Positions 1 to 64,000 of a stretch of 64,000 nt of DNA are shown here, piece after piece. The first letter of the stretch is position 1, and every line of letters begins with the position of its first letter. The position numbers were made by a program, and so were the translations under genes. The notes under the pieces are model-generated. The model was not told the origin of the DNA. It searched no databases and worked only from the letters and a program-made list of their open reading frames with translations. Origin of the DNA: Micromonospora chalcea. Its GTDB lineage: Bacteria > Actinomycetota > Actinomycetes > Mycobacteriales > Micromonosporaceae. The stretch covers positions 1 to 64,000 of the forward strand of contig NZ_MAGP01000100.1 in the NCBI RefSeq assembly GCF_002926165.1. Direction: 5' to 3'.

Positions 1-1052
1 CCTCGGGCCAGGGCTGCGGGGCCGCCGGGGAGGGTCGGGTCCGGGGACAGCGCCGGGGAATCCGTGCCGGCTCTCGTGGCCATGCCGGTGAACAGGTCCT
101 TCAGGGCGGTCACCGAGTCGATCGCCGGGGCCCAGCCGAGTTCGGTCTCGGCACGGTGGCTGGACATCAGCGGCACGTTCAACGCCAGGTCGACCCAGCC
201 GGTGTCGACCGGTTGCAGCCGCGCCCGCCAGGTCAGCGCCGCCGCCGCGCGCAGCACCGGCGTCGCCACCGGCACCGTCCAGCCGTGGAAGTGCCGGGCC
301 ACCAGCTCCGGCGTCAGCACCGGGTCGGCCGCCACGTTGAAGGCGCCGCTCGCATCCCCCAGAACCGCCCGGGCGTACGCGTCGGCCACGTCGTCGGCGT
401 GCACCGCCTGCATCCGCAGTCGCTTGTTCGATGGCACCAGCGGAATGCGGCCGTACCGGAGAAGGCGCACCGGCGCCAGCGGGCCGAGGAAGTAGCGGCT
501 GATCTCCGTACCGGCCTCCCGCTGGAAGATAAGCCCCGGGCGCAGCCGTACCACCCGGAGCTTCGGGTGCTCCCGCTGTACGCCGTCGAGCAGCGCCTCC
601 ACCTCCGCCTTGTCCCGGCTGTACGACGACGTCTCCACCCCGGTCGCCGGCCAGTTCTCGCTGACCGGATGGTTCTTCGGGCCGGGCGCGTAGGTGCCGA
701 CCGATGAGGCGTACACCAGGGCCGGAACGCCGACCCGGACGGCGGCCTCGATCACCGCGCGGCTGCCGCCGACGTTGGTCCGGTAGAGCGTGCGGCGGTC
801 GTGGCTGGGCTGGATCTGCCAGGCCAGATGCACCACCGCCCGCGCCCCGGCGAAGATCCGCACGAGCTGGTCGGCCGCGCCGGGCGCGCCGATGTCGCAG
901 GAATGCCACTCCACGTCGGCGTACGGCTCACCGGCGTCCGGCCCGGGCAGCCGGCGCGCGACGCCCACCAGTTCCGCTTCCGCCTCCCGCCGCAGCCGGC
1001 GCAGCACGGCCGTCCCCACGTTGCCGGTCGCTCCCACGATCACGATGCGCAT
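1..1052 (-). CDS. NAD-dependent epimerase/dehydratase (extended SDR), C-terminus beyond window
   Basis: About 350 residues are visible, read from an ATG at 1052; the stop lies outside the window. The N-terminus has the Rossmann nucleotide-binding motif GATGNVG (residues 7-13), and the catalytic YxxxK pair is Y144/K148 after an ASS segment (115-117), so this is an extended short-chain dehydrogenase of the nucleotide-sugar epimerase type. Such enzymes act in the cytoplasm on NDP-sugars or related substrates; the substrate cannot be told from sequence. No strong ribosome binding site is seen before the ATG, so the start is inferred from the glycine motif spacing. The next gene upstream, a small Cys protein, is co-directional 37 bases away and may be transcribed with it. 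Confidence 0.85.
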   Translation of the reverse strand, partial: MRIVIVGATGNVGTAVLRRLRREAEAELVGVARRLPGPDAGEPYADVEWHSCDIGAPGAADQLVRIFAGARAVVHLAWQIQPSHDRRTLYRTNVGGSRAVIEAAVRVGVPALVYASSVGTYAPGPKNHPVSENWPATGVETSSYSRDKAEVEALLDGVQREHPKLRVVRLRPGLIFQREAGTEISRYFLGPLAPVRLLRYGRIPLVPSNKRLRMQAVHADDVADAYARAVLGDASGAFNVAADPVLTPELVARHFHGWTVPVATPVLRAAAALTWRARLQPVDTGWVDLALNVPLMSSHRAETELGWAPAIDSVTALKDLFTGMATRAGTDSPALSPDPTLPGGPAALAR

Positions 1053-1089
1053 GTCCGGTGCGGTACCCGCTGAACCGGGCAGCAACCGC

Positions 1090-1389
1090 TCACGGACGGG
1101 GGTTCGTACGCACCCAGCCCTTCTCCCGATCTCGGCGACCCGACGTGGCGGCCAGGCAGCGCGGGCAGACCCAGCCCTCCGGGTCGGCCTCGGTGAGGAC
1201 GTCGGTGCCGGAGTAGTCGAACGGCACGTGCGGGAAGCGGCGCAGGCGGGTACGGCTCAGCGGCAGCCCGCACAGCGTCTGGTTCTGGCCCGGCAGCCAG
1301 GCGTGCACCTCGCCGCCGGGCCGGCGTACGCCGTCGGCGCCGGGGACATCGCGGGAGGCCGCGACGGCGGCGGTGCTGGTCACTCGCAT
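1090..1389 (-). CDS. Small conserved actinobacterial protein with CxxC knuckle
   Basis: A 99-residue soluble protein. The ATG at 1389 is preceded by GAGG five bases upstream and is preferred over an in-frame ATG at 1443. C40, C75 and C78 (WVCPRC) plus nearby histidines (H29, H54) could bind a metal, but this is inference; the C-terminus is basic. No signal peptide or membrane segment. I do not recognise a characterised function; proteins of this general look are common hypotheticals in Micromonosporaceae. It precedes the epimerase on the same strand and may form a two-gene unit with it. Confidence 0.6.
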   Translation of the reverse strand: MRVTSTAAVAASRDVPGADGVRRPGGEVHAWLPGQNQTLCGLPLSRTRLRRFPHVPFDYSGTDVLTEADPEGWVCPRCLAATSGRRDREKGWVRTNPRP

Positions 1390-1520
1390 GGTTGCCTCGG
1401 TTCCCCAGGCGGGGAGGTTCACGCCTCGCGTCTGGCGCGTCACCTGGTTCGGGAATGAAGATCGACAGGCGGCGGAAGCCGCGAGCTTAGGGCGGGTGGG
1501 TTCCGGTAACCTGAGCGGGC

Positions 1521-1592
1521 GGGCCGCTAGCTCAATGGCAGAGCTGTGGACTTTTAATCCATAGGTTCAGGGTTCGAGTCCCTGGCGGCCCA
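1521..1592 (+). tRNA. tRNA-Lys (anticodon UUU)
   Basis: Acceptor arms GGGCCGC (1521-1527) and GCGGCCC (1585-1591) pair perfectly, with discriminator A1592. The anticodon loop is CTTTTAA (anticodon TTT) closed by a GGA/TCC stem, and the T-arm contains GGTTCGAGTCC. No CCA is encoded. Its 3' half is repeated at 6328 and, degraded, at 6761, so it is the integration target of the adjacent island; the gene itself is intact on the left side. Confidence 0.95.
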
Positions 1593-1604
1593 CTCCGTTC
1601 CAGC
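1564..1604. repeat. attL-like direct repeat within tRNA-Lys 3' end
   Basis: This 41-base stretch from the T-stem through 12 bases past the tRNA matches 6328-6368 with four mismatches; bases 1577-1596 are identical to 6341-6360. The overlap with the tRNA 3' end is typical of tyrosine-recombinase attachment sites. Confidence 0.75.
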
Positions 1605-1912
1605 CAGCGGCCCTCTACTGGGTCGCTGCTGGTGATTCCGGCCGGTACAGCAGCGGAGTACAGCGGCGGCCCATCGTGAATCGCGCGCTTTCGGCTCGGT
1701 CGCCGGTCCACGCTAGGTGCGGATAGGCAGGCCCACACCGCGATAGCGACGGCCAACCACAGGCGCGGGCTCAACTCCAACTGGGACGTCCCTAGGCGAT
1801 CCCGTCACGAGTTGTGTCGGATTGATGACGCTGCATCACCGGAGATGGCAGAATGATCTTCGTCTCGCCTATCGTTCAACCCGATCGATCGGCGCGAAAG
1901 AAGGAAGATTGC
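1605..1912. other. Non-coding left end of the island
   Basis: There is no convincing gene here. It holds a perfect 10-base palindrome GGGACGTCCC at 1783-1792 and presumably the promoter of the three-gene operon that begins at 1913; I could not assign -35/-10 boxes confidently. Confidence 0.4.
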
Positions 1913-2320
1913 ATGGATTTGAGCGAGTTAGCGCAGGCTGGAGCGGCGACCGTTGTAGCGGCGATGACCACCGATGCTTGGGGGCAGGTGCGGCTGCGGT
2001 TGGCCCGTCTACTGGCCGGCGGTGACGACCAACGCCAGCATGAGGCCGCTGCGGATCTCAGCCAGGCCCGCGAACGCCTCATTGGGCTCGACGATGATGA
2101 GCGAACCGCCGCAGGGGTAGAAGCAGAACTGCGTGGCCAGCTGCGAGAGCGGCTGCGTAGCGACCCGAACTTTGCAGCTGAATTCGCAGTATTGGTCGAA
2201 GAAATTGGGCGCCATATTCCAGCAGCTGCACCCTCTACCATTAATCAGCGCGGCGTCGCCAGCCGAGGAGGAACGGTGATACAGGCCGGCAGGGATGTTA
2301 ATGGGATCCCCCCGAGATAG
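1913..2320 (+). CDS. Small helical effector-like protein with C-terminal QAGRDVN (amyloid-type) motif
   Basis: A 135-residue protein; the ATG has AAGGAAG upstream. Residues 1-100 are predicted all-helical, beginning with an amphipathic/hydrophobic segment (about 5-35), followed by charged helices with Arg/Glu-rich stretches. After a short Pro/Ala linker the C-terminus ends in TVIQAGRDVNG (121-131), short, Gly/Gln/Asn-rich and beta-prone. Adjacent gene 2399 has the same motif near its N-terminus. This pair layout matches bacterial amyloid signalling sequences (BASS) in which a small cell-death 'Bell'-like domain carries a C-terminal motif matched by the N-terminus of a neighbouring NLR/STAND-type protein. 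The function as a cell-death effector is inference; the motif sharing is seen directly. Confidence 0.65.
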   Translation: MDLSELAQAGAATVVAAMTTDAWGQVRLRLARLLAGGDDQRQHEAAADLSQARERLIGLDDDERTAAGVEAELRGQLRERLRSDPNFAAEFAVLVEEIGRHIPAAAPSTINQRGVASRGGTVIQAGRDVNGIPPR

Positions 2321-2398
2321 GCCCAAGGCCAGGCCGGTGACCCAATCCCAGCCCTCACATCAAGTGCATTTATAGCCACTCTCGGGAGGACGAAACCC

Positions 2399-4534
2399 TT
2401 GCACGACCAGCCGCATGGCCAGTGGCCCATACAGCAGGTACCGGCCTCGACCGACACTCCGGTGATTCCTCCCGACCCCCCGCAGAGCTCGCCTATCAGG
2501 CAAGAAGCCGAGGTTGCATATCCCGAACCTGTAGGCGTATTCGCGAAGCCGTTCACGCCTAACGATGCGAGACCTCCTTACCAGTCGGCTCAGGTACACG
2601 GCTCACATTCCCGCCTTTATCAGGCCGGCAGAGATGTTAACCTCACTGAACAGAAATTGCGCTGGTTGCCGCTGGTCCCGATTGGCGAGGAGGTGGAGTC
2701 CTGCACTACAGCCTTTTACCCACCACGACGCTATGACGAGGCAGCCAGAATATTCGCGCGTTCTGAATGCGGTGTGACGGTACTGTCTGGCCGACCCGGC
2801 ACCGGCAGGCGCAGCAGCGCCCTGACGCTCTTGTCAGACAACGGCGCACAATACGTGCACGAGTGCCTGACTGATTGGACTCCAATACCGCGCACTGACG
2901 TGTTACCTAAAGAGCCCGAAGGTCGCTACCTACTCGACCTAACTAACGAGCCGACCGAGATACCGGAGCAGTTCGGCCGAACTCTGATGGCTTATGGGCG
3001 CGTACTAGCGGAACTGAACGCCCGAATGGTGATTTTGGTAACCAATAAGCTATGGCAGGCGTGCGCGAGCGACACTGTGAGCATCACGGTCGAATTGGCA
3101 CCGCCGTCAGTACGAGGCGTCTTGAACGCACACCTGCAAGCTTTTGGCGACCACCTTAAGTGGCTCGACGACGACGCAACGTTGCGAGGGCTCGTCGATG
3201 AGCTCGAAGTTGGCGAGTCCGGCCCGCGAAGGGTGGCCGAGCTAGCAGCGATCGTAAGCCGCTACACTCCTTTTGATGAGCCGGCCGTAGATCAGATTCG
3301 GGAAGCGTTCCGTCACTGGAAGCACTATCTCGACCGGCAGTTTGCCGAGTACCGAGATGCAAGGGGCGTAGATGCTGGCGCCCTTCAGGCTCAGCAGATG
3401 GGGGCCGCTCGGGCCCGAGCGCTGCTAATCGCTGTTGCAGTCCTGGATGGAGCCCCTTCGGAGGTAGTGCTGGACGCATGCGATGAGCTACTGAAGAAAC
3501 TCAGGGCGAATCCCTCCGCTCGGGATATCCTTATCGGGCCGGAACTTCAGGATCTTATCGACAGGATCGACGCTGAACTTGTCGGAGACACGATCACCAT
3601 CACACGCAAGTCTCCCGGGCTCGATAAGGCGGTGCTCGAACGCGTCTGGCAACAACGCCCACAATTGCGTACCCCGATCCGTAGTTGGCTGGAGTCGATC
3701 ACGACCACGGGCGCCGTCGCCAACGACCACCTCGATCGCGTGGCGGATGTGCTGGTCCGGCTGGCTGCTGACCTAGGGTCGTTGGAAACCCTGGATATCG
3801 TTCAGAAGTGGTTGACTCAAAAGTCCCGGCATCGCACCTTAGCTATCACCATTCTCGAACGTTTGGCGATCAGCAACGAGGTCGGCTCAGTTGTCCGCAG
3901 GCGTCTCTATGATTGGGCAAGCCGGAAGAGCGGCGTGGACATCCTCACAGGAGTCGCAGAGGTTTGCGCGGGGCAGCTCGCCCACCACAGCGTTAAGGCC
4001 GCCCTGTCTCGACTGCGACTGCTAATCGGCCATGAGGTTATCGCCGCCCGTCCTGCGGCGGCTCAGGCGCTCAGGCAGCTTGCCGTCAACGACGAGTTGG
4101 GGGACGAGGTCGTGACAGTGGTGTTCGACTGGTTCGAACGCCAAGACCGCCGAGCTGGGGCCCTCGGCCTGCTCGCCCTGATTGACCCGGAACTTGAGCC
4201 GTCTACAACGGAGCTAATCCGATCTATCGCTTCAGCCCCAGAGCGCGCACAAGCCTTGCGGGATGCATGGTCTGCTTTGATCTCCGACAGGGCCACCGGG
4301 GCAGCGGCGATGACCGTTGCGGAGAACTGGTTTGCTGCTGCCGACGCCGGTGCACTCGACCCTGAGGTCGTAATAGCAATTCTAGCTCCCATCATCCGGA
4401 ACAATCTCTCCAGCGACAGCTTTAAAGATTTCGTCACCCAGGGAAGCTCTTCGGAAACCCGCAAGAACCTGATCGTGTCGCTTGTCATGGGCTCCTCACC
4501 GTCTATCATCGACGCAAGCGCAAACAAACAGTGA
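2399..4534 (+). CDS. P-loop NTPase (NLR/STAND-like) with N-terminal QAGRDVN motif and helical repeats
   Basis: A 711-residue protein from a TTG start, chosen because GGGAGGA lies eight bases upstream and no better start exists. Residues 1-70 are a Pro-rich disordered linker, then YQAGRDVNL (74-82), the same motif as at the end of the preceding protein. A P-loop follows at 131-140 (GRPGTGRRSS), where the usual Lys-Ser/Thr is Arg-Arg, and a Walker B-like strand YLLDLTN lies about 55 residues later. The C-terminal 400 residues are Leu/Ala-rich alpha-helical repeats, likely a sensor or scaffold. By family logic it would sense a trigger, oligomerise, and template the partner's motif. It overlaps the next gene by four bases (GTGA), implying translational coupling. 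Low GC relative to the chromosome supports transfer. Confidence 0.65.
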   Translation: MHDQPHGQWPIQQVPASTDTPVIPPDPPQSSPIRQEAEVAYPEPVGVFAKPFTPNDARPPYQSAQVHGSHSRLYQAGRDVNLTEQKLRWLPLVPIGEEVESCTTAFYPPRRYDEAARIFARSECGVTVLSGRPGTGRRSSALTLLSDNGAQYVHECLTDWTPIPRTDVLPKEPEGRYLLDLTNEPTEIPEQFGRTLMAYGRVLAELNARMVILVTNKLWQACASDTVSITVELAPPSVRGVLNAHLQAFGDHLKWLDDDATLRGLVDELEVGESGPRRVAELAAIVSRYTPFDEPAVDQIREAFRHWKHYLDRQFAEYRDARGVDAGALQAQQMGAARARALLIAVAVLDGAPSEVVLDACDELLKKLRANPSARDILIGPELQDLIDRIDAELVGDTITITRKSPGLDKAVLERVWQQRPQLRTPIRSWLESITTTGAVANDHLDRVADVLVRLAADLGSLETLDIVQKWLTQKSRHRTLAITILERLAISNEVGSVVRRRLYDWASRKSGVDILTGVAEVCAGQLAHHSVKAALSRLRLLIGHEVIAARPAAAQALRQLAVNDELGDEVVTVVFDWFERQDRRAGALGLLALIDPELEPSTTELIRSIASAPERAQALRDAWSALISDRATGAAAMTVAENWFAAADAGALDPEVVIAILAPIIRNNLSSDSFKDFVTQGSSSETRKNLIVSLVMGSSPSIIDASANKQ

Positions 4535-5319
4535 TATTCAAGCGACCATGGTGGCGAACAGCAGGGCGCTGGCGCACCCATCACTTCGCCACGTGCCTGC
4601 GCTCCGACTTGCCCGGCGCCGTGTTTCATGCAAGGTTTATCACCAGTTGGCACGCGGGTGGCGACGCTATGCGTCTTATCGCCGAGCCGTTCCTACGTAA
4701 TCAGATCAGCACTACGGCCGCAGCCGTCGCTCGCCGCTACTCGGTTGATCAACACTCGGCCGCTTTAGACGAGATTCAACTTGCTGTGGGAATCCTCCAC
4801 CTACAAGACGATCGCCTTGGCACGGTCGAGGCCGAGACAGTTGTGAAACTAACCGTCGACGACGAGAGTAGAAAGCTTCAAGAAACTCGCCTCTCTCAAC
4901 AGCGCCTACACCAATTACGCGTCGAACTAGAAAAAGCTTACTCGGCGGCCTTACGCGATGAAATATTTACCGACGGCCACACAGCCCTCTCTTGGCTAGT
5001 TATCCGGTTTCCAGAACTGGCCACCGTCGGACCTGGTGAGGTCATCTCGACCATAATTGAAGAAGCAAGGTTGAACGGTCGACAGCCCGAAAATTCATCC
5101 GCCGACGAGCGCCAACAGGCAATGGCCGATCTCGTCACCTGGCTGGCCAGCAACGACACAGATGGCCCGCGTACTGCACTTGGCGCCCTCGACTTCGTGC
5201 TAGAGAAACTAGGAGAAGACCGATTACGCCAAAGATTAAGGGCGTTGAGAAACCAAAACTCCGGCAACGTTGAGCCCGGCGACCAGTATAATCTGGGAAG
5301 GACGACGACGCCTGAATGA
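4531..5319 (+). CDS. SPFH/coiled-coil-like protein of the island operon
   Basis: A 262-residue protein whose GTG overlaps the upstream stop. Residues 30-110 read like a mixed beta/alpha domain (FHARFITSWHAGG...), then a long charged, Gln/Leu-rich helix (about 115-165) likely to form a coiled coil, then an Ala-rich helical region. The layout recalls band-7/SPFH-like actinobacterial proteins that accompany P-loop NTPases, but I am not certain of the family. The last 22 residues contain GNVEPGDQYNLG, a short Gly/Asn/Gln motif reminiscent of, though not identical to, the QAGRDVN motif in the two upstream proteins. Third gene of a probable operon with 1913 and 2399; role in the same pathway is inferred from position only. 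Confidence 0.5.
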   Translation: MIFKRPWWRTAGRWRTHHFATCLRSDLPGAVFHARFITSWHAGGDAMRLIAEPFLRNQISTTAAAVARRYSVDQHSAALDEIQLAVGILHLQDDRLGTVEAETVVKLTVDDESRKLQETRLSQQRLHQLRVELEKAYSAALRDEIFTDGHTALSWLVIRFPELATVGPGEVISTIIEEARLNGRQPENSSADERQQAMADLVTWLASNDTDGPRTALGALDFVLEKLGEDRLRQRLRALRNQNSGNVEPGDQYNLGRTTTPE

Positions 5320-5514
5320 GCAATCGAGGCATGATGCTCTGTGAGCCCAGCCTCTCCAAGTAGCGATCCTGGCTACTGCAAGCTGCGGTCGCCATGTTCT
5401 GGTTGGAGTAGCGGTCATCAGCAGCCCTGCTCGGCGCCGACCCGCGACTGCTGGAAACGGCCAGCCATCTGCACGCCAGCGGTTCAGCGGCGAGCGCAGA
5501 GCAAAGGTGCACGG

Positions 5515-6215
5515 TCAGCGGTCGAGTGCCTTGCCGAGCCGCTTGAGGGCGCCGCGAGTAGCCGCCGAGGAGACCACCGTGTAGATCTCCAGGGTGATGA
5601 CGAACTGGGCATGCCGGAGGATCTGCACCGCCACCCGGGGGTCCGCGTCCAGGTCCGCCAGGAGCGAGGCACAGGTACGCCGGGCATCCCGCACTGTTAT
5701 CCGTCGGACTCCCGCCGCATCGCACCGCTGCTCCCAGAAGCGGTTGAAGTTGCGCGGCTCAACCGGCCTTCCGTAGCGGGTGGTGAAGATCAGGTCCGAC
5801 GGCTGCCAGGCCGGGCCGGCGGCGTCCCGGGCGGTGGGCTGGGCGGCGCAGCGGCCGCCGAGCGCCACGGTGCAGATGCCCGGCAGCGGCCGGGTGGCAT
5901 CCGAGGCGGCAGTCTTCGTTTCCCGGTGCAGCAGCTCGGCACCGACCCGCTGGAGCTGCCGATCGATGGTCAATTCTCCCTCGTCGAGTCGACATCTCAG
6001 GTAAACCCCAACATCTCGCCCTTGCGCAGACCGAGCGCCAGGACCAGGACGTACGCGGCGTAGGGCGGGTCGTCGTCGACGCGGGCCGACTCCAGAAACC
6101 GTCGCGCCTCATCGCTCGGCCATGCCTTCCGCGTGCGCTTGCGTACCGGCGGCAAGCTTCACCAGGGACGCGACGTTTCGGCTGATCAGCCCTTCGTGAT
6201 CGTTGGGCACAAGCT
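5515..6215 (-). pseudogene. Tyrosine recombinase (integrase) remnant
   Basis: Pieces of one integrase are found in successive frames when read right to left. ISRNVASLVKL (about 6155-6200) precedes a one-base insertion near 6151-6160; then a segment matching LVLALGLRKGE reaches an in-frame TGA at 5997-5999 (ancestral TGG likely); a one-base deletion near 5986-5992 follows; the last 152 residues are then open. The C-terminal catalytic region keeps LRH and the tyrosine in EIYT, but the HxxR box reads RDAR, so the histidine is lost. The N-terminal arm-binding and core domains are largely missing. It once drove integration at tRNA-Lys and is now non-functional. Confidence 0.85.
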
Positions 6216-6327
6216 GGCCACAGTTGACGCTGACAAGGGCTGTCAACCGCTACAAGGCAACGACAAACCTCCCCCAGGTCAGGACACCGATCCGCCCGAT
6301 CTGAGATGATCCATCGACCACCGGAGG

Positions 6328-6368
6328 GGTTTAGGGTTCAAGTCCCTGGCGGCCCACTCCCTTGCAGC
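6328..6368. repeat. attR-like direct repeat of tRNA-Lys 3' end
   Basis: Matches 1564-1604 with four mismatches over 41 bases, with a 20-base identical core (6341-6360). It marks the right boundary of the island; no acceptor 5' half is present, so it is not a tRNA gene. Confidence 0.75.
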
Positions 6369-6451
6369 TCAACGGCCCCATTATGTGGGCTCGATCTTGG
6401 CTCAGCGGTTCGCCCAGGACGAGGCGCGGTCCATTTGCTCTGGAGGTGGTC

Positions 6452-6688
6452 ATGCGGACCGTCAACTTCACCCAGCTAAGGCTGAACCTGGCCGCTGAAC
6501 TCGACAGCGTCATCAACGACGCCGAGGAAGTGGTGGTGACCCGCTCGGGCCACGAACCGGTGGTCATCGTCCCGCTTGCCGAGTACGAAGCGATGAAGGA
6601 AACCGAGTACCTCTTTCGCAGCCCGGCCAACGCCGCCGCGCTGCGCCGTTCGATGGAGGAGCTCGAGAAGGGCGATGCGGCTGACTAG
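6452..6688 (+). CDS. Type II antitoxin, Phd/YefM family
   Basis: A 78-residue protein; the ATG follows GGAGGT by four bases, so longer upstream starts are rejected. The sequence opens MRTVNFTQLRLNLAAELDS and continues VVVTRSGHEPVVIVPLAEYEAM, the classic Phd/YefM N-terminal dimerisation and DNA-binding fold, with an acidic C-terminal helix that normally neutralises a RelE/YoeB-type toxin. No intact toxin follows: only a frame-disrupted fragment (6689-6760) remains. Members normally repress their own promoter. It lies between two copies of the tRNA-Lys 3' end, so it probably arrived with a second insertion at this site. Confidence 0.9.
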   Translation: MRTVNFTQLRLNLAAELDSVINDAEEVVVTRSGHEPVVIVPLAEYEAMKETEYLFRSPANAAALRRSMEELEKGDAAD

Positions 6689-6760
6689 AACCAGTACCTC
6701 AGCCACACGGGCCAAAAGCTGGTCGAGCTCATCAACGACCTCATCGCGGACGTGATGCAA
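6689..6760 (+). pseudogene. yoeB: Possible YoeB-type toxin fragment
   Basis: Directly after the antitoxin stop, one frame reads NQYLSHTGQKLVELINDLIADV, similar in pattern to the first helices of YoeB (YLxWQxxDxKxLxRINxLIxD). It has no start codon in frame and runs straight into the degenerate tRNA repeat at 6761, so the rest of the toxin is missing. Short, so tentative. Confidence 0.4.
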
Positions 6761-6783
6761 GGTTCGAAGCCCTGCCGGCCCAC
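6761..6783. repeat. Third, degenerate copy of the tRNA-Lys 3' end
   Basis: Matches 1571-1593 at 20 of 23 positions (mismatches at 6768, 6769 and 6775). It suggests that two elements inserted in tandem at this tRNA, the second now reduced to the antitoxin. Confidence 0.55.
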
Positions 6784-6872
6784 CACATACCGTCTCCCGG
6801 GTCCTCCGGGGTCGAGCCGAGTCACGGGCGCCGCGGTCCGCGGCCCGGTACCGCTGGTCGGATACTGGCCGT

Positions 6873-7439
6873 GTGACGGAGGAACTGGCTAGCAGGTCGA
6901 CGCGCTGGACGATTCACAGCGAGCGGGTAGTGGACGGCAGCCGGCGCTCCCGGTTGAGCATCGCCGACGTGGAGTTGCCGGACGGGGTCCGCTTCGAGCA
7001 GTACGTGATCCGGGCGCCCAGGTCGGCCATGGTTGCCGTGCTCGACGGCCAGGAGCGCCTGTTGCTGATGCGGCGGCACCGGTTCGTGTTCGACCGATGG
7101 GTGTGGGAGCTACCTGGCGGCTACGTCGATGAGGGCGAGGACGCGGCGACCTGCGCGATCCGCGAGGTCGAGGAGGAAACCGGCTGGCGCCCGGGCGCCG
7201 TGGAGCCCTTGGTGTCGTTTCAGCCTTGGGTGGCGACCGCAGACGCGGAGAACTTGCTGTTCCTTGCCCGAAATGCGGAGTACACCGGCGCTCCGGTTGA
7301 CGTCAACGAGACCGAGCGCGTGGCCTGGGTTCCGCTGGAGGAGACGCGGCAACTCGTGTCCGAGGGTGAGATCGTTGGTGCCGGAACGGTGATCGCCGTG
7401 TTGGAGCTGATGGCGCGCAAGGCTCGGGGTGAGCTGTAG
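6873..7439 (+). CDS. NUDIX hydrolase (ADP-ribose pyrophosphatase-like)
   Basis: A 188-residue protein from a GTG start. Residues around 90-113 form a complete Nudix box (GGYVDEGEDAATCAIREVEEETGW), providing the metal-binding glutamates for cleaving nucleoside diphosphates linked to another group. The segment before it (LPGGYVDEGE with preceding RHRFVFDRWVWELP) is typical of the ADP-ribose pyrophosphatase subgroup, so ADP-ribose or a similar housekeeping substrate is likely. Cytoplasmic; no signal. Its stop directly abuts the stop of the convergent XRE-TPR gene, with no intergenic base. Confidence 0.9.
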   Translation: MTEELASRSTRWTIHSERVVDGSRRSRLSIADVELPDGVRFEQYVIRAPRSAMVAVLDGQERLLLMRRHRFVFDRWVWELPGGYVDEGEDAATCAIREVEEETGWRPGAVEPLVSFQPWVATADAENLLFLARNAEYTGAPVDVNETERVAWVPLEETRQLVSEGEIVGAGTVIAVLELMARKARGEL

Positions 7440-8861
7440 TCAGCGCCGCTGGCCGAGCGCCGCGTCGACCCGGGTAATGAACTGCCGTACTGCCGGCTTG
7501 CGGCGGTGGGGCGCCAGACCGGTCTGCAGATCGCGCAGGTAGCGGACGGCGCGAGCCGACCGTAGTTGGGTGGTCAGGGTCAGGGCTTCCGCGCCGACGG
7601 CACTCGCACGTTCCGGCTCGCCGTGGCGAGCGTGGACGCTGGCCAGCAGGGCGAGGTTGAAGGCTTTGCCGCGTACGTAGCGCTCGTCCATCTTGAGTGA
7701 GCGAGCGGCGAAGCGCTCGGCTCGGCGGTGTTGACCGAGCGCGTGGAAGCAGTGGCCGAACTTGGCCGACAGGTACGCCTCGTCGAAGTAGCCGAGCCAC
7801 TGAGGATCGCTGCTGCGGTCCGCTCGGTCGAGGGTTCGCTCCGCTTGGTGAAGCGCGGTCGCGCAGTCGCGTTCGTGAAGGGCGACAGCGTGGGCATGCG
7901 CTTCCATGACCAGCGCTTCGGCAGTCAGCGCGGTGAGGCCGGCGCGTTGTGCTGTCTGCCGGGCGGCCCGGGCGAGGTCGACCCCGGTGGCGGCGTGCCC
8001 GAGGTAGGTGGCTTGATGGCTCATCGCGGCGAGGATCTCGGCACCAAGGCCGGCGTCGGCGGCCGTTCGGGCGAGGTCCAGGGCATGCGTGAGGTACCGC
8101 TGGGCGAGGCCGTGTTCGGCCATGTCGTACGCCTGCCACCCGGCGAGCTGGGTCAGTTCGGCAGCCGCGGCGAGCAGTCTGCGGCCGGTCGCCGGGTCGT
8201 ACCGGCCCTCGGTCACCAGGGGCGCCACCTCGTGGTGCAGGAAGCGGGTGACGTTGTCGCGGGCATGCCCGCCGCCGTACTGGTTGTCGAGTCGCCGATA
8301 AGTGGCGGTCATCTGCCGGATCGTGTCGATGTCGGGTTGACCGACCGTTCGTCGGCCCTCTTGCTCGACGGGCTGCGCCGTGGTGGCGGTGAACCAGCGT
8401 AGGGCGGGCAAGGTGTACGCGGTGGAGCTGAACACTGTCTGGCGAAGCAGTTCTCGACGGTTCACATCGCCTTCCCATAGCTGCGCGGCGGCCCGGACGT
8501 CCTCGCGCCAGGACCGGTTGGCCGGCACGTCACTGTGCCGACCGCGGGAGTGATCCGCCATGGCCGGGCGATATGACCGCAGGCAGGGCGCGAGGCCCAG
8601 CGTCATTCGAGCTTCGTCGGGCATGCCGCAGCCGTCGGCGATCCGCTCCAGCACGTCGATCGAGGTCACCCGTCGGCCGGCGATGATCCGGCTGATGTAG
8701 CCCTGCTCCAGGCCGACAGCCGCGCCGATGCGAGTTTGGCTCGCGCCGGTGTGCCGAGCGAGCAGCCGGAACACGGCACCGATGTCGCGGGCCGCCAGAG
8801 CCTTGTGCATGTCCTCGCGCGACCAGAGGTCGTCGGGTATCCGGAGATTTTCCAGCAGCAC
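7440..8861 (-). CDS. XRE-family regulator with TPR-like C-terminal repeats
   Basis: 473 residues from a GTG at 8861, preferred because GGGAG lies five bases upstream; an ATG at 8894 would add 11 residues. Near the N-terminus is a lambda-repressor-like HTH (SQTRIGAAVGLEQGYISRIIAG). The rest is Ala/Leu/Arg-rich helical hairpins typical of tetratricopeptide repeats, as in the large family of actinomycete XRE-TPR regulators that sense peptides or development-linked signals. It is divergent from a five-gene mini-operon at 9011, with a palindromic site between them (8946-8962), so it probably regulates itself and that operon. Confidence 0.85.
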   Translation of the reverse strand: MLLENLRIPDDLWSREDMHKALAARDIGAVFRLLARHTGASQTRIGAAVGLEQGYISRIIAGRRVTSIDVLERIADGCGMPDEARMTLGLAPCLRSYRPAMADHSRGRHSDVPANRSWREDVRAAAQLWEGDVNRRELLRQTVFSSTAYTLPALRWFTATTAQPVEQEGRRTVGQPDIDTIRQMTATYRRLDNQYGGGHARDNVTRFLHHEVAPLVTEGRYDPATGRRLLAAAAELTQLAGWQAYDMAEHGLAQRYLTHALDLARTAADAGLGAEILAAMSHQATYLGHAATGVDLARAARQTAQRAGLTALTAEALVMEAHAHAVALHERDCATALHQAERTLDRADRSSDPQWLGYFDEAYLSAKFGHCFHALGQHRRAERFAARSLKMDERYVRGKAFNLALLASVHARHGEPERASAVGAEALTLTTQLRSARAVRYLRDLQTGLAPHRRKPAVRQFITRVDAALGQRR

Positions 8862-8945
8862 AACGGCTCCCAGCGTCGTCAGACGACTACCCATGGTGGT
8901 CAGTCAGGAGCCTACGGTCGGTGTACGGGCAGGGTCGAGTCCGCT

Positions 8946-8980
8946 CATGTCACCGTGACATGACCAGTCGACATGGTCAC
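8946..8980. promoter_or_regulatory. Probable operator between XRE regulator and small-protein operon
   Basis: CATGTCAC-c-GTGACATG (8946-8962) is a perfect palindrome with 8-base arms; a further related half-site CATGGTCAC lies at 8972-8980. Its position in the divergent intergenic space suggests binding by the XRE protein. Confidence 0.55.
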
Positions 8981-9010
8981 CGCACCCCACTCGGCGGGAC
9001 CGTCTCCGGC

Positions 9011-9115
9011 ATGGACTTCGACGTCGACGACTCGCCGGGCGGGATGTTCGTCTACGGCTCTGAGCCGCCGGTCAGGCTCGCCTTCCCGACCCTGCACGAC
9101 AGGACGGGCTCGTGA
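9011..9115 (+). CDS. Very small acidic hypothetical protein (34 aa)
   Basis: Starts MDFDVDDSPGGMFVYG and ends at a TGA overlapped by the next GTG. I do not recognise a family. Support comes from position: it is the first of five co-directional ORFs linked by four-base overlaps, immediately after a palindromic operator. No clear Shine-Dalgarno is present, so translation may be leaderless or begin further upstream. Confidence 0.45.
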   Translation: MDFDVDDSPGGMFVYGSEPPVRLAFPTLHDRTGS

Positions 9116-9312
9116 CTATCCGGGGTCGCCTGCGTCCGTTGGTGCGATGGCTGTTCCGGCAACCCGATCCGGCACCACCGTCCGGAACAGGGCAGCGGTA
9201 CCAGGACGCCGAGCGCGCGGCAGCGCGGCAGCGCCTACTCGACCTGGCAGCGCAGCTAGGGCGACCGGAAGGCAACCGTGAGCCGGCGCAGGACGCGGCA
9301 GAGCAGCGATGA
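9112..9312 (+). CDS. Small basic hypothetical protein (66 aa)
   Basis: GTG start overlaps the previous stop by four bases and its own stop is overlapped by the next ATG. The N-terminus (TIRGRLRPLVRWLFRQP) is basic and amphipathic; the C-terminus is an Ala/Arg/Gln-rich helix. No known domain. Second gene of the mini-operon. Confidence 0.5.
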   Translation: MTIRGRLRPLVRWLFRQPDPAPPSGTGQRYQDAERAAARQRLLDLAAQLGRPEGNREPAQDAAEQR

Positions 9313-9527
9313 GCCGAAGGGCGGCCCGGACGACTCCGAGCAGACGACACGTCTCGTACGAGGACTACCTGGTCGCGACGGCACTCACTCTCGCCCGGAG
9401 GCACCGCCCTGTCTGGTGCTGGCGGAAGTGGCGACGGATCTGCCGCTGCGGAGCGGATCTGCCCTGCCGCGCCAGGCACCGAATCCCTATCAATCGTGGC
9501 CACTGGCCGGGAGAGGACGCGTCGTGA
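9309..9527 (+). CDS. Small Cys/Arg-rich hypothetical protein (72 aa)
   Basis: ATGA overlap with the upstream gene. Contains YEDYLVATALTLARRHRP followed by a cluster CWRKWRRICRCGADLPC that could form a metal knuckle. Family unknown to me; third gene of the mini-operon, and its stop overlaps the next GTG. Confidence 0.5.
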   Translation: MSRRAARTTPSRRHVSYEDYLVATALTLARRHRPVWCWRKWRRICRCGADLPCRARHRIPINRGHWPGEDAS

Positions 9528-9703
9528 AGGACGACCTGGAGCAGGCGATCCTGGCTGTGCATGTCCGTGGGTACGACGGCATGTGCACCGGCTGCCGCGC
9601 CTGGTGGTCGCGGCTGTCGCCGTACCCCTGCTGGCAGGTGGAATGGGCGACCAGCCGACAGGCACGGACGATCACCGCCCGTTTCCTCGAGGGTGTGCGG
9701 TGA
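9524..9703 (+). CDS. Small conserved CxxC protein (59 aa)
   Basis: GTG start overlapping the previous stop. The sequence holds GMCTGCRAWW and a second cysteine in PYPCWQVEWA, with a C-terminal helix (RTITARFLEG). Proteins of this shape accompany XRE-TPR regulators in related actinomycetes as far as I recall; function unknown. Fourth gene of the mini-operon. Confidence 0.6.
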   Translation: MKDDLEQAILAVHVRGYDGMCTGCRAWWSRLSPYPCWQVEWATSRQARTITARFLEGVR

Positions 9704-9927
9704 CCACCCACGGCCCGGTCATGCCGGTCTGGAGCTGCGGAGGTTGCGATCTGCCCTGGCCCTGCCCGACACGGAAACGCGAGCTGCGCGCGGAGTATGA
9801 CCGCGCTCCCGTGTCGCTCGCCCTCTACCTCGGCGCCTACCTGGTCCAAGCCACCGAGGACATGCCGTGGACGCCGGCCGGGGTGTTGCACCGCCGATTT
9901 CTCGGCTGGACGAGACAGGCCGACTAG
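9700..9927 (+). CDS. Small conserved Cys-rich protein (75 aa)
   Basis: GTG start overlapping the preceding stop. WSCGGCDLPWPCP near the N-terminus is a likely metal-binding knuckle; then a helix-rich stretch (LALYLGAYLVQATEDM) ending RFLGWTR. Function unknown; last gene of the mini-operon. The C-terminal RFLxG/RFLGW segment loosely resembles the end of the fourth protein, so the two may be distantly related. Confidence 0.6.
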   Translation: MTTHGPVMPVWSCGGCDLPWPCPTRKRELRAEYDRAPVSLALYLGAYLVQATEDMPWTPAGVLHRRFLGWTRQAD

Positions 9928-10067
9928 GCCCGGCCGGCTGACGCCGATCGTGGCGTTGTCCTGGAAGAACAACGACAGTCAGCCGACCCCATCGCATGGA
10001 TTCCCCTCGCTACGATGACGCCGCCGGCGTCGATAGAGGCGCCGCCACGGGGGAGGTAAGCGTCCAC

Positions 10068-12923
10068 ATGACACGCGTAAGAGCTGCTGTCCCGATCACC
10101 GTCCTCGCCGTCGTCGCCGCCGGGCTCACCGTCGGCTCTCCGGCCTCAGCCGCCACTTCCTACGATGTTCCGCTGAAGAGTTGGGCCTATCTCGACTCGC
10201 AGAGCCCCAGGGCGAAGTTCGTCGACGCGGACGTGAACCCGCCGGTCGGCACGTCCCGCGACGCGGCCGGCCGGACGCACACCTACCGCTCCTACTTCAC
10301 GTACGACCTGAGCAACTTGAAGGGCACTGTCGTCCACGACTCGTACCTGTGGACCGTCGAGAAGACGGTCGCCGACTGCTCCGCCCCGGCGACCATCGAG
10401 GTGTGGCGGACCCGCCCGGTCACTGACAGCACCACCTGGCTGCGTCCGCCGGCCGAGGTCGAGAAGCTGCTGACCACCACGCGGGGGGCCGGCGCCTCCT
10501 GCCCGGCCTACCTGGGCCTGGACATGGTGGCCACGCTCAATGCGGCGCTGAGCCGGCGCGACAAGAGCATCACCGTGGAGATTCGGGTCGCCGCCGCTCA
10601 GGAGGCCGACGTGCGGACCGGTCGCACCTTCGCCAAGCCGGTGCTCAGTGCCACGGCGAACCATCCGCCCACCATCACGAGCCTGCAGCTGAAGTCCCCG
10701 GACCGGCCGTGCGGAACGCCGGCCAAGCCGTCGCCCGCGGCGCGGAACACGGTGTTCGCGGCCACCGCCAGCGATCGGGACGAGGGCGACTACACCACCG
10801 TGCTGTACGCGATCTGGCCGGTCGACCATCCCGATCAGCGTCGCGAGTTCCACGACTACTACGGCACGGACCTGAGCCAGTACGCCGACGGCACAGTCCT
10901 CGCCTGGCAGGCCCGGGCCAGCGACTACGACGACGAGGGCCCGTGGAGCAAGACCTGCTACATCGTCATGGACGTGACCGCTCCGGCGAATCCGCCGCAG
11001 GTCTCGTCGCGGACGTATCCGGAGGGCGACTCCCCGGGCGGTGGCACGGGCATCGAGGGGACGTTCCGCTTCGACGGGGCCGGCGACCGTGACGTGGTCT
11101 CGTTCGCCTGGCGTGACTCCTCGGGGTATTCCGGGCAGGTTCCCGCCCGGCGTCCGGGCGGCACGGGGATCCTGAAGTACACCCCGAAGCTGCGGTTCAG
11201 CACCGACCTCTACGTCGCGTCCGTCGACGCGGCGGGCAACCGCGGGCCCGAGAAGAACTACCGGTTCCGGGTCGCCGAGACCACGCCGTACGCCGAGGTC
11301 GTGGTGAACGGCGTCGGCCTGCCGAGCACGATCACGTTTGTCGCGTCGAAGCCCGAGACCACCGTGTTCGGGTATCAGCTCAAGGACGCCGCTGAGGTCC
11401 GTCTCCCGGCGGTCGACGGCAAGGCCACCGGTCCGATCACGTTCACCACAACGGGCCAGATCGAGATGGCTGTCCGCAGCTACGCCCGGAACAAGCTGAT
11501 CGGGCAGGAGACGCTGAACGTCTGGGTCACCGACGCCCCCGGTGTCGAGTCGGCGGAGTTCAACCTGGACACCGACCAGGTCGCGGGCAAGGTCGGCACG
11601 TTCCGCTTCACCCCGCGCAACAGCGACGTCGTCGCTTACCAGTACTACCTAGACGACGAGTGGAAGACCATTTCGGCGGCCGAGGACGACACCGCCGTGC
11701 TGTCGTGGACGGCGACGCCGGGCTGGCACTCGATGGTCGTCCGGTCGGTGAAGGCGGACGGTTCCACGTCGATGGAGACCCAATATCAGTTCTTCATCAT
11801 CGACGCGCGCCCGACCGCCTACGCGCACGACCTCTCCAGCTGGCCGCGCCGGGACGGGGTCGGCGTGCCGTTGAGCATCGAGTTCGGGAGCCAGCTGCCG
11901 AACCTGACCGGGTTCGTCTACCGGTTCGACGGCGGCGCCGAGCAGACCGTATCCAGCGAGGGCAACCCGTACGCCTACGTCACTGTCACGCCGCAGCACT
12001 CCGGCGACAACACAGTGGTCGTTCAGGCGGTGTTGTCGGACGGCACCCGATCGCCCGCCACCACCTACACGTTCCGCATCTGGTCCGGGCCTGTGGTCAC
12101 ACAGACGCCGGAGGGCGATGCCGTTGTCGGCCGGCCCGTGACGTTCACGTTCCGTCCGGGGCTGCCGGATGTCGTCTCGTACCGCTATCTGCTGAGGGGC
12201 GCCGAGGAGCAGACGATCGCGGCCGGTCCCGACGGCACCGCGACTGTCACGTACACGCCGGGTTCGTGGGGCTACGACGACGTCCGGGTCACGAGTGTCG
12301 GTGCGGACGGCACCGAGTCGGAGCTGCGGATCGCGGCCTTCAGCGTCCGGGACAACATGGTCAGCGTGTACAGCACCTACGACTGGTCGCGGAAGGGGAT
12401 CGGCTGGACCGGTTACTTCTACTTCCACACGCAGCTGTTCGGCGAGGTGACCGAGTACCACTACCGCGTCAACGACGGCCCGGAGCAGGTCCTTCCGGCG
12501 AGCACCGAGGGCACGTCGACGCGGGTCGCGGTGCCGTTCGAACGCAACGGCACCAACACGATCCACGTGCGGAGCCGTACGGCGGACGGCGAGCTCTCGC
12601 CGGTGACGGCCTTCGAGTTCACCGTCGGCAACGCGCCGTACGTCGTGAGCGCTCAGTATCCGGACGGCACCTGGTCGGGCGGCGCCGGTGTTCCCGGCAC
12701 CTTCGAGTTCAGCGGCGGCACCCCGGGAATCGTCTCCTTCACCTGGCAGATCGACGACGGACCGTCGACGGACGTGCCGGCGGACAGCCAGGGGAAGGCG
12801 TCGATCACCTACACGCCGACGCAGAACTACCAGACGTACACCTTGTCGGTGACCGGTCACAAGGCGGACGGCACCGACACCGATGTCACCCGCTACTACA
12901 TCTACGTCGCCAACGGCGGCTGA
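10068..12923 (+). CDS. Large secreted protein with DNRLRE-like domain and seven Ig-like repeats
   Basis: 951 residues. A Sec signal peptide covers about 1-29 (MTRVRAAVPITVLAVVAAGL... ending PASAA), so the ATG at 10068 is preferred over upstream in-frame codons. Residues about 30-220 resemble the DNRLRE jelly-roll domain found at the start of actinobacterial surface and RHS-type proteins. The remainder is made of seven tandem units of about 90-100 residues, each with a beta pattern G-x-F-x-F, a Tyr/Trp strand, a T-x-T-P turn and a closing Y-x-F-x-V strand, typical of bacterial Ig-like/Big repeats. No sortase signal or C-terminal membrane anchor is visible, so it is probably released or held non-covalently. 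Function in adhesion or matrix is inference. A strong terminator follows. Confidence 0.8.
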   Translation: MTRVRAAVPITVLAVVAAGLTVGSPASAATSYDVPLKSWAYLDSQSPRAKFVDADVNPPVGTSRDAAGRTHTYRSYFTYDLSNLKGTVVHDSYLWTVEKTVADCSAPATIEVWRTRPVTDSTTWLRPPAEVEKLLTTTRGAGASCPAYLGLDMVATLNAALSRRDKSITVEIRVAAAQEADVRTGRTFAKPVLSATANHPPTITSLQLKSPDRPCGTPAKPSPAARNTVFAATASDRDEGDYTTVLYAIWPVDHPDQRREFHDYYGTDLSQYADGTVLAWQARASDYDDEGPWSKTCYIVMDVTAPANPPQVSSRTYPEGDSPGGGTGIEGTFRFDGAGDRDVVSFAWRDSSGYSGQVPARRPGGTGILKYTPKLRFSTDLYVASVDAAGNRGPEKNYRFRVAETTPYAEVVVNGVGLPSTITFVASKPETTVFGYQLKDAAEVRLPAVDGKATGPITFTTTGQIEMAVRSYARNKLIGQETLNVWVTDAPGVESAEFNLDTDQVAGKVGTFRFTPRNSDVVAYQYYLDDEWKTISAAEDDTAVLSWTATPGWHSMVVRSVKADGSTSMETQYQFFIIDARPTAYAHDLSSWPRRDGVGVPLSIEFGSQLPNLTGFVYRFDGGAEQTVSSEGNPYAYVTVTPQHSGDNTVVVQAVLSDGTRSPATTYTFRIWSGPVVTQTPEGDAVVGRPVTFTFRPGLPDVVSYRYLLRGAEEQTIAAGPDGTATVTYTPGSWGYDDVRVTSVGADGTESELRIAAFSVRDNMVSVYSTYDWSRKGIGWTGYFYFHTQLFGEVTEYHYRVNDGPEQVLPASTEGTSTRVAVPFERNGTNTIHVRSRTADGELSPVTAFEFTVGNAPYVVSAQYPDGTWSGGAGVPGTFEFSGGTPGIVSFTWQIDDGPSTDVPADSQGKASITYTPTQNYQTYTLSVTGHKADGTDTDVTRYYIYVANGG

Positions 12924-12940
12924 CGACGACGCGGTACGCG

Positions 12941-12985
12941 GCCGGCCCTTCTGGCGTCAGAGATCAGGACGCCAGAAGGGCCGGC
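12941..12985 (+). terminator. Strong hairpin terminator after the Ig-repeat gene
   Basis: Perfect 18-base inverted arms (12941-12958 and 12968-12985) around a nine-base loop, starting 17 bases after the stop. There is no U-run, as usual in high-GC actinomycetes. Confidence 0.85.
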
Positions 12986-13043
12986 ACTGTCTGTCGATCG
13001 AGTGCCCCCACGCTAACGCTCGTTAGGTCTATGGTCAGCGACC

Positions 13044-13781
13044 ATGATGAATGCGAATCGCAATCTGGGGCTGGGGCACGGCAGCGCGTTCGGCGAGCGT
13101 GGGGTGGCGAAGAGGCTCGGCACATTGGGCCGGCACACATCGCTGACCGGCCGGCGATTACTGGAGATCGGCTGCGGGGACGGCACGTACACGATGCGGC
13201 TGGTCGACGCGTTCGCGCAGATCGAGGCCGTCGACATCCAGCAGGATCGGCTGAAACTGTTCCGGGAACGGCTGGCCGGCGATCCGGCGGCGGCCCGGAA
13301 GATCAACGTACGGGAGTTGTCCGCCACCGAGCTGGACTACCCGGACGGCAGCTTCGACCTAGTCACCGCCATCGAGGTGGTGGAGCACATCGACGACCTG
13401 GATGCCGCCCTGCGGCAGGTCCACCGCGTGCTCGTGCCCGGCGGCCGGTTCGCGCTGACGACGCCCAACCGGTGGTTCCCGTTCGAGACGCACGGCTTCC
13501 TGATCCGGGGCCGGCGGTACCGGCCGGCGCGGGGCCCGTTCCTGCCGTGGATCGTGCCGCTACACCGTCGGCTCGCCGACGCCCGTTCCTTCACCGCCCG
13601 TGGCTTGTCCGCGCAGTTGCGGCGGGCCGGGCTGGAGCCGATGGCGGTGGACTACATCATGCCGCCGTTCGACAGGTCCCGCTTCGGGCGTCGCATCCGG
13701 CCGGTGACCGACGCGATCGAACGCTCGCCGTTGAAGTTCTTCGGCATGGCCCTGGCGGTGGTGGCTCGCCGACCGGCATGA
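13044..13781 (+). CDS. Class I SAM-dependent methyltransferase
   Basis: 245 residues. Motif I is LLEIGCGDGTYT (about 39-50), the acidic ribose-binding position is EAVDIQ, and motif IV-like DLVTAIEVVEHIDD and post-motif LVPGGRFALTTPN are all present, so a Methyltransf_11-type fold binding S-adenosylmethionine is clear. The acceptor is not evident; the Arg-rich region 150-175 (GRRYRPARGP) may contact a lipid or saccharide. It stands alone between a terminator and the cupin gene. Two ATGs in tandem (13044, 13047) leave the start ambiguous by one residue. Confidence 0.85.
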   Translation: MMNANRNLGLGHGSAFGERGVAKRLGTLGRHTSLTGRRLLEIGCGDGTYTMRLVDAFAQIEAVDIQQDRLKLFRERLAGDPAAARKINVRELSATELDYPDGSFDLVTAIEVVEHIDDLDAALRQVHRVLVPGGRFALTTPNRWFPFETHGFLIRGRRYRPARGPFLPWIVPLHRRLADARSFTARGLSAQLRRAGLEPMAVDYIMPPFDRSRFGRRIRPVTDAIERSPLKFFGMALAVVARRPA

Positions 13782-13863
13782 CGACGAGCGCCCCAGGTTT
13801 AGCGGGACTCTCGGTGGCTATGAGGGGAATCGATCCGCAGACCGACGATCGAGGAGAGAGCCG

Positions 13864-14382
13864 ATGGCCAGCGGTGCGATCCCGTCCGACGATCCGACCC
13901 GCACCCTCGTCCACGCCCGGCCCGACGACCCCGGCCTCGCGCACCTCGCCATCGCGGGCGGCACCTACACGATCCTGGTCACCGGCGAGCAGACGGCCGG
14001 CCGGTACTGCCTGATCGACATGCGGGTTCCGCCGGGTGGTGGGCCGCCTCCGCACCGGCACGACTTCGAGGAGATGTTCACGGTGCTCGACGGGGCGGTG
14101 GAGTTCACGTTCCGGGGCGAGCAGACCGTCGCGCGGGCCGGGGAGACGGTGAACATTCCGGCGAACGCGCCGCACTTCTTCCGCAACTCCTTCGACCAGC
14201 CGGCGCGGCTGCTGTGCATGTGCACGCCGGCCGGGCAGGACGAGTATTTCCTGCGCGTCGGCGACCGGGTGGACGGCCCCACTTCGCCGCCGCCGGCTCT
14301 CACCGAGGAGGAGCAGACCGAGCGCCGGAACCGGGCCGCCGCGCTGGCCGCCGACTACCGCACGGAGTTGCTGATCGGCTGA
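13864..14382 (+). CDS. Cupin-domain protein
   Basis: 172 residues; ATG with AGGAGAG upstream. Central conserved cupin motif 1 reads GPPPHRHDFEEMFTVLDG, carrying the HxH...E metal ligands, and motif 2 is PANAPHFFRNS with a further histidine, so a single double-stranded beta-helix binding a metal is expected. The C-terminus is an acidic/Arg helix. Members include dioxygenases, isomerases and small-molecule sensors; the substrate cannot be assigned. It is monocistronic, with a bidirectional terminator shared with the xylanase gene downstream. Confidence 0.85.
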   Translation: MASGAIPSDDPTRTLVHARPDDPGLAHLAIAGGTYTILVTGEQTAGRYCLIDMRVPPGGGPPPHRHDFEEMFTVLDGAVEFTFRGEQTVARAGETVNIPANAPHFFRNSFDQPARLLCMCTPAGQDEYFLRVGDRVDGPTSPPPALTEEEQTERRNRAAALAADYRTELLIG

Positions 14383-14412
14383 CACCGGCAGCACGCGAGC
14401 ACCACGAAAGCA

Positions 14413-14446
14413 GCTCACCGCCGTGGCCGAGACCACGACGGTGAGC
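14413..14446. terminator. Bidirectional hairpin between cupin and xylanase genes
   Basis: Arms 14413-14426 (GCTCACCGCCGTGG) and 14433-14446 pair at 13 of 14 positions with a six-base loop, between two convergent stops. Confidence 0.75.
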
Positions 14447-14464
14447 CGTTTCCGTACGCGAAGG

Positions 14465-16105
<1,641 letters not shown>

Positions 16106-16206
16106 TCAATGTCGATGTCGACGCGAACATGGACTCAACCGGCTGATCAGCGCGGGAGTCCATGGATGACCGTGCGAGCGAAGGGCGCCGAGAAGCGCGA
16201 GCACGA

Positions 16207-16219
16207 CCGAAAGTTTCGG
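16207..16219. promoter_or_regulatory. Palindrome CCGAAA-G-TTTCGG
   Basis: A perfect 13-base palindrome between the HxlR stop (16228) and the xylanase gene, 258 bases upstream of the xylanase start. It contains the CGAA-N-TTCG-type core seen in actinomycete xylan regulation and may be an operator; no hairpin-forming length, so not a terminator. Confidence 0.45.
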
Positions 16220-16227
16220 GGATCCGG

Positions 16228-16656
16228 TCAGTGACCGGCGGCGTCGTACCGCTCGCGGTTGGCGTGCACCTCGTCCATGTGCGCCTCGGCCCACAGCTTC
16301 ATGCCGTACATCAGCTGGTGCAGCGACTGACCGAGGTCGGTCAGCTCGTAGGTGACAGTCACCGGCACGCTCGGCGTCACGGTCCGGGTGACAAGGCCGT
16401 CGCGTTCCAGTGAGCGCAACGTCTGGGTGAGCATCTTCTGGCTGACCCCGGCCAACCGCCGCGACAGCTCGGAGTAGCGCATGACCCGGGGTTCCGCGTT
16501 GCGGTCGGGCCCGTCGCGGCCGAGCGCGGCCAGGATCAGCGCCACCCACTTGTCGGAGATCCGGTCCAGGAGTTGCCGGCTCGGGCAGCCGGCGAGGAAC
16601 GCGTCGTACTCCTCCCGCGCCTGCGCCCGCCGCTGCGCCGCCGTCTGCGTCGGCAT
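16228..16656 (-). CDS. HxlR-family winged-helix regulator
   Basis: 142 residues. The hallmark HxlR pattern is present: an N-terminal cysteine (CPSRQLLDRISDKWVALILAAL), then the recognition helix region RYSELSRRLAGVSQKMLTQTLRSLERDGLV and the wing, VTYELTDLGQSL. The family controls redox, aldehyde or quinone responses, with the Cys often the sensor. It is divergent from the quinone oxidoreductase gene at 16772, a pairing common for HxlR regulators, so that gene is its likely target. Confidence 0.9.
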   Translation of the reverse strand: MPTQTAAQRRAQAREEYDAFLAGCPSRQLLDRISDKWVALILAALGRDGPDRNAEPRVMRYSELSRRLAGVSQKMLTQTLRSLERDGLVTRTVTPSVPVTVTYELTDLGQSLHQLMYGMKLWAEAHMDEVHANRERYDAAGH

Positions 16657-16771
16657 CGTCCGCGCCTCCTACCCGGGGGTACCCAACGCACTCCGAAGTG
16701 CGTACTTCCCGATGGAAAGTTACCCCTCCATCGTGGAGCAGGGCATCCCTCACGACCAAGGAGACAGAACC

Positions 16772-17676
16772 ATGGGTACGCGTACCTTCCGCACCGCAGT
16801 CGTCCGCACCCCGGGCGGACCCGAGGCCATCGAGATCATCGACGTTCCGCAGCGCGAGCCGGGACCCGGCGAGGTCCGGGTGGACGTCGCGGCGGCACCG
16901 GTCAACCCGGCCGACCTCGGCGTCGTCGGCGGCTTCTTCCACTCGCTGGGGCTCATCCACCAGCCGCACCACACCGGCCTGGGCTGGGACTTCGCCGGTG
17001 TCGTCGCCGCGGCCGGGCCGGGCGTCGATTTCGCCGTCGGCACCCCTGTCGCCGGGCTGGTCGGCGGGTTCGACCGCGACTTCGGCACGTACGCCGAGCA
17101 ACTCGTCGTACCAGTGGCCGACCTGGCCGTCGTACCCGATGATCTGGACCTGGTGGCGGCGGCGACAGTGCCGCTCAACGGCCTGACCGCGGCGCAGATC
17201 GTCGACCTGCTCGGCGACCCGCCCGCCGGCGGCCGGCTGCTGGTCACCGGCGCGGCCGGCGCGGTCGGCGGCTACGTCGTGCCGCTCGCCCGGGACCGGG
17301 GATGGCGGGTTACCGGCCTGGCGCGGGCCGGGGACGAGAAGTTCGTGCGCGGGCTCGGCGCCGACTTCACCACCGCCGCCGAGCCGGGCTGGGACGCGGT
17401 CGCCGACGCCGCGGCGCTCCAGGACCGAGGGCTCGCGCTGGTGGGCGACGGCGGCGTGTTCGGCCGAACGCCCACCCGGCCGCCGAACGCGGTGTCACGG
17501 TGCGCGCGGTCGAGGTGCACGCCGACGGGACACGCCTGGCCGACCTGCTCGCCCGCACCGCCGCCGGTGAGCTGCCGGCGCGGGTGCACGCGGTGGTGCC
17601 GCTGGACCGGGTGGCGGACGCCCACCGGGCGGCGGCCGAGGGCGGGGTACGCGGACGCTACGTGCTGCGCCCCTGA
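16772..17676 (+). pseudogene. Zinc-independent quinone/NADP oxidoreductase (MDR), frameshifted
   Basis: The ATG follows AAGGAGA. Residues 1-220 are a normal medium-chain dehydrogenase: the GroES-like domain with GEVRVDVAAAPVNPADL, then the Rossmann motif LLVTGAAGAVGGYVVPLA. Near 17460-17490 the reading frame shifts: upstream residues end ...DRGLALVGDGGVF, and the expected C-terminus (GVTVRAVEVHADG ... DRVADAHRAAAEGGVRGRYVL) continues in another frame to a stop at 17674-17676. One base appears lost, so the product would be truncated or fused to an abnormal tail. It could also be a sequencing error. Neighbour to the HxlR regulator on the opposite strand. Confidence 0.8.
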
Positions 17677-20600
17677 TCAGCAGCGCACCGCCACCCGAGC
17701 GACCGCACGGTCCGCGGCCTCGGGTGGCAGGTCGCTCCGGCCGTCGACGTCCAACGCCAGCAGGCCCTGATCCAGACCGACGAGCAACGTTCCGTCGACA
17801 GTGCAGCACGTCAGCGCCGGGTGATAGACGGGGATGGTGTGCAGCGCCCGTCCGGTGGACGGGTCCCAGATCCGCACCGTCCGGTCCCGGCTGGTCGAGG
17901 CGAGCAGATCCCGCCCGCCGACCCGCACCAGGCTCAGCCCGGTTACGGCAGCCGTGTGGCCGGTGAACACGTCCACGGGCTCACCCCACTCGGCGTCCCA
18001 CAGACGGATCGTGTGGTCGGCGCTGGCCGACGCCAGCATCCGGCGACCCGCCACGACCAGGCCGCAGAGCGCGGTGACCGCGTCCTGATGTCCCTGCCGG
18101 GTCCAGACCGGCGTGTCACCACCGCCCCACAGCATCACCGTGCCGCTCTTGTCGGCCGAGGCGAGCGCCTCCACCTCGGGCCACCGAACCGTCGCGAGGG
18201 CCGTCACCCAGGCACGGGTGACGTGCCCGAGCAGGACCGCCCGCACGGTGCCGGTCTGCGGGTGCCAGAGCCGGATGGCCTGGTCGTCGCCGGCCGACGC
18301 GACGAGCGTCTCACCGCCGATGACGATCGGGCAGACCGCCGCCACCGGAGCGTGATGCTCGGTCATCTCCCCCACCAAGGCGCTGTGCCGCACACTCCAG
18401 GTTCCGACCGTGTTGTCGTCCTGGGCGGTGACGAGCAGCGGCTCCTCGACGTCGGCGACCGCGCACATCGCGTTCACCGGCCCGCCGGGTGTCGGGATCT
18501 CCCGCAGCCGCTCGCCCGTGGCGGCGTCCCAGATCCGCACCCGGCCGTCGGCACCGCCGGAGGCGACCAGGCCCGGTCGCTCGTCAGGGACCGCGCAGAG
18601 GCTGTGCACGGGCCCGAGCCGGTCCCGCTCGGCGACCGTGTCGGGTCGGCCGCCGGCCGGGTCCCACAGCCGCACGGTGCCGTCGTCACCCGCCGTCGCC
18701 AGCATCCGGTCCTTCGCCGTACGCAGCTCGCAGACCGCACGGATCCAGCTCGCGTGCCCCCGCAGGCTCGGCCGGCTCGTCCACGTCGGCACGTCCCAGA
18801 CCCGGATGAGCCCGTCCTCACCCGTCGACACGAGCAGACAGCCCTCGTCGACCTCGACCGTGCACAGATCCGTGACCGGTCCACCGGTGGCAAGGACGTG
18901 GACGCATTCGCCGCTCTGCGGGTCCCAGAGCCGGACCGTGCCGTCGTAGCCGGCCGAGGCGAGCAACGTGCCACCCGGCGCTCGAACGGCGTAGAGCGTG
19001 GTCACCCAGCCGACATGTCCGGTGAGGGTCAGCGTCGGGCGCGTGTCGGCCGTCGGCTCCCAGACCCGGACCACGCCGTCGAAGCCGGTGGAGGCGAGCA
19101 GGTGCCGGCCGTCCGACGGGACGTACGTCACGGCCGTCACCCAGCCCGAGTGTCCGGTCAACGCGTAGCGCTGCGTCCCGGTCACCGGATCCCAGATCCG
19201 GACCGTCCGGTCGTCGCCGGCCGAGGCGAGCAGGTCGCCGTCCGGCAGTGGAATGACGCAGATGTTGCGGACCCAGTCGTCGTGCCCGCTCAGTTCGTGC
19301 CGACGCTGGCCGGTCCGGGGATCCCACAGGCCGACGGTCCCGTCGTGGCTGGCGGTGGCGATCAGCGTCTCGCCGCCGCCGGTACGGACAGCGCACAGCC
19401 CGCGGATCGTGTCGTTGTGACACGGGAAGACTCCCACGGCCTGGTTGGTCATCGGGTCCCAGAGCCGGACCGTGCCGTCGTCACCGGCGGAGGCGAGCAA
19501 CCACCGATCGTCCAGCTCGACGGCCGCCACGTCGTAGACGGCCTGCGAGTGCCCGTCCAGCACGCTGCGCTCCTGCCGGGGCGGGGTGTGCGCCCAGCGC
19601 GCGCGGTACGGCGCGCCGTCGGCCTCGATCCCGCTGCCCAGTCCGTCGAGCCGGTCGACGACCGAGAAGAGGGCGGCGCGCTCGGCCGGTGCCGCCGCGA
19701 CCGCGAGCGGCGTCCGGTGCAGCAGCCGCACCCGTGATCGGGACAGCGGCTCCAGCGGTCTCTCCATGTCGACGACCGAGAGCAACCGCTCCAGGTGCGC
19801 GTGCAGGAGGTAGCCCTCGTCGGCGAGGAGCCGCTCCACGAGCCCGGCGCGGGAGGCGTGCTGGGGCAGGGAGCGCCGTAGGTAGTCGGGCACCGAGGCC
19901 CATCCCACCTCGGCCGCCAGGTCCGCCCAGGCGGCGACCAGCCGTCGCTGGTCGTCCCGGCGTGACGCGCCGTCCAACAACGCGTCGTTGAGGGCCTGGT
20001 GGAACAGGCGGTACGCGGGCCGGCTGCCGCCACCGGTCTCGACCAGGAAGTTCGCCGCCGACGTACGGGCGAACGCGAGGAGTTCGTCCTCGGTGACCGT
20101 GCCGCCGAGCGCGGTCACCGCGATCCGCCAGAGCGACAGCGGCAGACCCGGCGTCTCGGCGTACGCCAGGGCGGTGAGGGCGAGCCGGGCGGAGGCCGAG
20201 CCGGCAGCCGGCAGCCCGGCCAGATAGGAGTCGAGCGCATGGGCCACTGTCGCGCTGAACGACACCGACGCCGGGTCGACGGGCTCGATGTCGCGCAGCG
20301 CGTGTGCCCGTGCGACGAGACCGGCCACCAGGAAGTTTCCCTTCGCCAGCTCGGCGATCCGGCGCGCCAGCGGGACAGCCGCCGCCGAGTCGCTGTACGG
20401 GTTGCCCGGTCGTTCCGCGCCGAGCAGTCGCAGGGTCGCCAGGGCGTAGTTCACCAGATCGGCCCCGGCGAAGTACTCCGGTGTGTCCAGATCCACCAGC
20501 TCGACCGGATCACCGAAGCAGGCGATCAGGTCACCCCGGTCGTCGCCGCGCCGGGTGCCGACAACCACCCGCACGCCGTACCGGCCGCACTCCCGGGCCA

Positions 20601-21780
20601 GCGGCAGCAGGACGTCGTCGATGACCTGCCGGGCCTGACCGGGGTCGGCCGTCTCGTCCAGCGCATCGATGACGAGCGCGAAGCGAGCCGGACGCCGCGC
20701 CAGCCGGTCCCGCACGGCCGGCATCAGATCGGCCGGCGCACCGGGCAGGTCGACGGCGGCCGCCCGGGCGATCTCGAGCGCCACCTCCAGCGCGGTCTTG
20801 CCCTTGGCGTGCACGGCGCAGGACACCGAGCCGACAGTGGCCCGTACGGCGGTGTCGCCGCCCGGCAGGCTGTCCCGGATCTGCTGGTCGGCCGTGGTCA
20901 CCACGCGGCCCAGGACGGCGGACTTGCCGACGCCTGGCGAACCCGTGACGATCAGCGGCCGGGTGGCGGGCGCCTTCCCGTCGATGAAGTCGACGATCCG
21001 CCGGAGCGCGGCCGTACGACCCCGGAACCGCGCGCCGCCCTCGGTGTCCACGGCGACGCCCCGCGCCCGGGGCAGCCAGTGCCGGCCGGCCTCACCGTCG
21101 GTGCTCAACGTCCACCCCCAGGCCGATAGCGCGGCGTCGTCGGCGTCCTCGACCCGCCAGGCCGACAACGCGCCCAACGTCATCGCCGGCACCTGCTCGT
21201 CGACGTGGTGCAGCGTCACCGCCTGCCCCTTGCCCTTGCCGTCGGCCGTGACGACGACGCCGACCACCGCCTGGTACTCCGGGGACCACAACGCGCCCCC
21301 GCTGAACCCCTTGCTGAGCGGCCCGGCAGCGCCGCTGTCGATGGTGACGCGGCCGTACCCGCCGTCTTCGACGACGGAACCGGTCGCCTGCAGGCCGCCG
21401 ACCACCCCGGCCGGGAAGCCGTACGCCCAGAAGGGGCGGTCGAGCAGCGGCTTGGGGGCGAGGCAGCGCAGCCGCGCCGGGGTGACGGTCGCCGGCACCG
21501 GCTCGACGAGTTCGAGCACCACCACGTCGACGTGCGCCGCCGGCATGCCGTCGTGCCGGCACCGGCGGACCTTGCGCCGGTCGAAGTAGGCGACCTTGGG
21601 CGCGCGCGGGAAGGCGACAGTGAGATCGGGGCGGAGGGTGCCGTCGGCGGCGAACGCCACGTGGTGGCAGGTGAGCACCAGGTTGGCGGCGATGACGATG
21701 CCGGTGCCGAGTGCCGTGTGCGGGTCCGCCTCACGGTGCAGGGCAACCGCCCACGCGCTCTCGTCCGGGGCCGTTGTCAC
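17677..21780 (-). CDS. Trypsin-like protease-STAND NTPase-WD40 protein
   Basis: 1367 residues from a GTG at 21780. Residues 1-230 form a trypsin-fold protease with an intact triad H40 (TCHHV), D85 (HVDVVVLE) and S160 (GFSGG). The STAND/NACHT-like NTPase follows, with Walker A GSPGVGKS at 280-287 and Walker B ALVIDALDE around 368-376, then helical winged regions to about 735. The C-terminus has 13 clear WD40 repeats plus a degenerate fourteenth, enough for two seven-bladed propellers, probably the ligand sensor. No signal peptide; acts in the cytoplasm. The family logic is sensing by the propellers, NTP-driven oligomerisation and protease activation; it is followed upstream by a Trypco1-like partner. 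Such STAND-protease proteins are placed among prokaryotic conflict and multicellularity systems; the trigger here is unknown. Confidence 0.9.
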   Translation of the reverse strand: MTTAPDESAWAVALHREADPHTALGTGIVIAANLVLTCHHVAFAADGTLRPDLTVAFPRAPKVAYFDRRKVRRCRHDGMPAAHVDVVVLELVEPVPATVTPARLRCLAPKPLLDRPFWAYGFPAGVVGGLQATGSVVEDGGYGRVTIDSGAAGPLSKGFSGGALWSPEYQAVVGVVVTADGKGKGQAVTLHHVDEQVPAMTLGALSAWRVEDADDAALSAWGWTLSTDGEAGRHWLPRARGVAVDTEGGARFRGRTAALRRIVDFIDGKAPATRPLIVTGSPGVGKSAVLGRVVTTADQQIRDSLPGGDTAVRATVGSVSCAVHAKGKTALEVALEIARAAAVDLPGAPADLMPAVRDRLARRPARFALVIDALDETADPGQARQVIDDVLLPLARECGRYGVRVVVGTRRGDDRGDLIACFGDPVELVDLDTPEYFAGADLVNYALATLRLLGAERPGNPYSDSAAAVPLARRIAELAKGNFLVAGLVARAHALRDIEPVDPASVSFSATVAHALDSYLAGLPAAGSASARLALTALAYAETPGLPLSLWRIAVTALGGTVTEDELLAFARTSAANFLVETGGGSRPAYRLFHQALNDALLDGASRRDDQRRLVAAWADLAAEVGWASVPDYLRRSLPQHASRAGLVERLLADEGYLLHAHLERLLSVVDMERPLEPLSRSRVRLLHRTPLAVAAAPAERAALFSVVDRLDGLGSGIEADGAPYRARWAHTPPRQERSVLDGHSQAVYDVAAVELDDRWLLASAGDDGTVRLWDPMTNQAVGVFPCHNDTIRGLCAVRTGGGETLIATASHDGTVGLWDPRTGQRRHELSGHDDWVRNICVIPLPDGDLLASAGDDRTVRIWDPVTGTQRYALTGHSGWVTAVTYVPSDGRHLLASTGFDGVVRVWEPTADTRPTLTLTGHVGWVTTLYAVRAPGGTLLASAGYDGTVRLWDPQSGECVHVLATGGPVTDLCTVEVDEGCLLVSTGEDGLIRVWDVPTWTSRPSLRGHASWIRAVCELRTAKDRMLATAGDDGTVRLWDPAGGRPDTVAERDRLGPVHSLCAVPDERPGLVASGGADGRVRIWDAATGERLREIPTPGGPVNAMCAVADVEEPLLVTAQDDNTVGTWSVRHSALVGEMTEHHAPVAAVCPIVIGGETLVASAGDDQAIRLWHPQTGTVRAVLLGHVTRAWVTALATVRWPEVEALASADKSGTVMLWGGGDTPVWTRQGHQDAVTALCGLVVAGRRMLASASADHTIRLWDAEWGEPVDVFTGHTAAVTGLSLVRVGGRDLLASTSRDRTVRIWDPSTGRALHTIPVYHPALTCCTVDGTLLVGLDQGLLALDVDGRSDLPPEAADRAVARVAVRC

Positions 21781-21795
21781 GGGCCGAGCCGTCCG

Positions 21796-22125
21796 TCAGC
21801 GCCGTGGACCGGCACCGCGATCGGTGGGGCCGTCCGGCTGCCAGGCGAGGGTGACCTCGAAGTTCGCCTCTCCGGTCGCCTTCGCCACCACCCAGCTCGC
21901 CGTGCCGGTGGCCTTGATCCCGAAGCGCACCTCCACCGCGTCGGGAGAGACGGTCTTGACCTGTTCCAGCAATTCCCGGGCGGCGGCGACCGCCGGTGCC
22001 GCGGATTCGCGTACCCAGCCGGCGACGTCGCCGAAGCCTGCGGGCTGGAAACCGGGTGTCGGCTCGACTTCGATCAAGGCAACCGTTTCGTCGTCGACCT
22101 GGTAGCGGACCACCTCAGACTGCAC
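21796..22125 (-). CDS. Trypco1-like (CU044_2847-type) partner of the protease-STAND protein
   Basis: 109 residues from GTG 22125, chosen since GGAGG sits five bases upstream; an ATG at 22284 would add 53 residues of low-quality sequence. The protein is compact and mixed alpha/beta: VVRYQVDDETVALIEVEP, a helix APAVAAARELLEQV, then VEVRFGIKATGTASWVVAKATGEANFEVTLAW. This matches the trypsin-co-occurring domain 1 pattern known beside trypsin-domain conflict proteins (family recalled, not searched). It ends 15 bases before the protease-STAND gene, so the two are co-transcribed and probably form a regulator or substrate pair. Confidence 0.8.
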   Translation of the reverse strand: MQSEVVRYQVDDETVALIEVEPTPGFQPAGFGDVAGWVRESAAPAVAAARELLEQVKTVSPDAVEVRFGIKATGTASWVVAKATGEANFEVTLAWQPDGPTDRGAGPRR

Positions 22126-22500
22126 GGTCACCTCCGTGACGTATTTCTGGAGAACAGGCAGGAGGGTTCGCGGCGGAGCAGAACTCCGGCCCTCTCGCCG
22201 GTCTGCCATGCTGCCCGCTGTCCTTGTCATTTCGCAATGGTCGGGTCGACCGACCGCGCCGAAGCCGCCGAACAGGCGTTTCAATCGAGGCGTCCACGCA
22301 GGACCGTTGGAGATCCACTACGCGGCCCTGTCGGCTTTCGTCAGCGAGATCGGTGACCTTGCGCGAGTCCGGCGCCGTCGGCAGAATCGGCCCGTGCGCC
22401 GGGGCCGTCCCCGTTGCCCACCTCGATCATGGCCACCCCTTCCGAGCCTTCGATCACACCGTCGACGCGGTGGGAGCTCGTGCCGCAGAGGAGCATCCGC
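22126..22500. other. Divergent intergenic region of the conflict locus
   Basis: 375 bases between two divergent operons and no credible gene. It holds GGTCG-GGTCGAC-CGACC (22239-22255), an imperfect dyad that might be an operator. Promoters for both directions must lie here but I could not assign boxes. Confidence 0.4.
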
Positions 22501-23163
22501 ATGCCGGAAAAGGAACTGACCCTCGTCGACCGGTGCATTCTTGTCACGCTGATGGTGAAGGCGGCACCTCTGCCGCAGGCTTACCTCAGAAATGTCGCCG
22601 GGATCGGTCTGAAGCCGGAGCACCGCCGTCGACTTGAAGCACTCGGCCTGATCGAGGTCACCGAGAAGCCGCGGATTGTTCTAGCTCTCACTGACGAAGG
22701 GTGGGAGCGGGCCACCGAGGAGTTGGGCGCAGAGCCGCCGAAGCGCGCAGGCACGGCGGGCGGAACGCTCTACGTGGCGCTCGACTTCCTGCGCCGGCTG
22801 ATCGACCATTCCGGGACCCGCGCCGACGACCTGTTCCGGATGCAGATCAACCGGGACGAGGTCGTCGCGCCGCCGCCGGTGGCGTCGTCGGCGTCCCCGG
22901 CCGCGGACGCGGTCACGCTGATCCGGCAGGCGTACCACGAGCTGGCCGCCAAGCCCGGCGACTACGTCATGCTGGCCGATCTTCGCGACGCCCTCTCCGA
23001 CCTGCCCCGCCCCGAGTTCGACGCCGCGCTCGTGACGCTCAACCGGGAGCGCGGCGTGCACCTGGTGCCCGAGTCCAACCAGAAGGTGCTGAAGCCGCAG
23101 GAGCGGGCGGCGGCGGTGACCATCGGCAACCAGGACAAGCATCTGGTCGCCATCTCGTCATGA
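22501..23163 (+). CDS. Two-winged-helix protein partnered with a dual ATPase
   Basis: 220 residues. The ATG at 22501 is preceded by GAGGAG; an ATG further upstream at 22414 lacks one. The N-terminus (about 1-75) looks like a winged helix (RCILVTLMVKAAPLPQAYLRNVAG ... GLIEVTEKPRIVLALTDEG), and the C-terminus (about 130-210) a second one (LRDALSDLPRPEFDAALVTLNRERGVHLV), with an Ala/Pro linker between. It may bind DNA or act as a scaffold. The stop overlaps the ATG of the following ATPase gene by four bases, so stoichiometric synthesis is likely. No closer family recognised. Confidence 0.7.
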   Translation: MPEKELTLVDRCILVTLMVKAAPLPQAYLRNVAGIGLKPEHRRRLEALGLIEVTEKPRIVLALTDEGWERATEELGAEPPKRAGTAGGTLYVALDFLRRLIDHSGTRADDLFRMQINRDEVVAPPPVASSASPAADAVTLIRQAYHELAAKPGDYVMLADLRDALSDLPRPEFDAALVTLNRERGVHLVPESNQKVLKPQERAAAVTIGNQDKHLVAISS

Positions 23164-26100
23164 TCGGTGACGAGCAACGCCGTGCCCTGGCGGCGCTGAG
23201 GTTCAACTGGGCTCCGACCCCGGACGACGTCTGGAAACCCACACCGTTCCACGTGGAGGGTCTGCACCACGACGTCGTCACGACGGTGCTGGACAGCTTC
23301 GCGGAGGCTCAGGCCAGCACCGACTCCAGTCCGGTGGGCGTGGCCATCCTCGGCCAGCGCGGCACCGGCAAGACCCACCTCATCGGCACGGTCCGCCAGC
23401 AGGTGCAGGGACGCGGCGGCTTCTTCTTCCTGGTCGAACTGCTCGAAGCCCGGACGTTCTGGCAACGCACCGCGATCTCGATGCTGGAGGGCCTGGTCCG
23501 TCCGATGCCGGACGAGACGACCCAGCTACGGGCGTTCCTGCGCCGGCTGGCCGACGCGGTGGGTGCGCCCCGGACGGTACGGCGCGCGGTCGCCGGTGAG
23601 ACCGAACTCAGCCGTCCGGCGCTCGACGCCTTCGTCGACCTGATCCGCAAGAAGGACCGGCAGATCGGCACGGAGTGCCAGGACACCGCGCGGGCCCTGG
23701 TGCTCTACGCGGCCGAGCAGTCAGCCGTGCAGGACATCGGCTACGACTTCCTCTCCTCGATGGACGAGGAGGAGCCCGGCCAACGGGCCGGGTGGGGGCT
23801 GCGGCGCAATCGTCGTGCGCCCCAGGAGGTGGTCCGGGACATCTCCCGGCTGCTCGCCGTCGTCGGCCCGACCGTGATCGCGGTGGACCAGATCGACCTG
23901 ATGATCGCCCAGTCCGTGAAGGCCACGAACCAGGACGCCCGGGGCGAGGCCGACTGGCAGACCTCGCTCCTGCTCGAACAGGTCGCCAGCGGTCTGATGG
24001 CGCTGCGCGAGACCACTCGCCGGACGCTGTCCGTCGTCTCGTGCCTGCCGCACACCTGGTACAGCATCCGGCAGCAGGCGACGGACACCGTCCAGGACCG
24101 GTTCCGGGAGGCCGCCCCGCTCAAGGAGATCCCCTCCGTCGAGGTGGGCCGCGAGCTGGTCGAGAAGCGGTTCGCGGTGCTTTTCGAGGGACTCGGGTTC
24201 ACCCCGCCGCACCCCACCTGGCCGGTCCACCCGGACGCGTTCCAGGAGGTTGTCGGCTTCACCCCTCGTGAGCTGCTACGGCGGATCGACACGCACGTCC
24301 GGGCCTGCCTGGCCGACGGCGAGGCGCGGGAACTGCGGCACCTGCTGCACACGAGCGGCGAGCGCGTCGCCGGGGATATCGCGCCCGCCACGGTCACCGG
24401 GCCGCCACCGGAGAGCCGGACGAACGGATTCGGCAAGCTCGACGCCCGGTACGCGGAGCTGGTCGCCGCCGCCGACACCGCCCTGTCCCCGCAGACGGAG
24501 GACGCCCGCGTCCCGCGCCTGCTCGAAGCCGGCCTGACCGCGTGGATCGCCGCGCAGGGCGCGGCAGTCGACGCGTTCAGCCTCGACCCGATCCCCGCCG
24601 GAACCAAGCCGGCGCTGCACGCCCGGCTACGGCACAGCCTGAGCGAGGACAGCGAGGACGAGGAGCACTGGTCGTTCCGGGCGATCTCCGCGCCGCACCA
24701 CATCGCCGTGCTCAACCGGATCCGCAACGCGATCACGACCGCCGGACTCACCGAGGGGGTCGCCAAACGACGGCTCTTCCTGCTGCGCAGCGCGGAGTGG
24801 TCGGCCGGTGCCCGTACCCGTGAGGTGCTTGACGCGTTCGAGCGGGCCGGCGGTCGGCGGCTTCCCCTGGACGCGCCGGACGTCGCCCGGCTGGCCGCGC
24901 TCGAACAACTCATCCAGGACTACGGGCGGGAGACGCTGCGGCCCTGGTTCGCCGATCGCCGGCCGGCGTCCCACATCACCTGCCTACGGGAGGCACTGGG
25001 CGACTGGCCGGGTGCGCCGGAAGCCGTCCGGACCGAGGAGCGGCCAGAGGAGGCGCCGGACCGACCCCCGGTCGGGACGCCACCGCCGGTCACCGCTGCA
25101 CCGCGCTCCGCCGGTCCCGTCCCGACGCCGCGCTCCGCCGGGCTCGACCCGGCGCCGCCGGTGGTCGCTCCCCTGCCACCGGTGGCGGGCATCGACCCGG
25201 AGCGGATGGAGATCGGCACTGTCACCGGGCGGCCCGAACCGGTCGGCCTCGACCTGGAAGCGCTGCGCCGGCACACAGTCATCTTCGCCGGCTCCGGTTC
25301 CGGCAAGACCGTACTGATCCGCCGCCTGGTCGAGGAGTGCGCCCTGCGCGGCGTGTCGGCCATCGTGCTCGACCCCAACAACGACCTGGCCCGGCTCGGC
25401 GAGACCTGGCCCGCCGCACCGCCGGGCTGGGGCGCGGACGACGCCCGCCGCGCGGCGGAATATCTGGCCGGCACCGACGTGGTCGTCTGGACGCCGGGAC
25501 GGCAGGCCGGTCGGCCGTTGAGCTTCCAGCCGTTGCCGGCCTTCGCCGACGTGCTCGACGACCCGGACGGGTTCACCTCGGCCGTCAACGCCGCCGTCGC
25601 CACGCTCGCCCCGCACGCCCGGGTGGACGGCGGCACCGACAAGGCCCGGCTCGGCCGGGCCGTGCTGCGCGAGGCGCTGATCGGCTACGCCCGCAGCGGC
25701 GCGAGTGACCTGCGTGAGTTCACCGACGTCCTCAACGATTTACCGGACGGGGTGAGTCAGCTCGACAGCGCGCCCAAGCTGGCCGCCGGCATGGCCCAGC
25801 TGCTCAAGGCCGCCCTGATCAACGATCCGCTCCTGGGCGGCGTCGGAACGCCTGTCGACCCGGGCGAGCTGCTCACCCCGCCCCCCGGTCGCCGCGCCCG
25901 GGTCTCGGTGATCAACCTCGCCGGGTTGCCCGAGGACAATCAGCGGCAGAGCTTCGTCAACCAGTTGCAGCTCGCCCTGTTCACCTGGATCAAGCGTCAT
26001 CCGGCCGGGGACCGGCCACTCGGTGGACTCTTCGTCATGGACGAGGCGCAGACGCTGGCCCCGTCCGGCGCCGTGACCGCCTGCACCCAGAGCACGCTCG

Positions 26101-26426
26101 CGCTGACCTCGCAGGCCCGCAAGTACGGGCTGGGGCTGGTCTTCGCCACCCAGGCGCCGAAGGCGTTGCACAACCAGATCCCCGGCAACGCCGCCACGCA
26201 GTTCTTCGGCCTGCTCACCGTGCCGGTGCAGATCGAGGCGGCCCGGGATGTGGCCAGGGCGAAGGGCACCGACGTCCCGGACATCGGCAAGCTGCGTACC
26301 GGCCAGTTCTACGCCGCGGTCGAGGGGGCCCGGTTCGTCAAGATGCAAGCTCCCATGTGCCTGACCTACCATCCCCGCAGCCCGCTGACCGCTGAGGAGA
26401 TCGTCCGGCTCGCGACGCTCAGGTGA
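23160..26426 (+). CDS. Dual ATPase: AAA-type module plus HerA/FtsK-like module
   Basis: 1088 residues, ATG overlapping the upstream stop. The first NTPase has Walker A GQRGTGKT (65-72) and Walker B VIAVDQIDLM (239-248), an Orc/AAA_16-like arrangement with a long helical region to about 620. After a Pro-rich linker (about 620-680) a second NTPase carries GSGSGKT (711-717) and Walker B VMDEAQ with D961/E962, like HerA/DUF87 DNA translocases; the motif region QARKYGLGLVFATQAPKALHNQIPGNA is typical. It likely forms a ring that moves or remodels DNA. The combination with a winged-helix partner beside a protease-STAND operon suggests a conflict/defence module, which is inference. Its stop overlaps the convergent ABC permease gene by eight bases. 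Confidence 0.8.
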   Translation: MIGDEQRRALAALRFNWAPTPDDVWKPTPFHVEGLHHDVVTTVLDSFAEAQASTDSSPVGVAILGQRGTGKTHLIGTVRQQVQGRGGFFFLVELLEARTFWQRTAISMLEGLVRPMPDETTQLRAFLRRLADAVGAPRTVRRAVAGETELSRPALDAFVDLIRKKDRQIGTECQDTARALVLYAAEQSAVQDIGYDFLSSMDEEEPGQRAGWGLRRNRRAPQEVVRDISRLLAVVGPTVIAVDQIDLMIAQSVKATNQDARGEADWQTSLLLEQVASGLMALRETTRRTLSVVSCLPHTWYSIRQQATDTVQDRFREAAPLKEIPSVEVGRELVEKRFAVLFEGLGFTPPHPTWPVHPDAFQEVVGFTPRELLRRIDTHVRACLADGEARELRHLLHTSGERVAGDIAPATVTGPPPESRTNGFGKLDARYAELVAAADTALSPQTEDARVPRLLEAGLTAWIAAQGAAVDAFSLDPIPAGTKPALHARLRHSLSEDSEDEEHWSFRAISAPHHIAVLNRIRNAITTAGLTEGVAKRRLFLLRSAEWSAGARTREVLDAFERAGGRRLPLDAPDVARLAALEQLIQDYGRETLRPWFADRRPASHITCLREALGDWPGAPEAVRTEERPEEAPDRPPVGTPPPVTAAPRSAGPVPTPRSAGLDPAPPVVAPLPPVAGIDPERMEIGTVTGRPEPVGLDLEALRRHTVIFAGSGSGKTVLIRRLVEECALRGVSAIVLDPNNDLARLGETWPAAPPGWGADDARRAAEYLAGTDVVVWTPGRQAGRPLSFQPLPAFADVLDDPDGFTSAVNAAVATLAPHARVDGGTDKARLGRAVLREALIGYARSGASDLREFTDVLNDLPDGVSQLDSAPKLAAGMAQLLKAALINDPLLGGVGTPVDPGELLTPPPGRRARVSVINLAGLPEDNQRQSFVNQLQLALFTWIKRHPAGDRPLGGLFVMDEAQTLAPSGAVTACTQSTLALTSQARKYGLGLVFATQAPKALHNQIPGNAATQFFGLLTVPVQIEAARDVARAKGTDVPDIGKLRTGQFYAAVEGARFVKMQAPMCLTYHPRSPLTAEEIVRLATLR

Positions 26427-27213
26427 TGTCGCGGCGCATCGGGACGACCACGGCGATCGCGGCTGCGGCGAGCGCGTACCCGGTCAGCAGCAGTGCGCCG
26501 GCCGCCGGCGGCAGGAGCGCGACGGCGTCGCTGCCGAGCTGCGCGGACATCGCGTCGGCGACGTACGTGAAGTCGGTGAGCGCGGCGGTGGCGCCGCCGG
26601 GCAGGAGCGGGTAGAGCGCGTTGACGCCGGGGATCATCATCAGTACGGGCTCGGCCAGGTACAGGTAACCGACCACGACGCACACGGCCGCGACCTGGTT
26701 ACGGAGCAGCGCGCCCACGCCGGTGCCGACGAGCAGGTACACCGCCATCGCGACGCCGATGCGGGCGAGCAACGCCAGCACCGTGGGAGCGGGCAGGCCC
26801 AGCGACACGCCACGCGCGGCGGCGACTGTGAAAAGGGCCGCCGCGGCGGCGACGGCGAGCACGAGGCCGTAGGCGAGGCCGACGATCGCGTGGGTGGCGA
26901 GTTTGGCGGCCAGCACCCGCCCTCGGCGCGGCGCGAACATGAACGTGACGGCGGCGGTGCCGTGCCGGTGCTCGGACGTGGCCGCGAGGGCGCCGGCGGC
27001 GGCCGGCACGAAGGCGGTGAAGCCGAGGATGCCGAGGATGGACCGCAGGCCCTCCTCGGTGTGCAGGCCGGGCATCGGCGGGTCGAAGTTCTCCGGCCCG
27101 ACGAGCGCCATGAGCCCGACCAGGCCGCCGCCCAGCGCGACGGCCGCGAGCAGCAGCCCGGTCCACATGCGGGTGGCCAGGACCCGGCGTAGTTCCGCTC
27201 TGATCAGGTTCAT
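26419..27213 (-). CDS. ABC-2 type transporter permease
   Basis: 264 residues, ATG overlapping the ATPase gene stop (ATGA). Six hydrophobic segments can be seen, starting with MWTGLLLAAVALGGGLVGLMAL, consistent with the ABC-2 membrane subunit of an export system. EHRHGTAAVTFMFAP between the second and third segments matches the family's cytoplasmic coupling region. It is the last gene of the operon regulator-PH-like-ATPase-permease, encoded leftward. Substrate unknown; such systems often export drugs or lantibiotic-like compounds. Confidence 0.88.
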   Translation of the reverse strand: MNLIRAELRRVLATRMWTGLLLAAVALGGGLVGLMALVGPENFDPPMPGLHTEEGLRSILGILGFTAFVPAAAGALAATSEHRHGTAAVTFMFAPRRGRVLAAKLATHAIVGLAYGLVLAVAAAAALFTVAAARGVSLGLPAPTVLALLARIGVAMAVYLLVGTGVGALLRNQVAAVCVVVGYLYLAEPVLMMIPGVNALYPLLPGGATAALTDFTYVADAMSAQLGSDAVALLPPAAGALLLTGYALAAAAIAVVVPMRRDIT

Positions 27214-28115
27214 CGGGCCTCCGCCGTCTCGGTGGTCAGGTCGAGGAAGAGCTGTTCGAGGCTTGTGGTCTCGGTGACCAGCTCGTGGACCCGCACGCGA
27301 TGGGCCGCGGCCAGGTCGGCGACGCGCGGCGCGTCCAGTCCGCGTACCCGCAGGCGGTCGGGCCCGGCGGCCTCGACGGACCCGGCGGCGGCCGCCAGCG
27401 CGGCGGCCAGGGCTGTCGTGTCCGGCGAGGTGACGAGCACCGTCGGCGGGCCGGTGAGCCGCGACCACGGCCCGGCGGCGACGAGTTCGCCGCGCCGGAT
27501 CACCACCACGTCGTCGACCACCTGCTGGACCTCGTGCAGGACGTGGCTGGAGACCAGTACGGTGCGGCCCTCGTCGGCGAGGCGGCGCAGCAGCCCGCGC
27601 AGCCACGACATGCCTTCCGGGTCCAGGCCGTTCGACGGTTCGTCGAGCAGCAGGACGCGCGGGTCGCCGAGCAGCGCCGTGGCGAGGCTGAGCCGTTGCC
27701 GCATGCCGGTGGAGAACCCCCGGGTACGACGGTCGGCGGCCTGCGCGAGGCCGAGCAGATCCAGCAGTTCCGCGACCCGGCTGTCCGGGCAGCCGGCCAT
27801 CGCGGCGTAGACGCCCAGGTGGTCACGGGCGGTGTGGCCGGGGTGGAACGCGTTGCCGTCGAACACCGCGCCGACGGTCCGTGCCGGCTGGGCCAGCCGG
27901 CCGTAGGGCTGCCCGCCGATCGTGGCGGTGCCGCTGGTGGGCGTCACCAGCCCGGTCAGCATGCGCATCGTGGTGGTCTTGCCGGCGCCGTTCGGGCCGA
28001 GGAAGCCGGTGACCGCGCCGGGTCGTACGGTGAAGGTCAGGTCGCGTACGGCGGTGACGTCGCCGTAGCGTTTGGTCAGGCCTGACGCCTCGATCGCCAG
28101 GTGGTCGCCGGTCAT
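27210..28115 (-). CDS. ABC transporter ATP-binding protein
   Basis: 301 residues. Walker A GPNGAGKTTT, Q-loop region, signature GFSTGMRQRL in the ABC position and Walker B VLLLDEPSNGLDPEG are all intact, with the H-loop VSSHVLHEV. About 230 residues form the nucleotide-binding domain and the last 70 a DUF4162-like tail common in DrrA/CcmA-type exporters. It pairs with the permease (four-base overlap) and follows a small PH-like protein (four-base overlap), so all are translationally coupled. Likely drug or antimicrobial exporter; energises the permease at the membrane. Confidence 0.93.
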   Translation of the reverse strand: MTGDHLAIEASGLTKRYGDVTAVRDLTFTVRPGAVTGFLGPNGAGKTTTMRMLTGLVTPTSGTATIGGQPYGRLAQPARTVGAVFDGNAFHPGHTARDHLGVYAAMAGCPDSRVAELLDLLGLAQAADRRTRGFSTGMRQRLSLATALLGDPRVLLLDEPSNGLDPEGMSWLRGLLRRLADEGRTVLVSSHVLHEVQQVVDDVVVIRRGELVAAGPWSRLTGPPTVLVTSPDTTALAAALAAAAGSVEAAGPDRLRVRGLDAPRVADLAAAHRVRVHELVTETTSLEQLFLDLTTETAEAR

Positions 28116-28483
28116 GGCCGGCCCCGCGTCGCACGCCCGATCGTCTCGGCGAGGCCCGGCGCGGCCGGGTCGGAGACCACCACCTCGTCGAACTCGCCGC
28201 CGGCCGCCGCGCGGTCCAGCACCAGGTGCAGGCCGGGCTGACCGCGCCGGGCCGCCACGAGCTGCCGGGGACCGCCGAACAGACCCCAGACGCCGATCTT
28301 GGCGAAGCCGGACACGGCGTACCCGCGCCGGGCGCCCCGGGCCAGCCGGATCGGCTCGTCCACCGGGGCGGCGTGCCGCACGGCGGCCAGGCGCAGCGCG
28401 AACCGCTCCCGCCCGACCCACATCCGCTCCCATCCGGTGAACCGGATGTCGATCACATCGCCGTTGAGCATTACGGAGGCCAT
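28112..28483 (-). CDS. Small conserved protein, possible bacterial PH-like fold
   Basis: 123 residues, beginning MASVMLNGDVIDIRFTGWER. Alternating hydrophobic strands, an RGARRGYAVSGFAKIGVWGLFGGPRQL central part and a C-terminal helix suggest a mainly beta fold, possibly PH-like, but the family is not certain. No signal peptide or membrane helix. It sits between the regulator (one-base overlap) and the ABC ATPase (four-base overlap). Role in the exporter unit unknown. Confidence 0.65.
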   Translation of the reverse strand: MASVMLNGDVIDIRFTGWERMWVGRERFALRLAAVRHAAPVDEPIRLARGARRGYAVSGFAKIGVWGLFGGPRQLVAARRGQPGLHLVLDRAAAGGEFDEVVVSDPAAPGLAETIGRATRGRP

Positions 28484-29085
28484 CAGTCGTCGCCCTTCGT
28501 CGTGTCGGAGTCGTGCGCTGACGTGTGCGTGTCGCCGGGGGTCGCCGGGCGATCGGCGGGCATCAGGACGGTCGCCAGCAGCCGGGGGATCCGGCCGTCG
28601 CCGGGCCCTCTGGCGAGCAACGGGCCGACCAGCGCGTTGAGCCCGGCCGCGAACTCGTGCAGCTCGGCGTCGGTCAGGTGCAGTACGAGCTGCTGGTATC
28701 CGACCCCGTCGGCGACGAAGTCGACGCGGTCGCGGGCGAGGTAGCGGGAGAACTCGGACAGCAGGCTCGACACGAACGCGGTGAAGTAGCGCGCGTGGTC
28801 CTCCGGCGTGGCCGTGGCCAGGGCCGCCGGGTCCAGCGCCGCGCCGTGCGCGGGCAGCGCATACACCCGCTCGACGGCGCCGCGCACCTTGCGCTCCTGC
28901 ACCACGTCGAGCATCCCGGCCTTCACGAGCGTCGCCAGGTGCCGGTAGAGCGTGGCGTGCGGGACGTCGGGCAGCAGCTCGGCCAGGTCGTGAGTGGTCA
29001 CCCGGGTGCCCGCCACGGCACGCAGGACGCGGAGCCGCACCGGGTGCAGCGCCACCTCCGCCCACCGCTCCATCGACATCGCCAT
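28483..29085 (-). CDS. ArsR/YdfL-like winged-helix regulator of the ABC operon
   Basis: 200 residues. Residues 1-85 are a winged helix (ALHPVRLRVLRAVAGTRVTTHDLAELLPDVPHATLYRHLATLVKAGMLDVV), ArsR/YdfL-like. The rest is a helical effector region (about 90-165) with an acidic Asp/Thr-rich tail. It heads the four-gene export operon with one-base overlap to the next gene. A perfect 20-base palindrome is located 10 bases upstream of its start, so autoregulation with drug-responsive derepression is likely. Confidence 0.88.
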   Translation of the reverse strand: MAMSMERWAEVALHPVRLRVLRAVAGTRVTTHDLAELLPDVPHATLYRHLATLVKAGMLDVVQERKVRGAVERVYALPAHGAALDPAALATATPEDHARYFTAFVSSLLSEFSRYLARDRVDFVADGVGYQQLVLHLTDAELHEFAAGLNALVGPLLARGPGDGRIPRLLATVLMPADRPATPGDTHTSAHDSDTTKGDD

Positions 29086-29095
29086 GACCGAACCG

Positions 29096-29115
29096 TATCA
29101 CTATCGATAGTGATA
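29096..29115. promoter_or_regulatory. Perfect 20-base palindrome, likely operator
   Basis: TATCACTATC followed by its reverse complement GATAGTGATA, 10 bases before the regulator's ATG; AT-rich in a GC-rich genome. Expected binding site of the regulator encoded at 28483-29085. Confidence 0.75.
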
Positions 29116-29155
29116 TAGGTAGGGAGTGGGGCGACCGGGCGCGAAAGCCGGACGA

Positions 29156-29617
29156 TCAGACGGACGGACGGGTGTGGTGGGCCAGCACCCGAGCAAGGAG
29201 CCGGGTCAGGTCCGCCCGCTCGTCCGGCGTCAGCGGCGCGAGCAGGTCGTCCTGCACCTCGGCGAGTCGCTTCTCCAGCCGCCGCAACTGCCGCCGCCCC
29301 GCCGCGGTGATGGTGACGACGTTGCGCCGCCGGTCGGACGGGTCCGGGGCGCGGACCACGAACTCCCGCTCGGCGAGCTCGTTGAGGGCCGCCACCACGT
29401 CGCTGACGTGGATGCCGCTACGCCTGCCGAGCGCCGCCTGACTGGCCGGACCGAACTCGTCGAGCGTGGCGAGCAGCCGGAAGTGGTAGCCCCGCGCGTC
29501 GACCGCCGCCAGCCCGTCGCTCACCAGCCGGCCGGCGCGTACGGCGGTCTGGGTGATCAGCCAGCTCGGCAGGCCGGCCAGGCGGGTGGGTACGACGTCC
29601 GGCTCCGGGTTCTCCAC
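29156..29617 (-). CDS. MarR-family regulator
   Basis: 153 residues. The MarR winged helix is complete: [66 protein letters not shown], with the conserved DxRRxxVxLT-like wing ([10 protein letters not shown]). The ATG at 29617 stands 92 bases from the divergent epoxide hydrolase start. Two 22-base sites with CGTTgG/CcAACG arms lie between them. It probably represses the hydrolase and itself and responds to a small phenolic or epoxide-linked ligand; the ligand is not known. Confidence 0.92.
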
Positions 29618-29635
29618 ATGCCCAGCCTACCCAAA

Positions 29636-29700
29636 AACGTTGGCACCCCCAACGATCTGCGCTATCGTTCGTCGCACAAACGTTAGTGACACCAACGATC
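29636..29700. promoter_or_regulatory. Two related 22-base operator-like sites
   Basis: 29636-29657 and 29679-29700 share AACGTT-n-G...CCAACGATC; each has inverted arms (CGTTGG/CCAACG perfect in the first, one mismatch in the second). They are centred 43 bases apart, about four helical turns, between the MarR and epoxide hydrolase genes. Confidence 0.7.
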
Positions 29701-29709
29701 GGAGCTACC

Positions 29710-30801
29710 GTGATCGAGCCGTTCCGTATCCACGTCCCCCAGGCCGACCTCGACGACCTGGCCGACCGCCTGGCCCGCACCCGCTGGCCCGACGAGCTAC
29801 CAGGCGCCGGGTGGGACTACGGCATCCCGCTGGCCCGCGTACGCGAGCTGGCCGCGCGCTGGCGCACCGCGTACGACTGGCGGGCGGCAGAAGCCGAGCT
29901 GAACCGGTATCCGCAGTTCACCACCACCATCGACGGGCAGAACATCCACTTCCTGCACGTACGGGCCGCCGACCCGGACGCGCTGCCACTGATCCTCACG
30001 CACGGCTGGCCCGGCTCGGTCGTGGAGTTCCTCGACGTGATCGGCCCGCTGTCCGAGCAGTTCCACCTGGTCGTACCGTCGATCCCCGGTTTCGGCTTCT
30101 CCGGCCCGACCCGGGAACGTGGCTGGGACGTCGACCGCGTCGCCCGCGCCTGGGCCGAGCTGATGCGCCGGCTCGGCTACCGGCGGTACGGCGCCCAGGG
30201 CGGCGACTGGGGCTCGGTGATCTCCACCCGGCTCGGCGGCATCGACCCGGAACACGTCGTCGGCGTGCACCTCAACTACCTGCCCACGCCCCCGCCGCCC
30301 GGCTGGACCGGCGAGGCCGGACTGTCCGGCGAGGACCGGGACCGGCTCGCCCGGATCATGCGACTCAAGACGCAGCGGCACCCGCACCAGGTGCTCTACG
30401 CCAGCCGCCCGCAGACCGTGTCGTACGCGCTCAACGACTCACCCGTCGGTCAGCTCGCGTGGATCGCGGAGAAGTTCACCGAGTGGACCGACCCGGGATC
30501 GGCCGTCAGCGTGGACCGCATCCTCACCGACGTCTCGGTCTACTGGTTCACCGGCACCGCCGCCTCGTCCGCGCGGCTGGTGCGGGAGAGCGCGTTCGGT
30601 GGCCCGCCCGCGCCCTGCCCGCCCCCGCTCGGAGTCGCCGTGTTCGCGCACGACATCACCCGGTCCGTACGCCCGATCGCCGAGCTGACGTACACGATCC
30701 GGCACTGGAGCGAGTTCGACCGGGGCGGTCACTTCGCCGCGCTCGAGGTGCCGGACCTGTTCGTCGACGACGTCCGGTCGTTCTTCTGGAACCTGCGATG
30801 A
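29710..30801 (+). CDS. Epoxide hydrolase, EHN-domain alpha/beta hydrolase
   Basis: 363 residues from GTG 29710, which is preferred to an upstream ATG (29686) because GGAG precedes it. The N-terminus (about 1-100) is the EHN region, then the alpha/beta hydrolase fold: [17 protein letters not shown] (oxyanion HGWP), nucleophile region GGDWGSVIS (Asp in the GGDWG box) and C-terminal acid/His segments ([20 protein letters not shown] with H). It would hydrolyse an epoxide to a diol in the cytoplasm, possibly detoxification or metabolite tailoring. It is divergent from and probably controlled by the adjacent MarR regulator. Confidence 0.93.
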
Positions 30802-30963
30802 CGCCTGGGACGAGTCGCGGAAGTCCCCTGTCCCACCCTCACCGTCGTGGATCTGCACCTGGTGGTGGGCCGTGCCCTGTGCGCCGTCACCTGTGTCCTG
30901 TGCTGGGCATGCGTTGTGTGCCGGGGAGTCGAACCCCTGCGCCTGCCCTCGGCGCGCCAGGAG

Positions 30964-30985
30964 TGAGCCGGATTGCCCGCCGGCT
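30964..30985. terminator. Hairpin between convergent epoxide hydrolase and DIP1984 genes
   Basis: GAGCCGG (30964-30970) and CCGGCTC (30979-30985) pair perfectly around an eight-base loop. The surrounding 231-base gap holds no gene; on the minus strand it also shows a T-arm-like GGGGTTCGACTCCCC without matching tRNA arms. Confidence 0.55.
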
Positions 30986-31032
30986 CTCGGGGGCGTGCAC
31001 GCCTCCACGTCGGCTACCTGCTCCGCGACTCG

Positions 31033-31497
31033 TCAGTCCAGCAGGTCGACCTCCCAGTTCGTCCGCTGGATCGTGGTGTCCACCTCGCGGATCTGCCGGG
31101 CCAGCTCGTCGGCCTGCCGGCGCAGCTCCGCCACCGGCAACGCCGGAACCATCTTCAGCTCCGACCGGAGCTGACGGTAGCCGCGCTGGCCCTCGCCCGC
31201 GGCGGCGTCCGCTGCCGCTGTGACCACGCCGTGCCGCAGGCGCAGCACGTCGCGACGCGCGAGCGCGTCGGTCAGGGTGCCACCGTCCACGACAGTCGCG
31301 GCGTTCGTCCGGTTGATCCGCCGGATCAGCGTCTCCAGCTCACCGAGCACCCCGGCCGCCTCGACGAGCAGCGCCGAGGCGTCCTCGGCGGGCGTCTCGC
31401 CCTCCTGGTAGCGGGCGCTCGCGGTGATGCGGGCACGGAGCTGTTCGGCGCGTCGCGCCGCATCCGCCCGCAGCGCAAGGGCCTCCGCAATCTTCAT
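31033..31497 (-). CDS. DIP1984 family protein
   Basis: 154 residues from the ATG at 31497; an ATG 18 bases upstream is possible. The sequence is almost wholly helical with heptad-like Leu/Ala/Glu/Arg spacing (LRADAARRAEQLRARITASARYQEGE and ELRRQADELARQIREVD), consistent with a coiled-coil bundle. The Arg-Arg-Ile-Asn-Arg-Thr-Asn signature (RRINRTN) and the closing IQRTNWEVDLL motif mark the DIP1984 family (annotated in databases as septicolysin-like, without proven activity). No signal sequence, so cytoplasmic. Confidence 0.85.
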   Translation of the reverse strand: MKIAEALALRADAARRAEQLRARITASARYQEGETPAEDASALLVEAAGVLGELETLIRRINRTNAATVVDGGTLTDALARRDVLRLRHGVVTAAADAAAGEGQRGYRQLRSELKMVPALPVAELRRQADELARQIREVDTTIQRTNWEVDLLD

Positions 31498-31548
31498 GGC
31501 GAGCAGTATGGCCACAGGGGATCACGGGTGTCGCCGCGTTTTCCGGGG

Positions 31549-31581
31549 GCGGTCCGGCCCGGGACGACCGGGCCGGACCGC
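31549..31581 (-). terminator. Hairpin after the AhpD-like gene
   Basis: Perfect 14-base arms (31549-31562 and 31568-31581) and a five-base loop, 11 bases beyond the AhpD-like stop at 31593 in the direction of transcription. Confidence 0.75.
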
Positions 31582-31592
31582 CGCCGCGGCGT

Positions 31593-32078
31593 TCAGCTCA
31601 TCGCCGCCGCGAACATCCCCGGCTCGTACGAGCCGCCGCGCTGGTGCACGAGCACCGCGAACCGGTTCGCCGCGTTGATCAGCCCGAGCAGGCACACCAG
31701 CGCGGCGATCTGGTCGTCGTCGTAGTGCTCGCGTACCCGCGCCCACGTCTCGTCGGACACGCCCTGATGCGCGTCGGCCAACCGGGTGCCCTCCTCGGCG
31801 AACGCCAGCGCCGCGCGCTCGGCCTCGGTGAACACTGTCGACTCGCGCCAGGCGGCGACCAGGTTCAGCCGGACCGCGCTCTCACCCCCGGCCACCGCCT
31901 CCTTGGTGTGCATGTCGATGCACCAGCCGCAGCCGTTGATCTGGCTGGCCCGCAGCGACACCAGCTCCTGGACGGTGCGCGGCAACGTCGACTGGTGGAT
32001 CGCCAGGCCCGCGCCGGCGAAACGCTTCATGAACGCCGCCGAGACCGGGTTCTCGAACAGGTTGAATCGGGTCTGCAT
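31593..32078 (-). CDS. Carboxymuconolactone decarboxylase/AhpD-type alkylhydroperoxidase
   Basis: 161 residues from the ATG at 32078, the best start with a purine-rich site ahead. The active centre INGCGWCIDMHTKEA gives the CxxC pair and the histidine used by AhpD-like peroxidases, and VRLNLVAAWRES... and AALVCLLGLINAANRFAVLVHQRGG complete the fold. It probably reduces organic hydroperoxides. The gene is divergent from an ECF41-type sigma factor, a link known for this sigma subgroup (COE genes: carboxymuconolactone decarboxylase, oxidoreductase, epimerase). Regulation by that sigma factor is inferred. Confidence 0.92.
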   Translation of the reverse strand: MQTRFNLFENPVSAAFMKRFAGAGLAIHQSTLPRTVQELVSLRASQINGCGWCIDMHTKEAVAGGESAVRLNLVAAWRESTVFTEAERAALAFAEEGTRLADAHQGVSDETWARVREHYDDDQIAALVCLLGLINAANRFAVLVHQRGGSYEPGMFAAAMS

Positions 32079-32181
32079 GGGTTGCGCCCTCTCTGCTTCG
32101 GTGGTGTCGGACGAACACGAGATGCCGGAGACCGCTCCGGCGTGACGGCGCCGGCGGGTGAGGACCACCACAGCGACCCGA

Positions 32182-32208
32182 TGTCACACGGCGGTCGCGG
32201 GCGGCGTC
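32182..32208 (+). promoter_or_regulatory. ECF41-type sigma promoter
   Basis: TGTCACA (32182-32188), a 16-base spacer and CGTC (32205-32208) match the promoter consensus recalled for ECF41 sigma factors (TGTCACA-n16/17-CGTC). It is located 38 bases ahead of the sigma factor's own ATG, so autoregulation is likely. Confidence 0.75.
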
Positions 32209-32245
32209 TGGTGGGGAGCGCAGCCGGACAGCGGAGGAGCCAGTC

Positions 32246-33127
32246 ATGGCGGACCAGGCCACCGAGGACTTCCTCGCGCACCGCAACCTGCTCTTCACCG
32301 TCGCGTACGAGATGCTCGGCTCCGCCGCCGACGCGGAGGACGTGGTGCAGGAGACCTGGCTGCGCTGGGCCGGCGTCGACCTCGGCGAGGTGCGGGACCG
32401 GCGCGCCTACCTGGTGCGCATCACCACCCGCCAGGCGCTGACCCGGCTGCGCACGCTCGGGCGGCGCAAGGAGTCGTACGTCGGGTCGTGGCTGCCCGAG
32501 CCGCTGCTCACCGCGCCCGACGTGGCGGACGACGTGGCGCTGGCCGACAGCGTGTCGATGGCGATGCTGCTGGTGCTGGAGACGCTGACGCCGACCGAGC
32601 GGGCCGTGTTCGTGCTGCGTGAGGTGTTCGACGTCGGCTACGACGAGATCGCCGAGACGGTCGAGCGGACGCCCGTCGCCGTGCGGCAGATCGCGCACCG
32701 GGCGCGCGCCCACGTCGCGGCGCGCCGCCCCCGGCGTACCGTCCCGGCGGCCGAGGCCCGCGACGCCCTCGACGCGTTCCGGCGGGCGGTCGAGACCGGC
32801 GACCTGGACGGGCTGCTCCGCGTCCTGGCCCCGGACGCGGTGCTGGTCGGCGACGGCGGCGGGATCAAGCAGGCGCTCGCCCGCCCGGTCACCGGCGGCG
32901 ACAAGGTGGCCCGGCGGCTGGTCGGCGGCTGGTCCCGGATCGCCGCCGTGGCGTCGATGGAACCGGCGCAGGTGAACGGCTACCCGGCACTGTTGGTACG
33001 CCTCGACGGCGAGCTGGACACTGTCGTCGCGGTACGCCTCGACGACGGCCGGATCAGCGGCCTCTACGCGGTGCGCAACCCGGAAAAGCTGTCCCGCATG
33101 ACCCGGGAGACCGCGCTGCGCCGGTGA
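32246..33127 (+). CDS. sigJ: ECF sigma factor, ECF41/SigJ-like, with C-terminal SnoaL-like domain
   Basis: 293 residues. Sigma-70 region 2 is at about 10-75 (FTVAYEMLGSAADAEDVVQETWLRW) and region 4 at about 110-165 (LTPTERAVFVLREVFDVGYDEIAETVERTPVAVRQIAHRAR). The last 110 residues are a SnoaL-like fold ending in NPEKLSRM, which in ECF41 factors contains the conserved NPxKL motif that modulates activity without an anti-sigma factor. The cognate promoter is present upstream and a carboxymuconolactone decarboxylase gene is divergent. It probably activates itself and the peroxidase under oxidative or chemical stress. Symbol given by similarity to mycobacterial SigJ only. Confidence 0.92.
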   Translation: MADQATEDFLAHRNLLFTVAYEMLGSAADAEDVVQETWLRWAGVDLGEVRDRRAYLVRITTRQALTRLRTLGRRKESYVGSWLPEPLLTAPDVADDVALADSVSMAMLLVLETLTPTERAVFVLREVFDVGYDEIAETVERTPVAVRQIAHRARAHVAARRPRRTVPAAEARDALDAFRRAVETGDLDGLLRVLAPDAVLVGDGGGIKQALARPVTGGDKVARRLVGGWSRIAAVASMEPAQVNGYPALLVRLDGELDTVVAVRLDDGRISGLYAVRNPEKLSRMTRETALRR

Positions 33128-33170
33128 GCGGGAATCCGCCGTCGCACGGCGGCCTGGACTGACTCCCGCC

Positions 33171-33944
33171 TCAGCGGCGCACGCCCACCCCGCCGTAGCC
33201 GTGCGACACCGCGGCCTGCGGCTCGCCGTCGGGCCGCCAGTCCGCCACCTTGACCAGGCCCGGATCGACGAGCTCGTACCCGTCGAGGAAGCGGGCCACC
33301 TCGTCGCGGGTGCGGGGCACCAGCGGGGAGCTGCTGCGGCGGTAGATCGCGGTGCCCTGCTCGGTGGGCAGCGTCGGCAGGCCGTCCAGCGTGAGGTGGG
33401 ACAGCGCGAGCACGCTGCCCGGCACTGTGGCGTCGCGCAGCGTCGCCACCGCCGCGTACGGGTCGTCGGCGTCCGGCACGAAGTGCAGCACCGCCAACAG
33501 CAGCACCGCCACCGGCTCGCTCAGGTCGATGGTGGCCCGCAGCGTCGGGTCGGCCAGCAACTCGCCGGGCCGCCGCAGGTCACCCCGGAGCACCACGGTG
33601 CGGCCGTCGGTGGGCAGCAACCGCCGGGCGTACGCGACCGCCACCTCGTCGTGGTCGACGTAGACCACCCGGGCGTCGGGGCGGATCGCGCGCACCACCT
33701 CGTGCACGTTGCCCTGCGTGGGCAGGCCGGCGCCGATGTCGAGGAACTGGCGAATGCCCTGCTCGGCGGCCCAGCGCACGACCCGGCGCAGGAACGCGCG
33801 GTTGCTCTGCGCGGCGACGCCGGTGTCCGGGAAGATCCTCAGGACCTCCTCGGCGGCGGCCCGGTCGGCGGCGAAGTTGTGGCAGCCGCCCAGGTAGTAG
33901 TCGTACATCCGGGCGACATTGGGTCGGTTCTCAGCCTCCGTCAC
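33171..33944 (-). CDS. DUF574-type SAM-dependent methyltransferase-like protein
   Basis: 257 residues from GTG 33944 (an ATG at 34019 would add 25 residues). The family fingerprint NVARMYDYYLGGCHNFAADR opens the protein, and AEEQ... motif I QFLDIGAGLPTQGN (about 65-80) and VVYVDHDEVAVAYA give SAM binding. It is the Methyltransf_19/DUF574 family, abundant in actinomycetes with unknown acceptor. Cytoplasmic. The neighbouring plus-strand gene is divergent; no operon partner is evident. Confidence 0.9.
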   Translation of the reverse strand: MTEAENRPNVARMYDYYLGGCHNFAADRAAAEEVLRIFPDTGVAAQSNRAFLRRVVRWAAEQGIRQFLDIGAGLPTQGNVHEVVRAIRPDARVVYVDHDEVAVAYARRLLPTDGRTVVLRGDLRRPGELLADPTLRATIDLSEPVAVLLLAVLHFVPDADDPYAAVATLRDATVPGSVLALSHLTLDGLPTLPTEQGTAIYRRSSSPLVPRTRDEVARFLDGYELVDPGLVKVADWRPDGEPQAAVSHGYGGVGVRR

Positions 33945-34059
33945 GCCTCGATGTCTAGCACTCTGCGCGACACACCGCTGACCCGTCGTGTCGACGATCC
34001 GGCCGATCCCGCCGTCCACCTGGTACGACGGTGGGACACGCCGTCGCGAGGAGGTACCG

Positions 34060-34542
34060 ATGACAGGTGGACGGGAGACAGTGGAGGTCGAGCCGGCGGT
34101 GTTCCGCGCCGTCTACGACTCGCCCGCGTCGCTGCCCGGGCGGCACCGCTGGACCACCCCGGAGGCGGACGTACGCCGGCTGGAGAAGCTGCTGAACATG
34201 CCGGCGCGCAGCATCGGCGCCCCGCTGTGGGTCAGCGGCGACGAGCCGGACTGCCCGAAGTGCGGGCGGCGGCCGACCTGGTACGACATCGTCGCGTCCG
34301 CGCTGCACGGCGTGCACGACCGCACGATGATCGCCCGGGTGATCCTCGGCGAACGCAAGTACGTGAACACCGAGGTCCCGGACGCGATCCCGGGCGTCCA
34401 CTGTGCCGACTGCCGCACCCCGATCACCGGGTTGCGCAGCTTCAAGTGCCACAACTGGGCGTACGCGTTCGAGGCGCTGGAGGAGGTCGTCGCCCGGATG
34501 TCCGGCCTGCCGGCTCAGTCGTCGCCGCCCGCCGCCTCCTGA
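34060..34542 (+). CDS. Hypothetical protein with two CxxC pairs
   Basis: 160 residues; the ATG has GAGGAGGT nine bases before it. Two cysteine pairs, CPKCGRRP (about 65-72) and CADCRTP (about 113-119), with a third CHNW (about 133), suggest a structural zinc site. A YDIVASALHGVHDRTMIARVILGE segment lies between. No known catalytic motif, signal peptide or membrane segment; function unknown. The last 28 bases overlap the end of the convergent GH65 gene, unusual but common in compact genomes. Confidence 0.7.
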   Translation: MTGGRETVEVEPAVFRAVYDSPASLPGRHRWTTPEADVRRLEKLLNMPARSIGAPLWVSGDEPDCPKCGRRPTWYDIVASALHGVHDRTMIARVILGERKYVNTEVPDAIPGVHCADCRTPITGLRSFKCHNWAYAFEALEEVVARMSGLPAQSSPPAAS

Positions 34543-36890
34543 GCGCGCCGTTCCGGACGGCGGCCGGGCGGAGCCTGCGGCTCCGGGCCGGGGTCGGGCA
34601 CCGGCGGCATCGGCCGGTTCATCGGCCTGTCGCCGGTGACGCGGAGCTGTTCGCCGTGGTGCCACAGCTCGACCGCGTCGCCCGGACCGGCGTCCGGCAG
34701 CTCGTAGCGGGCCTCCCGCGGCGTGAGCGTGACCCGCAGCCGGTGCCCGTGCCGGCGCAGGTGGAACACCAGCCGGGTGATCCGCCCCGGTAGCCGCGGC
34801 TCGAACGCGAGCACGCCCCGGTCGTCGCGCAGCCCGCCGAAGCCCTGCGCCACCACCAGCCAGGCGCCGGCCAGGGACGCCAGGTGCAGCCCGTCGGCGG
34901 TCTTGTCGCCCAGGTCGGCGAGGTCCTGCAACGCGGTCTCGGCGAACAGGTCGTACGCCAGGTCGAGGTGCCCGACCTCGGCGGCGAGGATCGCCTGCGC
35001 GGACGCCGACAGCGACGAGTCCCGGACGGTCCGCGCCTCGTAGTAGGCGACGTTGCGCGTCTTCTCCTCGGCGGTGAACTCCCCCGGGCAGCGCAGCATG
35101 GCCAGCACCAGATCGGCCTGCTTGACCACCTGCTTGCGGTACAGCTCCTGGTAGGGGAAGTGCAGCAGCAGCGGATAGTCGTCCTCGCCGGTGCCGGCGA
35201 AGTCCCACTCCGGCTGCGCGGTGAACCCGGCCGACTGCTCGTGCACGCCGCGCTTGCCGTCGTACGGGACGAACATGGCGTCGGCGGCGGCGCGCCAGCC
35301 GGCCACCTCGGCGGCGTCGACACCGAGCCGGGCGGCCACCTCGGGCCAGTCCTCGGCGGCGTCGGCGGCGCCGCGCAGGTTGCGCCGGGCCATCAGGTTC
35401 GTGAAGACGTTGTCGTCGACCAGCGCGGAATACTCGTCCGGCCCGGTGACGCCGGTCAGGTGGAACGCGCCGGCGTCGTCGAAGTGGCCGTAGCCGTGCC
35501 ACAGCCGGGCAGTCTCGATCAGCACCTCGGCACCGCACTCGGCGAGGAACGCGGTGTCGCCGGTGGCCGCGACGTACCGCAGGATCGCGTCCGCGATGTC
35601 CGCGTTGACGTGCAGGCCCGCGCTGCCGGCCGGCCAGTAGCCGGAGCACTCCCGGCCGCTGAGCGTCCGCCACGGATAGGTGGCGCCGGCCAGGCGCAGC
35701 TCGGCCGCACGCTCGCGGGCCTCGGGCAGGTGGGCGTGCCGCCAGCGCAGCGCCGAGCGGGCCAGTTCCGGCGCCAGGTACGTCAGCACCGGCAGCACGT
35801 AGCCCTCGGTGTCCCAGAGCACGTGCCCGTCGTAGCCGTTGCCGGTCAGCCCCTTCGCCGGGATGGTCCGGGCCCCGTCGGCGCGCCCCGACTGGAGCAG
35901 GTGGAACACCGAGAACCGCACCGCGAGCTGCAGCTCCGGGTCACCGTCCAGCTCGACGTCGGCGGTGGCCCACGCGGCATCCAGCGCCGCGCGCTGCTCG
36001 GCGAGCAGGGCGTCGAACCCGTCGGCCCGGGCCGCGTCCGCCTCCGCGACGACCAGGTCGGCCAGCTCACCGGGCGGGGTGCCGTCGACCTCCGCCCACT
36101 CGTACGCGGCGAACCGGGTGACCCGGATCCGCTCGCCGGGGCGTACCGGACCGGACAGCGCCAGCCGGAACCGGTCGGCGGTCAGCTCGGTGCCGGTGGC
36201 GATCTCGTCGGGTGCCTCGACCCGGTGCGCGACGGCGACGGCGACCCGCTGGCCGCTGCGCCCGGTCCGGTGCACGAGCACCCCGTCCAGGCCGTCGTCG
36301 CGGCGGATCTCGCCGGTGAGCGGGTCGTGGATCACCGAGGCGGCCCGGGGGTCGTCGGCACGTTCCGGCACCCGCTGGTTGGCGAGCAGGTCGGCGCCGA
36401 TCCGCAGCCGTACCGGCTCGTCCAGCGGTTCGACAGCCCAGTCGACGGCGGCGACCGGACGGCGGGTCAGCGAGACCAGGCGGGTGCTGCGGATCCGGAC
36501 ACCCCGGCCACCCGGCGAGACCCATTCGGTCTCCCGCCGGACCACCCCGGCGCGCAGGTCCAGCTCCTGGTGGTGCCGCCGGATCGTGCCGGTGCGCAGG
36601 TCCAGCGGCTCGTCGCCCACCCAGAGCCGGATCAGGGCGGCGTTGGGCGCGCTGATCACGGTGTCGCTGCGTTCCGGGAACGCGTACCCGCTCTCCGGGT
36701 AGCTCAGCTCGTGCTGCTCGTGGAACCCGTTGAGGTAACTGCCCGGCATGCCGCACGGCTCGCCCTCGTCGAGCGTCCCGCGCCAGCCCACCCAGCCGTT
36801 GGCGAGCGCGAAGACCGACTCGGTCTCGCCCAGCCGGTCCAGGTCCGCGCTGGTACGCCGGATCCGCCAACCGTCGTCGCCGTGCGACAC
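34515..36890 (-). CDS. Glycoside hydrolase family 65 (trehalose/maltose/kojibiose phosphorylase type)
   Basis: 791 residues from GTG 36890, which has GGGAGG upstream; a 36923 start would add 11. The N-terminal beta-sandwich (about 1-260), a helical linker and an (alpha/alpha)6 barrel (about 320-690) are as expected for GH65. The general acid sits in VTGPDEYSALVDDNVFTN (Glu), and KQADLVLAML plus the C-terminal beta sheet (YELPDAGPGDAVELWHHGE) are present. It catalyses inverting phosphorolysis, or hydrolysis, of an alpha-linked disaccharide such as trehalose or maltose; which one cannot be judged here. Possible role in trehalose/maltose recycling. It is convergent with the Zn-type gene. Confidence 0.93.
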   Translation of the reverse strand: MSHGDDGWRIRRTSADLDRLGETESVFALANGWVGWRGTLDEGEPCGMPGSYLNGFHEQHELSYPESGYAFPERSDTVISAPNAALIRLWVGDEPLDLRTGTIRRHHQELDLRAGVVRRETEWVSPGGRGVRIRSTRLVSLTRRPVAAVDWAVEPLDEPVRLRIGADLLANQRVPERADDPRAASVIHDPLTGEIRRDDGLDGVLVHRTGRSGQRVAVAVAHRVEAPDEIATGTELTADRFRLALSGPVRPGERIRVTRFAAYEWAEVDGTPPGELADLVVAEADAARADGFDALLAEQRAALDAAWATADVELDGDPELQLAVRFSVFHLLQSGRADGARTIPAKGLTGNGYDGHVLWDTEGYVLPVLTYLAPELARSALRWRHAHLPEARERAAELRLAGATYPWRTLSGRECSGYWPAGSAGLHVNADIADAILRYVAATGDTAFLAECGAEVLIETARLWHGYGHFDDAGAFHLTGVTGPDEYSALVDDNVFTNLMARRNLRGAADAAEDWPEVAARLGVDAAEVAGWRAAADAMFVPYDGKRGVHEQSAGFTAQPEWDFAGTGEDDYPLLLHFPYQELYRKQVVKQADLVLAMLRCPGEFTAEEKTRNVAYYEARTVRDSSLSASAQAILAAEVGHLDLAYDLFAETALQDLADLGDKTADGLHLASLAGAWLVVAQGFGGLRDDRGVLAFEPRLPGRITRLVFHLRRHGHRLRVTLTPREARYELPDAGPGDAVELWHHGEQLRVTGDRPMNRPMPPVPDPGPEPQAPPGRRPERRAQEAAGGDD

Positions 36891-36998
36891 GTGCCCTCCC
36901 GAGTCCGAAGCCTGGACCGCCACCGAACCAGACCCGGCTGGGAGGCGGCTGGGACCCCGATACCCGTGGCGACCCCGCCCGCACCTGCGGGTGGCCGA

Positions 36999-37775
36999 TC
37001 ACACGGTGACGAGCACCAGCGTGGCGGCGGTGCCGAGCACCAGGAACGGCCCGAACGGCAGGTGCCCGGACCAGCGGACCCGCCGGGCGGCGAGCAGCGC
37101 CACCCCGGTCGCCCCGGCGAGGAGGAGCGCGAGCACCAGCCCGGCCACCAGCACCGGCCAGCCGTACCAGCCGAGCAGCGCGCCCGCGCCGAGCGCCAGC
37201 TTGGCGTCGCCGAGGCCGAAACCACGCCGCCCGAGCAGCAGCGTGGTCGCGGCGAAGCCGCCGCCGAGCGCCAGAGCGGCGACTGTGGCGCGGATCCACG
37301 GGTCCGCGCCCGTGCCGGTCAGCGCGGCCACCCCGAGCAGCGCCCACGCGCCGGCCGCGGCCGGCCAGGTGAGCCGGTCGGGCAGCCGGTGCGCCATCGC
37401 GTCCACGACCGTCATCGGCACCGCCCAGAGCAGCCACCAGGCGAGCGCCAGGCGCGCGGCGGGCACGCCGCCGGCAAGCACCGGCACGGCGACCGCCACG
37501 AGCAGCGCCACCTCGACCACGGCCGGGGCCGCACCGATCCGGGCCCGGCAGACCGGGCAGCGGGCTCCGGGCCCGAGCGCCGGCAGTGGCCGGTCCAGCC
37601 CGATCGGGGCGGAGCAGCCGTCGCACGCCGTCCGGTCCGGACAATCCGGGGGTACGGCGTAACGCGCCACCGCCAGCCGGAGCAGCGGTACGACCGCGAG
37701 GGCGGCCAGCAGCCGGACGACCGGACGGCTGGCCTCGGCCACCGGTCCGGTACGCCGTACCCGTTCAGTGGTCAC
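36999..37775 (-). CDS. Type IV prepilin peptidase (TadV/CpaA-type)
   Basis: 258 residues from GTG 37775, which follows a GGGGGAG; an ATG at 37802 would add nine residues. The N-terminal cytoplasmic part has two CxxC pairs (CDGC and CPVC), followed by about seven membrane helices. The catalytic aspartates are in VDAMAHRLPDRL and GLGDAKLALGAG, which is the prepilin peptidase signature. It cuts the leader of Flp-type prepilins in the membrane. It is encoded opposite the Tad operon starting at 38334, so it is the likely processing enzyme for it. Confidence 0.92.
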   Translation of the reverse strand: MTTERVRRTGPVAEASRPVVRLLAALAVVPLLRLAVARYAVPPDCPDRTACDGCSAPIGLDRPLPALGPGARCPVCRARIGAAPAVVEVALLVAVAVPVLAGGVPAARLALAWWLLWAVPMTVVDAMAHRLPDRLTWPAAAGAWALLGVAALTGTGADPWIRATVAALALGGGFAATTLLLGRRGFGLGDAKLALGAGALLGWYGWPVLVAGLVLALLLAGATGVALLAARRVRWSGHLPFGPFLVLGTAATLVLVTV

Positions 37776-38333
37776 GCCGGCTCCCCCGTCCGGTCGCCGC
37801 ATGTTCCATGGTGGAGCACGCAGAGTGATTTCTCGTTCGCGCTGATGTGACGGGGGAGCCCGCAGCGGCGTGCGGCGCGACGCGCGACCGGCCGGGACCG
37901 GCCGCGGCGTGAGCCCTATCGAACCGGCGGGACGGATCGGACGAGCGGCCCGCTCCCCACCCATACCGGCGGCTCGTCGCCACCGCCACGGCGGGTACGG
38001 GTGAGCACACGCCCGCCGGCCCGGAGCCCACCGGAAGCCCGCTCGTCATCGTGACGACACACACCGGCCACCACCTCCCGTCTTCACTCACCGTGTTCAC
38101 GTGAATTGCCTCTGTTGCATCGGCGGACGTGAGCTTATGCTCGCCCCTTGGGTACGACGCAACCCCCGATCAATTGGCGTCGGAGGAGTCAGGGCACAGA
38201 ATCCGCAGCTATCAGTACAGGTCAATACGAGTGGCGGCGACGGGGGCCCGGAGCGACAGTTCCGGGTGCGCTTCCGCATGCCCGGAGCGGGTCGGCGTGA
38301 TCGCCCCGGGCCGGCACCGAGGAGGGATCGGCG
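37776..38333. other. Long intergenic region upstream of the Tad operon
   Basis: 558 bases with no believable gene; short ORFs here are frame shadows. A perfect palindrome TTCACGTGAA lies at 38096-38105 and may be an operator, and a weak TTGCAT (38115)/TATGCT (38136) pair with a 15-base spacer may be part of a promoter. Otherwise I see nothing in it. Confidence 0.4.
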
Positions 38334-38900
38334 TTGCGCACACGGCAATCCCGCCGATGGGAAATCTACCTGCTCAGCCTCGCGCTGGCGGTCGGCGCGG
38401 CCGGCTGCGGCACCGAGCCGGAGGCGGCCAACCGACCGCTCACCGGCCGCGCCGCCGCCCCCGCCACCCATTCCGCCGAGGCGGAGAAGGAAGCCGAAAA
38501 GGCGGCGCTTGCCGCGTATTCCGGCTATCTCGACGCGTCCCGGGCGGCGAGCGCCCGAAGCGATCCGTCCCATCCCGCTCTGGCCCGTTTTCTGGCTGAT
38601 CCGCTGCTGACCCGGGTGCGAATGGCAATTCTCGACGCGAAGGAGCACGGCGCGATGCGTACCGGGAAACTGGTCTCCGACCCCACAGTGGTCTCGGTCG
38701 ACCTGACCGCCCGCCCACCCACCGTCGAGATCCAGGACTGCCTGGACGCGAGCGGCTACCGGCTCGTCTACGCCAAGGACCGCAAGGCCGTGCCGGGCAC
38801 CCGCGGCGGGCGCTACCTCGCCACCGCCACAGCGGCCCGCTTCCCGGACGGCCGGTGGCTGATCAACGGCGGCGCCGCACATCAGGACCAGCCGTGCTGA
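38334..38900 (+). CDS. Lipoprotein at the head of the Tad operon
   Basis: 188 residues from a TTG with GAGGAGGGA upstream, an unusual but well supported start. The leader MRTRQSRRWEIYLLSLALAVGAAGC shows a lipobox ending in Cys25, so the mature protein is membrane-anchored on the outside. The rest is an Ala/Glu-rich helix followed by a small alpha/beta domain (VVSVDLTARPPTVEIQDCLDASGYRLVYAKDRKAV). It contains two further Cys (the last at the C-terminus). Its stop overlaps the next gene by seven bases. Likely an accessory of the pilus machine. Confidence 0.75.
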   Translation: MRTRQSRRWEIYLLSLALAVGAAGCGTEPEAANRPLTGRAAAPATHSAEAEKEAEKAALAAYSGYLDASRAASARSDPSHPALARFLADPLLTRVRMAILDAKEHGAMRTGKLVSDPTVVSVDLTARPPTVEIQDCLDASGYRLVYAKDRKAVPGTRGGRYLATATAARFPDGRWLINGGAAHQDQPC

Positions 38901-39847
38901 CCTGGGGAGGAAGGGGTGTCCCGGCCCGCCCGCCCCGGGCCGGGACGCTCCGCCGGGTGCAGCTCGCCGCCGGCCTCGCCGCGCTGCTGACGCTCACCGG
39001 CGCGCCCGCGCGTGCCGCCGACCCCGGTGGCTCGTGCCCGCCGGAACAGACCGACTGCGACGTGTGGGACGACGACCCCGGCACCCCGGGCGGCCCGGGC
39101 GGGCCGGGCGGCGGGGACAACGGCGGCGGCGGCAACGGCGGCGGCGCGCCGAAGTGCCAGTGGAACGGCCGCGTCATCCCCTGCTACAACGAAACGCTCG
39201 GCTGGTTCAACAACGCCGACGGCTGCTACTACAAGCTCGCCGAGCCGCAGAACGAGGCGCCCCCCGGCAAGCAGTGGTACCAGCTCACCTGCAACGGCGG
39301 CGACACCAGCCCGGGCAGCATGCGCCAGGAACTCCTGGACGCCCCGCCGCCCGGCTACGGCGCCCCGCCGGACCCGGAGGAGCTGGCCCGGCGCGCGCTG
39401 GCCTCGATCTCGCTGCTCCCGCCCCGGGCCTCGGTCGCGCCCCGGCGCAGTCAGGGACCCGGCCTGGTCGGGCTGCCGGTCTGGATGTGGGCCAGCCCGG
39501 GCGAGGCGTACTTCGGGCCGCTGTCCGCCGCCGCCTCCGACCGCGGGCTGACCGTGAGGATCACGGCGAAGGTGGACCGGATCGTCTGGCACATGTCCGA
39601 CGACATCGACGTCACCTGCCACGGACCGGGCACGCCGTACCGGGCCGACGGGCCACGGGCCGGCTTGACCTCGCCCGACTGCGGTCTCGACGCCGGCTAT
39701 CCGAAGGCCGACACCTACCAGGTCAGCGCCACCACGTTCTGGACCGTCGAGTGGTCCGGCGGCGGGGAGAGCGGCGTGATCGCCCAGAGCCGGTCCAGCG
39801 GCGTCATCCCGGTACAGATCAACGAGCTTCAGGTGGTGACCCGATGA
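38894..39847 (+). CDS. Secreted Gly/Pro-rich protein of the Tad operon
   Basis: 317 residues from GTG 38894. A signal peptide (about 1-38, ending PARAADPGG) is followed by a Gly/Pro-rich spacer with repeated GGPGG and GGGNGGG, then a Cys-containing region (KCQWNGRVIPCYNETLGWFNNADGCYY) and a C-terminal domain of alternating beta strands. It has no membrane anchor beyond the signal. The location between the lipoprotein and CpaB suggests an extracellular pilus accessory; no family recognised. Its last bases overlap the CpaB ATG. Confidence 0.7.
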   Translation: MLTWGGRGVPARPPRAGTLRRVQLAAGLAALLTLTGAPARAADPGGSCPPEQTDCDVWDDDPGTPGGPGGPGGGDNGGGGNGGGAPKCQWNGRVIPCYNETLGWFNNADGCYYKLAEPQNEAPPGKQWYQLTCNGGDTSPGSMRQELLDAPPPGYGAPPDPEELARRALASISLLPPRASVAPRRSQGPGLVGLPVWMWASPGEAYFGPLSAAASDRGLTVRITAKVDRIVWHMSDDIDVTCHGPGTPYRADGPRAGLTSPDCGLDAGYPKADTYQVSATTFWTVEWSGGGESGVIAQSRSSGVIPVQINELQVVTR

Positions 39848-40509
39848 GTGTGGTGGCAGCCCGCAACGGAACCCCGATGGAGGCGCCGGTCGCGCCGCCG
39901 AAGGTGGTCCGGCAGCGACGTGTCCGGCCCGGCCTGCTCGGCCTGGCGATCCTGCTGATCGCCCTCGGCGGGCTCGGCGCGGCGTTCGCGGTCACCTCGG
40001 TGCGCTCCACCGGCACGTACCTGGCCGTGGCCCGGCCGGTCGACGTGGGCCGGCAACTCACAGCCGACGACCTGGTGCCGGTGCGCGTCTCCGGCGGGCG
40101 GGAACTCCAGCCGGTGCCGGCCGACCGGATGGACGAGGTGCTGGGACTGCGGGCGGCCGTCCGGCTCACCCCGGGCACGCTGCTCACCGAGGCGCAGCTC
40201 ACCGAGGCCCCGCTGCTCGGCGCCGGCCAGCAGCAGATCGCTCTCGGGCTGGAACCCGAGCAGGTGCCGGCCCGCAAGCTGAACCCCGGCGACAAGGTGC
40301 TGCTGGTCAGCACGCCGAGCAACGCCACGAACGGCTCCGACGCGTCCCGTGCCGGCGGAACCCGGTTCGAGGGCACCGTGATCGACACCGCCACGCCGCA
40401 GAACGGCGACGTGGTGGTCTACCTGGCGCTGACCGTGCGGGACGTGCCGGCGGTCGTGGCGCTCGCCGCCGCCGACCGGATCGCGCTCGTGCTCACCGAG
40501 GCGGCCTGA
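39844..40509 (+). CDS. cpaB: Flp pilus assembly protein CpaB-like (SAF domain)
   Basis: 221 residues. A single membrane helix (LGLAILLIALGGLGAAFAVTSV, about 31-52) is followed by a SAF-type beta-clip: YLAVARPVDVGRQLTADDLVPVRVSGG with RLTPGTLLTEAQLTEAP. This is the RcpC/CpaB pattern, an outer assembly factor of Tad pili. It overlaps its neighbours by four (upstream) and one base (downstream). Confidence 0.88.
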   Translation: MSVVAARNGTPMEAPVAPPKVVRQRRVRPGLLGLAILLIALGGLGAAFAVTSVRSTGTYLAVARPVDVGRQLTADDLVPVRVSGGRELQPVPADRMDEVLGLRAAVRLTPGTLLTEAQLTEAPLLGAGQQQIALGLEPEQVPARKLNPGDKVLLVSTPSNATNGSDASRAGGTRFEGTVIDTATPQNGDVVVYLALTVRDVPAVVALAAADRIALVLTEAA

Positions 40510-41342
40510 TGGCGATCATCGCCCTGGTCTCGGCGAAGGGATCGCCGGGCGTCACCACCGCGGCGCTCGCCGCCGCGCTGAGCTGGCACCGGCGGCTCGT
40601 GCTGGCCGAGTGCGACCCGGCGGGCGGCTCGATCCTCGCCGGCTACCTCGGCGGGGCCCTGGACGGCCCGCGCGGCATCGGTGAGCTGGCGGTGGGCGAG
40701 CTGCGCGACGGCAGCCTGGAGCACACGTTCTGGTCCCAGCTGGTCGACCTGGACGCGCCCCGGCGCGAGCGGCTGCTGCTGCCCGGCGTGGTGGACCCGG
40801 CCCAGGCCGGCAGCGTGATCCCGCTGTGGCAGCGCTTCGCCGACTACTTCACCGGGCTGGAGCGCGGCGAACCGCCGTACGACGTGCTCGTCGACTGTGG
40901 CCGGCTCGCCGTCGGCGGTCCACCGTGGCCGCTGCTGCGGGCCGCCACCGTGGTGCTGCTGGTCACCCGGGCGACCCTGCCCGACCTCTCCGCCACCCGG
41001 GCCACCGCCCGGGCGATCGAACGGGACCTCACCGAGCACCGCGTACCGCCGGGCACGCTGCGGCTGCTCGTGGTCGGGGACGGGCACGGCACCAGCGAGA
41101 TCAGCAAGGCGCTGCGGCTGCCGGTGATCGCCCGCCTGCCGCACGACCCGCGTACCGCCGAGGTGCTCGCACACGGCGGCACCGTACGCGCGAACCGGCC
41201 GTTGATGCGCGCGGCCGGCGCCCTGGAGGTGCCGGTCCGGGCGCTGCTGGACCGGCGGCGGGCCCGGCTCGCCTGGCCGGGCGCGACCACACCGCGCGCG
41301 GTGACCGCCCCGAGCGTGCCGGGGGTGTCCGGTGCGGTTTGA
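40509..41342 (+). CDS. CpaE-like ParA/MinD-family ATPase of the Tad operon
   Basis: 277 residues. The ParA fold is clear: SAKGSPGVTTAALAAALSW at the N-terminus, where the signature lysine (KGS) is kept but the P-loop lysine position is valine, then LAECDPAGGSILAGYL (switch I-like) and VLVDCGRLAV (Walker B-like). Loss of the P-loop lysine suggests weak or no ATP hydrolysis, as often seen in actinobacterial CpaE relatives. It would position the pilus machinery. Four-base type overlap with CpaB (TGATG) and 11-base overlap with TadA. Confidence 0.85.
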   Translation: MAIIALVSAKGSPGVTTAALAAALSWHRRLVLAECDPAGGSILAGYLGGALDGPRGIGELAVGELRDGSLEHTFWSQLVDLDAPRRERLLLPGVVDPAQAGSVIPLWQRFADYFTGLERGEPPYDVLVDCGRLAVGGPPWPLLRAATVVLLVTRATLPDLSATRATARAIERDLTEHRVPPGTLRLLVVGDGHGTSEISKALRLPVIARLPHDPRTAEVLAHGGTVRANRPLMRAAGALEVPVRALLDRRRARLAWPGATTPRAVTAPSVPGVSGAV

Positions 41343-42870
41343 GCCGGTCTCCCACGACCCGCGCGGGCAGCAGCCCGGTGTCGTCTCCACGGTTCCGCCG
41401 CTGGCGCCGCCGAACGGGCGGCACCACGTGCCCGGCCCGCTCCCCGCCGCGCCCCCGCCACCGCCCCGCCCCCGGATCGACTTCGCCGTGGTCCGCGAGC
41501 TGCGCCGGGAACTGAGCGAACGGCTCACCCACTGGCAGCGCGGCCGCGAGTTCGACGCCGACGCCGAGGAGGTCGAGCGCGCCCGGCTGGCGGTCACCGT
41601 GGTCTCCGCGTACGCCGACTCGGTACGCCGGTCCGGCACGCCGATGGCGGCGGACGAGGAACGGCTGCTGCTCGACCAGGTGACAGCCGAACTCGTCGGG
41701 CTGGGCCGGCTCCAGACGCTGCTCGTCGACGACAGCATCGAGGAGGTGCACATCCTCGGCTGCGACCAGGTACGCATCACCCGGCACGGCGGCGGCGTCG
41801 ACTGGGCCGAGCCGATCGCCGAGACCGACGACGAGCTGGTGGAGATCCTCCAGGCGGCGGCCCGCCGGGCGGGTGCCACCGAACGGTCGCTGTCCACCTC
41901 GAAGCCCACGCTCGACCTGCAACTGCCCGACGGCAGCCGCCTCGCCGCCGTGTTCCTGGTCAGCCACCGCCCGTACGCGGTGATCCGCAAGCACAACACG
42001 CTCGCGGTGAGCCTCGAGGACATCGCGGGCGGCCGGCCCGACCTGGACGAGATGATCGACCCGCTGCTGCGCGACTTCCTGCGCGCGTCCATGCGCGCCG
42101 GGCTGAACATCATGGTCGCCGGGCTCGCCGGGGCCGGGAAGACCACTGTCATCCGGGCGCTGATGGACGAGATCCCGGCCGACGAGCCGTACGTGCTGCT
42201 GGAGGAGAGCCGGGAACTGCTGCCGGCCCGGCGTGGGCACAAGCACCGGGCGGTGATGAGCTTCGAGTCCCGGGAGGGGCACGGCGAGCGCGGCGCGGAC
42301 GGACGGCCGGCGGGTGAGGTCAGCATCGCCGACCTGATCCCGGTGTCGCTGCGGATGGGCGTGCTGCGGATCATCGTCGGCGAGGTGCGGTCCCGGGAGA
42401 TCGTGCCGATGCTCCAGGCGATGACCACCAGCCGCGGGTCGATGTGCACCATCCACGCGCGTACCCCCTCGGGGGTGAGCGAACGCATCATCGAGCTGGC
42501 GCTGTCGCACGGCCGGGAGATGACAGTCGACCAGGCCCGCCGGATGGCCGGCAACGCGCTCGACCTGATCGTCTACGTGACTGTCGAGGACGAGACCGCG
42601 ATCGGCGGGCGCAAGCACCGCTTCGTCTCGCACGTCGAGGAGGTCATCGGCGTCGGCGAAGGCAACCGGATCACCACCACGACCGTCTTCGGCCCCGGGC
42701 CGGACGGCCGCGCGGTCCCCCGCCACCTGCCCGAACGCATCCGCGAGCAGTTGCTGCGCGTCGGCTACGACGCCCGGCTGCTCACCCGGTTCGTCGAGGC
42801 CGGCGTGGGCGCGTGGCGGCGGCCCCGGCACACCCGCCTCGGGGCACGGCCGAACGGAGGCCCGGCGTGA
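41332..42870 (+). CDS. tadA: Tad secretion ATPase TadA/CpaF
   Basis: 512 residues. Secretion ATPase motifs: Walker A GLAGAGKTTVIR (about residues 264-275), Asp box region EEVHILG, Walker B LRIIVGEVRSREIVPML, and His box TTSRGSMCTIHARTPS. This hexameric cytoplasmic ATPase powers pilin assembly with TadB and TadC. It is the longest cytoplasmic gene of the operon and is overlapped by the TadB gene. Confidence 0.95.
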   Translation: MRFEPVSHDPRGQQPGVVSTVPPLAPPNGRHHVPGPLPAAPPPPPRPRIDFAVVRELRRELSERLTHWQRGREFDADAEEVERARLAVTVVSAYADSVRRSGTPMAADEERLLLDQVTAELVGLGRLQTLLVDDSIEEVHILGCDQVRITRHGGGVDWAEPIAETDDELVEILQAAARRAGATERSLSTSKPTLDLQLPDGSRLAAVFLVSHRPYAVIRKHNTLAVSLEDIAGGRPDLDEMIDPLLRDFLRASMRAGLNIMVAGLAGAGKTTVIRALMDEIPADEPYVLLEESRELLPARRGHKHRAVMSFESREGHGERGADGRPAGEVSIADLIPVSLRMGVLRIIVGEVRSREIVPMLQAMTTSRGSMCTIHARTPSGVSERIIELALSHGREMTVDQARRMAGNALDLIVYVTVEDETAIGGRKHRFVSHVEEVIGVGEGNRITTTTVFGPGPDGRAVPRHLPERIREQLLRVGYDARLLTRFVEAGVGAWRRPRHTRLGARPNGGPA

Positions 42871-43766
42871 CGCAGATCGAACTGATCGCCCTGGTCTCCG
42901 GCGCGGCCTGCGTGGCCGGGCTGGTGCTGGCGGTGGTCGCGCTCGTCGGCACCCGCCGCCCACCGGGCCCGGCCCCGGGCACCGGGCCCGGCCTGAGCCG
43001 ACTCTGGACCGGTTCCGGCGCAAGCCGCGCCGACCAGCGCCGCTACCAGCTCCTGCTCGGCGCCGCGGTGGTCGCCGGGGCGGCGGCGTTCCTGCTCACC
43101 GGGCTGCCGGTGGTCGGCCTGCTGGTGGCGCTCGCGGTGCCGGGCGTGCCGTGGCTGTTCGCGGTGGGCCGGGCCGAGCAGCGGGCCATCGCCCGGGTCG
43201 AAGCCGTAGGCGAGTGGACCCGCCGGCTCAAGGACATCTCGGCCACCGGCCAGGGGCTCCAGCAGGCGATCATCGGCACCATCGCCACCGCGCCGGAGGA
43301 GATCCAGGAGGAGGTACGCACGCTCGCCGCCCGCCTCCAGGCCGGCTGGCTGGCCCGCTCCGCGCTGCTCGCCTTCGCCGACGAGATCGCCGACCCGGTC
43401 GCCGACCAGGTGGTGGCCGCGCTGATCCTGCACCTCACCGACCGGGGTGAGCGCCTCGGCGACGTGCTCGGCTCGATCGCCACCGCCGCCTCGGCCGAGG
43501 TGGCGACGCGGCGCGAGGTCGAGGCCAAACGCACCCAGCCCCGGTTCGCGGTCCGCTTCCTCACCGGCATGACGCTGGCGACCCTGGCGTACGGGCTGGT
43601 GAACAGCGACTACATCCGTCCCTACGGGACGCTCACCGGTCAGCTCGTGATGGCGGTGCTCGGCGCGGCGTTCGTCGGCCTGCTGGTCTGGGTGCGGTCG
43701 ATGAGCCAGCCGCCCCGGCCCGCGCGCTTCCTCCCGGCGCCCGATCCGGAGGAGGCAATCGCGTGA
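42867..43766 (+). CDS. tadB: TadB-like membrane platform protein
   Basis: 299 residues, GTG overlapping the TadA stop. The T2SSF domain sits in the middle (GLQQAIIGTIATAPEEIQEEVRTLAARLQAGW). Membrane segments are at the start (LIALVSGAACVAGLVLAVVAL), near 70-100, and two at the C-terminus. It forms the inner-membrane platform driven by TadA. Confidence 0.93.
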   Translation: MTQIELIALVSGAACVAGLVLAVVALVGTRRPPGPAPGTGPGLSRLWTGSGASRADQRRYQLLLGAAVVAGAAAFLLTGLPVVGLLVALAVPGVPWLFAVGRAEQRAIARVEAVGEWTRRLKDISATGQGLQQAIIGTIATAPEEIQEEVRTLAARLQAGWLARSALLAFADEIADPVADQVVAALILHLTDRGERLGDVLGSIATAASAEVATRREVEAKRTQPRFAVRFLTGMTLATLAYGLVNSDYIRPYGTLTGQLVMAVLGAAFVGLLVWVRSMSQPPRPARFLPAPDPEEAIA

Positions 43767-44626
43767 TCCTCAACTGGCAGATGGCGATCGCGGTCCTCGG
43801 CGGGTGCGCGGTCGGGCTCGGGCTGTTCCTGGTGGTACGCGAGGCGCTGCCGGCCACCCCGGCGCTCGGCCCGGCGCTGCGCCGGCTGCACCAGCCGCCC
43901 GGCCAGGCCCCGGCCGCCGGCGCCGGACCGGACTGGCTCGGCGGGTTCGCCCGCTGGCTGCGCCCGCCGCACCGGCAGCTCGCGCTGCTCGACCGCACCC
44001 CCGAGCAGTACGCGCTGTCGGTGCTGCTCTCCGCGCTCGTCGGGTTCGCCACCCCGGCGGTCGCCTCGGCGGTGCTCTTCGTCGGCGGGGTGGCGCTGCC
44101 GCTGGCCGTGCCGGTGGTGGCCAGCCTGGGTCTGGCGCTCGGCGCCGGACTGCTCGGGCACCGCTCGGTCCTCGCCAAGGCCGACGCCGCCCGGGACGAG
44201 TTCCGGCAGGCGGTCTGCACCTACCTCGACCTGGTGGCGCTGCAGCTGTCCGCCGCGCACGGCCCGGTGCAGTCGCTGGAACGCGCGGCGGCGGTCTGCG
44301 ACGGCTGGGTCTTCGACCGGATCCGGGAGGCGCTGCGGCTCGCCCAGCTCCAGATGCACTCGCCCTGGGACGAGTTGCAGGAGCTGGCCGACCGGATCGG
44401 CATCCCGGAACTGGGCGACGTGGGCGCGATCATGCGCTCCTCCGGCAGCGAGGGCGCCCAGGTGCACGAGACGTTGCGGTCCCGTGCCGACTCGCTGCGC
44501 GACCAGATCCGTACCGACAACCTGGCCCGGGCCGAGGGGGTCACCAGCAAGTTGGACATCCCCGGCTCGCTGCTGGTGTTCGTCCTGCTCGGCTTCGCCG
44601 TCTATCCGTTCCTCGCCCGTCTGTGA
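43763..44626 (+). CDS. tadC: TadC-like membrane platform protein
   Basis: 287 residues, GTG overlapping the TadB stop. It has hydrophobic segments at about 5-25, 90-130 and at the C-terminus (LDIPGSLLVFVLLGFAVYPFL), with a T2SSF-like cytoplasmic domain (YLDLVALQLSAAHGPVQSLERAAAV). It pairs with TadB in the pilus platform. Confidence 0.93.
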   Translation: MILNWQMAIAVLGGCAVGLGLFLVVREALPATPALGPALRRLHQPPGQAPAAGAGPDWLGGFARWLRPPHRQLALLDRTPEQYALSVLLSALVGFATPAVASAVLFVGGVALPLAVPVVASLGLALGAGLLGHRSVLAKADAARDEFRQAVCTYLDLVALQLSAAHGPVQSLERAAAVCDGWVFDRIREALRLAQLQMHSPWDELQELADRIGIPELGDVGAIMRSSGSEGAQVHETLRSRADSLRDQIRTDNLARAEGVTSKLDIPGSLLVFVLLGFAVYPFLARL

Positions 44627-44649
44627 ACCCCATCGAGAAGGAGACGACC

Positions 44650-44859
44650 ATGCACCTCTACGCCTACCTGTACGTGGCGGTGAGCACCCGCCTCGCCGAG
44701 CTGCGCCGGGACTCCGAGCGCGGCGACAGCCCGGTGCCGACCGCGGTGATCATCTTCGGCCTGGTCGCGGTGGCCATGGCGGTCACCGGGCTCGCGCTGG
44801 CCAAGGCGAACAACTGGATGAACGCCATCCCGAACAACACGGCGCCGCAGGCCCCGTGA
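44650..44859 (+). CDS. flp: Flp-type pilin-like small protein
   Basis: 69 residues; the ATG follows AAGGAGA. A charged N-terminal leader (RRDSERG) precedes the hydrophobic stretch SPVPTAVIIFGLVAVAMAVTGLALAKA, typical of prepilins cut after Gly. If the cut is after Gly-25, position +5 is Pro rather than the usual Glu, so it departs from the classic Flp motif. Its location between TadC and TadE identifies it as the likely pilus subunit. Confidence 0.75.
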   Translation: MHLYAYLYVAVSTRLAELRRDSERGDSPVPTAVIIFGLVAVAMAVTGLALAKANNWMNAIPNNTAPQAP

Positions 44860-45341
44860 TGCCCCGCCCCGCCCGTACGGTCCGGAGCCGGCCGGCGCCC
44901 GCCGGCCGGCCCGCCGGTCCGCCCGGTCCGGGGCGGATCGCCGCTGCTCTGCGCGCCCGTCTGGCCGAGGGCGAGCGGGGCGCCAATCCGGTCGAGCTGG
45001 CCGTGGTGATGCCGGTGATCCTGGTGATGCTGTTCGGCTCGATCCAGGTCGCCGTCTGGTTCGTGGCCCGGTCCACGGCGCTCAACGCCGCGCAGACCGG
45101 TGTGAACGCCCAGCGCACGATCGACGCCGGGCCGGACGCCGGCCGGGAGCGGGCGATCAGCTTCCTGCAGCAGTCCGGGGACTGGCTGGTCGACTGGGAG
45201 CAGACCGGCCCGACGTGCGTCGAGAGCGCCACCGCCGTCACCTGCACGGTGCAGGGGCGCTCCCTGTCGGTCATCCCGGGTGTCTCGTTCGCGGTCACGC
45301 AGACCGCGCACGGCCCGGCCGAACGCTGGACCACCGGATGA
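44859..45341 (+). CDS. tadE: TadE-like pseudopilin
   Basis: 160 residues, start overlapping the pilin stop (TGATG). A Pro/Arg-rich leader ends GERGANPVELAVVMPVILVMLFGSIQVAVWF; cleavage after Gly would place Glu at +5, as required by prepilin peptidase substrates. The remainder is a periplasmic/exterior domain with two cysteines (CVESATAVTC). It is a minor pilin of the Tad system. Confidence 0.9.
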   Translation: MPRPARTVRSRPAPAGRPAGPPGPGRIAAALRARLAEGERGANPVELAVVMPVILVMLFGSIQVAVWFVARSTALNAAQTGVNAQRTIDAGPDAGRERAISFLQQSGDWLVDWEQTGPTCVESATAVTCTVQGRSLSVIPGVSFAVTQTAHGPAERWTTG

Positions 45342-45811
45342 GCGCCGGGCCGCGGCGGGACCGGGGTTCCGTCTCGATCGAGGTGGCGGTGCTCGCGCCC
45401 GCCTTCATCGGGCTGATGGTGCTGGCCGGGGTCGCCGGGCGGACCGCGATCGCGGACGAGGCGGTGGAGTCGGCCGCGCACGACGCCGCCCGGGCCGCCT
45501 CGCTCGCCCGCAACGCCGACGACGGCGCGGAGGCCGCCGAGGAGGCGGCCCGGAACCAGCTCGGCTGGGCGGGGCTCAACTGCTCCGGTCCACCCCAGCT
45601 CGACCTCGCGGGCTCGGTGGCCGGTACGACGACGAGCTTCGCCGCCGCGTACGCAAGCGCCGCAGGCGTGCCGGCGACCGTGACGGTCACTGTGACCTGC
45701 ACCGTCTCCTTCGACGACCTGAGCGCGCCCGGCCTGCCCGGCGTGCCGGGCGGCAAGACCGTCTCGGCGAGGTTCACCTCGCCGCTGGACACCTACCGGA
45801 GTCGCGGATGA
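45338..45811 (+). CDS. Second TadE-like pseudopilin
   Basis: 157 residues, ATG overlapping the TadE stop. RDRGSVSIEVAVLAPAFIGLMVLAGVAG is a prepilin leader with Glu at +5 after Gly. Ala-rich helix and a small C-terminal beta region with cysteines (NCSG, VTCTVSF) follow. Likely a second minor pilin. Confidence 0.88.
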   Translation: MSAGPRRDRGSVSIEVAVLAPAFIGLMVLAGVAGRTAIADEAVESAAHDAARAASLARNADDGAEAAEEAARNQLGWAGLNCSGPPQLDLAGSVAGTTTSFAAAYASAAGVPATVTVTVTCTVSFDDLSAPGLPGVPGGKTVSARFTSPLDTYRSRG

Positions 45812-46239
45812 CCGGGCGGCGCGCGGCGGAGAACGGCCGGGTGAGTCTCTTCCTGGCCGTGGCGATGACCGGCGTACTGGCGATCATCAGCCTCGCCTAC
45901 GACGGCGCCGGCCAACTGCGCACGCTCCAGCGCGCGGACAACCTGGCCGCCGAGGCGGCCCGCGCCGGCGGCCAGATGATCGACCGCGCGCGGGCCATCG
46001 AGGGCGGCCCGAAGCAGATCGACCAGGTCGCCGCCCGCGCCGCTGTCGCCGCCTACCTCGACGCGGCGGGCGGCGTCCAGGACCACGAGGTCGACTTCCC
46101 CGTGGTCGGCGCCGAGACCCAGATCCGGGTGAGCGTGCAGATCACCTACAGCCGGGACCTGCTGAGTCTGTTCGGCGTGCAGAACTCCGCCACCGTCACC
46201 GGTGAGGCCACCGCTCGGGCACTCACCGGCCCACCGTAG
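45808..46239 (+). CDS. TadG-like/third pilin-like protein
   Basis: 143 residues, ATG overlapping the previous stop. ENGRVSLFLAVAMTGVLAIISLAYDGAGQ is a pilin-like leader and helix, but +5 after Gly is Phe, not Glu. The rest is a helical and short beta region (QIRVSVQITYSRDLLSLFGVQN). Member of the same set of minor pilins; assigned TadG-like by order. Confidence 0.8.
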   Translation: MTGRRAAENGRVSLFLAVAMTGVLAIISLAYDGAGQLRTLQRADNLAAEAARAGGQMIDRARAIEGGPKQIDQVAARAAVAAYLDAAGGVQDHEVDFPVVGAETQIRVSVQITYSRDLLSLFGVQNSATVTGEATARALTGPP

Positions 46240-46254
46240 GAAGGGAAGGCCGCC

Positions 46255-47265
46255 ATGGGCGCACCCCGACGCTCCCCCGTCCGCCGCGCCGGCCAGGTTC
46301 TCACCGGCCTCGGCGCCCTCGTCGTGCTCGTCGGCGTGCTGGCCGGCGGGCCGGTCGCGCTGCTGGCGTTCGCCGGCAACCCGCTGCCGGATCACCTGCC
46401 CACGTTCGCCGAGATCGGTACGACGTTGACCAGCCGCGACGACGGTCAACTGTTCCTGCGCGCGCTGGCGGTGGTGGGCTGGTTCGGCTGGGCCACGTTC
46501 GCGTTCTCCGTCGTGGTGGAGCTGCTCGCGGCTGCGGTACGCCGGCCGGCGCCGAAGCTGCCCGGCATGCACCGCCAGCAGAAGGCCGCAGCCGCGCTCG
46601 TCGGTTCGGTCGCGCTGATCCTGGCCGCGAGCCCGGCCGCGGCGAGCGCCGCCGCCCTGACCGCCCCGCAGCCGGCGGTCGCCGCTTCTGCCGTCACCGC
46701 GCCGAGCCGGGTCGCGCCGCCGGCCCCGGTCGCGTCGAAGGCGGACGACCCGGCCGTGTACCGGGTGGCGAAGGGCGACTACCTGGGCGAGGTGGCCGAC
46801 CGCTACCTGGACGGCTTCGACAGGTACAAGGAGCTGGCCCGGCTGAACCGGCTCGCCGACCCGGACCGGATCCGCCCCGGCCAGCTCATCACGCTGCCGG
46901 ACGGCGCGACGGACTCCGGCGCCCGGCGGCACGCCACCGGGCGGCTGGTGGTGACCAAGCCGGCCCAGACCGCACCGGTCAAGCCGGGTGGCGGCGGCGC
47001 GTCGTCGAGCGCGCCGAAGGCGAAGCCGAAGCCCACCCCGCGGGACGCGACGCCCACCGTGGAGGCGCCGGTCGGTCAGCCGCCGGCCATGTCGGCGGGC
47101 GCGTCCCGGCCCACCGCCGAGGAGGGCATCAACCGTCCGCTCGCCATCTCGGCGGTGCTGGCGGTCGCGAGCATCGTGGGCGCGCAGATCGGCGCGCTGC
47201 TGGGGTTGCGCAAGCGGCCGGTGGCCGCCCGCGCGGGTTCCAGCGGGCGGCACCGGCGGGACTGA
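46255..47265 (+). CDS. LysM-domain membrane protein closing the Tad operon
   Basis: 336 residues. Two to three membrane helices (about 15-38, 70-90, 105-125), then a LysM motif YRVAKGDYLGEVADRYLDG...YKELARLNRLADPDRIRPGQLITLP at about 165-215 that may bind peptidoglycan. A Pro/Lys/Ala linker and a C-terminal helix follow. It would hold the pilus base to the wall, inferred from position directly after the TadG-like gene (15-base gap). Confidence 0.85.
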   Translation: MGAPRRSPVRRAGQVLTGLGALVVLVGVLAGGPVALLAFAGNPLPDHLPTFAEIGTTLTSRDDGQLFLRALAVVGWFGWATFAFSVVVELLAAAVRRPAPKLPGMHRQQKAAAALVGSVALILAASPAAASAAALTAPQPAVAASAVTAPSRVAPPAPVASKADDPAVYRVAKGDYLGEVADRYLDGFDRYKELARLNRLADPDRIRPGQLITLPDGATDSGARRHATGRLVVTKPAQTAPVKPGGGGASSSAPKAKPKPTPRDATPTVEAPVGQPPAMSAGASRPTAEEGINRPLAISAVLAVASIVGAQIGALLGLRKRPVAARAGSSGRHRRD

Positions 47266-47266
47266 G

Positions 47267-48118
47267 TCAGGGCAGCCGGGCCTCGACCCGGCCGGACACC
47301 ACGCGGGTGGGTAGCACGATCTGGTCGTTCGCGGCCGGGCCGTGCACCACCTCGCCGCCGTTGAGCCGGAACGCGCTGCCGTGCCAGGGGCAGACCACGC
47401 AGGCGTGGCCGTCGATCTGCTGCACAGTGCCCTCGCCGAGCGGGCCGCTCTGGTGCGGGCAGCGCTCCAGCATCACCGTGACGTCGTCGCCGTCCCGGTA
47501 GAGGATCACCGAGACGTCGTCGATCTTCTTGGTGACCAGCTCGTGCCGGGGCAGGCTGCCCAGGTCGCCGACCCGGTGCCAGCCGTCGCTGATCAGGTGC
47601 AGCTCGGAGACGCTCTGGCTGGCCTGGGCACCCTGCTTGTACGCGAGGTGCCCACCCAGGTACGCCCCACCGCTGGCGGCGGACAGACCGAGGTAGGACA
47701 GCGCCCGGCCGAGGCCGTGCCGCCCGTTGAGGCGGGCCGCCAGCGAGCCGGCGTACAGCGCCAGGCCGACCGTGTTGGCGGCGGCGTGCACCAGGCCGAT
47801 CCGGCGCTGGTCGCGGGAGAGCGTGGCCCAGTCGTTGAGCCCGGCGACCGCCGCCGGGAGCGCGCTGACCGTACCGAGGCCCACCAGCGCGGTGGCGGCC
47901 CGGCGTTGGCCGGGCAGCAGGTCCACCACGGCGGCGGAGATCCACGCGCCGACCGGCACCTGCACCATCGCGGGGTGCAGCGGATGGCCGAGCCACACGC
48001 CGTGCAGCGCGTCGCGTACCCGCTGGGAACGCAGCGTGCCCTGGACGGCGCGCTGCAACCGGTCACCCACCCGGTCGAGACCGGTGGCCTGTTCGATCTT
48101 CGTCAGTAGTTCGCGCAC
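47267..48118 (-). CDS. DUF2231 membrane protein fused to a Rieske [2Fe-2S] domain
   Basis: 283 residues from GTG 48118, since upstream codons lack a recognisable site. Residues about 30-150 are a four-helix DUF2231 membrane region (LGHPLHPAMVQVPVGAWISAAVV). The C-terminus is a Rieske domain with CPHQSGPLGEG and CPWHGSAF, the Cys-x-His/Cys-x2-His ligands for a 2Fe-2S centre. It may carry electrons to a membrane reductase; partner unknown. Its stop lies one base past the LysM gene stop on the opposite strand. Confidence 0.92.
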   Translation of the reverse strand: MRELLTKIEQATGLDRVGDRLQRAVQGTLRSQRVRDALHGVWLGHPLHPAMVQVPVGAWISAAVVDLLPGQRRAATALVGLGTVSALPAAVAGLNDWATLSRDQRRIGLVHAAANTVGLALYAGSLAARLNGRHGLGRALSYLGLSAASGGAYLGGHLAYKQGAQASQSVSELHLISDGWHRVGDLGSLPRHELVTKKIDDVSVILYRDGDDVTVMLERCPHQSGPLGEGTVQQIDGHACVVCPWHGSAFRLNGGEVVHGPAANDQIVLPTRVVSGRVEARLP

Positions 48119-48201
48119 CCGTTCCGACTTCCCGGCAGGAGAGCCCCCAAACCGGACGCCCCGGAATTCCCTCCCAGGTGCGTCGCGGGCATGCTGAGCC
48201 C

Positions 48202-48966
48202 ATGGGGGTACGCGTCGAGCACGCCGGTGCCGTGACCACTGTGATCCTGGACCGGCCCGAGGCCCGTAACGCCGTTGACGGGCCGACCGCACGAGCGCTG
48301 GCCGACGCGTTCCGCGCGTTCGACGCCGACCCGGACGCGGCGGTCGCGGTGCTCTGGGGCGCGGGCGGCACGTTCTGCTCCGGCGCCGATCTGAAGGCCG
48401 TCGGCACGCCGCGCGGCAACCGCGTCGAGCCCGAGGGGGACGGACCGATGGGCCCCACCCGGATGCGGCTGTCCAAGCCGGTGATCGCGGCGATCTCCGG
48501 GTACGCGGTGGCGGGCGGGCTGGAGCTGGCGCTCTGGTGCGACCTGCGTATCGCCGAGTCGGACGCGACGCTCGGCGTGTTCTGCCGCCGGTGGGGCGTA
48601 CCGCTGATCGACGGCGGGACGGTCCGGCTGCCCCGGCTGATCGGCGAGAGCCGGGCGATGGACCTGATCCTCACCGGACGCCCGGTCGGCGCCGACGAGG
48701 CGTACGCGATGGGTCTGGTCAACCGGCTGGTCGCGCCGGGTGGGGCCCGCGCGGCGGCCGAGGAGCTGGCCGCCGCGATCGCCGGGCATCCGCGGACGTG
48801 CCTGCGCAACGACCGGGCGGCGGTGCTGGACGGCGCGGGGCGGCCGGAGGCGGAGGCGATGGCCACCGAGCTGGCCTACGGCATGGAGTCGCTGGCGGTG
48901 GACGGGGTACGCGGCGCCGGCCGGTTCGCCGCCGGGGCCGGCCGGCACGGTGCGCCGGCCGGCTGA
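48202..48966 (+). CDS. Enoyl-CoA hydratase/isomerase family protein
   Basis: 254 residues from the ATG at 48202. The crotonase fold motifs are present: FCSGADLKAV (oxyanion residue) and KPVIAAISGYAVAGGLELALWCDLRIAESDATLGVFCRRWGVPLIDGGTVRLPRLIG. The catalytic glutamates are not obvious from sequence alone. Likely a beta-oxidation-type enzyme acting on acyl-CoA. Divergent from the Rieske gene, with 83 bases between. Confidence 0.9.
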   Translation: MGVRVEHAGAVTTVILDRPEARNAVDGPTARALADAFRAFDADPDAAVAVLWGAGGTFCSGADLKAVGTPRGNRVEPEGDGPMGPTRMRLSKPVIAAISGYAVAGGLELALWCDLRIAESDATLGVFCRRWGVPLIDGGTVRLPRLIGESRAMDLILTGRPVGADEAYAMGLVNRLVAPGGARAAAEELAAAIAGHPRTCLRNDRAAVLDGAGRPEAEAMATELAYGMESLAVDGVRGAGRFAAGAGRHGAPAG

Positions 48967-48970
48967 GGCG

Positions 48971-50455
48971 TCACTTCAGCGCGCGCAGCGCGTCGGAGAT
49001 GGCCCGGTGGAACGTCGGGTACGCGTAGATCATGTGCCGGAGCTGGCTGATCGGCACCGCCGCGTGCACCGCCACGACGAGCGCGGAGAGCACCTCGCCG
49101 CCGGCCGGTCCGGCCGAGGTGGCCCCGATGAGCACGCCCTGGTCGGCGTCGGCGACCAGCTTGATGAACCCGGCGTTGCCGGTCTTGTGGATCCAGCCCC
49201 GGGCCGACGAGGTGAGATCGGCGTATCCGACCTGGACGTTGACGCCGCGCTCGCGGGCCTGCTGCTCGGTGAGGCCGACCGCGCCGACCTCGGGGTCGGT
49301 GAACGTGACCCGGGGCAGCGCCCGGTAGTCGGCGACCGGGACGGTGCCCGGCGCGACGCTCGATCCGCCCGCGCTCATCGCGCCGCCGACCGAGCTGACC
49401 ACACCGGCCGCGCCGCCGACCACGCTCGCGGTGCCGCTGGCGTCCGGGCCGCCCTTGGTACGCCGCATGTGGTCGAGGACGTCGGCCACCACGATGCCGG
49501 CCTGGTACATGGCGATGTGGGTGAACGCGCCCTCGCCGGTGAGGTCACCGACCGCCCAGATCCCGTCGGTGACGTGCATCCGGTCGTTCACCGGCAGGTA
49601 GCGCTGCCCGGCGTCCACCCCGACCGTGTCCAGGCCCAACTCCTCCAGGTGCGCCTTGCGGCCGGTCACCACGAGCAGCTTCTCGCCGGTGAACTCGGCG
49701 CCGTCGGCGTACACGGTGAACGCGCCGCCGTCGTGGCCGACCCGGCCGGCCTTGACCCCGGTGTGGATCTCCACTCCGTCGGCGCGCAGCGCGTCGGCGG
49801 CGAGCGCTGACGCCTCCGGCTCCTCGACGGCGAGTACCCGGTCGGCCGCTTCGATCACCGTCACCCGGACGCCGAACCGGGCGAAGACCTGCGCGAGTTC
49901 CAGCCCGATCGCGCCGCCGCCGAGCACCAGCAGCGACGCGGGCAGTTCCTCCACCTCGATGGCCTGGTGATTCGTCCAGTACGGCGTGTCGGCCAGCCCG
50001 TCGATCGGCGGGACCGAGGGCCGGGTGCCGGTGCCGAGGACCACGCCGTACCGGGCCTGGAACACCTGGTCGCCGACGCGTACCCGGTTCGGGCCGTCGA
50101 GCCGCCCGCTGCCCCGGACGAACCGGCCGCCCTTGCCGGTGAAGCGGTCCACCGCCACCTTGTCGTCCCAGGTGTCGGTGGCCTCGGCCCGGATCCGCTT
50201 CGCCACCGGCGCCCAGTCCGGCCGCACCTGGGCGGACCCGGCCAGCTCGTTGACCCGGTGCGCCTCGGCCAGCGCGTTCGCCGCCCGGATCATCATCTTG
50301 CTCGGCACGCACCCCCAGTAGGGGCACTCGCCGCCGACCAGGTCCCGTTCGATGCCGACCACTGTGAGGCCGACCTCGGCGAGCCGTCCGGCCACCTCCT
50401 CGCCGCCGACGCCGAGCCCGACCACTACTACGTCAACCTGTTCCGGCTCCGCCAT
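48971..50455 (-). CDS. FAD-dependent pyridine nucleotide-disulfide oxidoreductase
   Basis: 494 residues from ATG 50455 (ATG 50491 also possible). FAD motif VVVVGLGVGGEEVAGRLAE, redox-active GGECPYWGCVPSK (CxxxxC), NAD motif LLVLGGGAIGLELAQVFARFG, FAD second motif GIWAVGDLTGEGAFTHIA and C-terminal dimerisation region with HRAISDALRAL are all present. It belongs to the dihydrolipoamide dehydrogenase/mercuric reductase-like family; the electron partner is unclear, as the C-terminal active-site His-Pro (HPTFHR is YPTFHR here) pair is not standard. Cytoplasmic flavoenzyme. Confidence 0.93.
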   Translation of the reverse strand: MAEPEQVDVVVVGLGVGGEEVAGRLAEVGLTVVGIERDLVGGECPYWGCVPSKMMIRAANALAEAHRVNELAGSAQVRPDWAPVAKRIRAEATDTWDDKVAVDRFTGKGGRFVRGSGRLDGPNRVRVGDQVFQARYGVVLGTGTRPSVPPIDGLADTPYWTNHQAIEVEELPASLLVLGGGAIGLELAQVFARFGVRVTVIEAADRVLAVEEPEASALAADALRADGVEIHTGVKAGRVGHDGGAFTVYADGAEFTGEKLLVVTGRKAHLEELGLDTVGVDAGQRYLPVNDRMHVTDGIWAVGDLTGEGAFTHIAMYQAGIVVADVLDHMRRTKGGPDASGTASVVGGAAGVVSSVGGAMSAGGSSVAPGTVPVADYRALPRVTFTDPEVGAVGLTEQQARERGVNVQVGYADLTSSARGWIHKTGNAGFIKLVADADQGVLIGATSAGPAGGEVLSALVVAVHAAVPISQLRHMIYAYPTFHRAISDALRALK

Positions 50456-50547
50456 TCCGCAAGCATTCCGTACCTTCGGGACACCGGCCACCGCACCGGC
50501 CCCGAATTCCCGCGCTCGTCACGAACGCGACCGCCTACCGTGGCCGC

Positions 50548-51648
50548 ATGCACACGCGCTTCACCCCGGTCCGGGACTGCTTCCACGACCTGTTCGTCAC
50601 CGGCCGGGAGACCGGCGCGTCGCTGGCGGTGTGGCACGACGGCGTACCGGTGATCGAGCTGATGGGCGGCACGGCGGCGGCGGTCCCGCCCAGTGCGGTC
50701 GTGCCGATGGCAGGGGCGGACCGCGCGTGGCGTCCGGACACGCTCGTGGACGTCTACTCGACCGGCAAGCCGGTGGTGGCGCTCTGTCTGCTGCTGCTCG
50801 TCGACCGGGGCCGGGTCGACCTGGACGCGCCGGTGTCGGCGTACTGGCCGGAGTTCCGCACCCCGGCGACCGTCCGGCAGGTCCTCGCCCACACCGCCGG
50901 GCTGCCCGCCTTCCCGGTGCCCCGGCCCGCCGCGGCCATCGCCGACTGGGGCCTGCTCTGCGCCGACCTGGCGGCGGCCGAGCCGGAGTGGGACCCGGGC
51001 GCCGTCGCGGGCGAGCACGCCTGGACGTACGGGCACCTGGTGGGCGAGTTGGTCCGCCGGGTGGACGGGCGGCCGGTGGGCCGGTTCCTGGCCGAGGAGA
51101 TCGCCGGTCCGTGGCGCCTGGACCTGGCCTTCGGGCTGGGTGAGGCCGACCGGCGGCGGTGCGCCGACCTGTCGTACGCCGATCCGGCCTGGCCGGACGC
51201 GATGCGCGGCGAGCCGGGTTCGTTGCGGGCGCGGGCGCTGGACAACCCGCCCGGCGGGCGCGACGTCGCGATGGTGAACAGCGACCTCTGGCGGGCCGCC
51301 GAGATCCCGGCGGTGAACCTGCACGCCACCGCCGCCGGGCTCGCCCGGCTGTACGCGGGCCTGCTCGCCGGCGGCGCCCTGGACGGGGTACGCCTGTTCA
51401 GCCCGGAGCTGGTCGCCGAGGCGACGCGGGTGCAGTATTCCGGGCCGGACCTGCTGCTGGACCGGCCGGTGGACTGGACGCTCGGCATGCAGTGGGAGCC
51501 GGACGGCAGCTGGGGCATGGGCGGGATCGGCGGCAGCAGCGCCTGGGCCGACCCGGAGCGGGGCTACACCTTCGCGTACGCGACCGCCCGGCTGGCCGAC
51601 CACGATCGGGTGGAGGAGCTGGTCGAGGCGCTGCACTCCTGCCTCTGA
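50548..51648 (+). CDS. Beta-lactamase family serine hydrolase (EstB-like)
   Basis: 366 residues. The catalytic SxxK motif is STGK (about 71-74), the YxN-like second motif is YGH (about 161-163), and a third motif resembling GGIGGSSAW lies at the end. No signal peptide, so intracellular. Esterase or beta-lactamase-like activity; substrate unknown. Confidence 0.9.
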   Translation: MHTRFTPVRDCFHDLFVTGRETGASLAVWHDGVPVIELMGGTAAAVPPSAVVPMAGADRAWRPDTLVDVYSTGKPVVALCLLLLVDRGRVDLDAPVSAYWPEFRTPATVRQVLAHTAGLPAFPVPRPAAAIADWGLLCADLAAAEPEWDPGAVAGEHAWTYGHLVGELVRRVDGRPVGRFLAEEIAGPWRLDLAFGLGEADRRRCADLSYADPAWPDAMRGEPGSLRARALDNPPGGRDVAMVNSDLWRAAEIPAVNLHATAAGLARLYAGLLAGGALDGVRLFSPELVAEATRVQYSGPDLLLDRPVDWTLGMQWEPDGSWGMGGIGGSSAWADPERGYTFAYATARLADHDRVEELVEALHSCL

Positions 51649-51995
51649 CGGTCAGTCACGTTCTGTGATTCCGGCGCGTCGTCACGCAGCGCATTCGGCC
51701 GGCAGTCGCGCCTGGCTTCCCCTTTCCCGACTTTGCTCTGCACCCATTGGCGCAGCACCGAGTTGAGCAGCGGATTTCCGCTAGGTCCGAAATCCGCGAG
51801 AGGCCCGCACGGTCACGTTCCGCAACGGGTGCGGATATGGCTGCAGAGCAAAGTCGGCGGAGGTGGATGGCGCGGGCTAGAGGTGCAGTCACCCGCAGTA
51901 ATCGTGGGCGCCGTGCTGCGGCCCGCGCGGGCCGCCAGCGACGTTGGGCTCGTGTGACGTTCGCGCTCGTGCGCGGGCGGCGAGGGGCGAGGGCG
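51649..51995. other. Intergenic region with nested inverted repeats
   Basis: The 347 bases hold no gene but contain the 131-base repeat element at 51727-51857 described separately. Confidence 0.6.
51727..51857. repeat. 131-base element with perfect 16-base inverted termini and inner hairpin
   Basis: CCGACTTTGCTCTGCA (51727-51742) is the exact reverse complement of 51842-51857. Inside, GCGGATTTC (51770-51778) and GAAATCCGC (51789-51797) form a second perfect hairpin with a 10-base loop. No target-site duplication is evident. It may be a MITE-like element, a structured RNA or a regulatory repeat. Confidence 0.6.
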
Positions 51996-53318
51996 TCAGC
52001 GGAGCCAGACCGGGTCGGCGCCGGGCACCTCCAGCGGCGGCGGGTAGTCGAGCGTGCGACGCACAGCGTCGGGCAGCCGCCACGGCTGGTGCACCGCCTT
52101 GCCCGCCACCGATTCCAGCTCCGGCACCCACCGCCGCACGTACGCGCCGCCGGGGTCGTAGCGCTCGGCCTGCCGTACCGGGTTGAAGCCGCGGTACGGC
52201 CGGGTGTCGTTGCCGGTGCCGGCCACCCACTGCCAGTTGCCCGAGTTGTTGACCCGGTCGCCGTCGAGCAACCACCGGAAGAAGACTTCCAGGCCGGGCC
52301 GCCAGTCCAGCCCGAGGTGCTTGGTCAGGTAGCCGGCGGTGATCAGGCGGGCCCGGTTGTGCATCCAGCCCTCGGCGCGCATCTGACGCATGCCGGCGTC
52401 CACGATCGGCATGCCGGTCCGTCCCTCGGTCCAGGCGTCGAGCGCGTGCTGGTCGTACCGCCAGTCCTCCCGGGCGCCCCGCCGGTAGGCGGCCGTGGAC
52501 AGGTCCGGGAATCCGGCGACGACCTGGTGGTAGAAGTCGCGCCAGCAGAGCTGCCGGACGAACGGGCCGTCGCGGTCGCCGGCCCGGGTCGCCACCGCCA
52601 GCGGGGAGACGCAGCCGAAGCGCAGGTACGGGCTGAGCCGGGAGGTCTCGTCGCCGGCCATGTCGTCGTGGATGTCGTCGTACCGATGGAGGGTGGGCAG
52701 CCAGGCGGTGAGCCGGCGGCGGGCGGCGTTCTCCCCGCCCACGGCGGCGGCCGGGCTGTCGCCCTTCGGCGGGTCGGGCAGGCGGCCCGGGTCGACGCCG
52801 TCGGGCAGCCGGACCCGCTTCGGCGCGGCCAGTTCGTCCCGCCACCTGGTGCCCTGCCAGGCGCGGAAGTAGGGGCTGAACACGCGGTAGTGGTCGCCGC
52901 CGCTCGGGCGCAGCGCGCCCGGCTCGACGATCGTCAGGCCGGGGAACAGCCGCAGGAACATGCGGTGCCGGTCGCACTCGGCGCGCAGGCGGCGTTCCCG
53001 GCTGCGGGCGTAGTGGCTGACGTCGGCGGAGAGCCCGACGCCCTCGGCGCCCACCTTCCGGGCCAGCTTCACCGTCTCGGCCACCGGGTCGCCGTGCCTG
53101 ATCACCAGGTCGCCGCCGCGCTTGCGCAGCGCCTCGCGCAGGTCGGCCAGGCTCTGGTGCAGGAAGCGGGTGCGGTTCGGCGAGAGCTGCTGCAACTCCG
53201 GGTCGAGCACGTAGAGCGGCACCACCCGCTCGAACGCGGAACAGGCGGCCGCCAGCGCCGGGTGGTCGTGCACCCGCAGGTCGCGGGTGAACAGCACGAC
53301 CGCCGTCCGGCCGGTCAT
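51996..53318 (-). CDS. phr: Deoxyribodipyrimidine photolyase
   Basis: 440 residues, ATG overlapping the phytoene synthase stop by four bases. N-terminal antenna domain (LFTRDLRVHDHPALAAA) and C-terminal FAD domain motifs WRDFYHQV, GWMHNRARLITAGYLTKHLGLDWRPG and NNSGNWQWVAGTGNDTRPYRGFNP are clear, matching class I CPD photolyase. Light-driven repair of UV pyrimidine dimers. Co-transcribed with crtB. Confidence 0.96.
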   Translation of the reverse strand: MTGRTAVVLFTRDLRVHDHPALAAACSAFERVVPLYVLDPELQQLSPNRTRFLHQSLADLREALRKRGGDLVIRHGDPVAETVKLARKVGAEGVGLSADVSHYARSRERRLRAECDRHRMFLRLFPGLTIVEPGALRPSGGDHYRVFSPYFRAWQGTRWRDELAAPKRVRLPDGVDPGRLPDPPKGDSPAAAVGGENAARRRLTAWLPTLHRYDDIHDDMAGDETSRLSPYLRFGCVSPLAVATRAGDRDGPFVRQLCWRDFYHQVVAGFPDLSTAAYRRGAREDWRYDQHALDAWTEGRTGMPIVDAGMRQMRAEGWMHNRARLITAGYLTKHLGLDWRPGLEVFFRWLLDGDRVNNSGNWQWVAGTGNDTRPYRGFNPVRQAERYDPGGAYVRRWVPELESVAGKAVHQPWRLPDAVRRTLDYPPPLEVPGADPVWLR

Positions 53319-54241
53319 CCGGCCAGGGCCGGTTCCAGCGCCGGGCCGGGCACCTGAACCGGCGTGCCGGGCGGGGTGAGCAGCGCCCGCGCGGCCACCG
53401 CCATCCGGCGCCGCTGCGGCACCAGGGCCCGGCGGACGAAGACGTCGTAGTCCTGCGCGGCGACCTCGTCCAGGATGCCGCCGTAGAGCGCGTACGCGGT
53501 GCGCATGCACGCCTGCGAGGCGGGGTTGAGCAGCGGGATGCCCGGCGCGGCGGCGAGGTAGTGGGCCTGCGCGCGGGTCAACTCGTACTCGATCAGCTCG
53601 CGGATGCGCGGCGTGGTGCGACCGGCGGCCTTGGCCGCGACGAGGTCGGCGCGGGTGACGTCGAACTTGGCCAGATCCTCGTCGGGCAGGTAGGTCCGGC
53701 CCCGGTCGAGGTCCTCGGCGACGTCCCGGATGAAGTTGGTGAGCTGGAAGGCGAAGCCGAGCTGGCGGGCGGGCTCCCGGGCGGCGGCCGGGTCGGAGCT
53801 GCCCAGGATCGGCAGCATCATGGTGCCGATGACGGCGGCCGAGCCCTCCATGTAGTCGAGCAGGTCGTCGTAGGTCGGGTACGACATCACCGTCAGGTCC
53901 ATCGCCATGCTGCGCAGGAACGACGCGAAGTCGTCGCGGTCCAGGTCGAACACGGCGATGGTGTGCAGCACGGCGGGGAGCAGCGGGTCGTCGACCGACG
54001 CGCCGTGCAGCCCGGCCACGAATCGATCCGACCACTCGCGCAGCCGGGCCGCGCGCTCGGCGGGCGGCAGGTCCTCGGTGCGGTCGACGATCTCGTCCGC
54101 GTAGCGGGTGAATCCGTACAAGGCGTGCACATGTCGCCGTTTCCAGGCGGGGAGCAGCCGGGTGGCGAGATAGTAGGTACGGCCGTGACGCCGGTGCAGC
54201 TCGCGGCAACGGTCATAGGCGGCGGCCAGATCCACGTCCAT
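53315..54241 (-). CDS. crtB: Phytoene synthase
   Basis: 308 residues. Aspartate-rich motifs YGFTRYADEIVDRTED and RDVAEDLDRGRTYLPDED are in place for the Mg-diphosphate binding of squalene/phytoene synthases. Converts two GGPP to phytoene. The start is 64 bases from the divergent crtE start, so both share a regulatory region. Confidence 0.95.
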   Translation of the reverse strand: MDVDLAAAYDRCRELHRRHGRTYYLATRLLPAWKRRHVHALYGFTRYADEIVDRTEDLPPAERAARLREWSDRFVAGLHGASVDDPLLPAVLHTIAVFDLDRDDFASFLRSMAMDLTVMSYPTYDDLLDYMEGSAAVIGTMMLPILGSSDPAAAREPARQLGFAFQLTNFIRDVAEDLDRGRTYLPDEDLAKFDVTRADLVAAKAAGRTTPRIRELIEYELTRAQAHYLAAAPGIPLLNPASQACMRTAYALYGGILDEVAAQDYDVFVRRALVPQRRRMAVAARALLTPPGTPVQVPGPALEPALAG

Positions 54242-54256
54242 CGGCCCTCCTCAGTT

Positions 54257-54295
54257 TCGACGCAGCAATCGACGCAACTCGTAACCCTAGGGTAC
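54257..54295. promoter_or_regulatory. Repeat and palindrome in the crtB-crtE divergent region
   Basis: TCGACGCA occurs twice (54257-54264 and 54269-54276), 12 bases apart, followed by ACCCTAGGGT (54284-54293), a perfect palindrome ten bases before the crtE ATG. Likely targets of the B12-type regulator encoded at 57551, by position only. Confidence 0.45.
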
Positions 54296-54305
54296 GCTCG
54301 CCCAC

Positions 54306-55460
54306 ATGGCCAACGACGCAGTTGCGGGTAATGCGCTCCGCGTCGCGCCGGCTCAGGCCGGGGCGACGGACGATCCGGTCCGCGGCGTACTGGCCGCGTT
54401 CACGAAAGACCTGATCAAAGGGGTCGATGAGACGCTGGTGGCGTTCCTGGCCGCGGAAGTCGATTCGCTGACCGAGATCGACGCAGCGATGGGTGCATTC
54501 GCCGCAACCGCGCGCGACTGCGTGCTGGCCGGCGGCAAACGGGTCCGGCCCACGTTCGCGTACTGGGGATGGCGGGGCGCTGTCGGCGGGGAGGAACCGA
54601 TGTGTTCGGTGCTCCCGGCCCTGTCCGCCCTCGAACTGCTGCACACGTTCGCGCTCGTGCACGACGACGTGATGGACGCCTCCGACACCCGACGCGGGCT
54701 GCCGACCGCGCACCGGGCCGCCGCCGCCCGGCACCGCGCCGCCGGGCACGCGGGCGACCCCGACCGGTACGGCGAAGCGGTCGCCGTCCTCATCGGCGAC
54801 CTCTGCATGGTGTGGGCCGACCGGCTCATGGGCCACGCGGCGGTCCCCGCCGAGCGGCTGCTCGACGTGCGCCGCTGCTACGACCAGATGCGGGTGGAGA
54901 CGGTCGCCGGGCAGTTCCTGGACGTGCTCGGCGAGAACGACGCGGGGAACTGGACGGTCGACCGGGCGCTACGGGTGGCCCGGTACAAGACCGCCAGCTA
55001 CACGGTCCAGCGGCCGCTGCTCTTCGGCGCCTGCCTGGCCGGCACCGACCCGGACGACCCGCTCATCGCCGCGTACACCCGGTACGGGCTGGCCGTCGGC
55101 GAGGCGTTCCAGCTCCGCGACGACCTGCTCGGCGTCTACGGCGACCCGGAGACCACCGGCAAGCCGGCCGGGGACGACCTGCGTACCGGCAAGCCGACCG
55201 CGCTGCTGATGCTGGCCCGGCAACTCGCCGACCCGGCGCAGCGCCGGGCGCTGGACCGGGCCGGCTCGGTCACCACGGCACGCGACGTGGACCGGCTTGC
55301 CGACGTGGTCCGCCGCAGCGGCGCCACCGCCCGGGTGGAACGGATGATCGCCGACCGGGTAACCGAGGCGCTCGCCGCGCTCGGCACCGCACCGATCGAC
55401 GAGACCGCGCGCACCGCGCTGACGGGTCTCGCCACCGCCGCCACCGCGCGGCGGGCATGA
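54306..55460 (+). CDS. crtE: Geranylgeranyl diphosphate synthase
   Basis: 384 residues. First aspartate-rich motif HDDVMDAS, second RDDLLGVYGDPE (both for Mg-diphosphate), and GGKRVRPTFAYWGW for the allylic substrate. Produces the C20 precursor for carotenoids. Longer than the usual 290-330 residues by an N-terminal tail (MANDAVAGNALRVAPAQAG...). First gene of crtE-crtI-idi-litR. Its stop overlaps crtI. Confidence 0.93.
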   Translation: MANDAVAGNALRVAPAQAGATDDPVRGVLAAFTKDLIKGVDETLVAFLAAEVDSLTEIDAAMGAFAATARDCVLAGGKRVRPTFAYWGWRGAVGGEEPMCSVLPALSALELLHTFALVHDDVMDASDTRRGLPTAHRAAAARHRAAGHAGDPDRYGEAVAVLIGDLCMVWADRLMGHAAVPAERLLDVRRCYDQMRVETVAGQFLDVLGENDAGNWTVDRALRVARYKTASYTVQRPLLFGACLAGTDPDDPLIAAYTRYGLAVGEAFQLRDDLLGVYGDPETTGKPAGDDLRTGKPTALLMLARQLADPAQRRALDRAGSVTTARDVDRLADVVRRSGATARVERMIADRVTEALAALGTAPIDETARTALTGLATAATARRA

Positions 55461-56971
55461 TGAGCAACTTCGCGAGCAAGGGGGCCGGAATGCGTACCGT
55501 CAAGGGACGGACCGACCGGGTGGTGGTGGTCGGCGCCGGGCTGGGTGGACTGGCGTGCGCGCTGCACCTGGCCGGCAGCGGCCGGCAGGTGACGGTGCTG
55601 GAGCGCGAGCCGGTGCCCGGCGGGCGCGCCGGGCGGCTCAGCGTCGACGGGTACGAGTTCGACACCGGCCCGACCGTCCTCACCATGCCCGACCTGATCG
55701 CCGAGGCGCTCGGCGCGGTCGGCGAGGAGCTGACCGACTGGCTCGACCTGAGCCCGCTCGACCCGGCGTACCGCGCCTACTACCCGGACGGGTCGACGCT
55801 CGACGTCATCACCGACACCACCCGGATGGCGGCCGAGATCGCGCGTGTCTGCGGCCCCCGGGAGGCGGACGGCTACCTGCGTTTCGTCGACTACGCCCGC
55901 AACCTGTGGCAGTGGGAACGGGCCGACTTCATCGAGCGCAATCTCGACGCGCCGACCGACCTGCTCACCGGCAACCTGCTGAAGTTGTTCGCCAACGGCG
56001 CGTTCCGGCGGCTCCAGACGAAGATCAACCAGTTCTTCCGCGACCCGCGGACCCAGCGGATCTTCTCCTTCCAGGCCATGTACGCGGGCCTGTCGCCGCA
56101 CGACGCGCTGGCGATCTACGCGGTCATCGCGTACCTCGACTCGGTGGCCGGTGTCTGCTTCCCGCGCGGCGGCATCCACGCGGTCTCCCGCGGGATGGCC
56201 GGCGCGGCCGAGAAGCACGGCGTGCAGTTCCGGTACGGCACCACGGTGGCCCGGGTGGAGACCGCCAACGGCCGCGCCACCGGCGTGATCACCTCCGACG
56301 GCGACTTCGTCCCCGCCGACACGGTGGTGCTCAACCCCGACCTGCCGGTCGCCTACGAGGACCTGCTGCCGCCCAGCCGGCAACGCAAGCTCACCTACTC
56401 GCCGTCCTGCGTGGTGCTGCACATCGGTTCGACGCAGGGCTATGGCAAGATCGCCCACCACAACATCCACTTCGGGCGCTCCTGGAAGGGGACGTTCGAC
56501 GAGGTGATCCGCCGAGGCGAGCTGATGACCGACCCGTCGCTGCTGGTGACGAACCCGAGCCGCACCGACCCGTCGGTGGCGCCGGCCGGGAAGCACACCT
56601 ACTACGTGCTGGCGCCGGTGCCGAACCTGGAGCGGGCGCCGTTCGACTGGACGGGCGACCTCACCCAGCGGTACGCCGACCAGCTCGTAGGCACGCTGGA
56701 GGAACGCGGATACGTCGGCTTCGGCGACGGCATCGAGGTGATGCGGGCCGTCACCCCGGCCGACTGGGCGGCACAGGGCATGGCCGCCGGCACGCCGTTC
56801 GCCGCCGCGCACAGCCTCTTCCAGACCGGGCCGTTCCGCCCCTCCAACCTGCACCGGAAGCTGGACAACGTGGTCTTCGTCGGCTCCGGCACGCAGCCGG
56901 GCGTGGGGGTACCGATGGTGCTGATCAGCGGCAAGCTCGCGGCGGCCCGGATCACCGGGGCGACGGCATGA
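55457..56971 (+). CDS. crtI: Phytoene desaturase (CrtI-type)
   Basis: 504 residues from an ATG overlapping the crtE stop; a start at 55490 with AAGGGGG upstream is an alternative. FAD-binding VVVVGAGLGGLACALHL, the GGRAGRL motif and C-terminal FVGSGTQPGVGVPMVLISGK are standard for the CrtI family. Desaturates phytoene to coloured carotenoids. Four-base overlap with idi. Confidence 0.94.
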   Translation: MMSNFASKGAGMRTVKGRTDRVVVVGAGLGGLACALHLAGSGRQVTVLEREPVPGGRAGRLSVDGYEFDTGPTVLTMPDLIAEALGAVGEELTDWLDLSPLDPAYRAYYPDGSTLDVITDTTRMAAEIARVCGPREADGYLRFVDYARNLWQWERADFIERNLDAPTDLLTGNLLKLFANGAFRRLQTKINQFFRDPRTQRIFSFQAMYAGLSPHDALAIYAVIAYLDSVAGVCFPRGGIHAVSRGMAGAAEKHGVQFRYGTTVARVETANGRATGVITSDGDFVPADTVVLNPDLPVAYEDLLPPSRQRKLTYSPSCVVLHIGSTQGYGKIAHHNIHFGRSWKGTFDEVIRRGELMTDPSLLVTNPSRTDPSVAPAGKHTYYVLAPVPNLERAPFDWTGDLTQRYADQLVGTLEERGYVGFGDGIEVMRAVTPADWAAQGMAAGTPFAAAHSLFQTGPFRPSNLHRKLDNVVFVGSGTQPGVGVPMVLISGKLAAARITGATA

Positions 56972-57561
56972 GCGAGCGGGAGGAACACCTGGTCGAGCTG
57001 GTCGGCGACGACGGGCAGGTGCTCGGCGAGACCACCGTGGCGACCGCCCACCAGCCACCCGGCCGGCTGCACCGGGCCTTCTCGGTGCTCCTGGTCGACC
57101 CGCAGGGGCGGGTGCTGCTGCAGCAGCGGGCTGCGGTGAAGACGCGGTTCCCGCTGCGCTGGGCGAACTCCTGCTGCGGGCACCCGCTGCCGGGCCAGTC
57201 GCTGACCGAGGCCGCCAACCGGCGGCTCGGCGAGGAACTCGGCGTCGGCCCGGTCGAGCTCACCGAGGTGGGCGTCTACATCTACTACGCCGAGGACCCG
57301 GCGACCGGCCGCGTCGAGTTCGAGTACGACCACGTGCTGCGCGCCGACGTACCCGCCAACCTGGTGACGCGGCCCGATCCGGACGAGGTGGCCGAGCTGC
57401 GCTGGGCCGACCCCGGCGCGGTGGTGGCCGACCTGGACGCCGACCCCCGCGCGTACGCCCCGTGGCTGGGCGGCGTGGTCAACCGGCTGCTGCATCCGGC
57501 GGGCCCGGCCCGGCCGGGCGTCGCGGCCTCCGAGGCACCGGAGCGGTCGGGTGGCCGATGA
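56968..57561 (+). CDS. idi: Isopentenyl-diphosphate delta-isomerase (type I, Nudix-type)
   Basis: 197 residues. The type I active site cysteine lies in WANSCCGHPLPGQS, and the Nudix-like stretch SLTEAANRRLGEELGV and the catalytic EYDHVL segment are present. Converts IPP to DMAPP, feeding crtE. ATGA overlap with crtI; a start codon for the regulator gene overlaps its end. Confidence 0.95.
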   Translation: MSEREEHLVELVGDDGQVLGETTVATAHQPPGRLHRAFSVLLVDPQGRVLLQQRAAVKTRFPLRWANSCCGHPLPGQSLTEAANRRLGEELGVGPVELTEVGVYIYYAEDPATGRVEFEYDHVLRADVPANLVTRPDPDEVAELRWADPGAVVADLDADPRAYAPWLGGVVNRLLHPAGPARPGVAASEAPERSGGR

Positions 57562-58498
57562 GGCGCTGAGCGCGGGGGCCGTGGCACGCCGGTTGGGTGT
57601 GGCGGTCACCACGCTGCGCACCTGGCACCAGCGGTACGGCCTCGGTCCCAGCGAGCACGTGCCGGGCCACCACCGGCGCTACACGCCCGCCGACCTCGCC
57701 CGCCTGGAGATCATGCGCCGGCTGACCACCGAGGGGGTGGCGCCCGCCGAGGCGGCCCGCTGGGCCCGGCAGGCCCCGGCCGTGCCGCCGCCGGACCGGC
57801 TCGCGCTCAAGGCACGGACCTCGGCGGTACGCGACGGCGGCGGCACGACCATCCCGGTCGGCCGGGCCGGCCCCGCCGCACGGGGGCTGGCCCGTGCCGC
57901 GATGCGCCTGGACTCGGTGACCATCGCGCGGACCATCGCCGAGGCGCTCGCCGCCGACGGGGTGGTGGCGACCTGGGAGGGGCTGCTCCGGCCGGTGCTC
58001 ACCGGGATCGGGGAACGGCACGCCGCCACCGCCGGCCTGATCGAGGTGGAACACCTGATGTCCCGGTGCGTCTCGGTGGCGTTCGCCACGGTGATCCGGG
58101 CCCACCCGAACGGCGGACCGCCCCGGATCCTGCTCTCCTGCGCCGACGAGGAACAGCACTCGTTGCCGCTGGAGGCGCTCGCCGCCGCGCTCGCGGAGGC
58201 CGGTGTGAGCTGTCGCATGCTCGGCGCCCGGGTACCGTTGCCCGCCCTGGTGGAGGCGGTCAACCGGACCGGGCCGGCGGCCGTGGTCCTCTGGTCGCAC
58301 ACCCGCGCGACCGCCGACCCGTGCCAGCTCACCGCGCTGCTGACCGTCCCCCGCCGGCCGCTGCTGGTGCTCGCCGCCGGGCCCGGCTGGCGGGCCGACT
58401 CGCTGCCGGCCGGGGTGGTCCGGCCGGTGGATCTGGCCGAGGCGCTCTCCCTCGCCCTGGCGGTACGGGACTCGCTGGACCAGTCGACGAAGGGCTGA
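57551..58498 (+). CDS. litR: MerR-type regulator with cobalamin-binding C-terminus (LitR/CarH-like)
   Basis: 315 residues from GTG 57551, overlapping idi by 11 bases. MerR HTH at about 5-70 (LRTWHQRYGLGPSEHVPGHHRRY). The C-terminal half resembles the B12-binding region of CarH: GERHAATAGLIEVEHLMS in place of the W-x9-EH site (the Trp is His here, EH kept) and the E-x-H motif in DEEQHSLPL for the lower axial His. It likely senses light through adenosylcobalamin and represses the crt genes in the dark. A terminator overlaps its stop. Confidence 0.85.
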   Translation: MADEALSAGAVARRLGVAVTTLRTWHQRYGLGPSEHVPGHHRRYTPADLARLEIMRRLTTEGVAPAEAARWARQAPAVPPPDRLALKARTSAVRDGGGTTIPVGRAGPAARGLARAAMRLDSVTIARTIAEALAADGVVATWEGLLRPVLTGIGERHAATAGLIEVEHLMSRCVSVAFATVIRAHPNGGPPRILLSCADEEQHSLPLEALAAALAEAGVSCRMLGARVPLPALVEAVNRTGPAAVVLWSHTRATADPCQLTALLTVPRRPLLVLAAGPGWRADSLPAGVVRPVDLAEALSLALAVRDSLDQSTKG

Positions 58499-58508
58499 CG
58501 GCCCTTTT
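58490..58508 (+). terminator. Terminator after the litR-like gene
   Basis: AAGGGC (58490-58495) and GCCCTT (58501-58506) pair with a five-base loop and are followed by TT, overlapping the stop codon. Confidence 0.6.
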
Positions 58509-58573
58509 CGCTCCGGGGCGCGTCCACTACGGTCGGAAAGTCCGTCTGACCCCGACCCCTCCGGGAGCGACGA

Positions 58574-59359
58574 ATGCGTCCACGCGCCCTGCCGGCGCTC
58601 GCCCTGGGCCTGGTGCTCCTCGTCACCGCCTGCGGCGAAGCCGGCAAGTCACCCGATCAGGCGGCGGCCTCGCCGTCGGTCTCGGCGTCGCCGTCGCCCG
58701 TGACGAAGCCCTCACCGACCCCGACCGTCACCCCCAGGAAGCCGAAGCTGCGCCCGGTGCCCAAGAAGCTCCCGGCGGGCCTGCACCGGGCCAGCGGGAG
58801 CAGCGGGGTGGCGCTCACCTTCGACGACGGGCCGGACCCCCGCTACACCCCGCAGATCCTGGCCCAGCTCCGGGCGGCCCGGGTCACCGCGACGTTCTGC
58901 GTGGTCGGCCAGCAGGCCAAGCGCTACCCGGAGCTGGTGGCCCGGATCGTCCGCGAGGGTCACCAGCTCTGCAACCACAGCTGGCACCACGACGTGAACC
59001 TCGGCCGGCGGTCGGCCACCGAGATCCGGGCCGACCTGGAACGGACCAACGACGCCATCCGCGCCGCCGCGCCCAAGGCGCCGATCACCTGGTTCCGCCA
59101 GCCCGGCGGCCGGTGGACCGCCGAGGAGATCGTGGTGGCCCGGCAGATGGGCCTGCGCCCGCTGCACTGGAGCGTGGACCCGCAGGACTGGGACCACCCG
59201 CCGGCGAAGACGATCATCAAGCGGGTGAAGGGCGCCACCCGGAACGGCTCGATCGTGCTGATGCACGACGCGGGCGGTGACCGGGCCCAGACGATGGCCG
59301 CGTGCCGGCACCTGATCCCGGACCTGAAGCGGCGGTACGGGATCGCGCGGCTACCCTGA
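58574..59359 (+). CDS. Polysaccharide deacetylase lipoprotein (NodB-type)
   Basis: 261 residues. Leader MRPRALPALALGLVLLVTACGEAG has a lipobox (Cys at 20). After a Ser/Pro/Thr spacer the NodB motifs TFDDGPD (catalytic Asp pair), HSWHHD (metal His pair), RQPGG and MHDAGG are complete. It deacetylates N-acetylglucosamine in peptidoglycan or chitin-like polymer at the cell surface. Confidence 0.94.
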   Translation: MRPRALPALALGLVLLVTACGEAGKSPDQAAASPSVSASPSPVTKPSPTPTVTPRKPKLRPVPKKLPAGLHRASGSSGVALTFDDGPDPRYTPQILAQLRAARVTATFCVVGQQAKRYPELVARIVREGHQLCNHSWHHDVNLGRRSATEIRADLERTNDAIRAAAPKAPITWFRQPGGRWTAEEIVVARQMGLRPLHWSVDPQDWDHPPAKTIIKRVKGATRNGSIVLMHDAGGDRAQTMAACRHLIPDLKRRYGIARLP

Positions 59360-59502
59360 CCTGCGGTTTTGCCCGGCGTCGCGGCCATGCCCATACCGGT
59401 TTGGCCGTCCGTGCAGACATGACATATGCTTCTCCTGCCTCCGGCGGGGCCGGATGGGAGCAAGTCCGCTTGAAGTTGCGAGTGTGCAATGATGGCGGGG
59501 CC

Positions 59503-59575
59503 GCCCTCATCGTCTAGCGGCCCAGGACGCCGCCCTTTCAAGGCGGTAGCACGGGTTCGAATCCCGTTGGGGGCA
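59503..59575 (+). tRNA. tRNA-Glu (anticodon UUC)
   Basis: Acceptor arms GCCCTCA/TGGGGGC pair (with one G-T), anticodon loop CTTTCAA gives UUC, T-arm ACGGGTTCGAATCCCGT. No encoded CCA. Confidence 0.95.
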
Positions 59576-59608
59576 CGGTCCGGCTCGCGCCGGATGCAAC
59601 ACCAGCCA

Positions 59609-59682
59609 GGTCCTGTGGAGCAGTTGGAGTGCTCGCCGCCCTGTCAAGGCGGAGGTCGCGGGTTCAAGTCCCGTCAGGACCG
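59609..59682 (+). tRNA. tRNA-Asp (anticodon GUC)
   Basis: Acceptor arms GGTCCTG/CAGGACC pair, anticodon loop CTGTCAA gives GUC, T-arm GCGGGTTCAAGTCCCGT, discriminator G. Confidence 0.95.
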
Positions 59683-59691
59683 CAAGCGCTG

Positions 59692-59717
59692 ACGCCGCGC
59701 AGCTCAATGCGCGGCGT
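59692..59717 (+). terminator. Hairpin between tRNA-Asp and tRNA-Phe
   Basis: ACGCCGCGC (59692-59700) and GCGCGGCGT (59709-59717) pair perfectly with an eight-base loop. Confidence 0.7.
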
Positions 59718-59758
59718 TCTGCGTATCGGCTCATGCGGTAGCATGTGCCGAGCACCAC

Positions 59759-59832
59759 GGCCAGGTAGCTCAGTTGGTACGAGCGTCCGACTGAAAATCG
59801 GAAGGTCGGCGGTTCGACCCCGCCCCTGGCCA
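59759..59832 (+). tRNA. tRNA-Phe (anticodon GAA)
   Basis: Acceptor arms GGCCAGG/CCTGGCC pair, anticodon loop CTGAAAA gives GAA, T-arm GGCGGTTCGACCCCGCC, discriminator A. Confidence 0.95.
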
Positions 59833-59855
59833 CATAGCCTTTCGCCGGGCTACAG

Positions 59856-59895
59856 GAACGCCGACCAGCGGATACGCAGGTCGGCGTTCTGCTTT
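59856..59895 (+). terminator. Intrinsic terminator after tRNA-Phe
   Basis: GAACGCCGACC (59856-59866) and GGTCGGCGTTC (59879-59889) pair perfectly with a 12-base loop, followed by TGCTTTT, a U-tract unusual for this genome. Confidence 0.85.
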
Positions 59896-60792
59896 TCAGC
59901 CCAGGTGGGCCGCCTCCGCCCGCAGGTGCTCCAGGAAATGCGTGACCGCCGGCGGCGGCGTCCTGCCCCGCACGGTCGCCGCGAATATCTGCCGTACCGA
60001 CTCGTCGTCCGGGTGCAGGCGCAGCAGGGCGATGTCCGGCGGGGTTCCGCGTACCGCCAGGGCCGGAACCAGGGCCACCCCCAACCCGGCGGCGACGCAT
60101 CCCAGCTTGCCGGTCCACTCGGCCGCGACGATGTCGATGCGCGGCGAGAAACCGCTGGGCAGGCTTGCGCGGAGCAGGCTGTTCTCCGCGGTGGCCGAGC
60201 CCACGACGAACGCTTCCGGGGCGAGGTCCGCCAGGCGCACCGAGCGGCGGCGCGCCAGCCGGTGGTCACGCGCGACCGCGACCAGGAGCCGCTCGTCGAG
60301 CAGGTGTCGCAGGTCGAATCGTTCGCGGTCCAGCTCGCCCGTGGGCGAGGTGCTGACCACTGCCACATCCGCCTCCTCGGCGAGCAGGCGCTCCAGCAGC
60401 CGCGGCGTCACGCCCTCGACCAGCGAAAGCGAGACCTCCGGGTAGGCCGAGCGGAACGACGCCATCGCCCGGGGCACGAGGGCCGCGACAGCGGTCGGGA
60501 AGGCGCCCACACGCAGCCGCCCTCGGCCGAGCCCACGCAGGTCGTCGAGGTCACGCCGGGCCGCGGCGAGCCGGTCGAGGACCGCCTCGGCGTGCGGGAG
60601 CAGCTCTCGTCCCTCCTCGGTGAGGGCGACGCCGCGGGGCAGCCGGTCGAAGAGCCGGGCGCCGATGTCGGCCTCGAGCGCGGCTATCTGCCGGGAGACA
60701 GCCGACTGGGTGAAGCTGAGGGCGCGCGCGGCGGTGGTGATCGAGCCGTGCCGCGCGACGGTGCGGAACACCTCCAGCAGCTGAGTCTCCAT
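59896..60792 (-). CDS. LysR-family transcriptional regulator
   Basis: 298 residues. N-terminal winged HTH METQLLEVFRTVARHGSITTAARALSFTQSAVSRQIAALEADIGARLFDRL is typical, followed by a LysR substrate-binding domain. Divergent from the dehydrogenase-RidA fusion at 60873, with two GGCAGGCATG repeats between, so that gene is the likely target. Confidence 0.95.
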   Translation of the reverse strand: METQLLEVFRTVARHGSITTAARALSFTQSAVSRQIAALEADIGARLFDRLPRGVALTEEGRELLPHAEAVLDRLAAARRDLDDLRGLGRGRLRVGAFPTAVAALVPRAMASFRSAYPEVSLSLVEGVTPRLLERLLAEEADVAVVSTSPTGELDRERFDLRHLLDERLLVAVARDHRLARRRSVRLADLAPEAFVVGSATAENSLLRASLPSGFSPRIDIVAAEWTGKLGCVAAGLGVALVPALAVRGTPPDIALLRLHPDDESVRQIFAATVRGRTPPPAVTHFLEHLRAEAAHLG

Positions 60793-60793
60793 G

Positions 60794-60826
60794 GGCAGGC
60801 ATGGTAATCACGCATGGCAGGCATGC
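60794..60826. promoter_or_regulatory. LysR-type operator candidate
   Basis: GGCAGGCATG occurs at 60794-60803 and 60816-60825, 22 bases apart. GCATG-ggcag... arms at 60812-60826 form an inverted 15-base site of the T-n11-A type used by LysR proteins. Confidence 0.5.
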
Positions 60827-60872
60827 AAGACATTCGTTTGTCGCATTACCCTCACCGGCCTAGCGTTACCGC

Positions 60873-62108
60873 GTGAAGATCATCGCGGTCCTCGGGACCG
60901 GGCACATGGGTACGCCGATCGCGCGCCGCCTCCTGACCGGCGGCAACCGGGTCAGAGTGTGGAACCGCAGCCCGGAGCGTTCGGAGCCGCTCGCGGCGGT
61001 CGGCGCGACGGTGGCCGCGAGCCCGTCCGCCGCGGTCGACGGAGCCGAGGTCGTCGTCGTCATGCTCGCCGCCCCCGGCGCGGTCGAGACGGTGCTGTTC
61101 GGGCCGGACGGCGCCGCCACCGCGCTCCGACCCGGGACGGTCGTGGTGCAGATGTCGACGATCGGGCCGGACGAGGTCCGAGCGGTGGCCGGCCGGCTTC
61201 CGGCGGGCGTCTCCCTCCTCGACGCCCCCGTCGGCGGCAGCGTCAACGCCGCCGAGGCCGGCACGCTGGTGATCTTCGCGGGCGGCCCTGCCGATGCCGT
61301 GGAGAGGGTGGCTCCGGTGCTGGGGCAACTCGGGACGGTCCGCCACTGCGGTCCGATCGGCGCAGGTGCCGCCGTCAAACTCGTCGCGAACACGGGCCTG
61401 GTGACGGCTGTCGCCGCGCTGCACGACGCGCTGGCTGTCGCCGCAGCGCTCGGTGTCGACAGGCAGACCGCCCTCGACGTGCTCGACCGTGGGGCCCTCG
61501 GCGGCGCGGTCGGACGGGCCACAGCCTCGGGCGCCTCGTTCGCAGTCACGATGGCGGCGAAGGATGCCCGGCTGGCGCTGCGCCGCCCGGTGCCGGCCCC
61601 CGTGCTGGAGGCCGCCCTCGACCTGATGCGGGCCGCGCCGGACCAGGACGCCGATCTCTCCTCCCTCGTCTCCCCCGACTTCTGCGAAGGGACGCTGATG
61701 CGCCTCACCCTGGACAACCCCGAATCCGTCGCGGCCCCGTTCGGCGACCGCTTCGCGCACGTCGCCCGGATCGATGTCGGCGGCGGCGCGCTGCTGATGC
61801 TCGCCGGACAGGTCGCCGTCGACGACGACGGCGAGGTGGTGGCCCCCGGAGACGCCGGCGCCCAGGCCGAACGGATCTTCGAGATCGTGGGCGGCGTGCT
61901 CGCGGCGCACGGCGCGAGCTTCGACGACGTGCTGCACGTCCGCACGTTCATGACGGACCTGGCTGACCTGTCGGCGTACGCGGCCGTCCGGCGACGGCTC
62001 TTCACTGGCACACCGCCGCCGGCGAGCACGACTGTCGAGATCAGCAAGCTCTTCCTGCCGGGCGCTGTGCTCGAGGTCGAGGTCACGGCCGTGGTCCGGT
62101 CCCGCTAG
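60873..62108 (+). CDS. Hydroxyisobutyrate dehydrogenase-like protein fused to a RidA domain
   Basis: 411 residues. Residues 1-285 are an HIBADH/6PGDH-type oxidoreductase: Rossmann GTGHMGTPIARRL, GGSVNAAEAGTLVIFAGG (substrate part) and catalytic Lys in GAAVKLVANTGL. Residues about 290-411 are a RidA/YjgF domain (FGDRFAHVARIDVGGGALLMLAGQVAV ... VLHVRTFMTDLADLSAYAAVRRRLF ... TTVEISKLFLPGAVLEVEVTAV). The RidA catalytic Arg position reads Ser (PPASTTVEIS), so it is a non-archetypal Rid. The fusion suggests removal of imine or enamine products made by the dehydrogenase half. Divergent from a LysR regulator. Confidence 0.9.
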   Translation: MKIIAVLGTGHMGTPIARRLLTGGNRVRVWNRSPERSEPLAAVGATVAASPSAAVDGAEVVVVMLAAPGAVETVLFGPDGAATALRPGTVVVQMSTIGPDEVRAVAGRLPAGVSLLDAPVGGSVNAAEAGTLVIFAGGPADAVERVAPVLGQLGTVRHCGPIGAGAAVKLVANTGLVTAVAALHDALAVAAALGVDRQTALDVLDRGALGGAVGRATASGASFAVTMAAKDARLALRRPVPAPVLEAALDLMRAAPDQDADLSSLVSPDFCEGTLMRLTLDNPESVAAPFGDRFAHVARIDVGGGALLMLAGQVAVDDDGEVVAPGDAGAQAERIFEIVGGVLAAHGASFDDVLHVRTFMTDLADLSAYAAVRRRLFTGTPPPASTTVEISKLFLPGAVLEVEVTAVVRSR

Positions 62109-62246
62109 GTGTCGCGACGATTGGGCTTCCCGGCCGACGGGCCGTATCCACGGCCGGCACAGGTCGCCACCCTGAGTACCTAACGGGTGTACGGTCCCCG
62201 GCAACGGCGGCGGCGCCTACGGTGAGCCCGCTGAGTGACGGACGGA

Positions 62247-63242
62247 ATGAGGCAGGTGAGCACCAGAAGGTCGCGTGTGCGGACGCTGCGTACGGCTCTG
62301 ACGTCGGTCCTCGTACTGGTCGTGATCCTGGTGGGCGGGTGCGGCCGGATCTCGGGGCTCCTGGATTCCGTCTCCCTGTTCCATCCGGTGTGGGCCGCCG
62401 ACGGCTGGGTCTACTACCTGCGGGAGGTGACCTCGACCTCGGGCTCGGGAGTAGCCGAGGTGTGGCGGCAGCGGCCCGACGGGAGCGGCGAGGAAGCCGT
62501 TCTCACGCGCGCCCCGGCGGTGCCCGCCTGCGAAGCGGGCTTGTTCAGCTTCTTGTTCGCCGACCCCGACGGCGACCTCGGGGTGGCCCTCGAATGCGGC
62601 TGGGACGGAACGGAGCTGCTCACCTACTCGCCGGCCGACAAGACGTTCGAGCCTCTGGCGTCGACGCGCTTCCTCGCCGGTGCCGCACTCGTGAACGGTG
62701 ACGGCAGAGGATATGTGCAGGCGCGCCGGAAGTGCGGGCCGGGGGGAATCCAGCTGCTCGCTGACGGGAAGGCGTCTGAGTTCCCCTCTCCGGTGACGGT
62801 CGACGGGACAACCTTCAACCTCAGTGGCAGTGATACGGGTTGCGAGTCCATGGTGCTGGTGCGGTCGCCGGCAACCATGGGTGAGCGGCTGTTCTTCATC
62901 ACCGCACCCGACACCCTCGGCAGGTTGCCGCTGCCCGTCGAGGTGTATCCGTCTGACTTCACCTGGCACCTGACCGAGTGGGACGTCGGATCGGCCACGG
63001 CCAGGTTCCTCGCGGAGCTTCCCGGGCTCGCCGACCTGGCGGTGTCGCCGGACGGCAGGTCGGTGATCGCCGCCGTCGCGTCGGATCACGTGGGCGGCGT
63101 GTGGTCGGTCGACGTCGACACCGGGAAGAAGACGCGGATCGCCGACGGTGAGCGCGCGTACCACCCGAGCTTCTCTCCGGACGGCAAGCGGTTCGTCTAC
63201 GTCGAGGCCTTCAGGCGGCTGAGGTTCGCCGAGGCACGGTAG
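62247..63242 (+). CDS. Lipoprotein with WD40/TolB-like beta-propeller repeats
   Basis: 331 residues from ATG 62247 (ATG at 62235 and GTG at 62256 are alternatives). The leader ends in a lipobox VILVGGCGR. The mature part has repeats such as ADLAVSPDGRSVIAAV and YHPSFSPDGKRFVYVEA typical of PD40/TolB propellers, with Asp/Gly/Trp-rich strands throughout. It probably lies at the membrane exterior and binds a ligand or partner; function unknown. Confidence 0.85.
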   Translation: MRQVSTRRSRVRTLRTALTSVLVLVVILVGGCGRISGLLDSVSLFHPVWAADGWVYYLREVTSTSGSGVAEVWRQRPDGSGEEAVLTRAPAVPACEAGLFSFLFADPDGDLGVALECGWDGTELLTYSPADKTFEPLASTRFLAGAALVNGDGRGYVQARRKCGPGGIQLLADGKASEFPSPVTVDGTTFNLSGSDTGCESMVLVRSPATMGERLFFITAPDTLGRLPLPVEVYPSDFTWHLTEWDVGSATARFLAELPGLADLAVSPDGRSVIAAVASDHVGGVWSVDVDTGKKTRIADGERAYHPSFSPDGKRFVYVEAFRRLRFAEAR

Positions 63243-63293
63243 TCGCCGGCCGGCTCACGCCGCGAGGGACGCCCCGCGCCTCGGCCGCGCGAT

Positions 63294-63878
63294 ATGTTGC
63301 ACGCTGTGACAGGGCCTGAGATCACCGTTGCGACGCCGGAAGACCGTGGCAGCGTGGTCACGTCGCTGGTCGCGGCCTTCACCAAGGATCCGGTCCTGCG
63401 GCACCTGTTCCCCGACGAGGCGACCTATGCGCGTTATGCAGCCGCCTTCTTCGGGCACCTGTTCGACAAGCGGGTGCACAAGGAGACGATCTGGACGATC
63501 GGCCACGGCGCGTCGGTGGCGATCTGGGAGCCACCGGCATCCGGGAGCGCACCGCCGGACGACGATCTCGCCGCCCAGCTTCCCGCCGACGTGTTGAACC
63601 GCGTACGCGCCTACGACGAGGCGGTGCACGCCGCGCTGCCGGCGGCACCGTTCTGGTACCTGGGGGTGCTGGGTACGCACCCGGACCACGCCGGCCGCAG
63701 GTGGGGCCACGCCGTGATGCGGGTGGGGCTGGACCGGGCCGCCGCGGACGGCCTGCCGGCGATTCTGGAGACCAGCAACCCGGACAACGTCGAGGTGTAC
63801 CGGCGCGCCGGCTGGGAGGTGGTGCACGCCTTCGCGGAGCCGCTGCCCACCTGGGTCATGCGGAATCGCCGCACCTGA
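63294..63878 (+). CDS. GNAT-family N-acetyltransferase
   Basis: 194 residues; a GTG at 63306 is an alternative start. The acetyl-CoA binding loop is GVLGTHPDHAGRRWGHAVM (the Q/RxxGxG/A site), and LETSNPDNVEVYRRAGW is the C-terminal signature. Substrate unknown. Cytoplasmic. Confidence 0.93.
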   Translation: MLHAVTGPEITVATPEDRGSVVTSLVAAFTKDPVLRHLFPDEATYARYAAAFFGHLFDKRVHKETIWTIGHGASVAIWEPPASGSAPPDDDLAAQLPADVLNRVRAYDEAVHAALPAAPFWYLGVLGTHPDHAGRRWGHAVMRVGLDRAAADGLPAILETSNPDNVEVYRRAGWEVVHAFAEPLPTWVMRNRRT

Positions 63879-63891
63879 CCGTGCGACAGAG

Positions 63892-63923
63892 ATCCCCACC
63901 GGCGGAGACGCCGGTGGGGATCC
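63892..63923. terminator. Strong hairpin between convergent genes
   Basis: Perfect 14-base arms (63892-63905 and 63910-63923) with a GAGA tetraloop-like spacer. Confidence 0.85.
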
Positions 63924-63929
63924 GCCGTT

Positions 63930-64000
63930 CAGACGCCGGCGGGCTGCTCCGCGGTGTCCGAGGCGCAGCAGGCGCTCTCGGTCACCTTCTCCAGCTGCGG
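63930..64000 (-). CDS. C-terminus of an unidentified gene
   Basis: Only 23 codons are inside the window, ending ESACCASDTAEQPAGV and stop TGA (63930-63932). A double cysteine near the end is the only notable feature. No function can be given. Confidence 0.5.

Follow-up and report, generated by a model that had tools for sequence, protein, structure and literature searches.

The name Trypco1 dates from 2020, when the domain was noted as often lying next to trypsin-like peptidases (Kaur et al., 2020, PMC7159879), and the accessible part of that work places it in MoxR-vWA-VMAP ternary systems. As far as the literature carrying the name is accessible, no test of its function was found. Here we describe a locus of Micromonospora chalcea, lying in a window of 64,000 nucleotides (contig NZ_MAGP01000100.1, positions 1 to 64,000), which resembles those systems, as they are presented in the accessible text, in that a PF19493 protein accompanies a trypsin-like peptidase within a conflict setting linked to NTPases. 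It differs from them in that the peptidase is fused to a STAND-WD40 region and the other half of the cassette is made of a protein with two predicted winged helices (wHTH) and a HerA ATPase. No Pfam match to MoxR or vWA was found among the four cassette proteins, and a MoxR/vWA setting is ruled out by the insertion of four genes without such a match. In this sense, the link to conflict systems made in the initial annotation keeps its basis in the Trypco1 literature, but the MoxR and vWA parts of the setting described in the accessible part of that literature have no Pfam-level counterpart in the cassette. HerA itself appears once in PMC7159879, in the reference list only.

On the side of the motor, the closest relatives are the HerA/FtsK capture systems (PMC10853773), which in the accessible part of their description also combine a HerA motor, an AAA domain and a wHTH in a mobile unit, and sister cassettes of ours bring a nuclease-like partner as well. 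The capture systems described there use an ORC/CDC6-type ATPase, with an inactive REase domain in the AAA protein, and an active REase as effector, whereas in the window cassette Trypco1 and the trypsin-STAND-WD40 protein stand in the nuclease's role, and no nuclease match was found in it (Pfam). AAA and HerA lie on one polypeptide in our cassette, an arrangement also allowed for in the accessible text. The words 'trypsin' and 'Trypco' have 0 occurrences in the main text of PMC10853773. The HerA-DUF4297 anti-phage complex (PMC11291478) likewise pairs a HerA ATPase with an effector enzyme, so coupling a motor to an effector, but this enzyme is, in the accessible part of the report, a PD-(D/E)xK nuclease held in a direct complex, whereas ours is a protease module encoded beside HerA; the four proteins gave no Pfam or PADLOC match to a DUF4297 or SIR2 partner.

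In the CARD-NLR/gasdermin and LypABC systems (PMC13236601), whose accessible account does not mention HerA, a trypsin-like peptidase is likewise linked with an ATPase domain. There, proteolysis activates a separate effector protein, whereas in our cassette Trypco1 is a candidate client only; no Pfam match to gasdermin was found among the cassette proteins, and Trypco1 alone lies beside the protease. Finally, the MADS profile mad8 of PADLOC matches our C-terminal HerA motor, a likeness at the level of the motor only; no methylase is present in the cassette. The sole methyltransferase among 20 Pfam-scanned proteins, two of them the cassette's own, lies at 13044-13781 and belongs to the ubiE type rather than to the DNA methylases. 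The component parts are of known kinds; literature searches found neither the HerA-protease pairing, nor the four-gene grouping, nor the linked loss of Trypco1 and triad described below. The features of the locus are the following:

17677..26411, no strand: whole mobile cassette, four genes and their shared divergent control region
17677..21780, minus strand: trypsin-like protease, STAND NTPase and 14 WD40 repeats, 1367 aa, GTG start (ORF and Pfam)
21166..21780, minus strand: protease domain, residues 1-205 (PF13365/PF00089 above cut-off)
21661-21663, 21526-21528 and 21301-21303, minus strand: triad codons H40, D85 and S160 (alignment)
19576..21063, minus strand: STAND NTPase with helical linker, residues 240-735 (NACHT, AAA_16, nSTAND1)
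17746..19563, minus strand: WD40 region, residues 740-1345, 13 canonical repeats and 1 degenerate (PF00400)
21796..22125, minus strand: Trypco1, 109 aa, GTG start after GGAG (PF19493, NF041216)
22126..22500, no strand: divergent control region (six orthologous intergenic regions aligned)
22501..23163, plus strand: 220-aa protein with two predicted winged helices, wHTH (AF2 model)
23160..26426, plus strand: 1088-aa AAA-HerA double ATPase (DUF87/HerA PF01935, AAA_22)

A mobile cassette of four genes

We found that the unit is a mobile four-gene cassette, not a pair. In a related genome (G610, locus L262), 97 bp occupy the place of 17677..26411 and the flanks are intact (blastn of the window flanks): the left flank, 13770-17676, corresponds to L262 9010-12907 at 93.4% and the right flank, 26412-29999, to L262 13005-16593 at 94.8%. 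Between the two flank matches blastn found no match of L262 with the window, and in G610 the protease-STAND match was absent from the family search. The stop codon of HerA (26424-26426) falls within the right-hand L262 match. The inserted stretch contains exactly four genes, of which wHTH and HerA, on the plus strand, run divergent from the Trypco1 and protease-STAND-WD40 genes on the minus strand. The coordinates 17677-22125 of the initial annotation correctly enclose the latter two, and both genes are real; the pair is, however, only half of the unit, wHTH and HerA having been missed.

The first orthologous loci examined, five from the same genus, all had the four-gene set intact. Loci L042 and L043 have no tested flanking gene in common with the window, and L041 has different immediate neighbours. 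Throughout the family, HerA and the protease protein stand side by side in 46 distinct loci, of which 38 have the complete set of four, and the neighbours differ among those inspected. Within the genus, a full-length protease-STAND-WD40 match has a patchy presence (6/37 genomes). When the cassette edges were compared, their common words were 8 bases long in direct and 9 in inverted orientation, the length expected from random pairs; no HerA relative was found in the phage records searched, and PADLOC gave no defence-database match for the cassette as a system.

The four proteins and their control region

The protease-STAND-WD40 protein has the architecture first proposed for it. Residues 1-235 match Trypsin_2 (PF13365, 37.5 bits against a cut-off of 27.6) and Trypsin (PF00089, 27.5 against 20.6), and H40, D85 and S160 do not vary when the window protein is aligned with five orthologues, so that the peptidase triad is intact and, judged from sequence, active-looking, as had been noticed. 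The STAND assignment of residues 236-745 also held, with AAA_16 barely above its cut-off (33.5 bits against 32.6) and NACHT (27.6 against 26.7) and nSTAND1 (27.1 against 27.1) barely at theirs; Walker A (TGSPGVGKSA) and Walker B (LVIDALDE) are retained in 18/18 aligned rows, which represent 17 distinct loci because L052 repeats L042. WD40 repeats (PF00400, 1.5e-78) number 12 when only significant Pfam matches are counted and 14 by eye, as in the initial annotation, the last being degenerate, and would form two seven-bladed propellers. Compared across three orthologues, the WD40 part diverges slightly less than the protease domain and thus gives no sign of a hypervariable sensor. PDB sequence searches with the protease part and with the STAND part gave no match, and PADLOC reported a weak RT-Protease_XI match to the protease (15.5 bits). 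An apparent premature stop in the G003 protease gene is the normal stop, which the tblastn alignment had overrun. Full-length relatives occur chiefly in one actinobacterial family, plus a second family of the class, and large WD40 proteins are abundant in genomes of the genus. The protease protein also forms a second clade, drawn mostly from the same family, in which no HerA lies within about 5.8 kb; this indicates that the protease module is able to act by itself.

The call of Trypco1 was borne out by profile searches (PF19493, 64.8 bits, cut-off 24.6; NCBIfam NF041216, 63.9 bits, cut-off 23), and its stop codon lies 15 bases ahead of the protease start, as reported. Its identity to the three nearest orthologues is 100, 100 and 98%, vs 95, 95 and 94% for protease-STAND; for two farther ones it is 82 and 56% vs 80 and 62%. 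The AF2 model of Trypco1 is poor (pLDDT 64) and a fold search with it gave no match. A literature search for CU044_2847 found no paper. A candidate Trypco1 fusion in G415:C34, a 1100-aa open frame, was rejected, as the frame upstream of Trypco1 looks non-coding.

On the other strand, the wHTH protein has no Pfam match and is modelled with a pLDDT of 90.6 (AF2); its nearest PDB folds are winged helices of the MarR/PadR/AspA type (best E 0.007, none <0.001), and it is conserved less than HerA. Its stop and the HerA start overlap by 4 bases. The HerA protein matches AAA_22 (38.2 bits, cut-off 27) and DUF87/HerA PF01935 (50.1 bits, cut-off 23.2): an N-terminal AAA domain, with Walker A LGQRGTGKTH and Walker B VIAVDQID, is followed by a middle domain and a C-terminal HerA motor with the motifs FAGSGSGKT, FVMDEAQ and ATQ, and it is this motor that the PADLOC mad8 (65.6 bits) and HerA profiles match. 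The ORC-CDC6-like profile PF24389 stays below its cut-off (14.8 bits against 27). The control region between the divergent halves is conserved in part as far as a cassette of 59% identity. It holds a conserved block towards wHTH, TTGCGC(22359-22364)-N17-CAGAAT(22382-22387), and another on the minus strand towards Trypco1, TTGCGA(22237-22232)-N18-CAGCAT(22213-22208), both promoter-like by eye only; a consensus promoter scan of the region found no sigma-70 site.

Linked loss of triad and Trypco1, and exchange of partners

Among 90 protease loci, Trypco1 is present in 67/74 with an intact triad and in 0/16 whose protease domain is dead or absent. The main family set, made of matches reaching the protease domain and excluding weaker STAND-only matches, contributes 53 intact loci with Trypco1 and 6 without, and 14 dead loci without and 0 with it. 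The second family and one plasmid add 14 intact loci, 13 with Trypco1, and no dead triads. Three loci were added: G543, which reaches the protease domain and is intact with Trypco1, and G495 and G476, strong matches that have neither protease domain nor Trypco1. For these counts 12 duplicate rows were merged at 98.5% identity, L269 was searched for Trypco1 only with a profile built for this analysis, and L206, where Trypco1 accompanies a frameshifted protease (one locus, two rows), is outside the totals unless stated. That Trypco1 is missing from every examined locus with a broken protease suggests that the two work together.

In HerA-linked loci, Trypco1 is found in 38/38 intact (L206 included) and 0/8 dead or domain-less cases; L194, L209 and L281 stop near a contig end and were excluded from the judgement on HerA. 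Both HerA ATPase sites are retained in 7/7 dead-triad HerA loci, and L282 has HerA and STAND-WD40 with the protease domain wholly absent, which indicates that the machine persists without proteolysis. Seven intact-triad loci have no adjacent Trypco1 (six also checked with Pfam models), so Trypco1 is not always required; no HerA was found in the stretch fetched for these seven.

On the tree the triad state changes at least 5 times, and each loss falls in a Trypco1-less lineage (L239, a long branch, was left out of the last trees; L238, L240 and L241, with no usable STAND match, are in no tree). Trypco1-less branches make up 22% of the branch length, or 4.5% outside the dead clades. A matched-pairs sign test, with only 4 supported pairs, gave p 0.125, and a rough branch-length estimate gave about 5e-4 for 5 events and 2e-3 for 4; a Fisher test, which takes no account of kinship, gave 2e-11, and we rest nothing on it. 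The relative rates of dead protease domains (medians 1.4-1.8) and live ones (0.8-1.4) overlap in range and carry no claim.

The wHTH-HerA core is the constant part of these cassettes and its neighbour an exchangeable module. Among the best 80 of 294 HerA relatives, wHTH adjoins HerA in 80/80, and the partner is a DUF559-type nuclease in 60 (confirmed on 4/60 proteins), the protease protein in 12 (10 with Trypco1), TIR+ParA in 3 (TIR confirmed on 1/3) and in 3 a putative NTPase-TPR protein, a label for which matches were below Pfam cut-offs in 2/4 proteins; there is 1 other partner and 1 contig end. HerA stands without the protease protein in 67/79 judgeable loci of this sample. A HerA tree of 113 rows needs a single change to account for the protease partner when the contig-end row L060 is omitted; with L060 counted as an outsider, a single clade is rejected (p 0.001).

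Proposed mechanism and alternatives

We give an even chance to the reading that this locus is a horizontally moving conflict (defence-type) cassette built on a HerA motor and with proteolysis as its output, in which Trypco1 is a client of the protease, as substrate or cofactor. We infer the anti-invader role, the trigger, the order of events and the cleavage of Trypco1 as follows. The wHTH and AAA-HerA core would be expected to load onto DNA and travel along it, with Trypco1 and trypsin-STAND-WD40 as its exchangeable output module. When the core engages invading DNA, or the propellers bind a foreign or stress ligand, or both, the STAND domain would oligomerise on NTP and the trypsin domain would then turn active. 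Trypco1, the dedicated client, would most likely be either a substrate that is turned into the effector or a cofactor required for activity; the outcome would be a block on the invader or on the infected cell. A wider and more tentative version, possible though in our view somewhat doubtful, makes wHTH-HerA a general chassis whose outputs are DNA cutting by DUF559, TIR+ParA signalling, NTPase-TPR and, in Micromonosporaceae, proteolysis, with Trypco1 as a dedicated client and a new protease-released effector or co-protease, gasdermin-like in logic, not in fold.

Trypco1 could instead be an inhibitor or immunity protein that silences a toxic protease, in toxin-antitoxin style, and be lost as superfluous after the protease dies. 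The gene order, with the small gene first, is as this would have it, as are the presence of Trypco1 in every HerA-linked intact locus, its absence from all 16 loci whose protease domain is dead or gone, and its better conservation than protease-STAND, clear for the three closest orthologues but not for the two more distant ones. We consider it unlikely, because the intermediate it predicts, a dead protease with Trypco1 retained, occurs in 0/16 loci (the frameshifted L206 could be one), whereas the opposite intermediate, an intact triad without Trypco1, occurs in seven. That the linkage reflects only shared ancestry and small numbers is less probable still: the triad state changed only about 5 times independently and the sign test gave p 0.125, yet all losses lie on Trypco1-less branches, a minor share of the tree, and no contrary locus was found among the 16.

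Independent defence genes are commonly clustered, and the two halves might be mere neighbours, divergent defence systems co-inherited through a shared promoter region and insertion site. To this account, which we hold to be about as unlikely as an inhibitory Trypco1, belong the protease clade without nearby HerA and the many HerA loci without the protease protein. The recurrence of HerA with the protease in 46 loci, 38 of them four-gene, in differing neighbourhoods where inspected, argues against it, and so do the single change of partner on the HerA tree without L060, the control region partly conserved to the 59%-identical cassette and the insertion of exactly four genes. The cassette may also be stress- or development-related instead of anti-phage. 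A role of the protease-STAND-WD40 protein in the development of mycelial actinobacteria or in their cell-envelope stress appears improbable given its patchy presence, its exact insertion at differing sites and the nuclease and TIR partners of sister cores, even if its full-length relatives are chiefly from one actinobacterial family, with a second of the class, and large WD40 proteins are plentiful in the genus.

The natural loss series, in which intact proteases mostly have Trypco1 and dead or deleted ones never do, makes a direct and cheap test of Trypco1 possible, and the exchange of partners offers a ready panel of cassettes for comparison. If it holds, the coupling of a HerA motor to a protease in place of a nuclease would add to the range of outputs known for HerA-based immunity.

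The divergent gene pairs and their insertion site

The trypsin-STAND-WD40 protease protein and Trypco1 lie back to back with two plus-strand genes, a predicted winged-helix (wHTH) gene followed, with an overlap of 4 bases, by an AAA-HerA double ATPase gene:

17677-21780, minus strand: trypsin-STAND-WD40 protein, 1367 residues
start at 22125, minus strand: Trypco1, with 15 bases between its stop and the protease gene
22501-23163, plus strand: 220-residue protein (wHTH), reading away from Trypco1
23160-26426, plus strand: double ATPase, 1088 residues, AAA domain at the N-terminus and HerA motor at the C-terminus

The initial annotation had described a protease-STAND-WD40 protein with the triad H40/D85/S160, 14 WD40 units and a Trypco1-like partner 15 bases ahead, and its description was borne out. 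In Pfam, the trypsin-like domain matches PF13365 (37.5 bits, cut-off 27.6) and the STAND NTPase matches NACHT, AAA_16 and nSTAND1, each at or barely over its own cut-off; the three triad residues are all present and do not vary when the window is aligned with five orthologues. WD40 units number 14 by eye, the 14th being degenerate, and 12 repeats are significant by profile. Trypco1 matches PF19493 (64.8 bits, cut-off 24.6) and NCBIfam NF041216 (63.9, cut-off 23), and the coordinates agree with the 15-base spacing. The AlphaFold2 model of Trypco1 was too weak for use and a fold search from it gave no yield. Regarding the other half, the HerA motor matches PF01935 (50.1 bits, cut-off 23.2). The 220-residue protein has no Pfam match; AlphaFold2 predicts its structure with confidence (pLDDT 90.6), and its closest solved folds are winged helices of the MarR/PadR/AspA type, although the E-values are modest (the best is 0.007, and none falls under 0.001). 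The description of the pair is correct but had omitted the wHTH-HerA half, and the reading of a conflict system is supported in part and extended.

All four genes occur together in the five same-genus orthologous loci first examined (5/5). Loci L042 and L043 have none of the tested flanking genes in common with the window, and the cassette of L041 adjoins two genes whose window counterparts lie some 3 kb further to the right. In genome G610, which gave no protease-STAND match in the profile search of family genomes, the flanks match the window up to base 17676 on the left and from 26412 on the right, with 97 bp between. Since these flanks are continuous around the 97 bp, the extra 8.7 kb consists solely of the four genes with the control region that they share. 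Such comparisons indicate that the cassette moves as one piece; its edges, compared with each other, have no common repeat longer than expected by chance. The control region is conserved in parts, down to a cassette with a 59% identical protease, and a strongly conserved block at 22326-22396 (CTGTCGG...TTGCGCG...GTCGGCAGAATCGG), partly kept even at that distance, is a possible candidate operator or promoter.

Adjoining the cassette, a zinc-type quinone oxidoreductase gene (16712-17767, plus strand) carries a frameshift close to its 3' end; it is apparently split also in L039 and L040 and reads through in the cassette-free stretch of G610 (L262), being either a pseudogene or a sequencing error. 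Further left lies a phage-integrase C-terminal fragment (5515-5973, minus strand, 34.5 bits). Elsewhere in this genome, two stretches near the ends of contig G000:C143 (L044, L045) are perfect reverse complements at mirrored coordinates (19,768/19,768 bases compared). This contig therefore resembles an assembly palindrome, which lowers the number of distinct Trypco1 genes in the genome from four to three. A second WD40 open frame, very large at 1954 codons, lies at the end of another contig (G000:C24:113416-115281).

Trypco1 and the state of the protease triad

A protease-STAND profile search of 354 family genomes led to 68 fetched stretches, scored for triad and Trypco1; the family set comprises 75 distinct rows, that is 74 loci, as L206 takes two. 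With an intact triad, Trypco1 was present at 53 family loci and absent from 6, while the 14 loci with a dead triad were all without it. Searching the 19 genomes involved with PF19493 and PF19631 revealed neither Trypco1 nor Trypco2 adjoining the dead loci or the six intact exceptions. A further 14 loci come from a second family, searched across 394 genomes, and from a Streptomyces plasmid; the triad is intact in 14/14 and Trypco1 present in 13/14. Of three more matches in the first family, L281 has both the triad and Trypco1, whereas the protease domain has been lost entirely from L282 and L283, and Trypco1 is absent from both. Setting L206 aside, Trypco1 accompanies 67/74 intact loci and 0/16 dead or domain-less ones. 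For HerA-linked loci the figures are 38/38 intact (L206 counted as intact) and 0/8 others, and all seven intact loci without Trypco1 are also without HerA in the stretches fetched.

The two rows of L206 (G639:C5, HerA-linked) are pieces of a protease protein frameshifted within the protease domain, with Trypco1 kept; this locus reflects a sequencing error, or else it is the intermediate state otherwise not seen. Five loci of a single genus (group g92; L058, L230, L232-L234) have dead triads only, with several differing H and S replacements, and a sixth, L282, lacks the domain entirely, as though the group had given up the protease for good. L283 (G476:C1) is a STAND-WD40 relative without protease domain, Trypco1 or nearby HerA, in which a short unrelated N-terminus precedes the STAND part.

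A tree built from 87 STAND regions implies at least five changes of triad state and nine of Trypco1 (4 and 8 changes in an earlier 84-row tree), and every triad loss sits on a branch without Trypco1. Branches of this kind account for 22% of the total length, from which the probability is roughly 5e-4 with all five events counted, or 2e-3 with only the four whose branches are well supported; the long branches are unsure, that of L283 most. A matched-pairs test gave p 0.125 from 4 pairs only, which is too few.

Partners of the wHTH-HerA core

A scan with the HerA protein, one genome per species in 84,980 species, gave 294 relatives. In the best 80 of them the wHTH gene stands immediately ahead of HerA (80/80), being cut by the contig end in L060. 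In 60 of these 80 loci the partner is a protein of ~345 aa whose C-terminal domain is DUF559 endonuclease-like (37.6-48.9 bits in the 4 tested by Pfam, cut-off 20.6); in 12 it is the protease-STAND-WD40 protein, with Trypco1 in 10/12. Three loci have a putative NTPase-TPR protein without a DUF559 gene (Pfam matches under cut-off in the two tested) and L076 has both. TIR plus ParA-like proteins occupy the position in three (L117, L122, L130; TIR_2 53.7 bits in the one tested, cut-off 28). L109 has none of these classes, and in L060 the partner region is cut by the contig end. Hence the wHTH-HerA core is constant and the neighbouring module differs. In the TIR locus tested, the C-terminal part of the ParA-like protein matches CATASP and TIR_2 weakly. 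A Tsukamurella tyrosinosolvens plasmid (L266, 3293-8261) is annotated in the order DUF559 protein, hypothetical protein, DUF87 protein; a VapB/PIN pair and a helicase accompany these genes, between ribosomal protein genes.

On the HerA tree (113 proteins), the protease partner requires one change with L060 set aside and two with L060 as outsider; grouping the 45 rows as one was then rejected (p 0.001), as expected if L060 belongs among those rows.

A proposed proteolytic output and the role of Trypco1

The role of Trypco1 appears to depend on a functional protease. An inhibitor would be a less favoured reading: the triad is intact without Trypco1 at seven loci, and a dead triad with Trypco1 occurs in 0/16, unless L206 is one. 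These counts, with few events behind them, speak more for Trypco1 as a substrate or cofactor. In dead-triad HerA-linked loci, HerA retains both ATPase sites (7/7), STAND Walker motifs are retained in both loci checked, and L282 retains wHTH, HerA and STAND-WD40 without the protease domain. The machine is thus still kept without proteolysis, which argues that STAND-WD40 has a cleavage-independent use with HerA. Against such a coupling, another clade of this protease protein shows no HerA in the ~5.8 kb examined, so the protease module can live alone, and the association of the two halves could be one of habit. From the apparent dependence of Trypco1 on the protease and the upkeep of the machine without proteolysis, we propose a conflict cassette centred on HerA with an exchangeable output, which in the window would be proteolytic.

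Trypco1 was defined in VMAP systems, where it often adjoins trypsin-like peptidases (PMC7159879), and was later termed an adapter (PMC10907252). HerA/FtsK capture systems with ORC/CDC6, wHTH and REase (PMC10853773) and BREX-related HerA/FtsK systems (PMC12839542) are described; "trypsin" and "Trypco" are absent from both main texts. A HerA-DUF4297 system (PMC11291478), CARD-NLR and LypABC (PMC13236601) are also reported, as are trypsin domains in other STAND settings, without Trypco named alongside them (PMC8195603). The matches listed from open-licence literature for HerA plus protease in phage defence, trypsin-STAND-WD40, Trypco1 or CU044_2847 include no account of the cassette, which is not proof of absence. 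The domains are already known and their grouping appears new, and the natural series of losses makes the role of Trypco1 testable.
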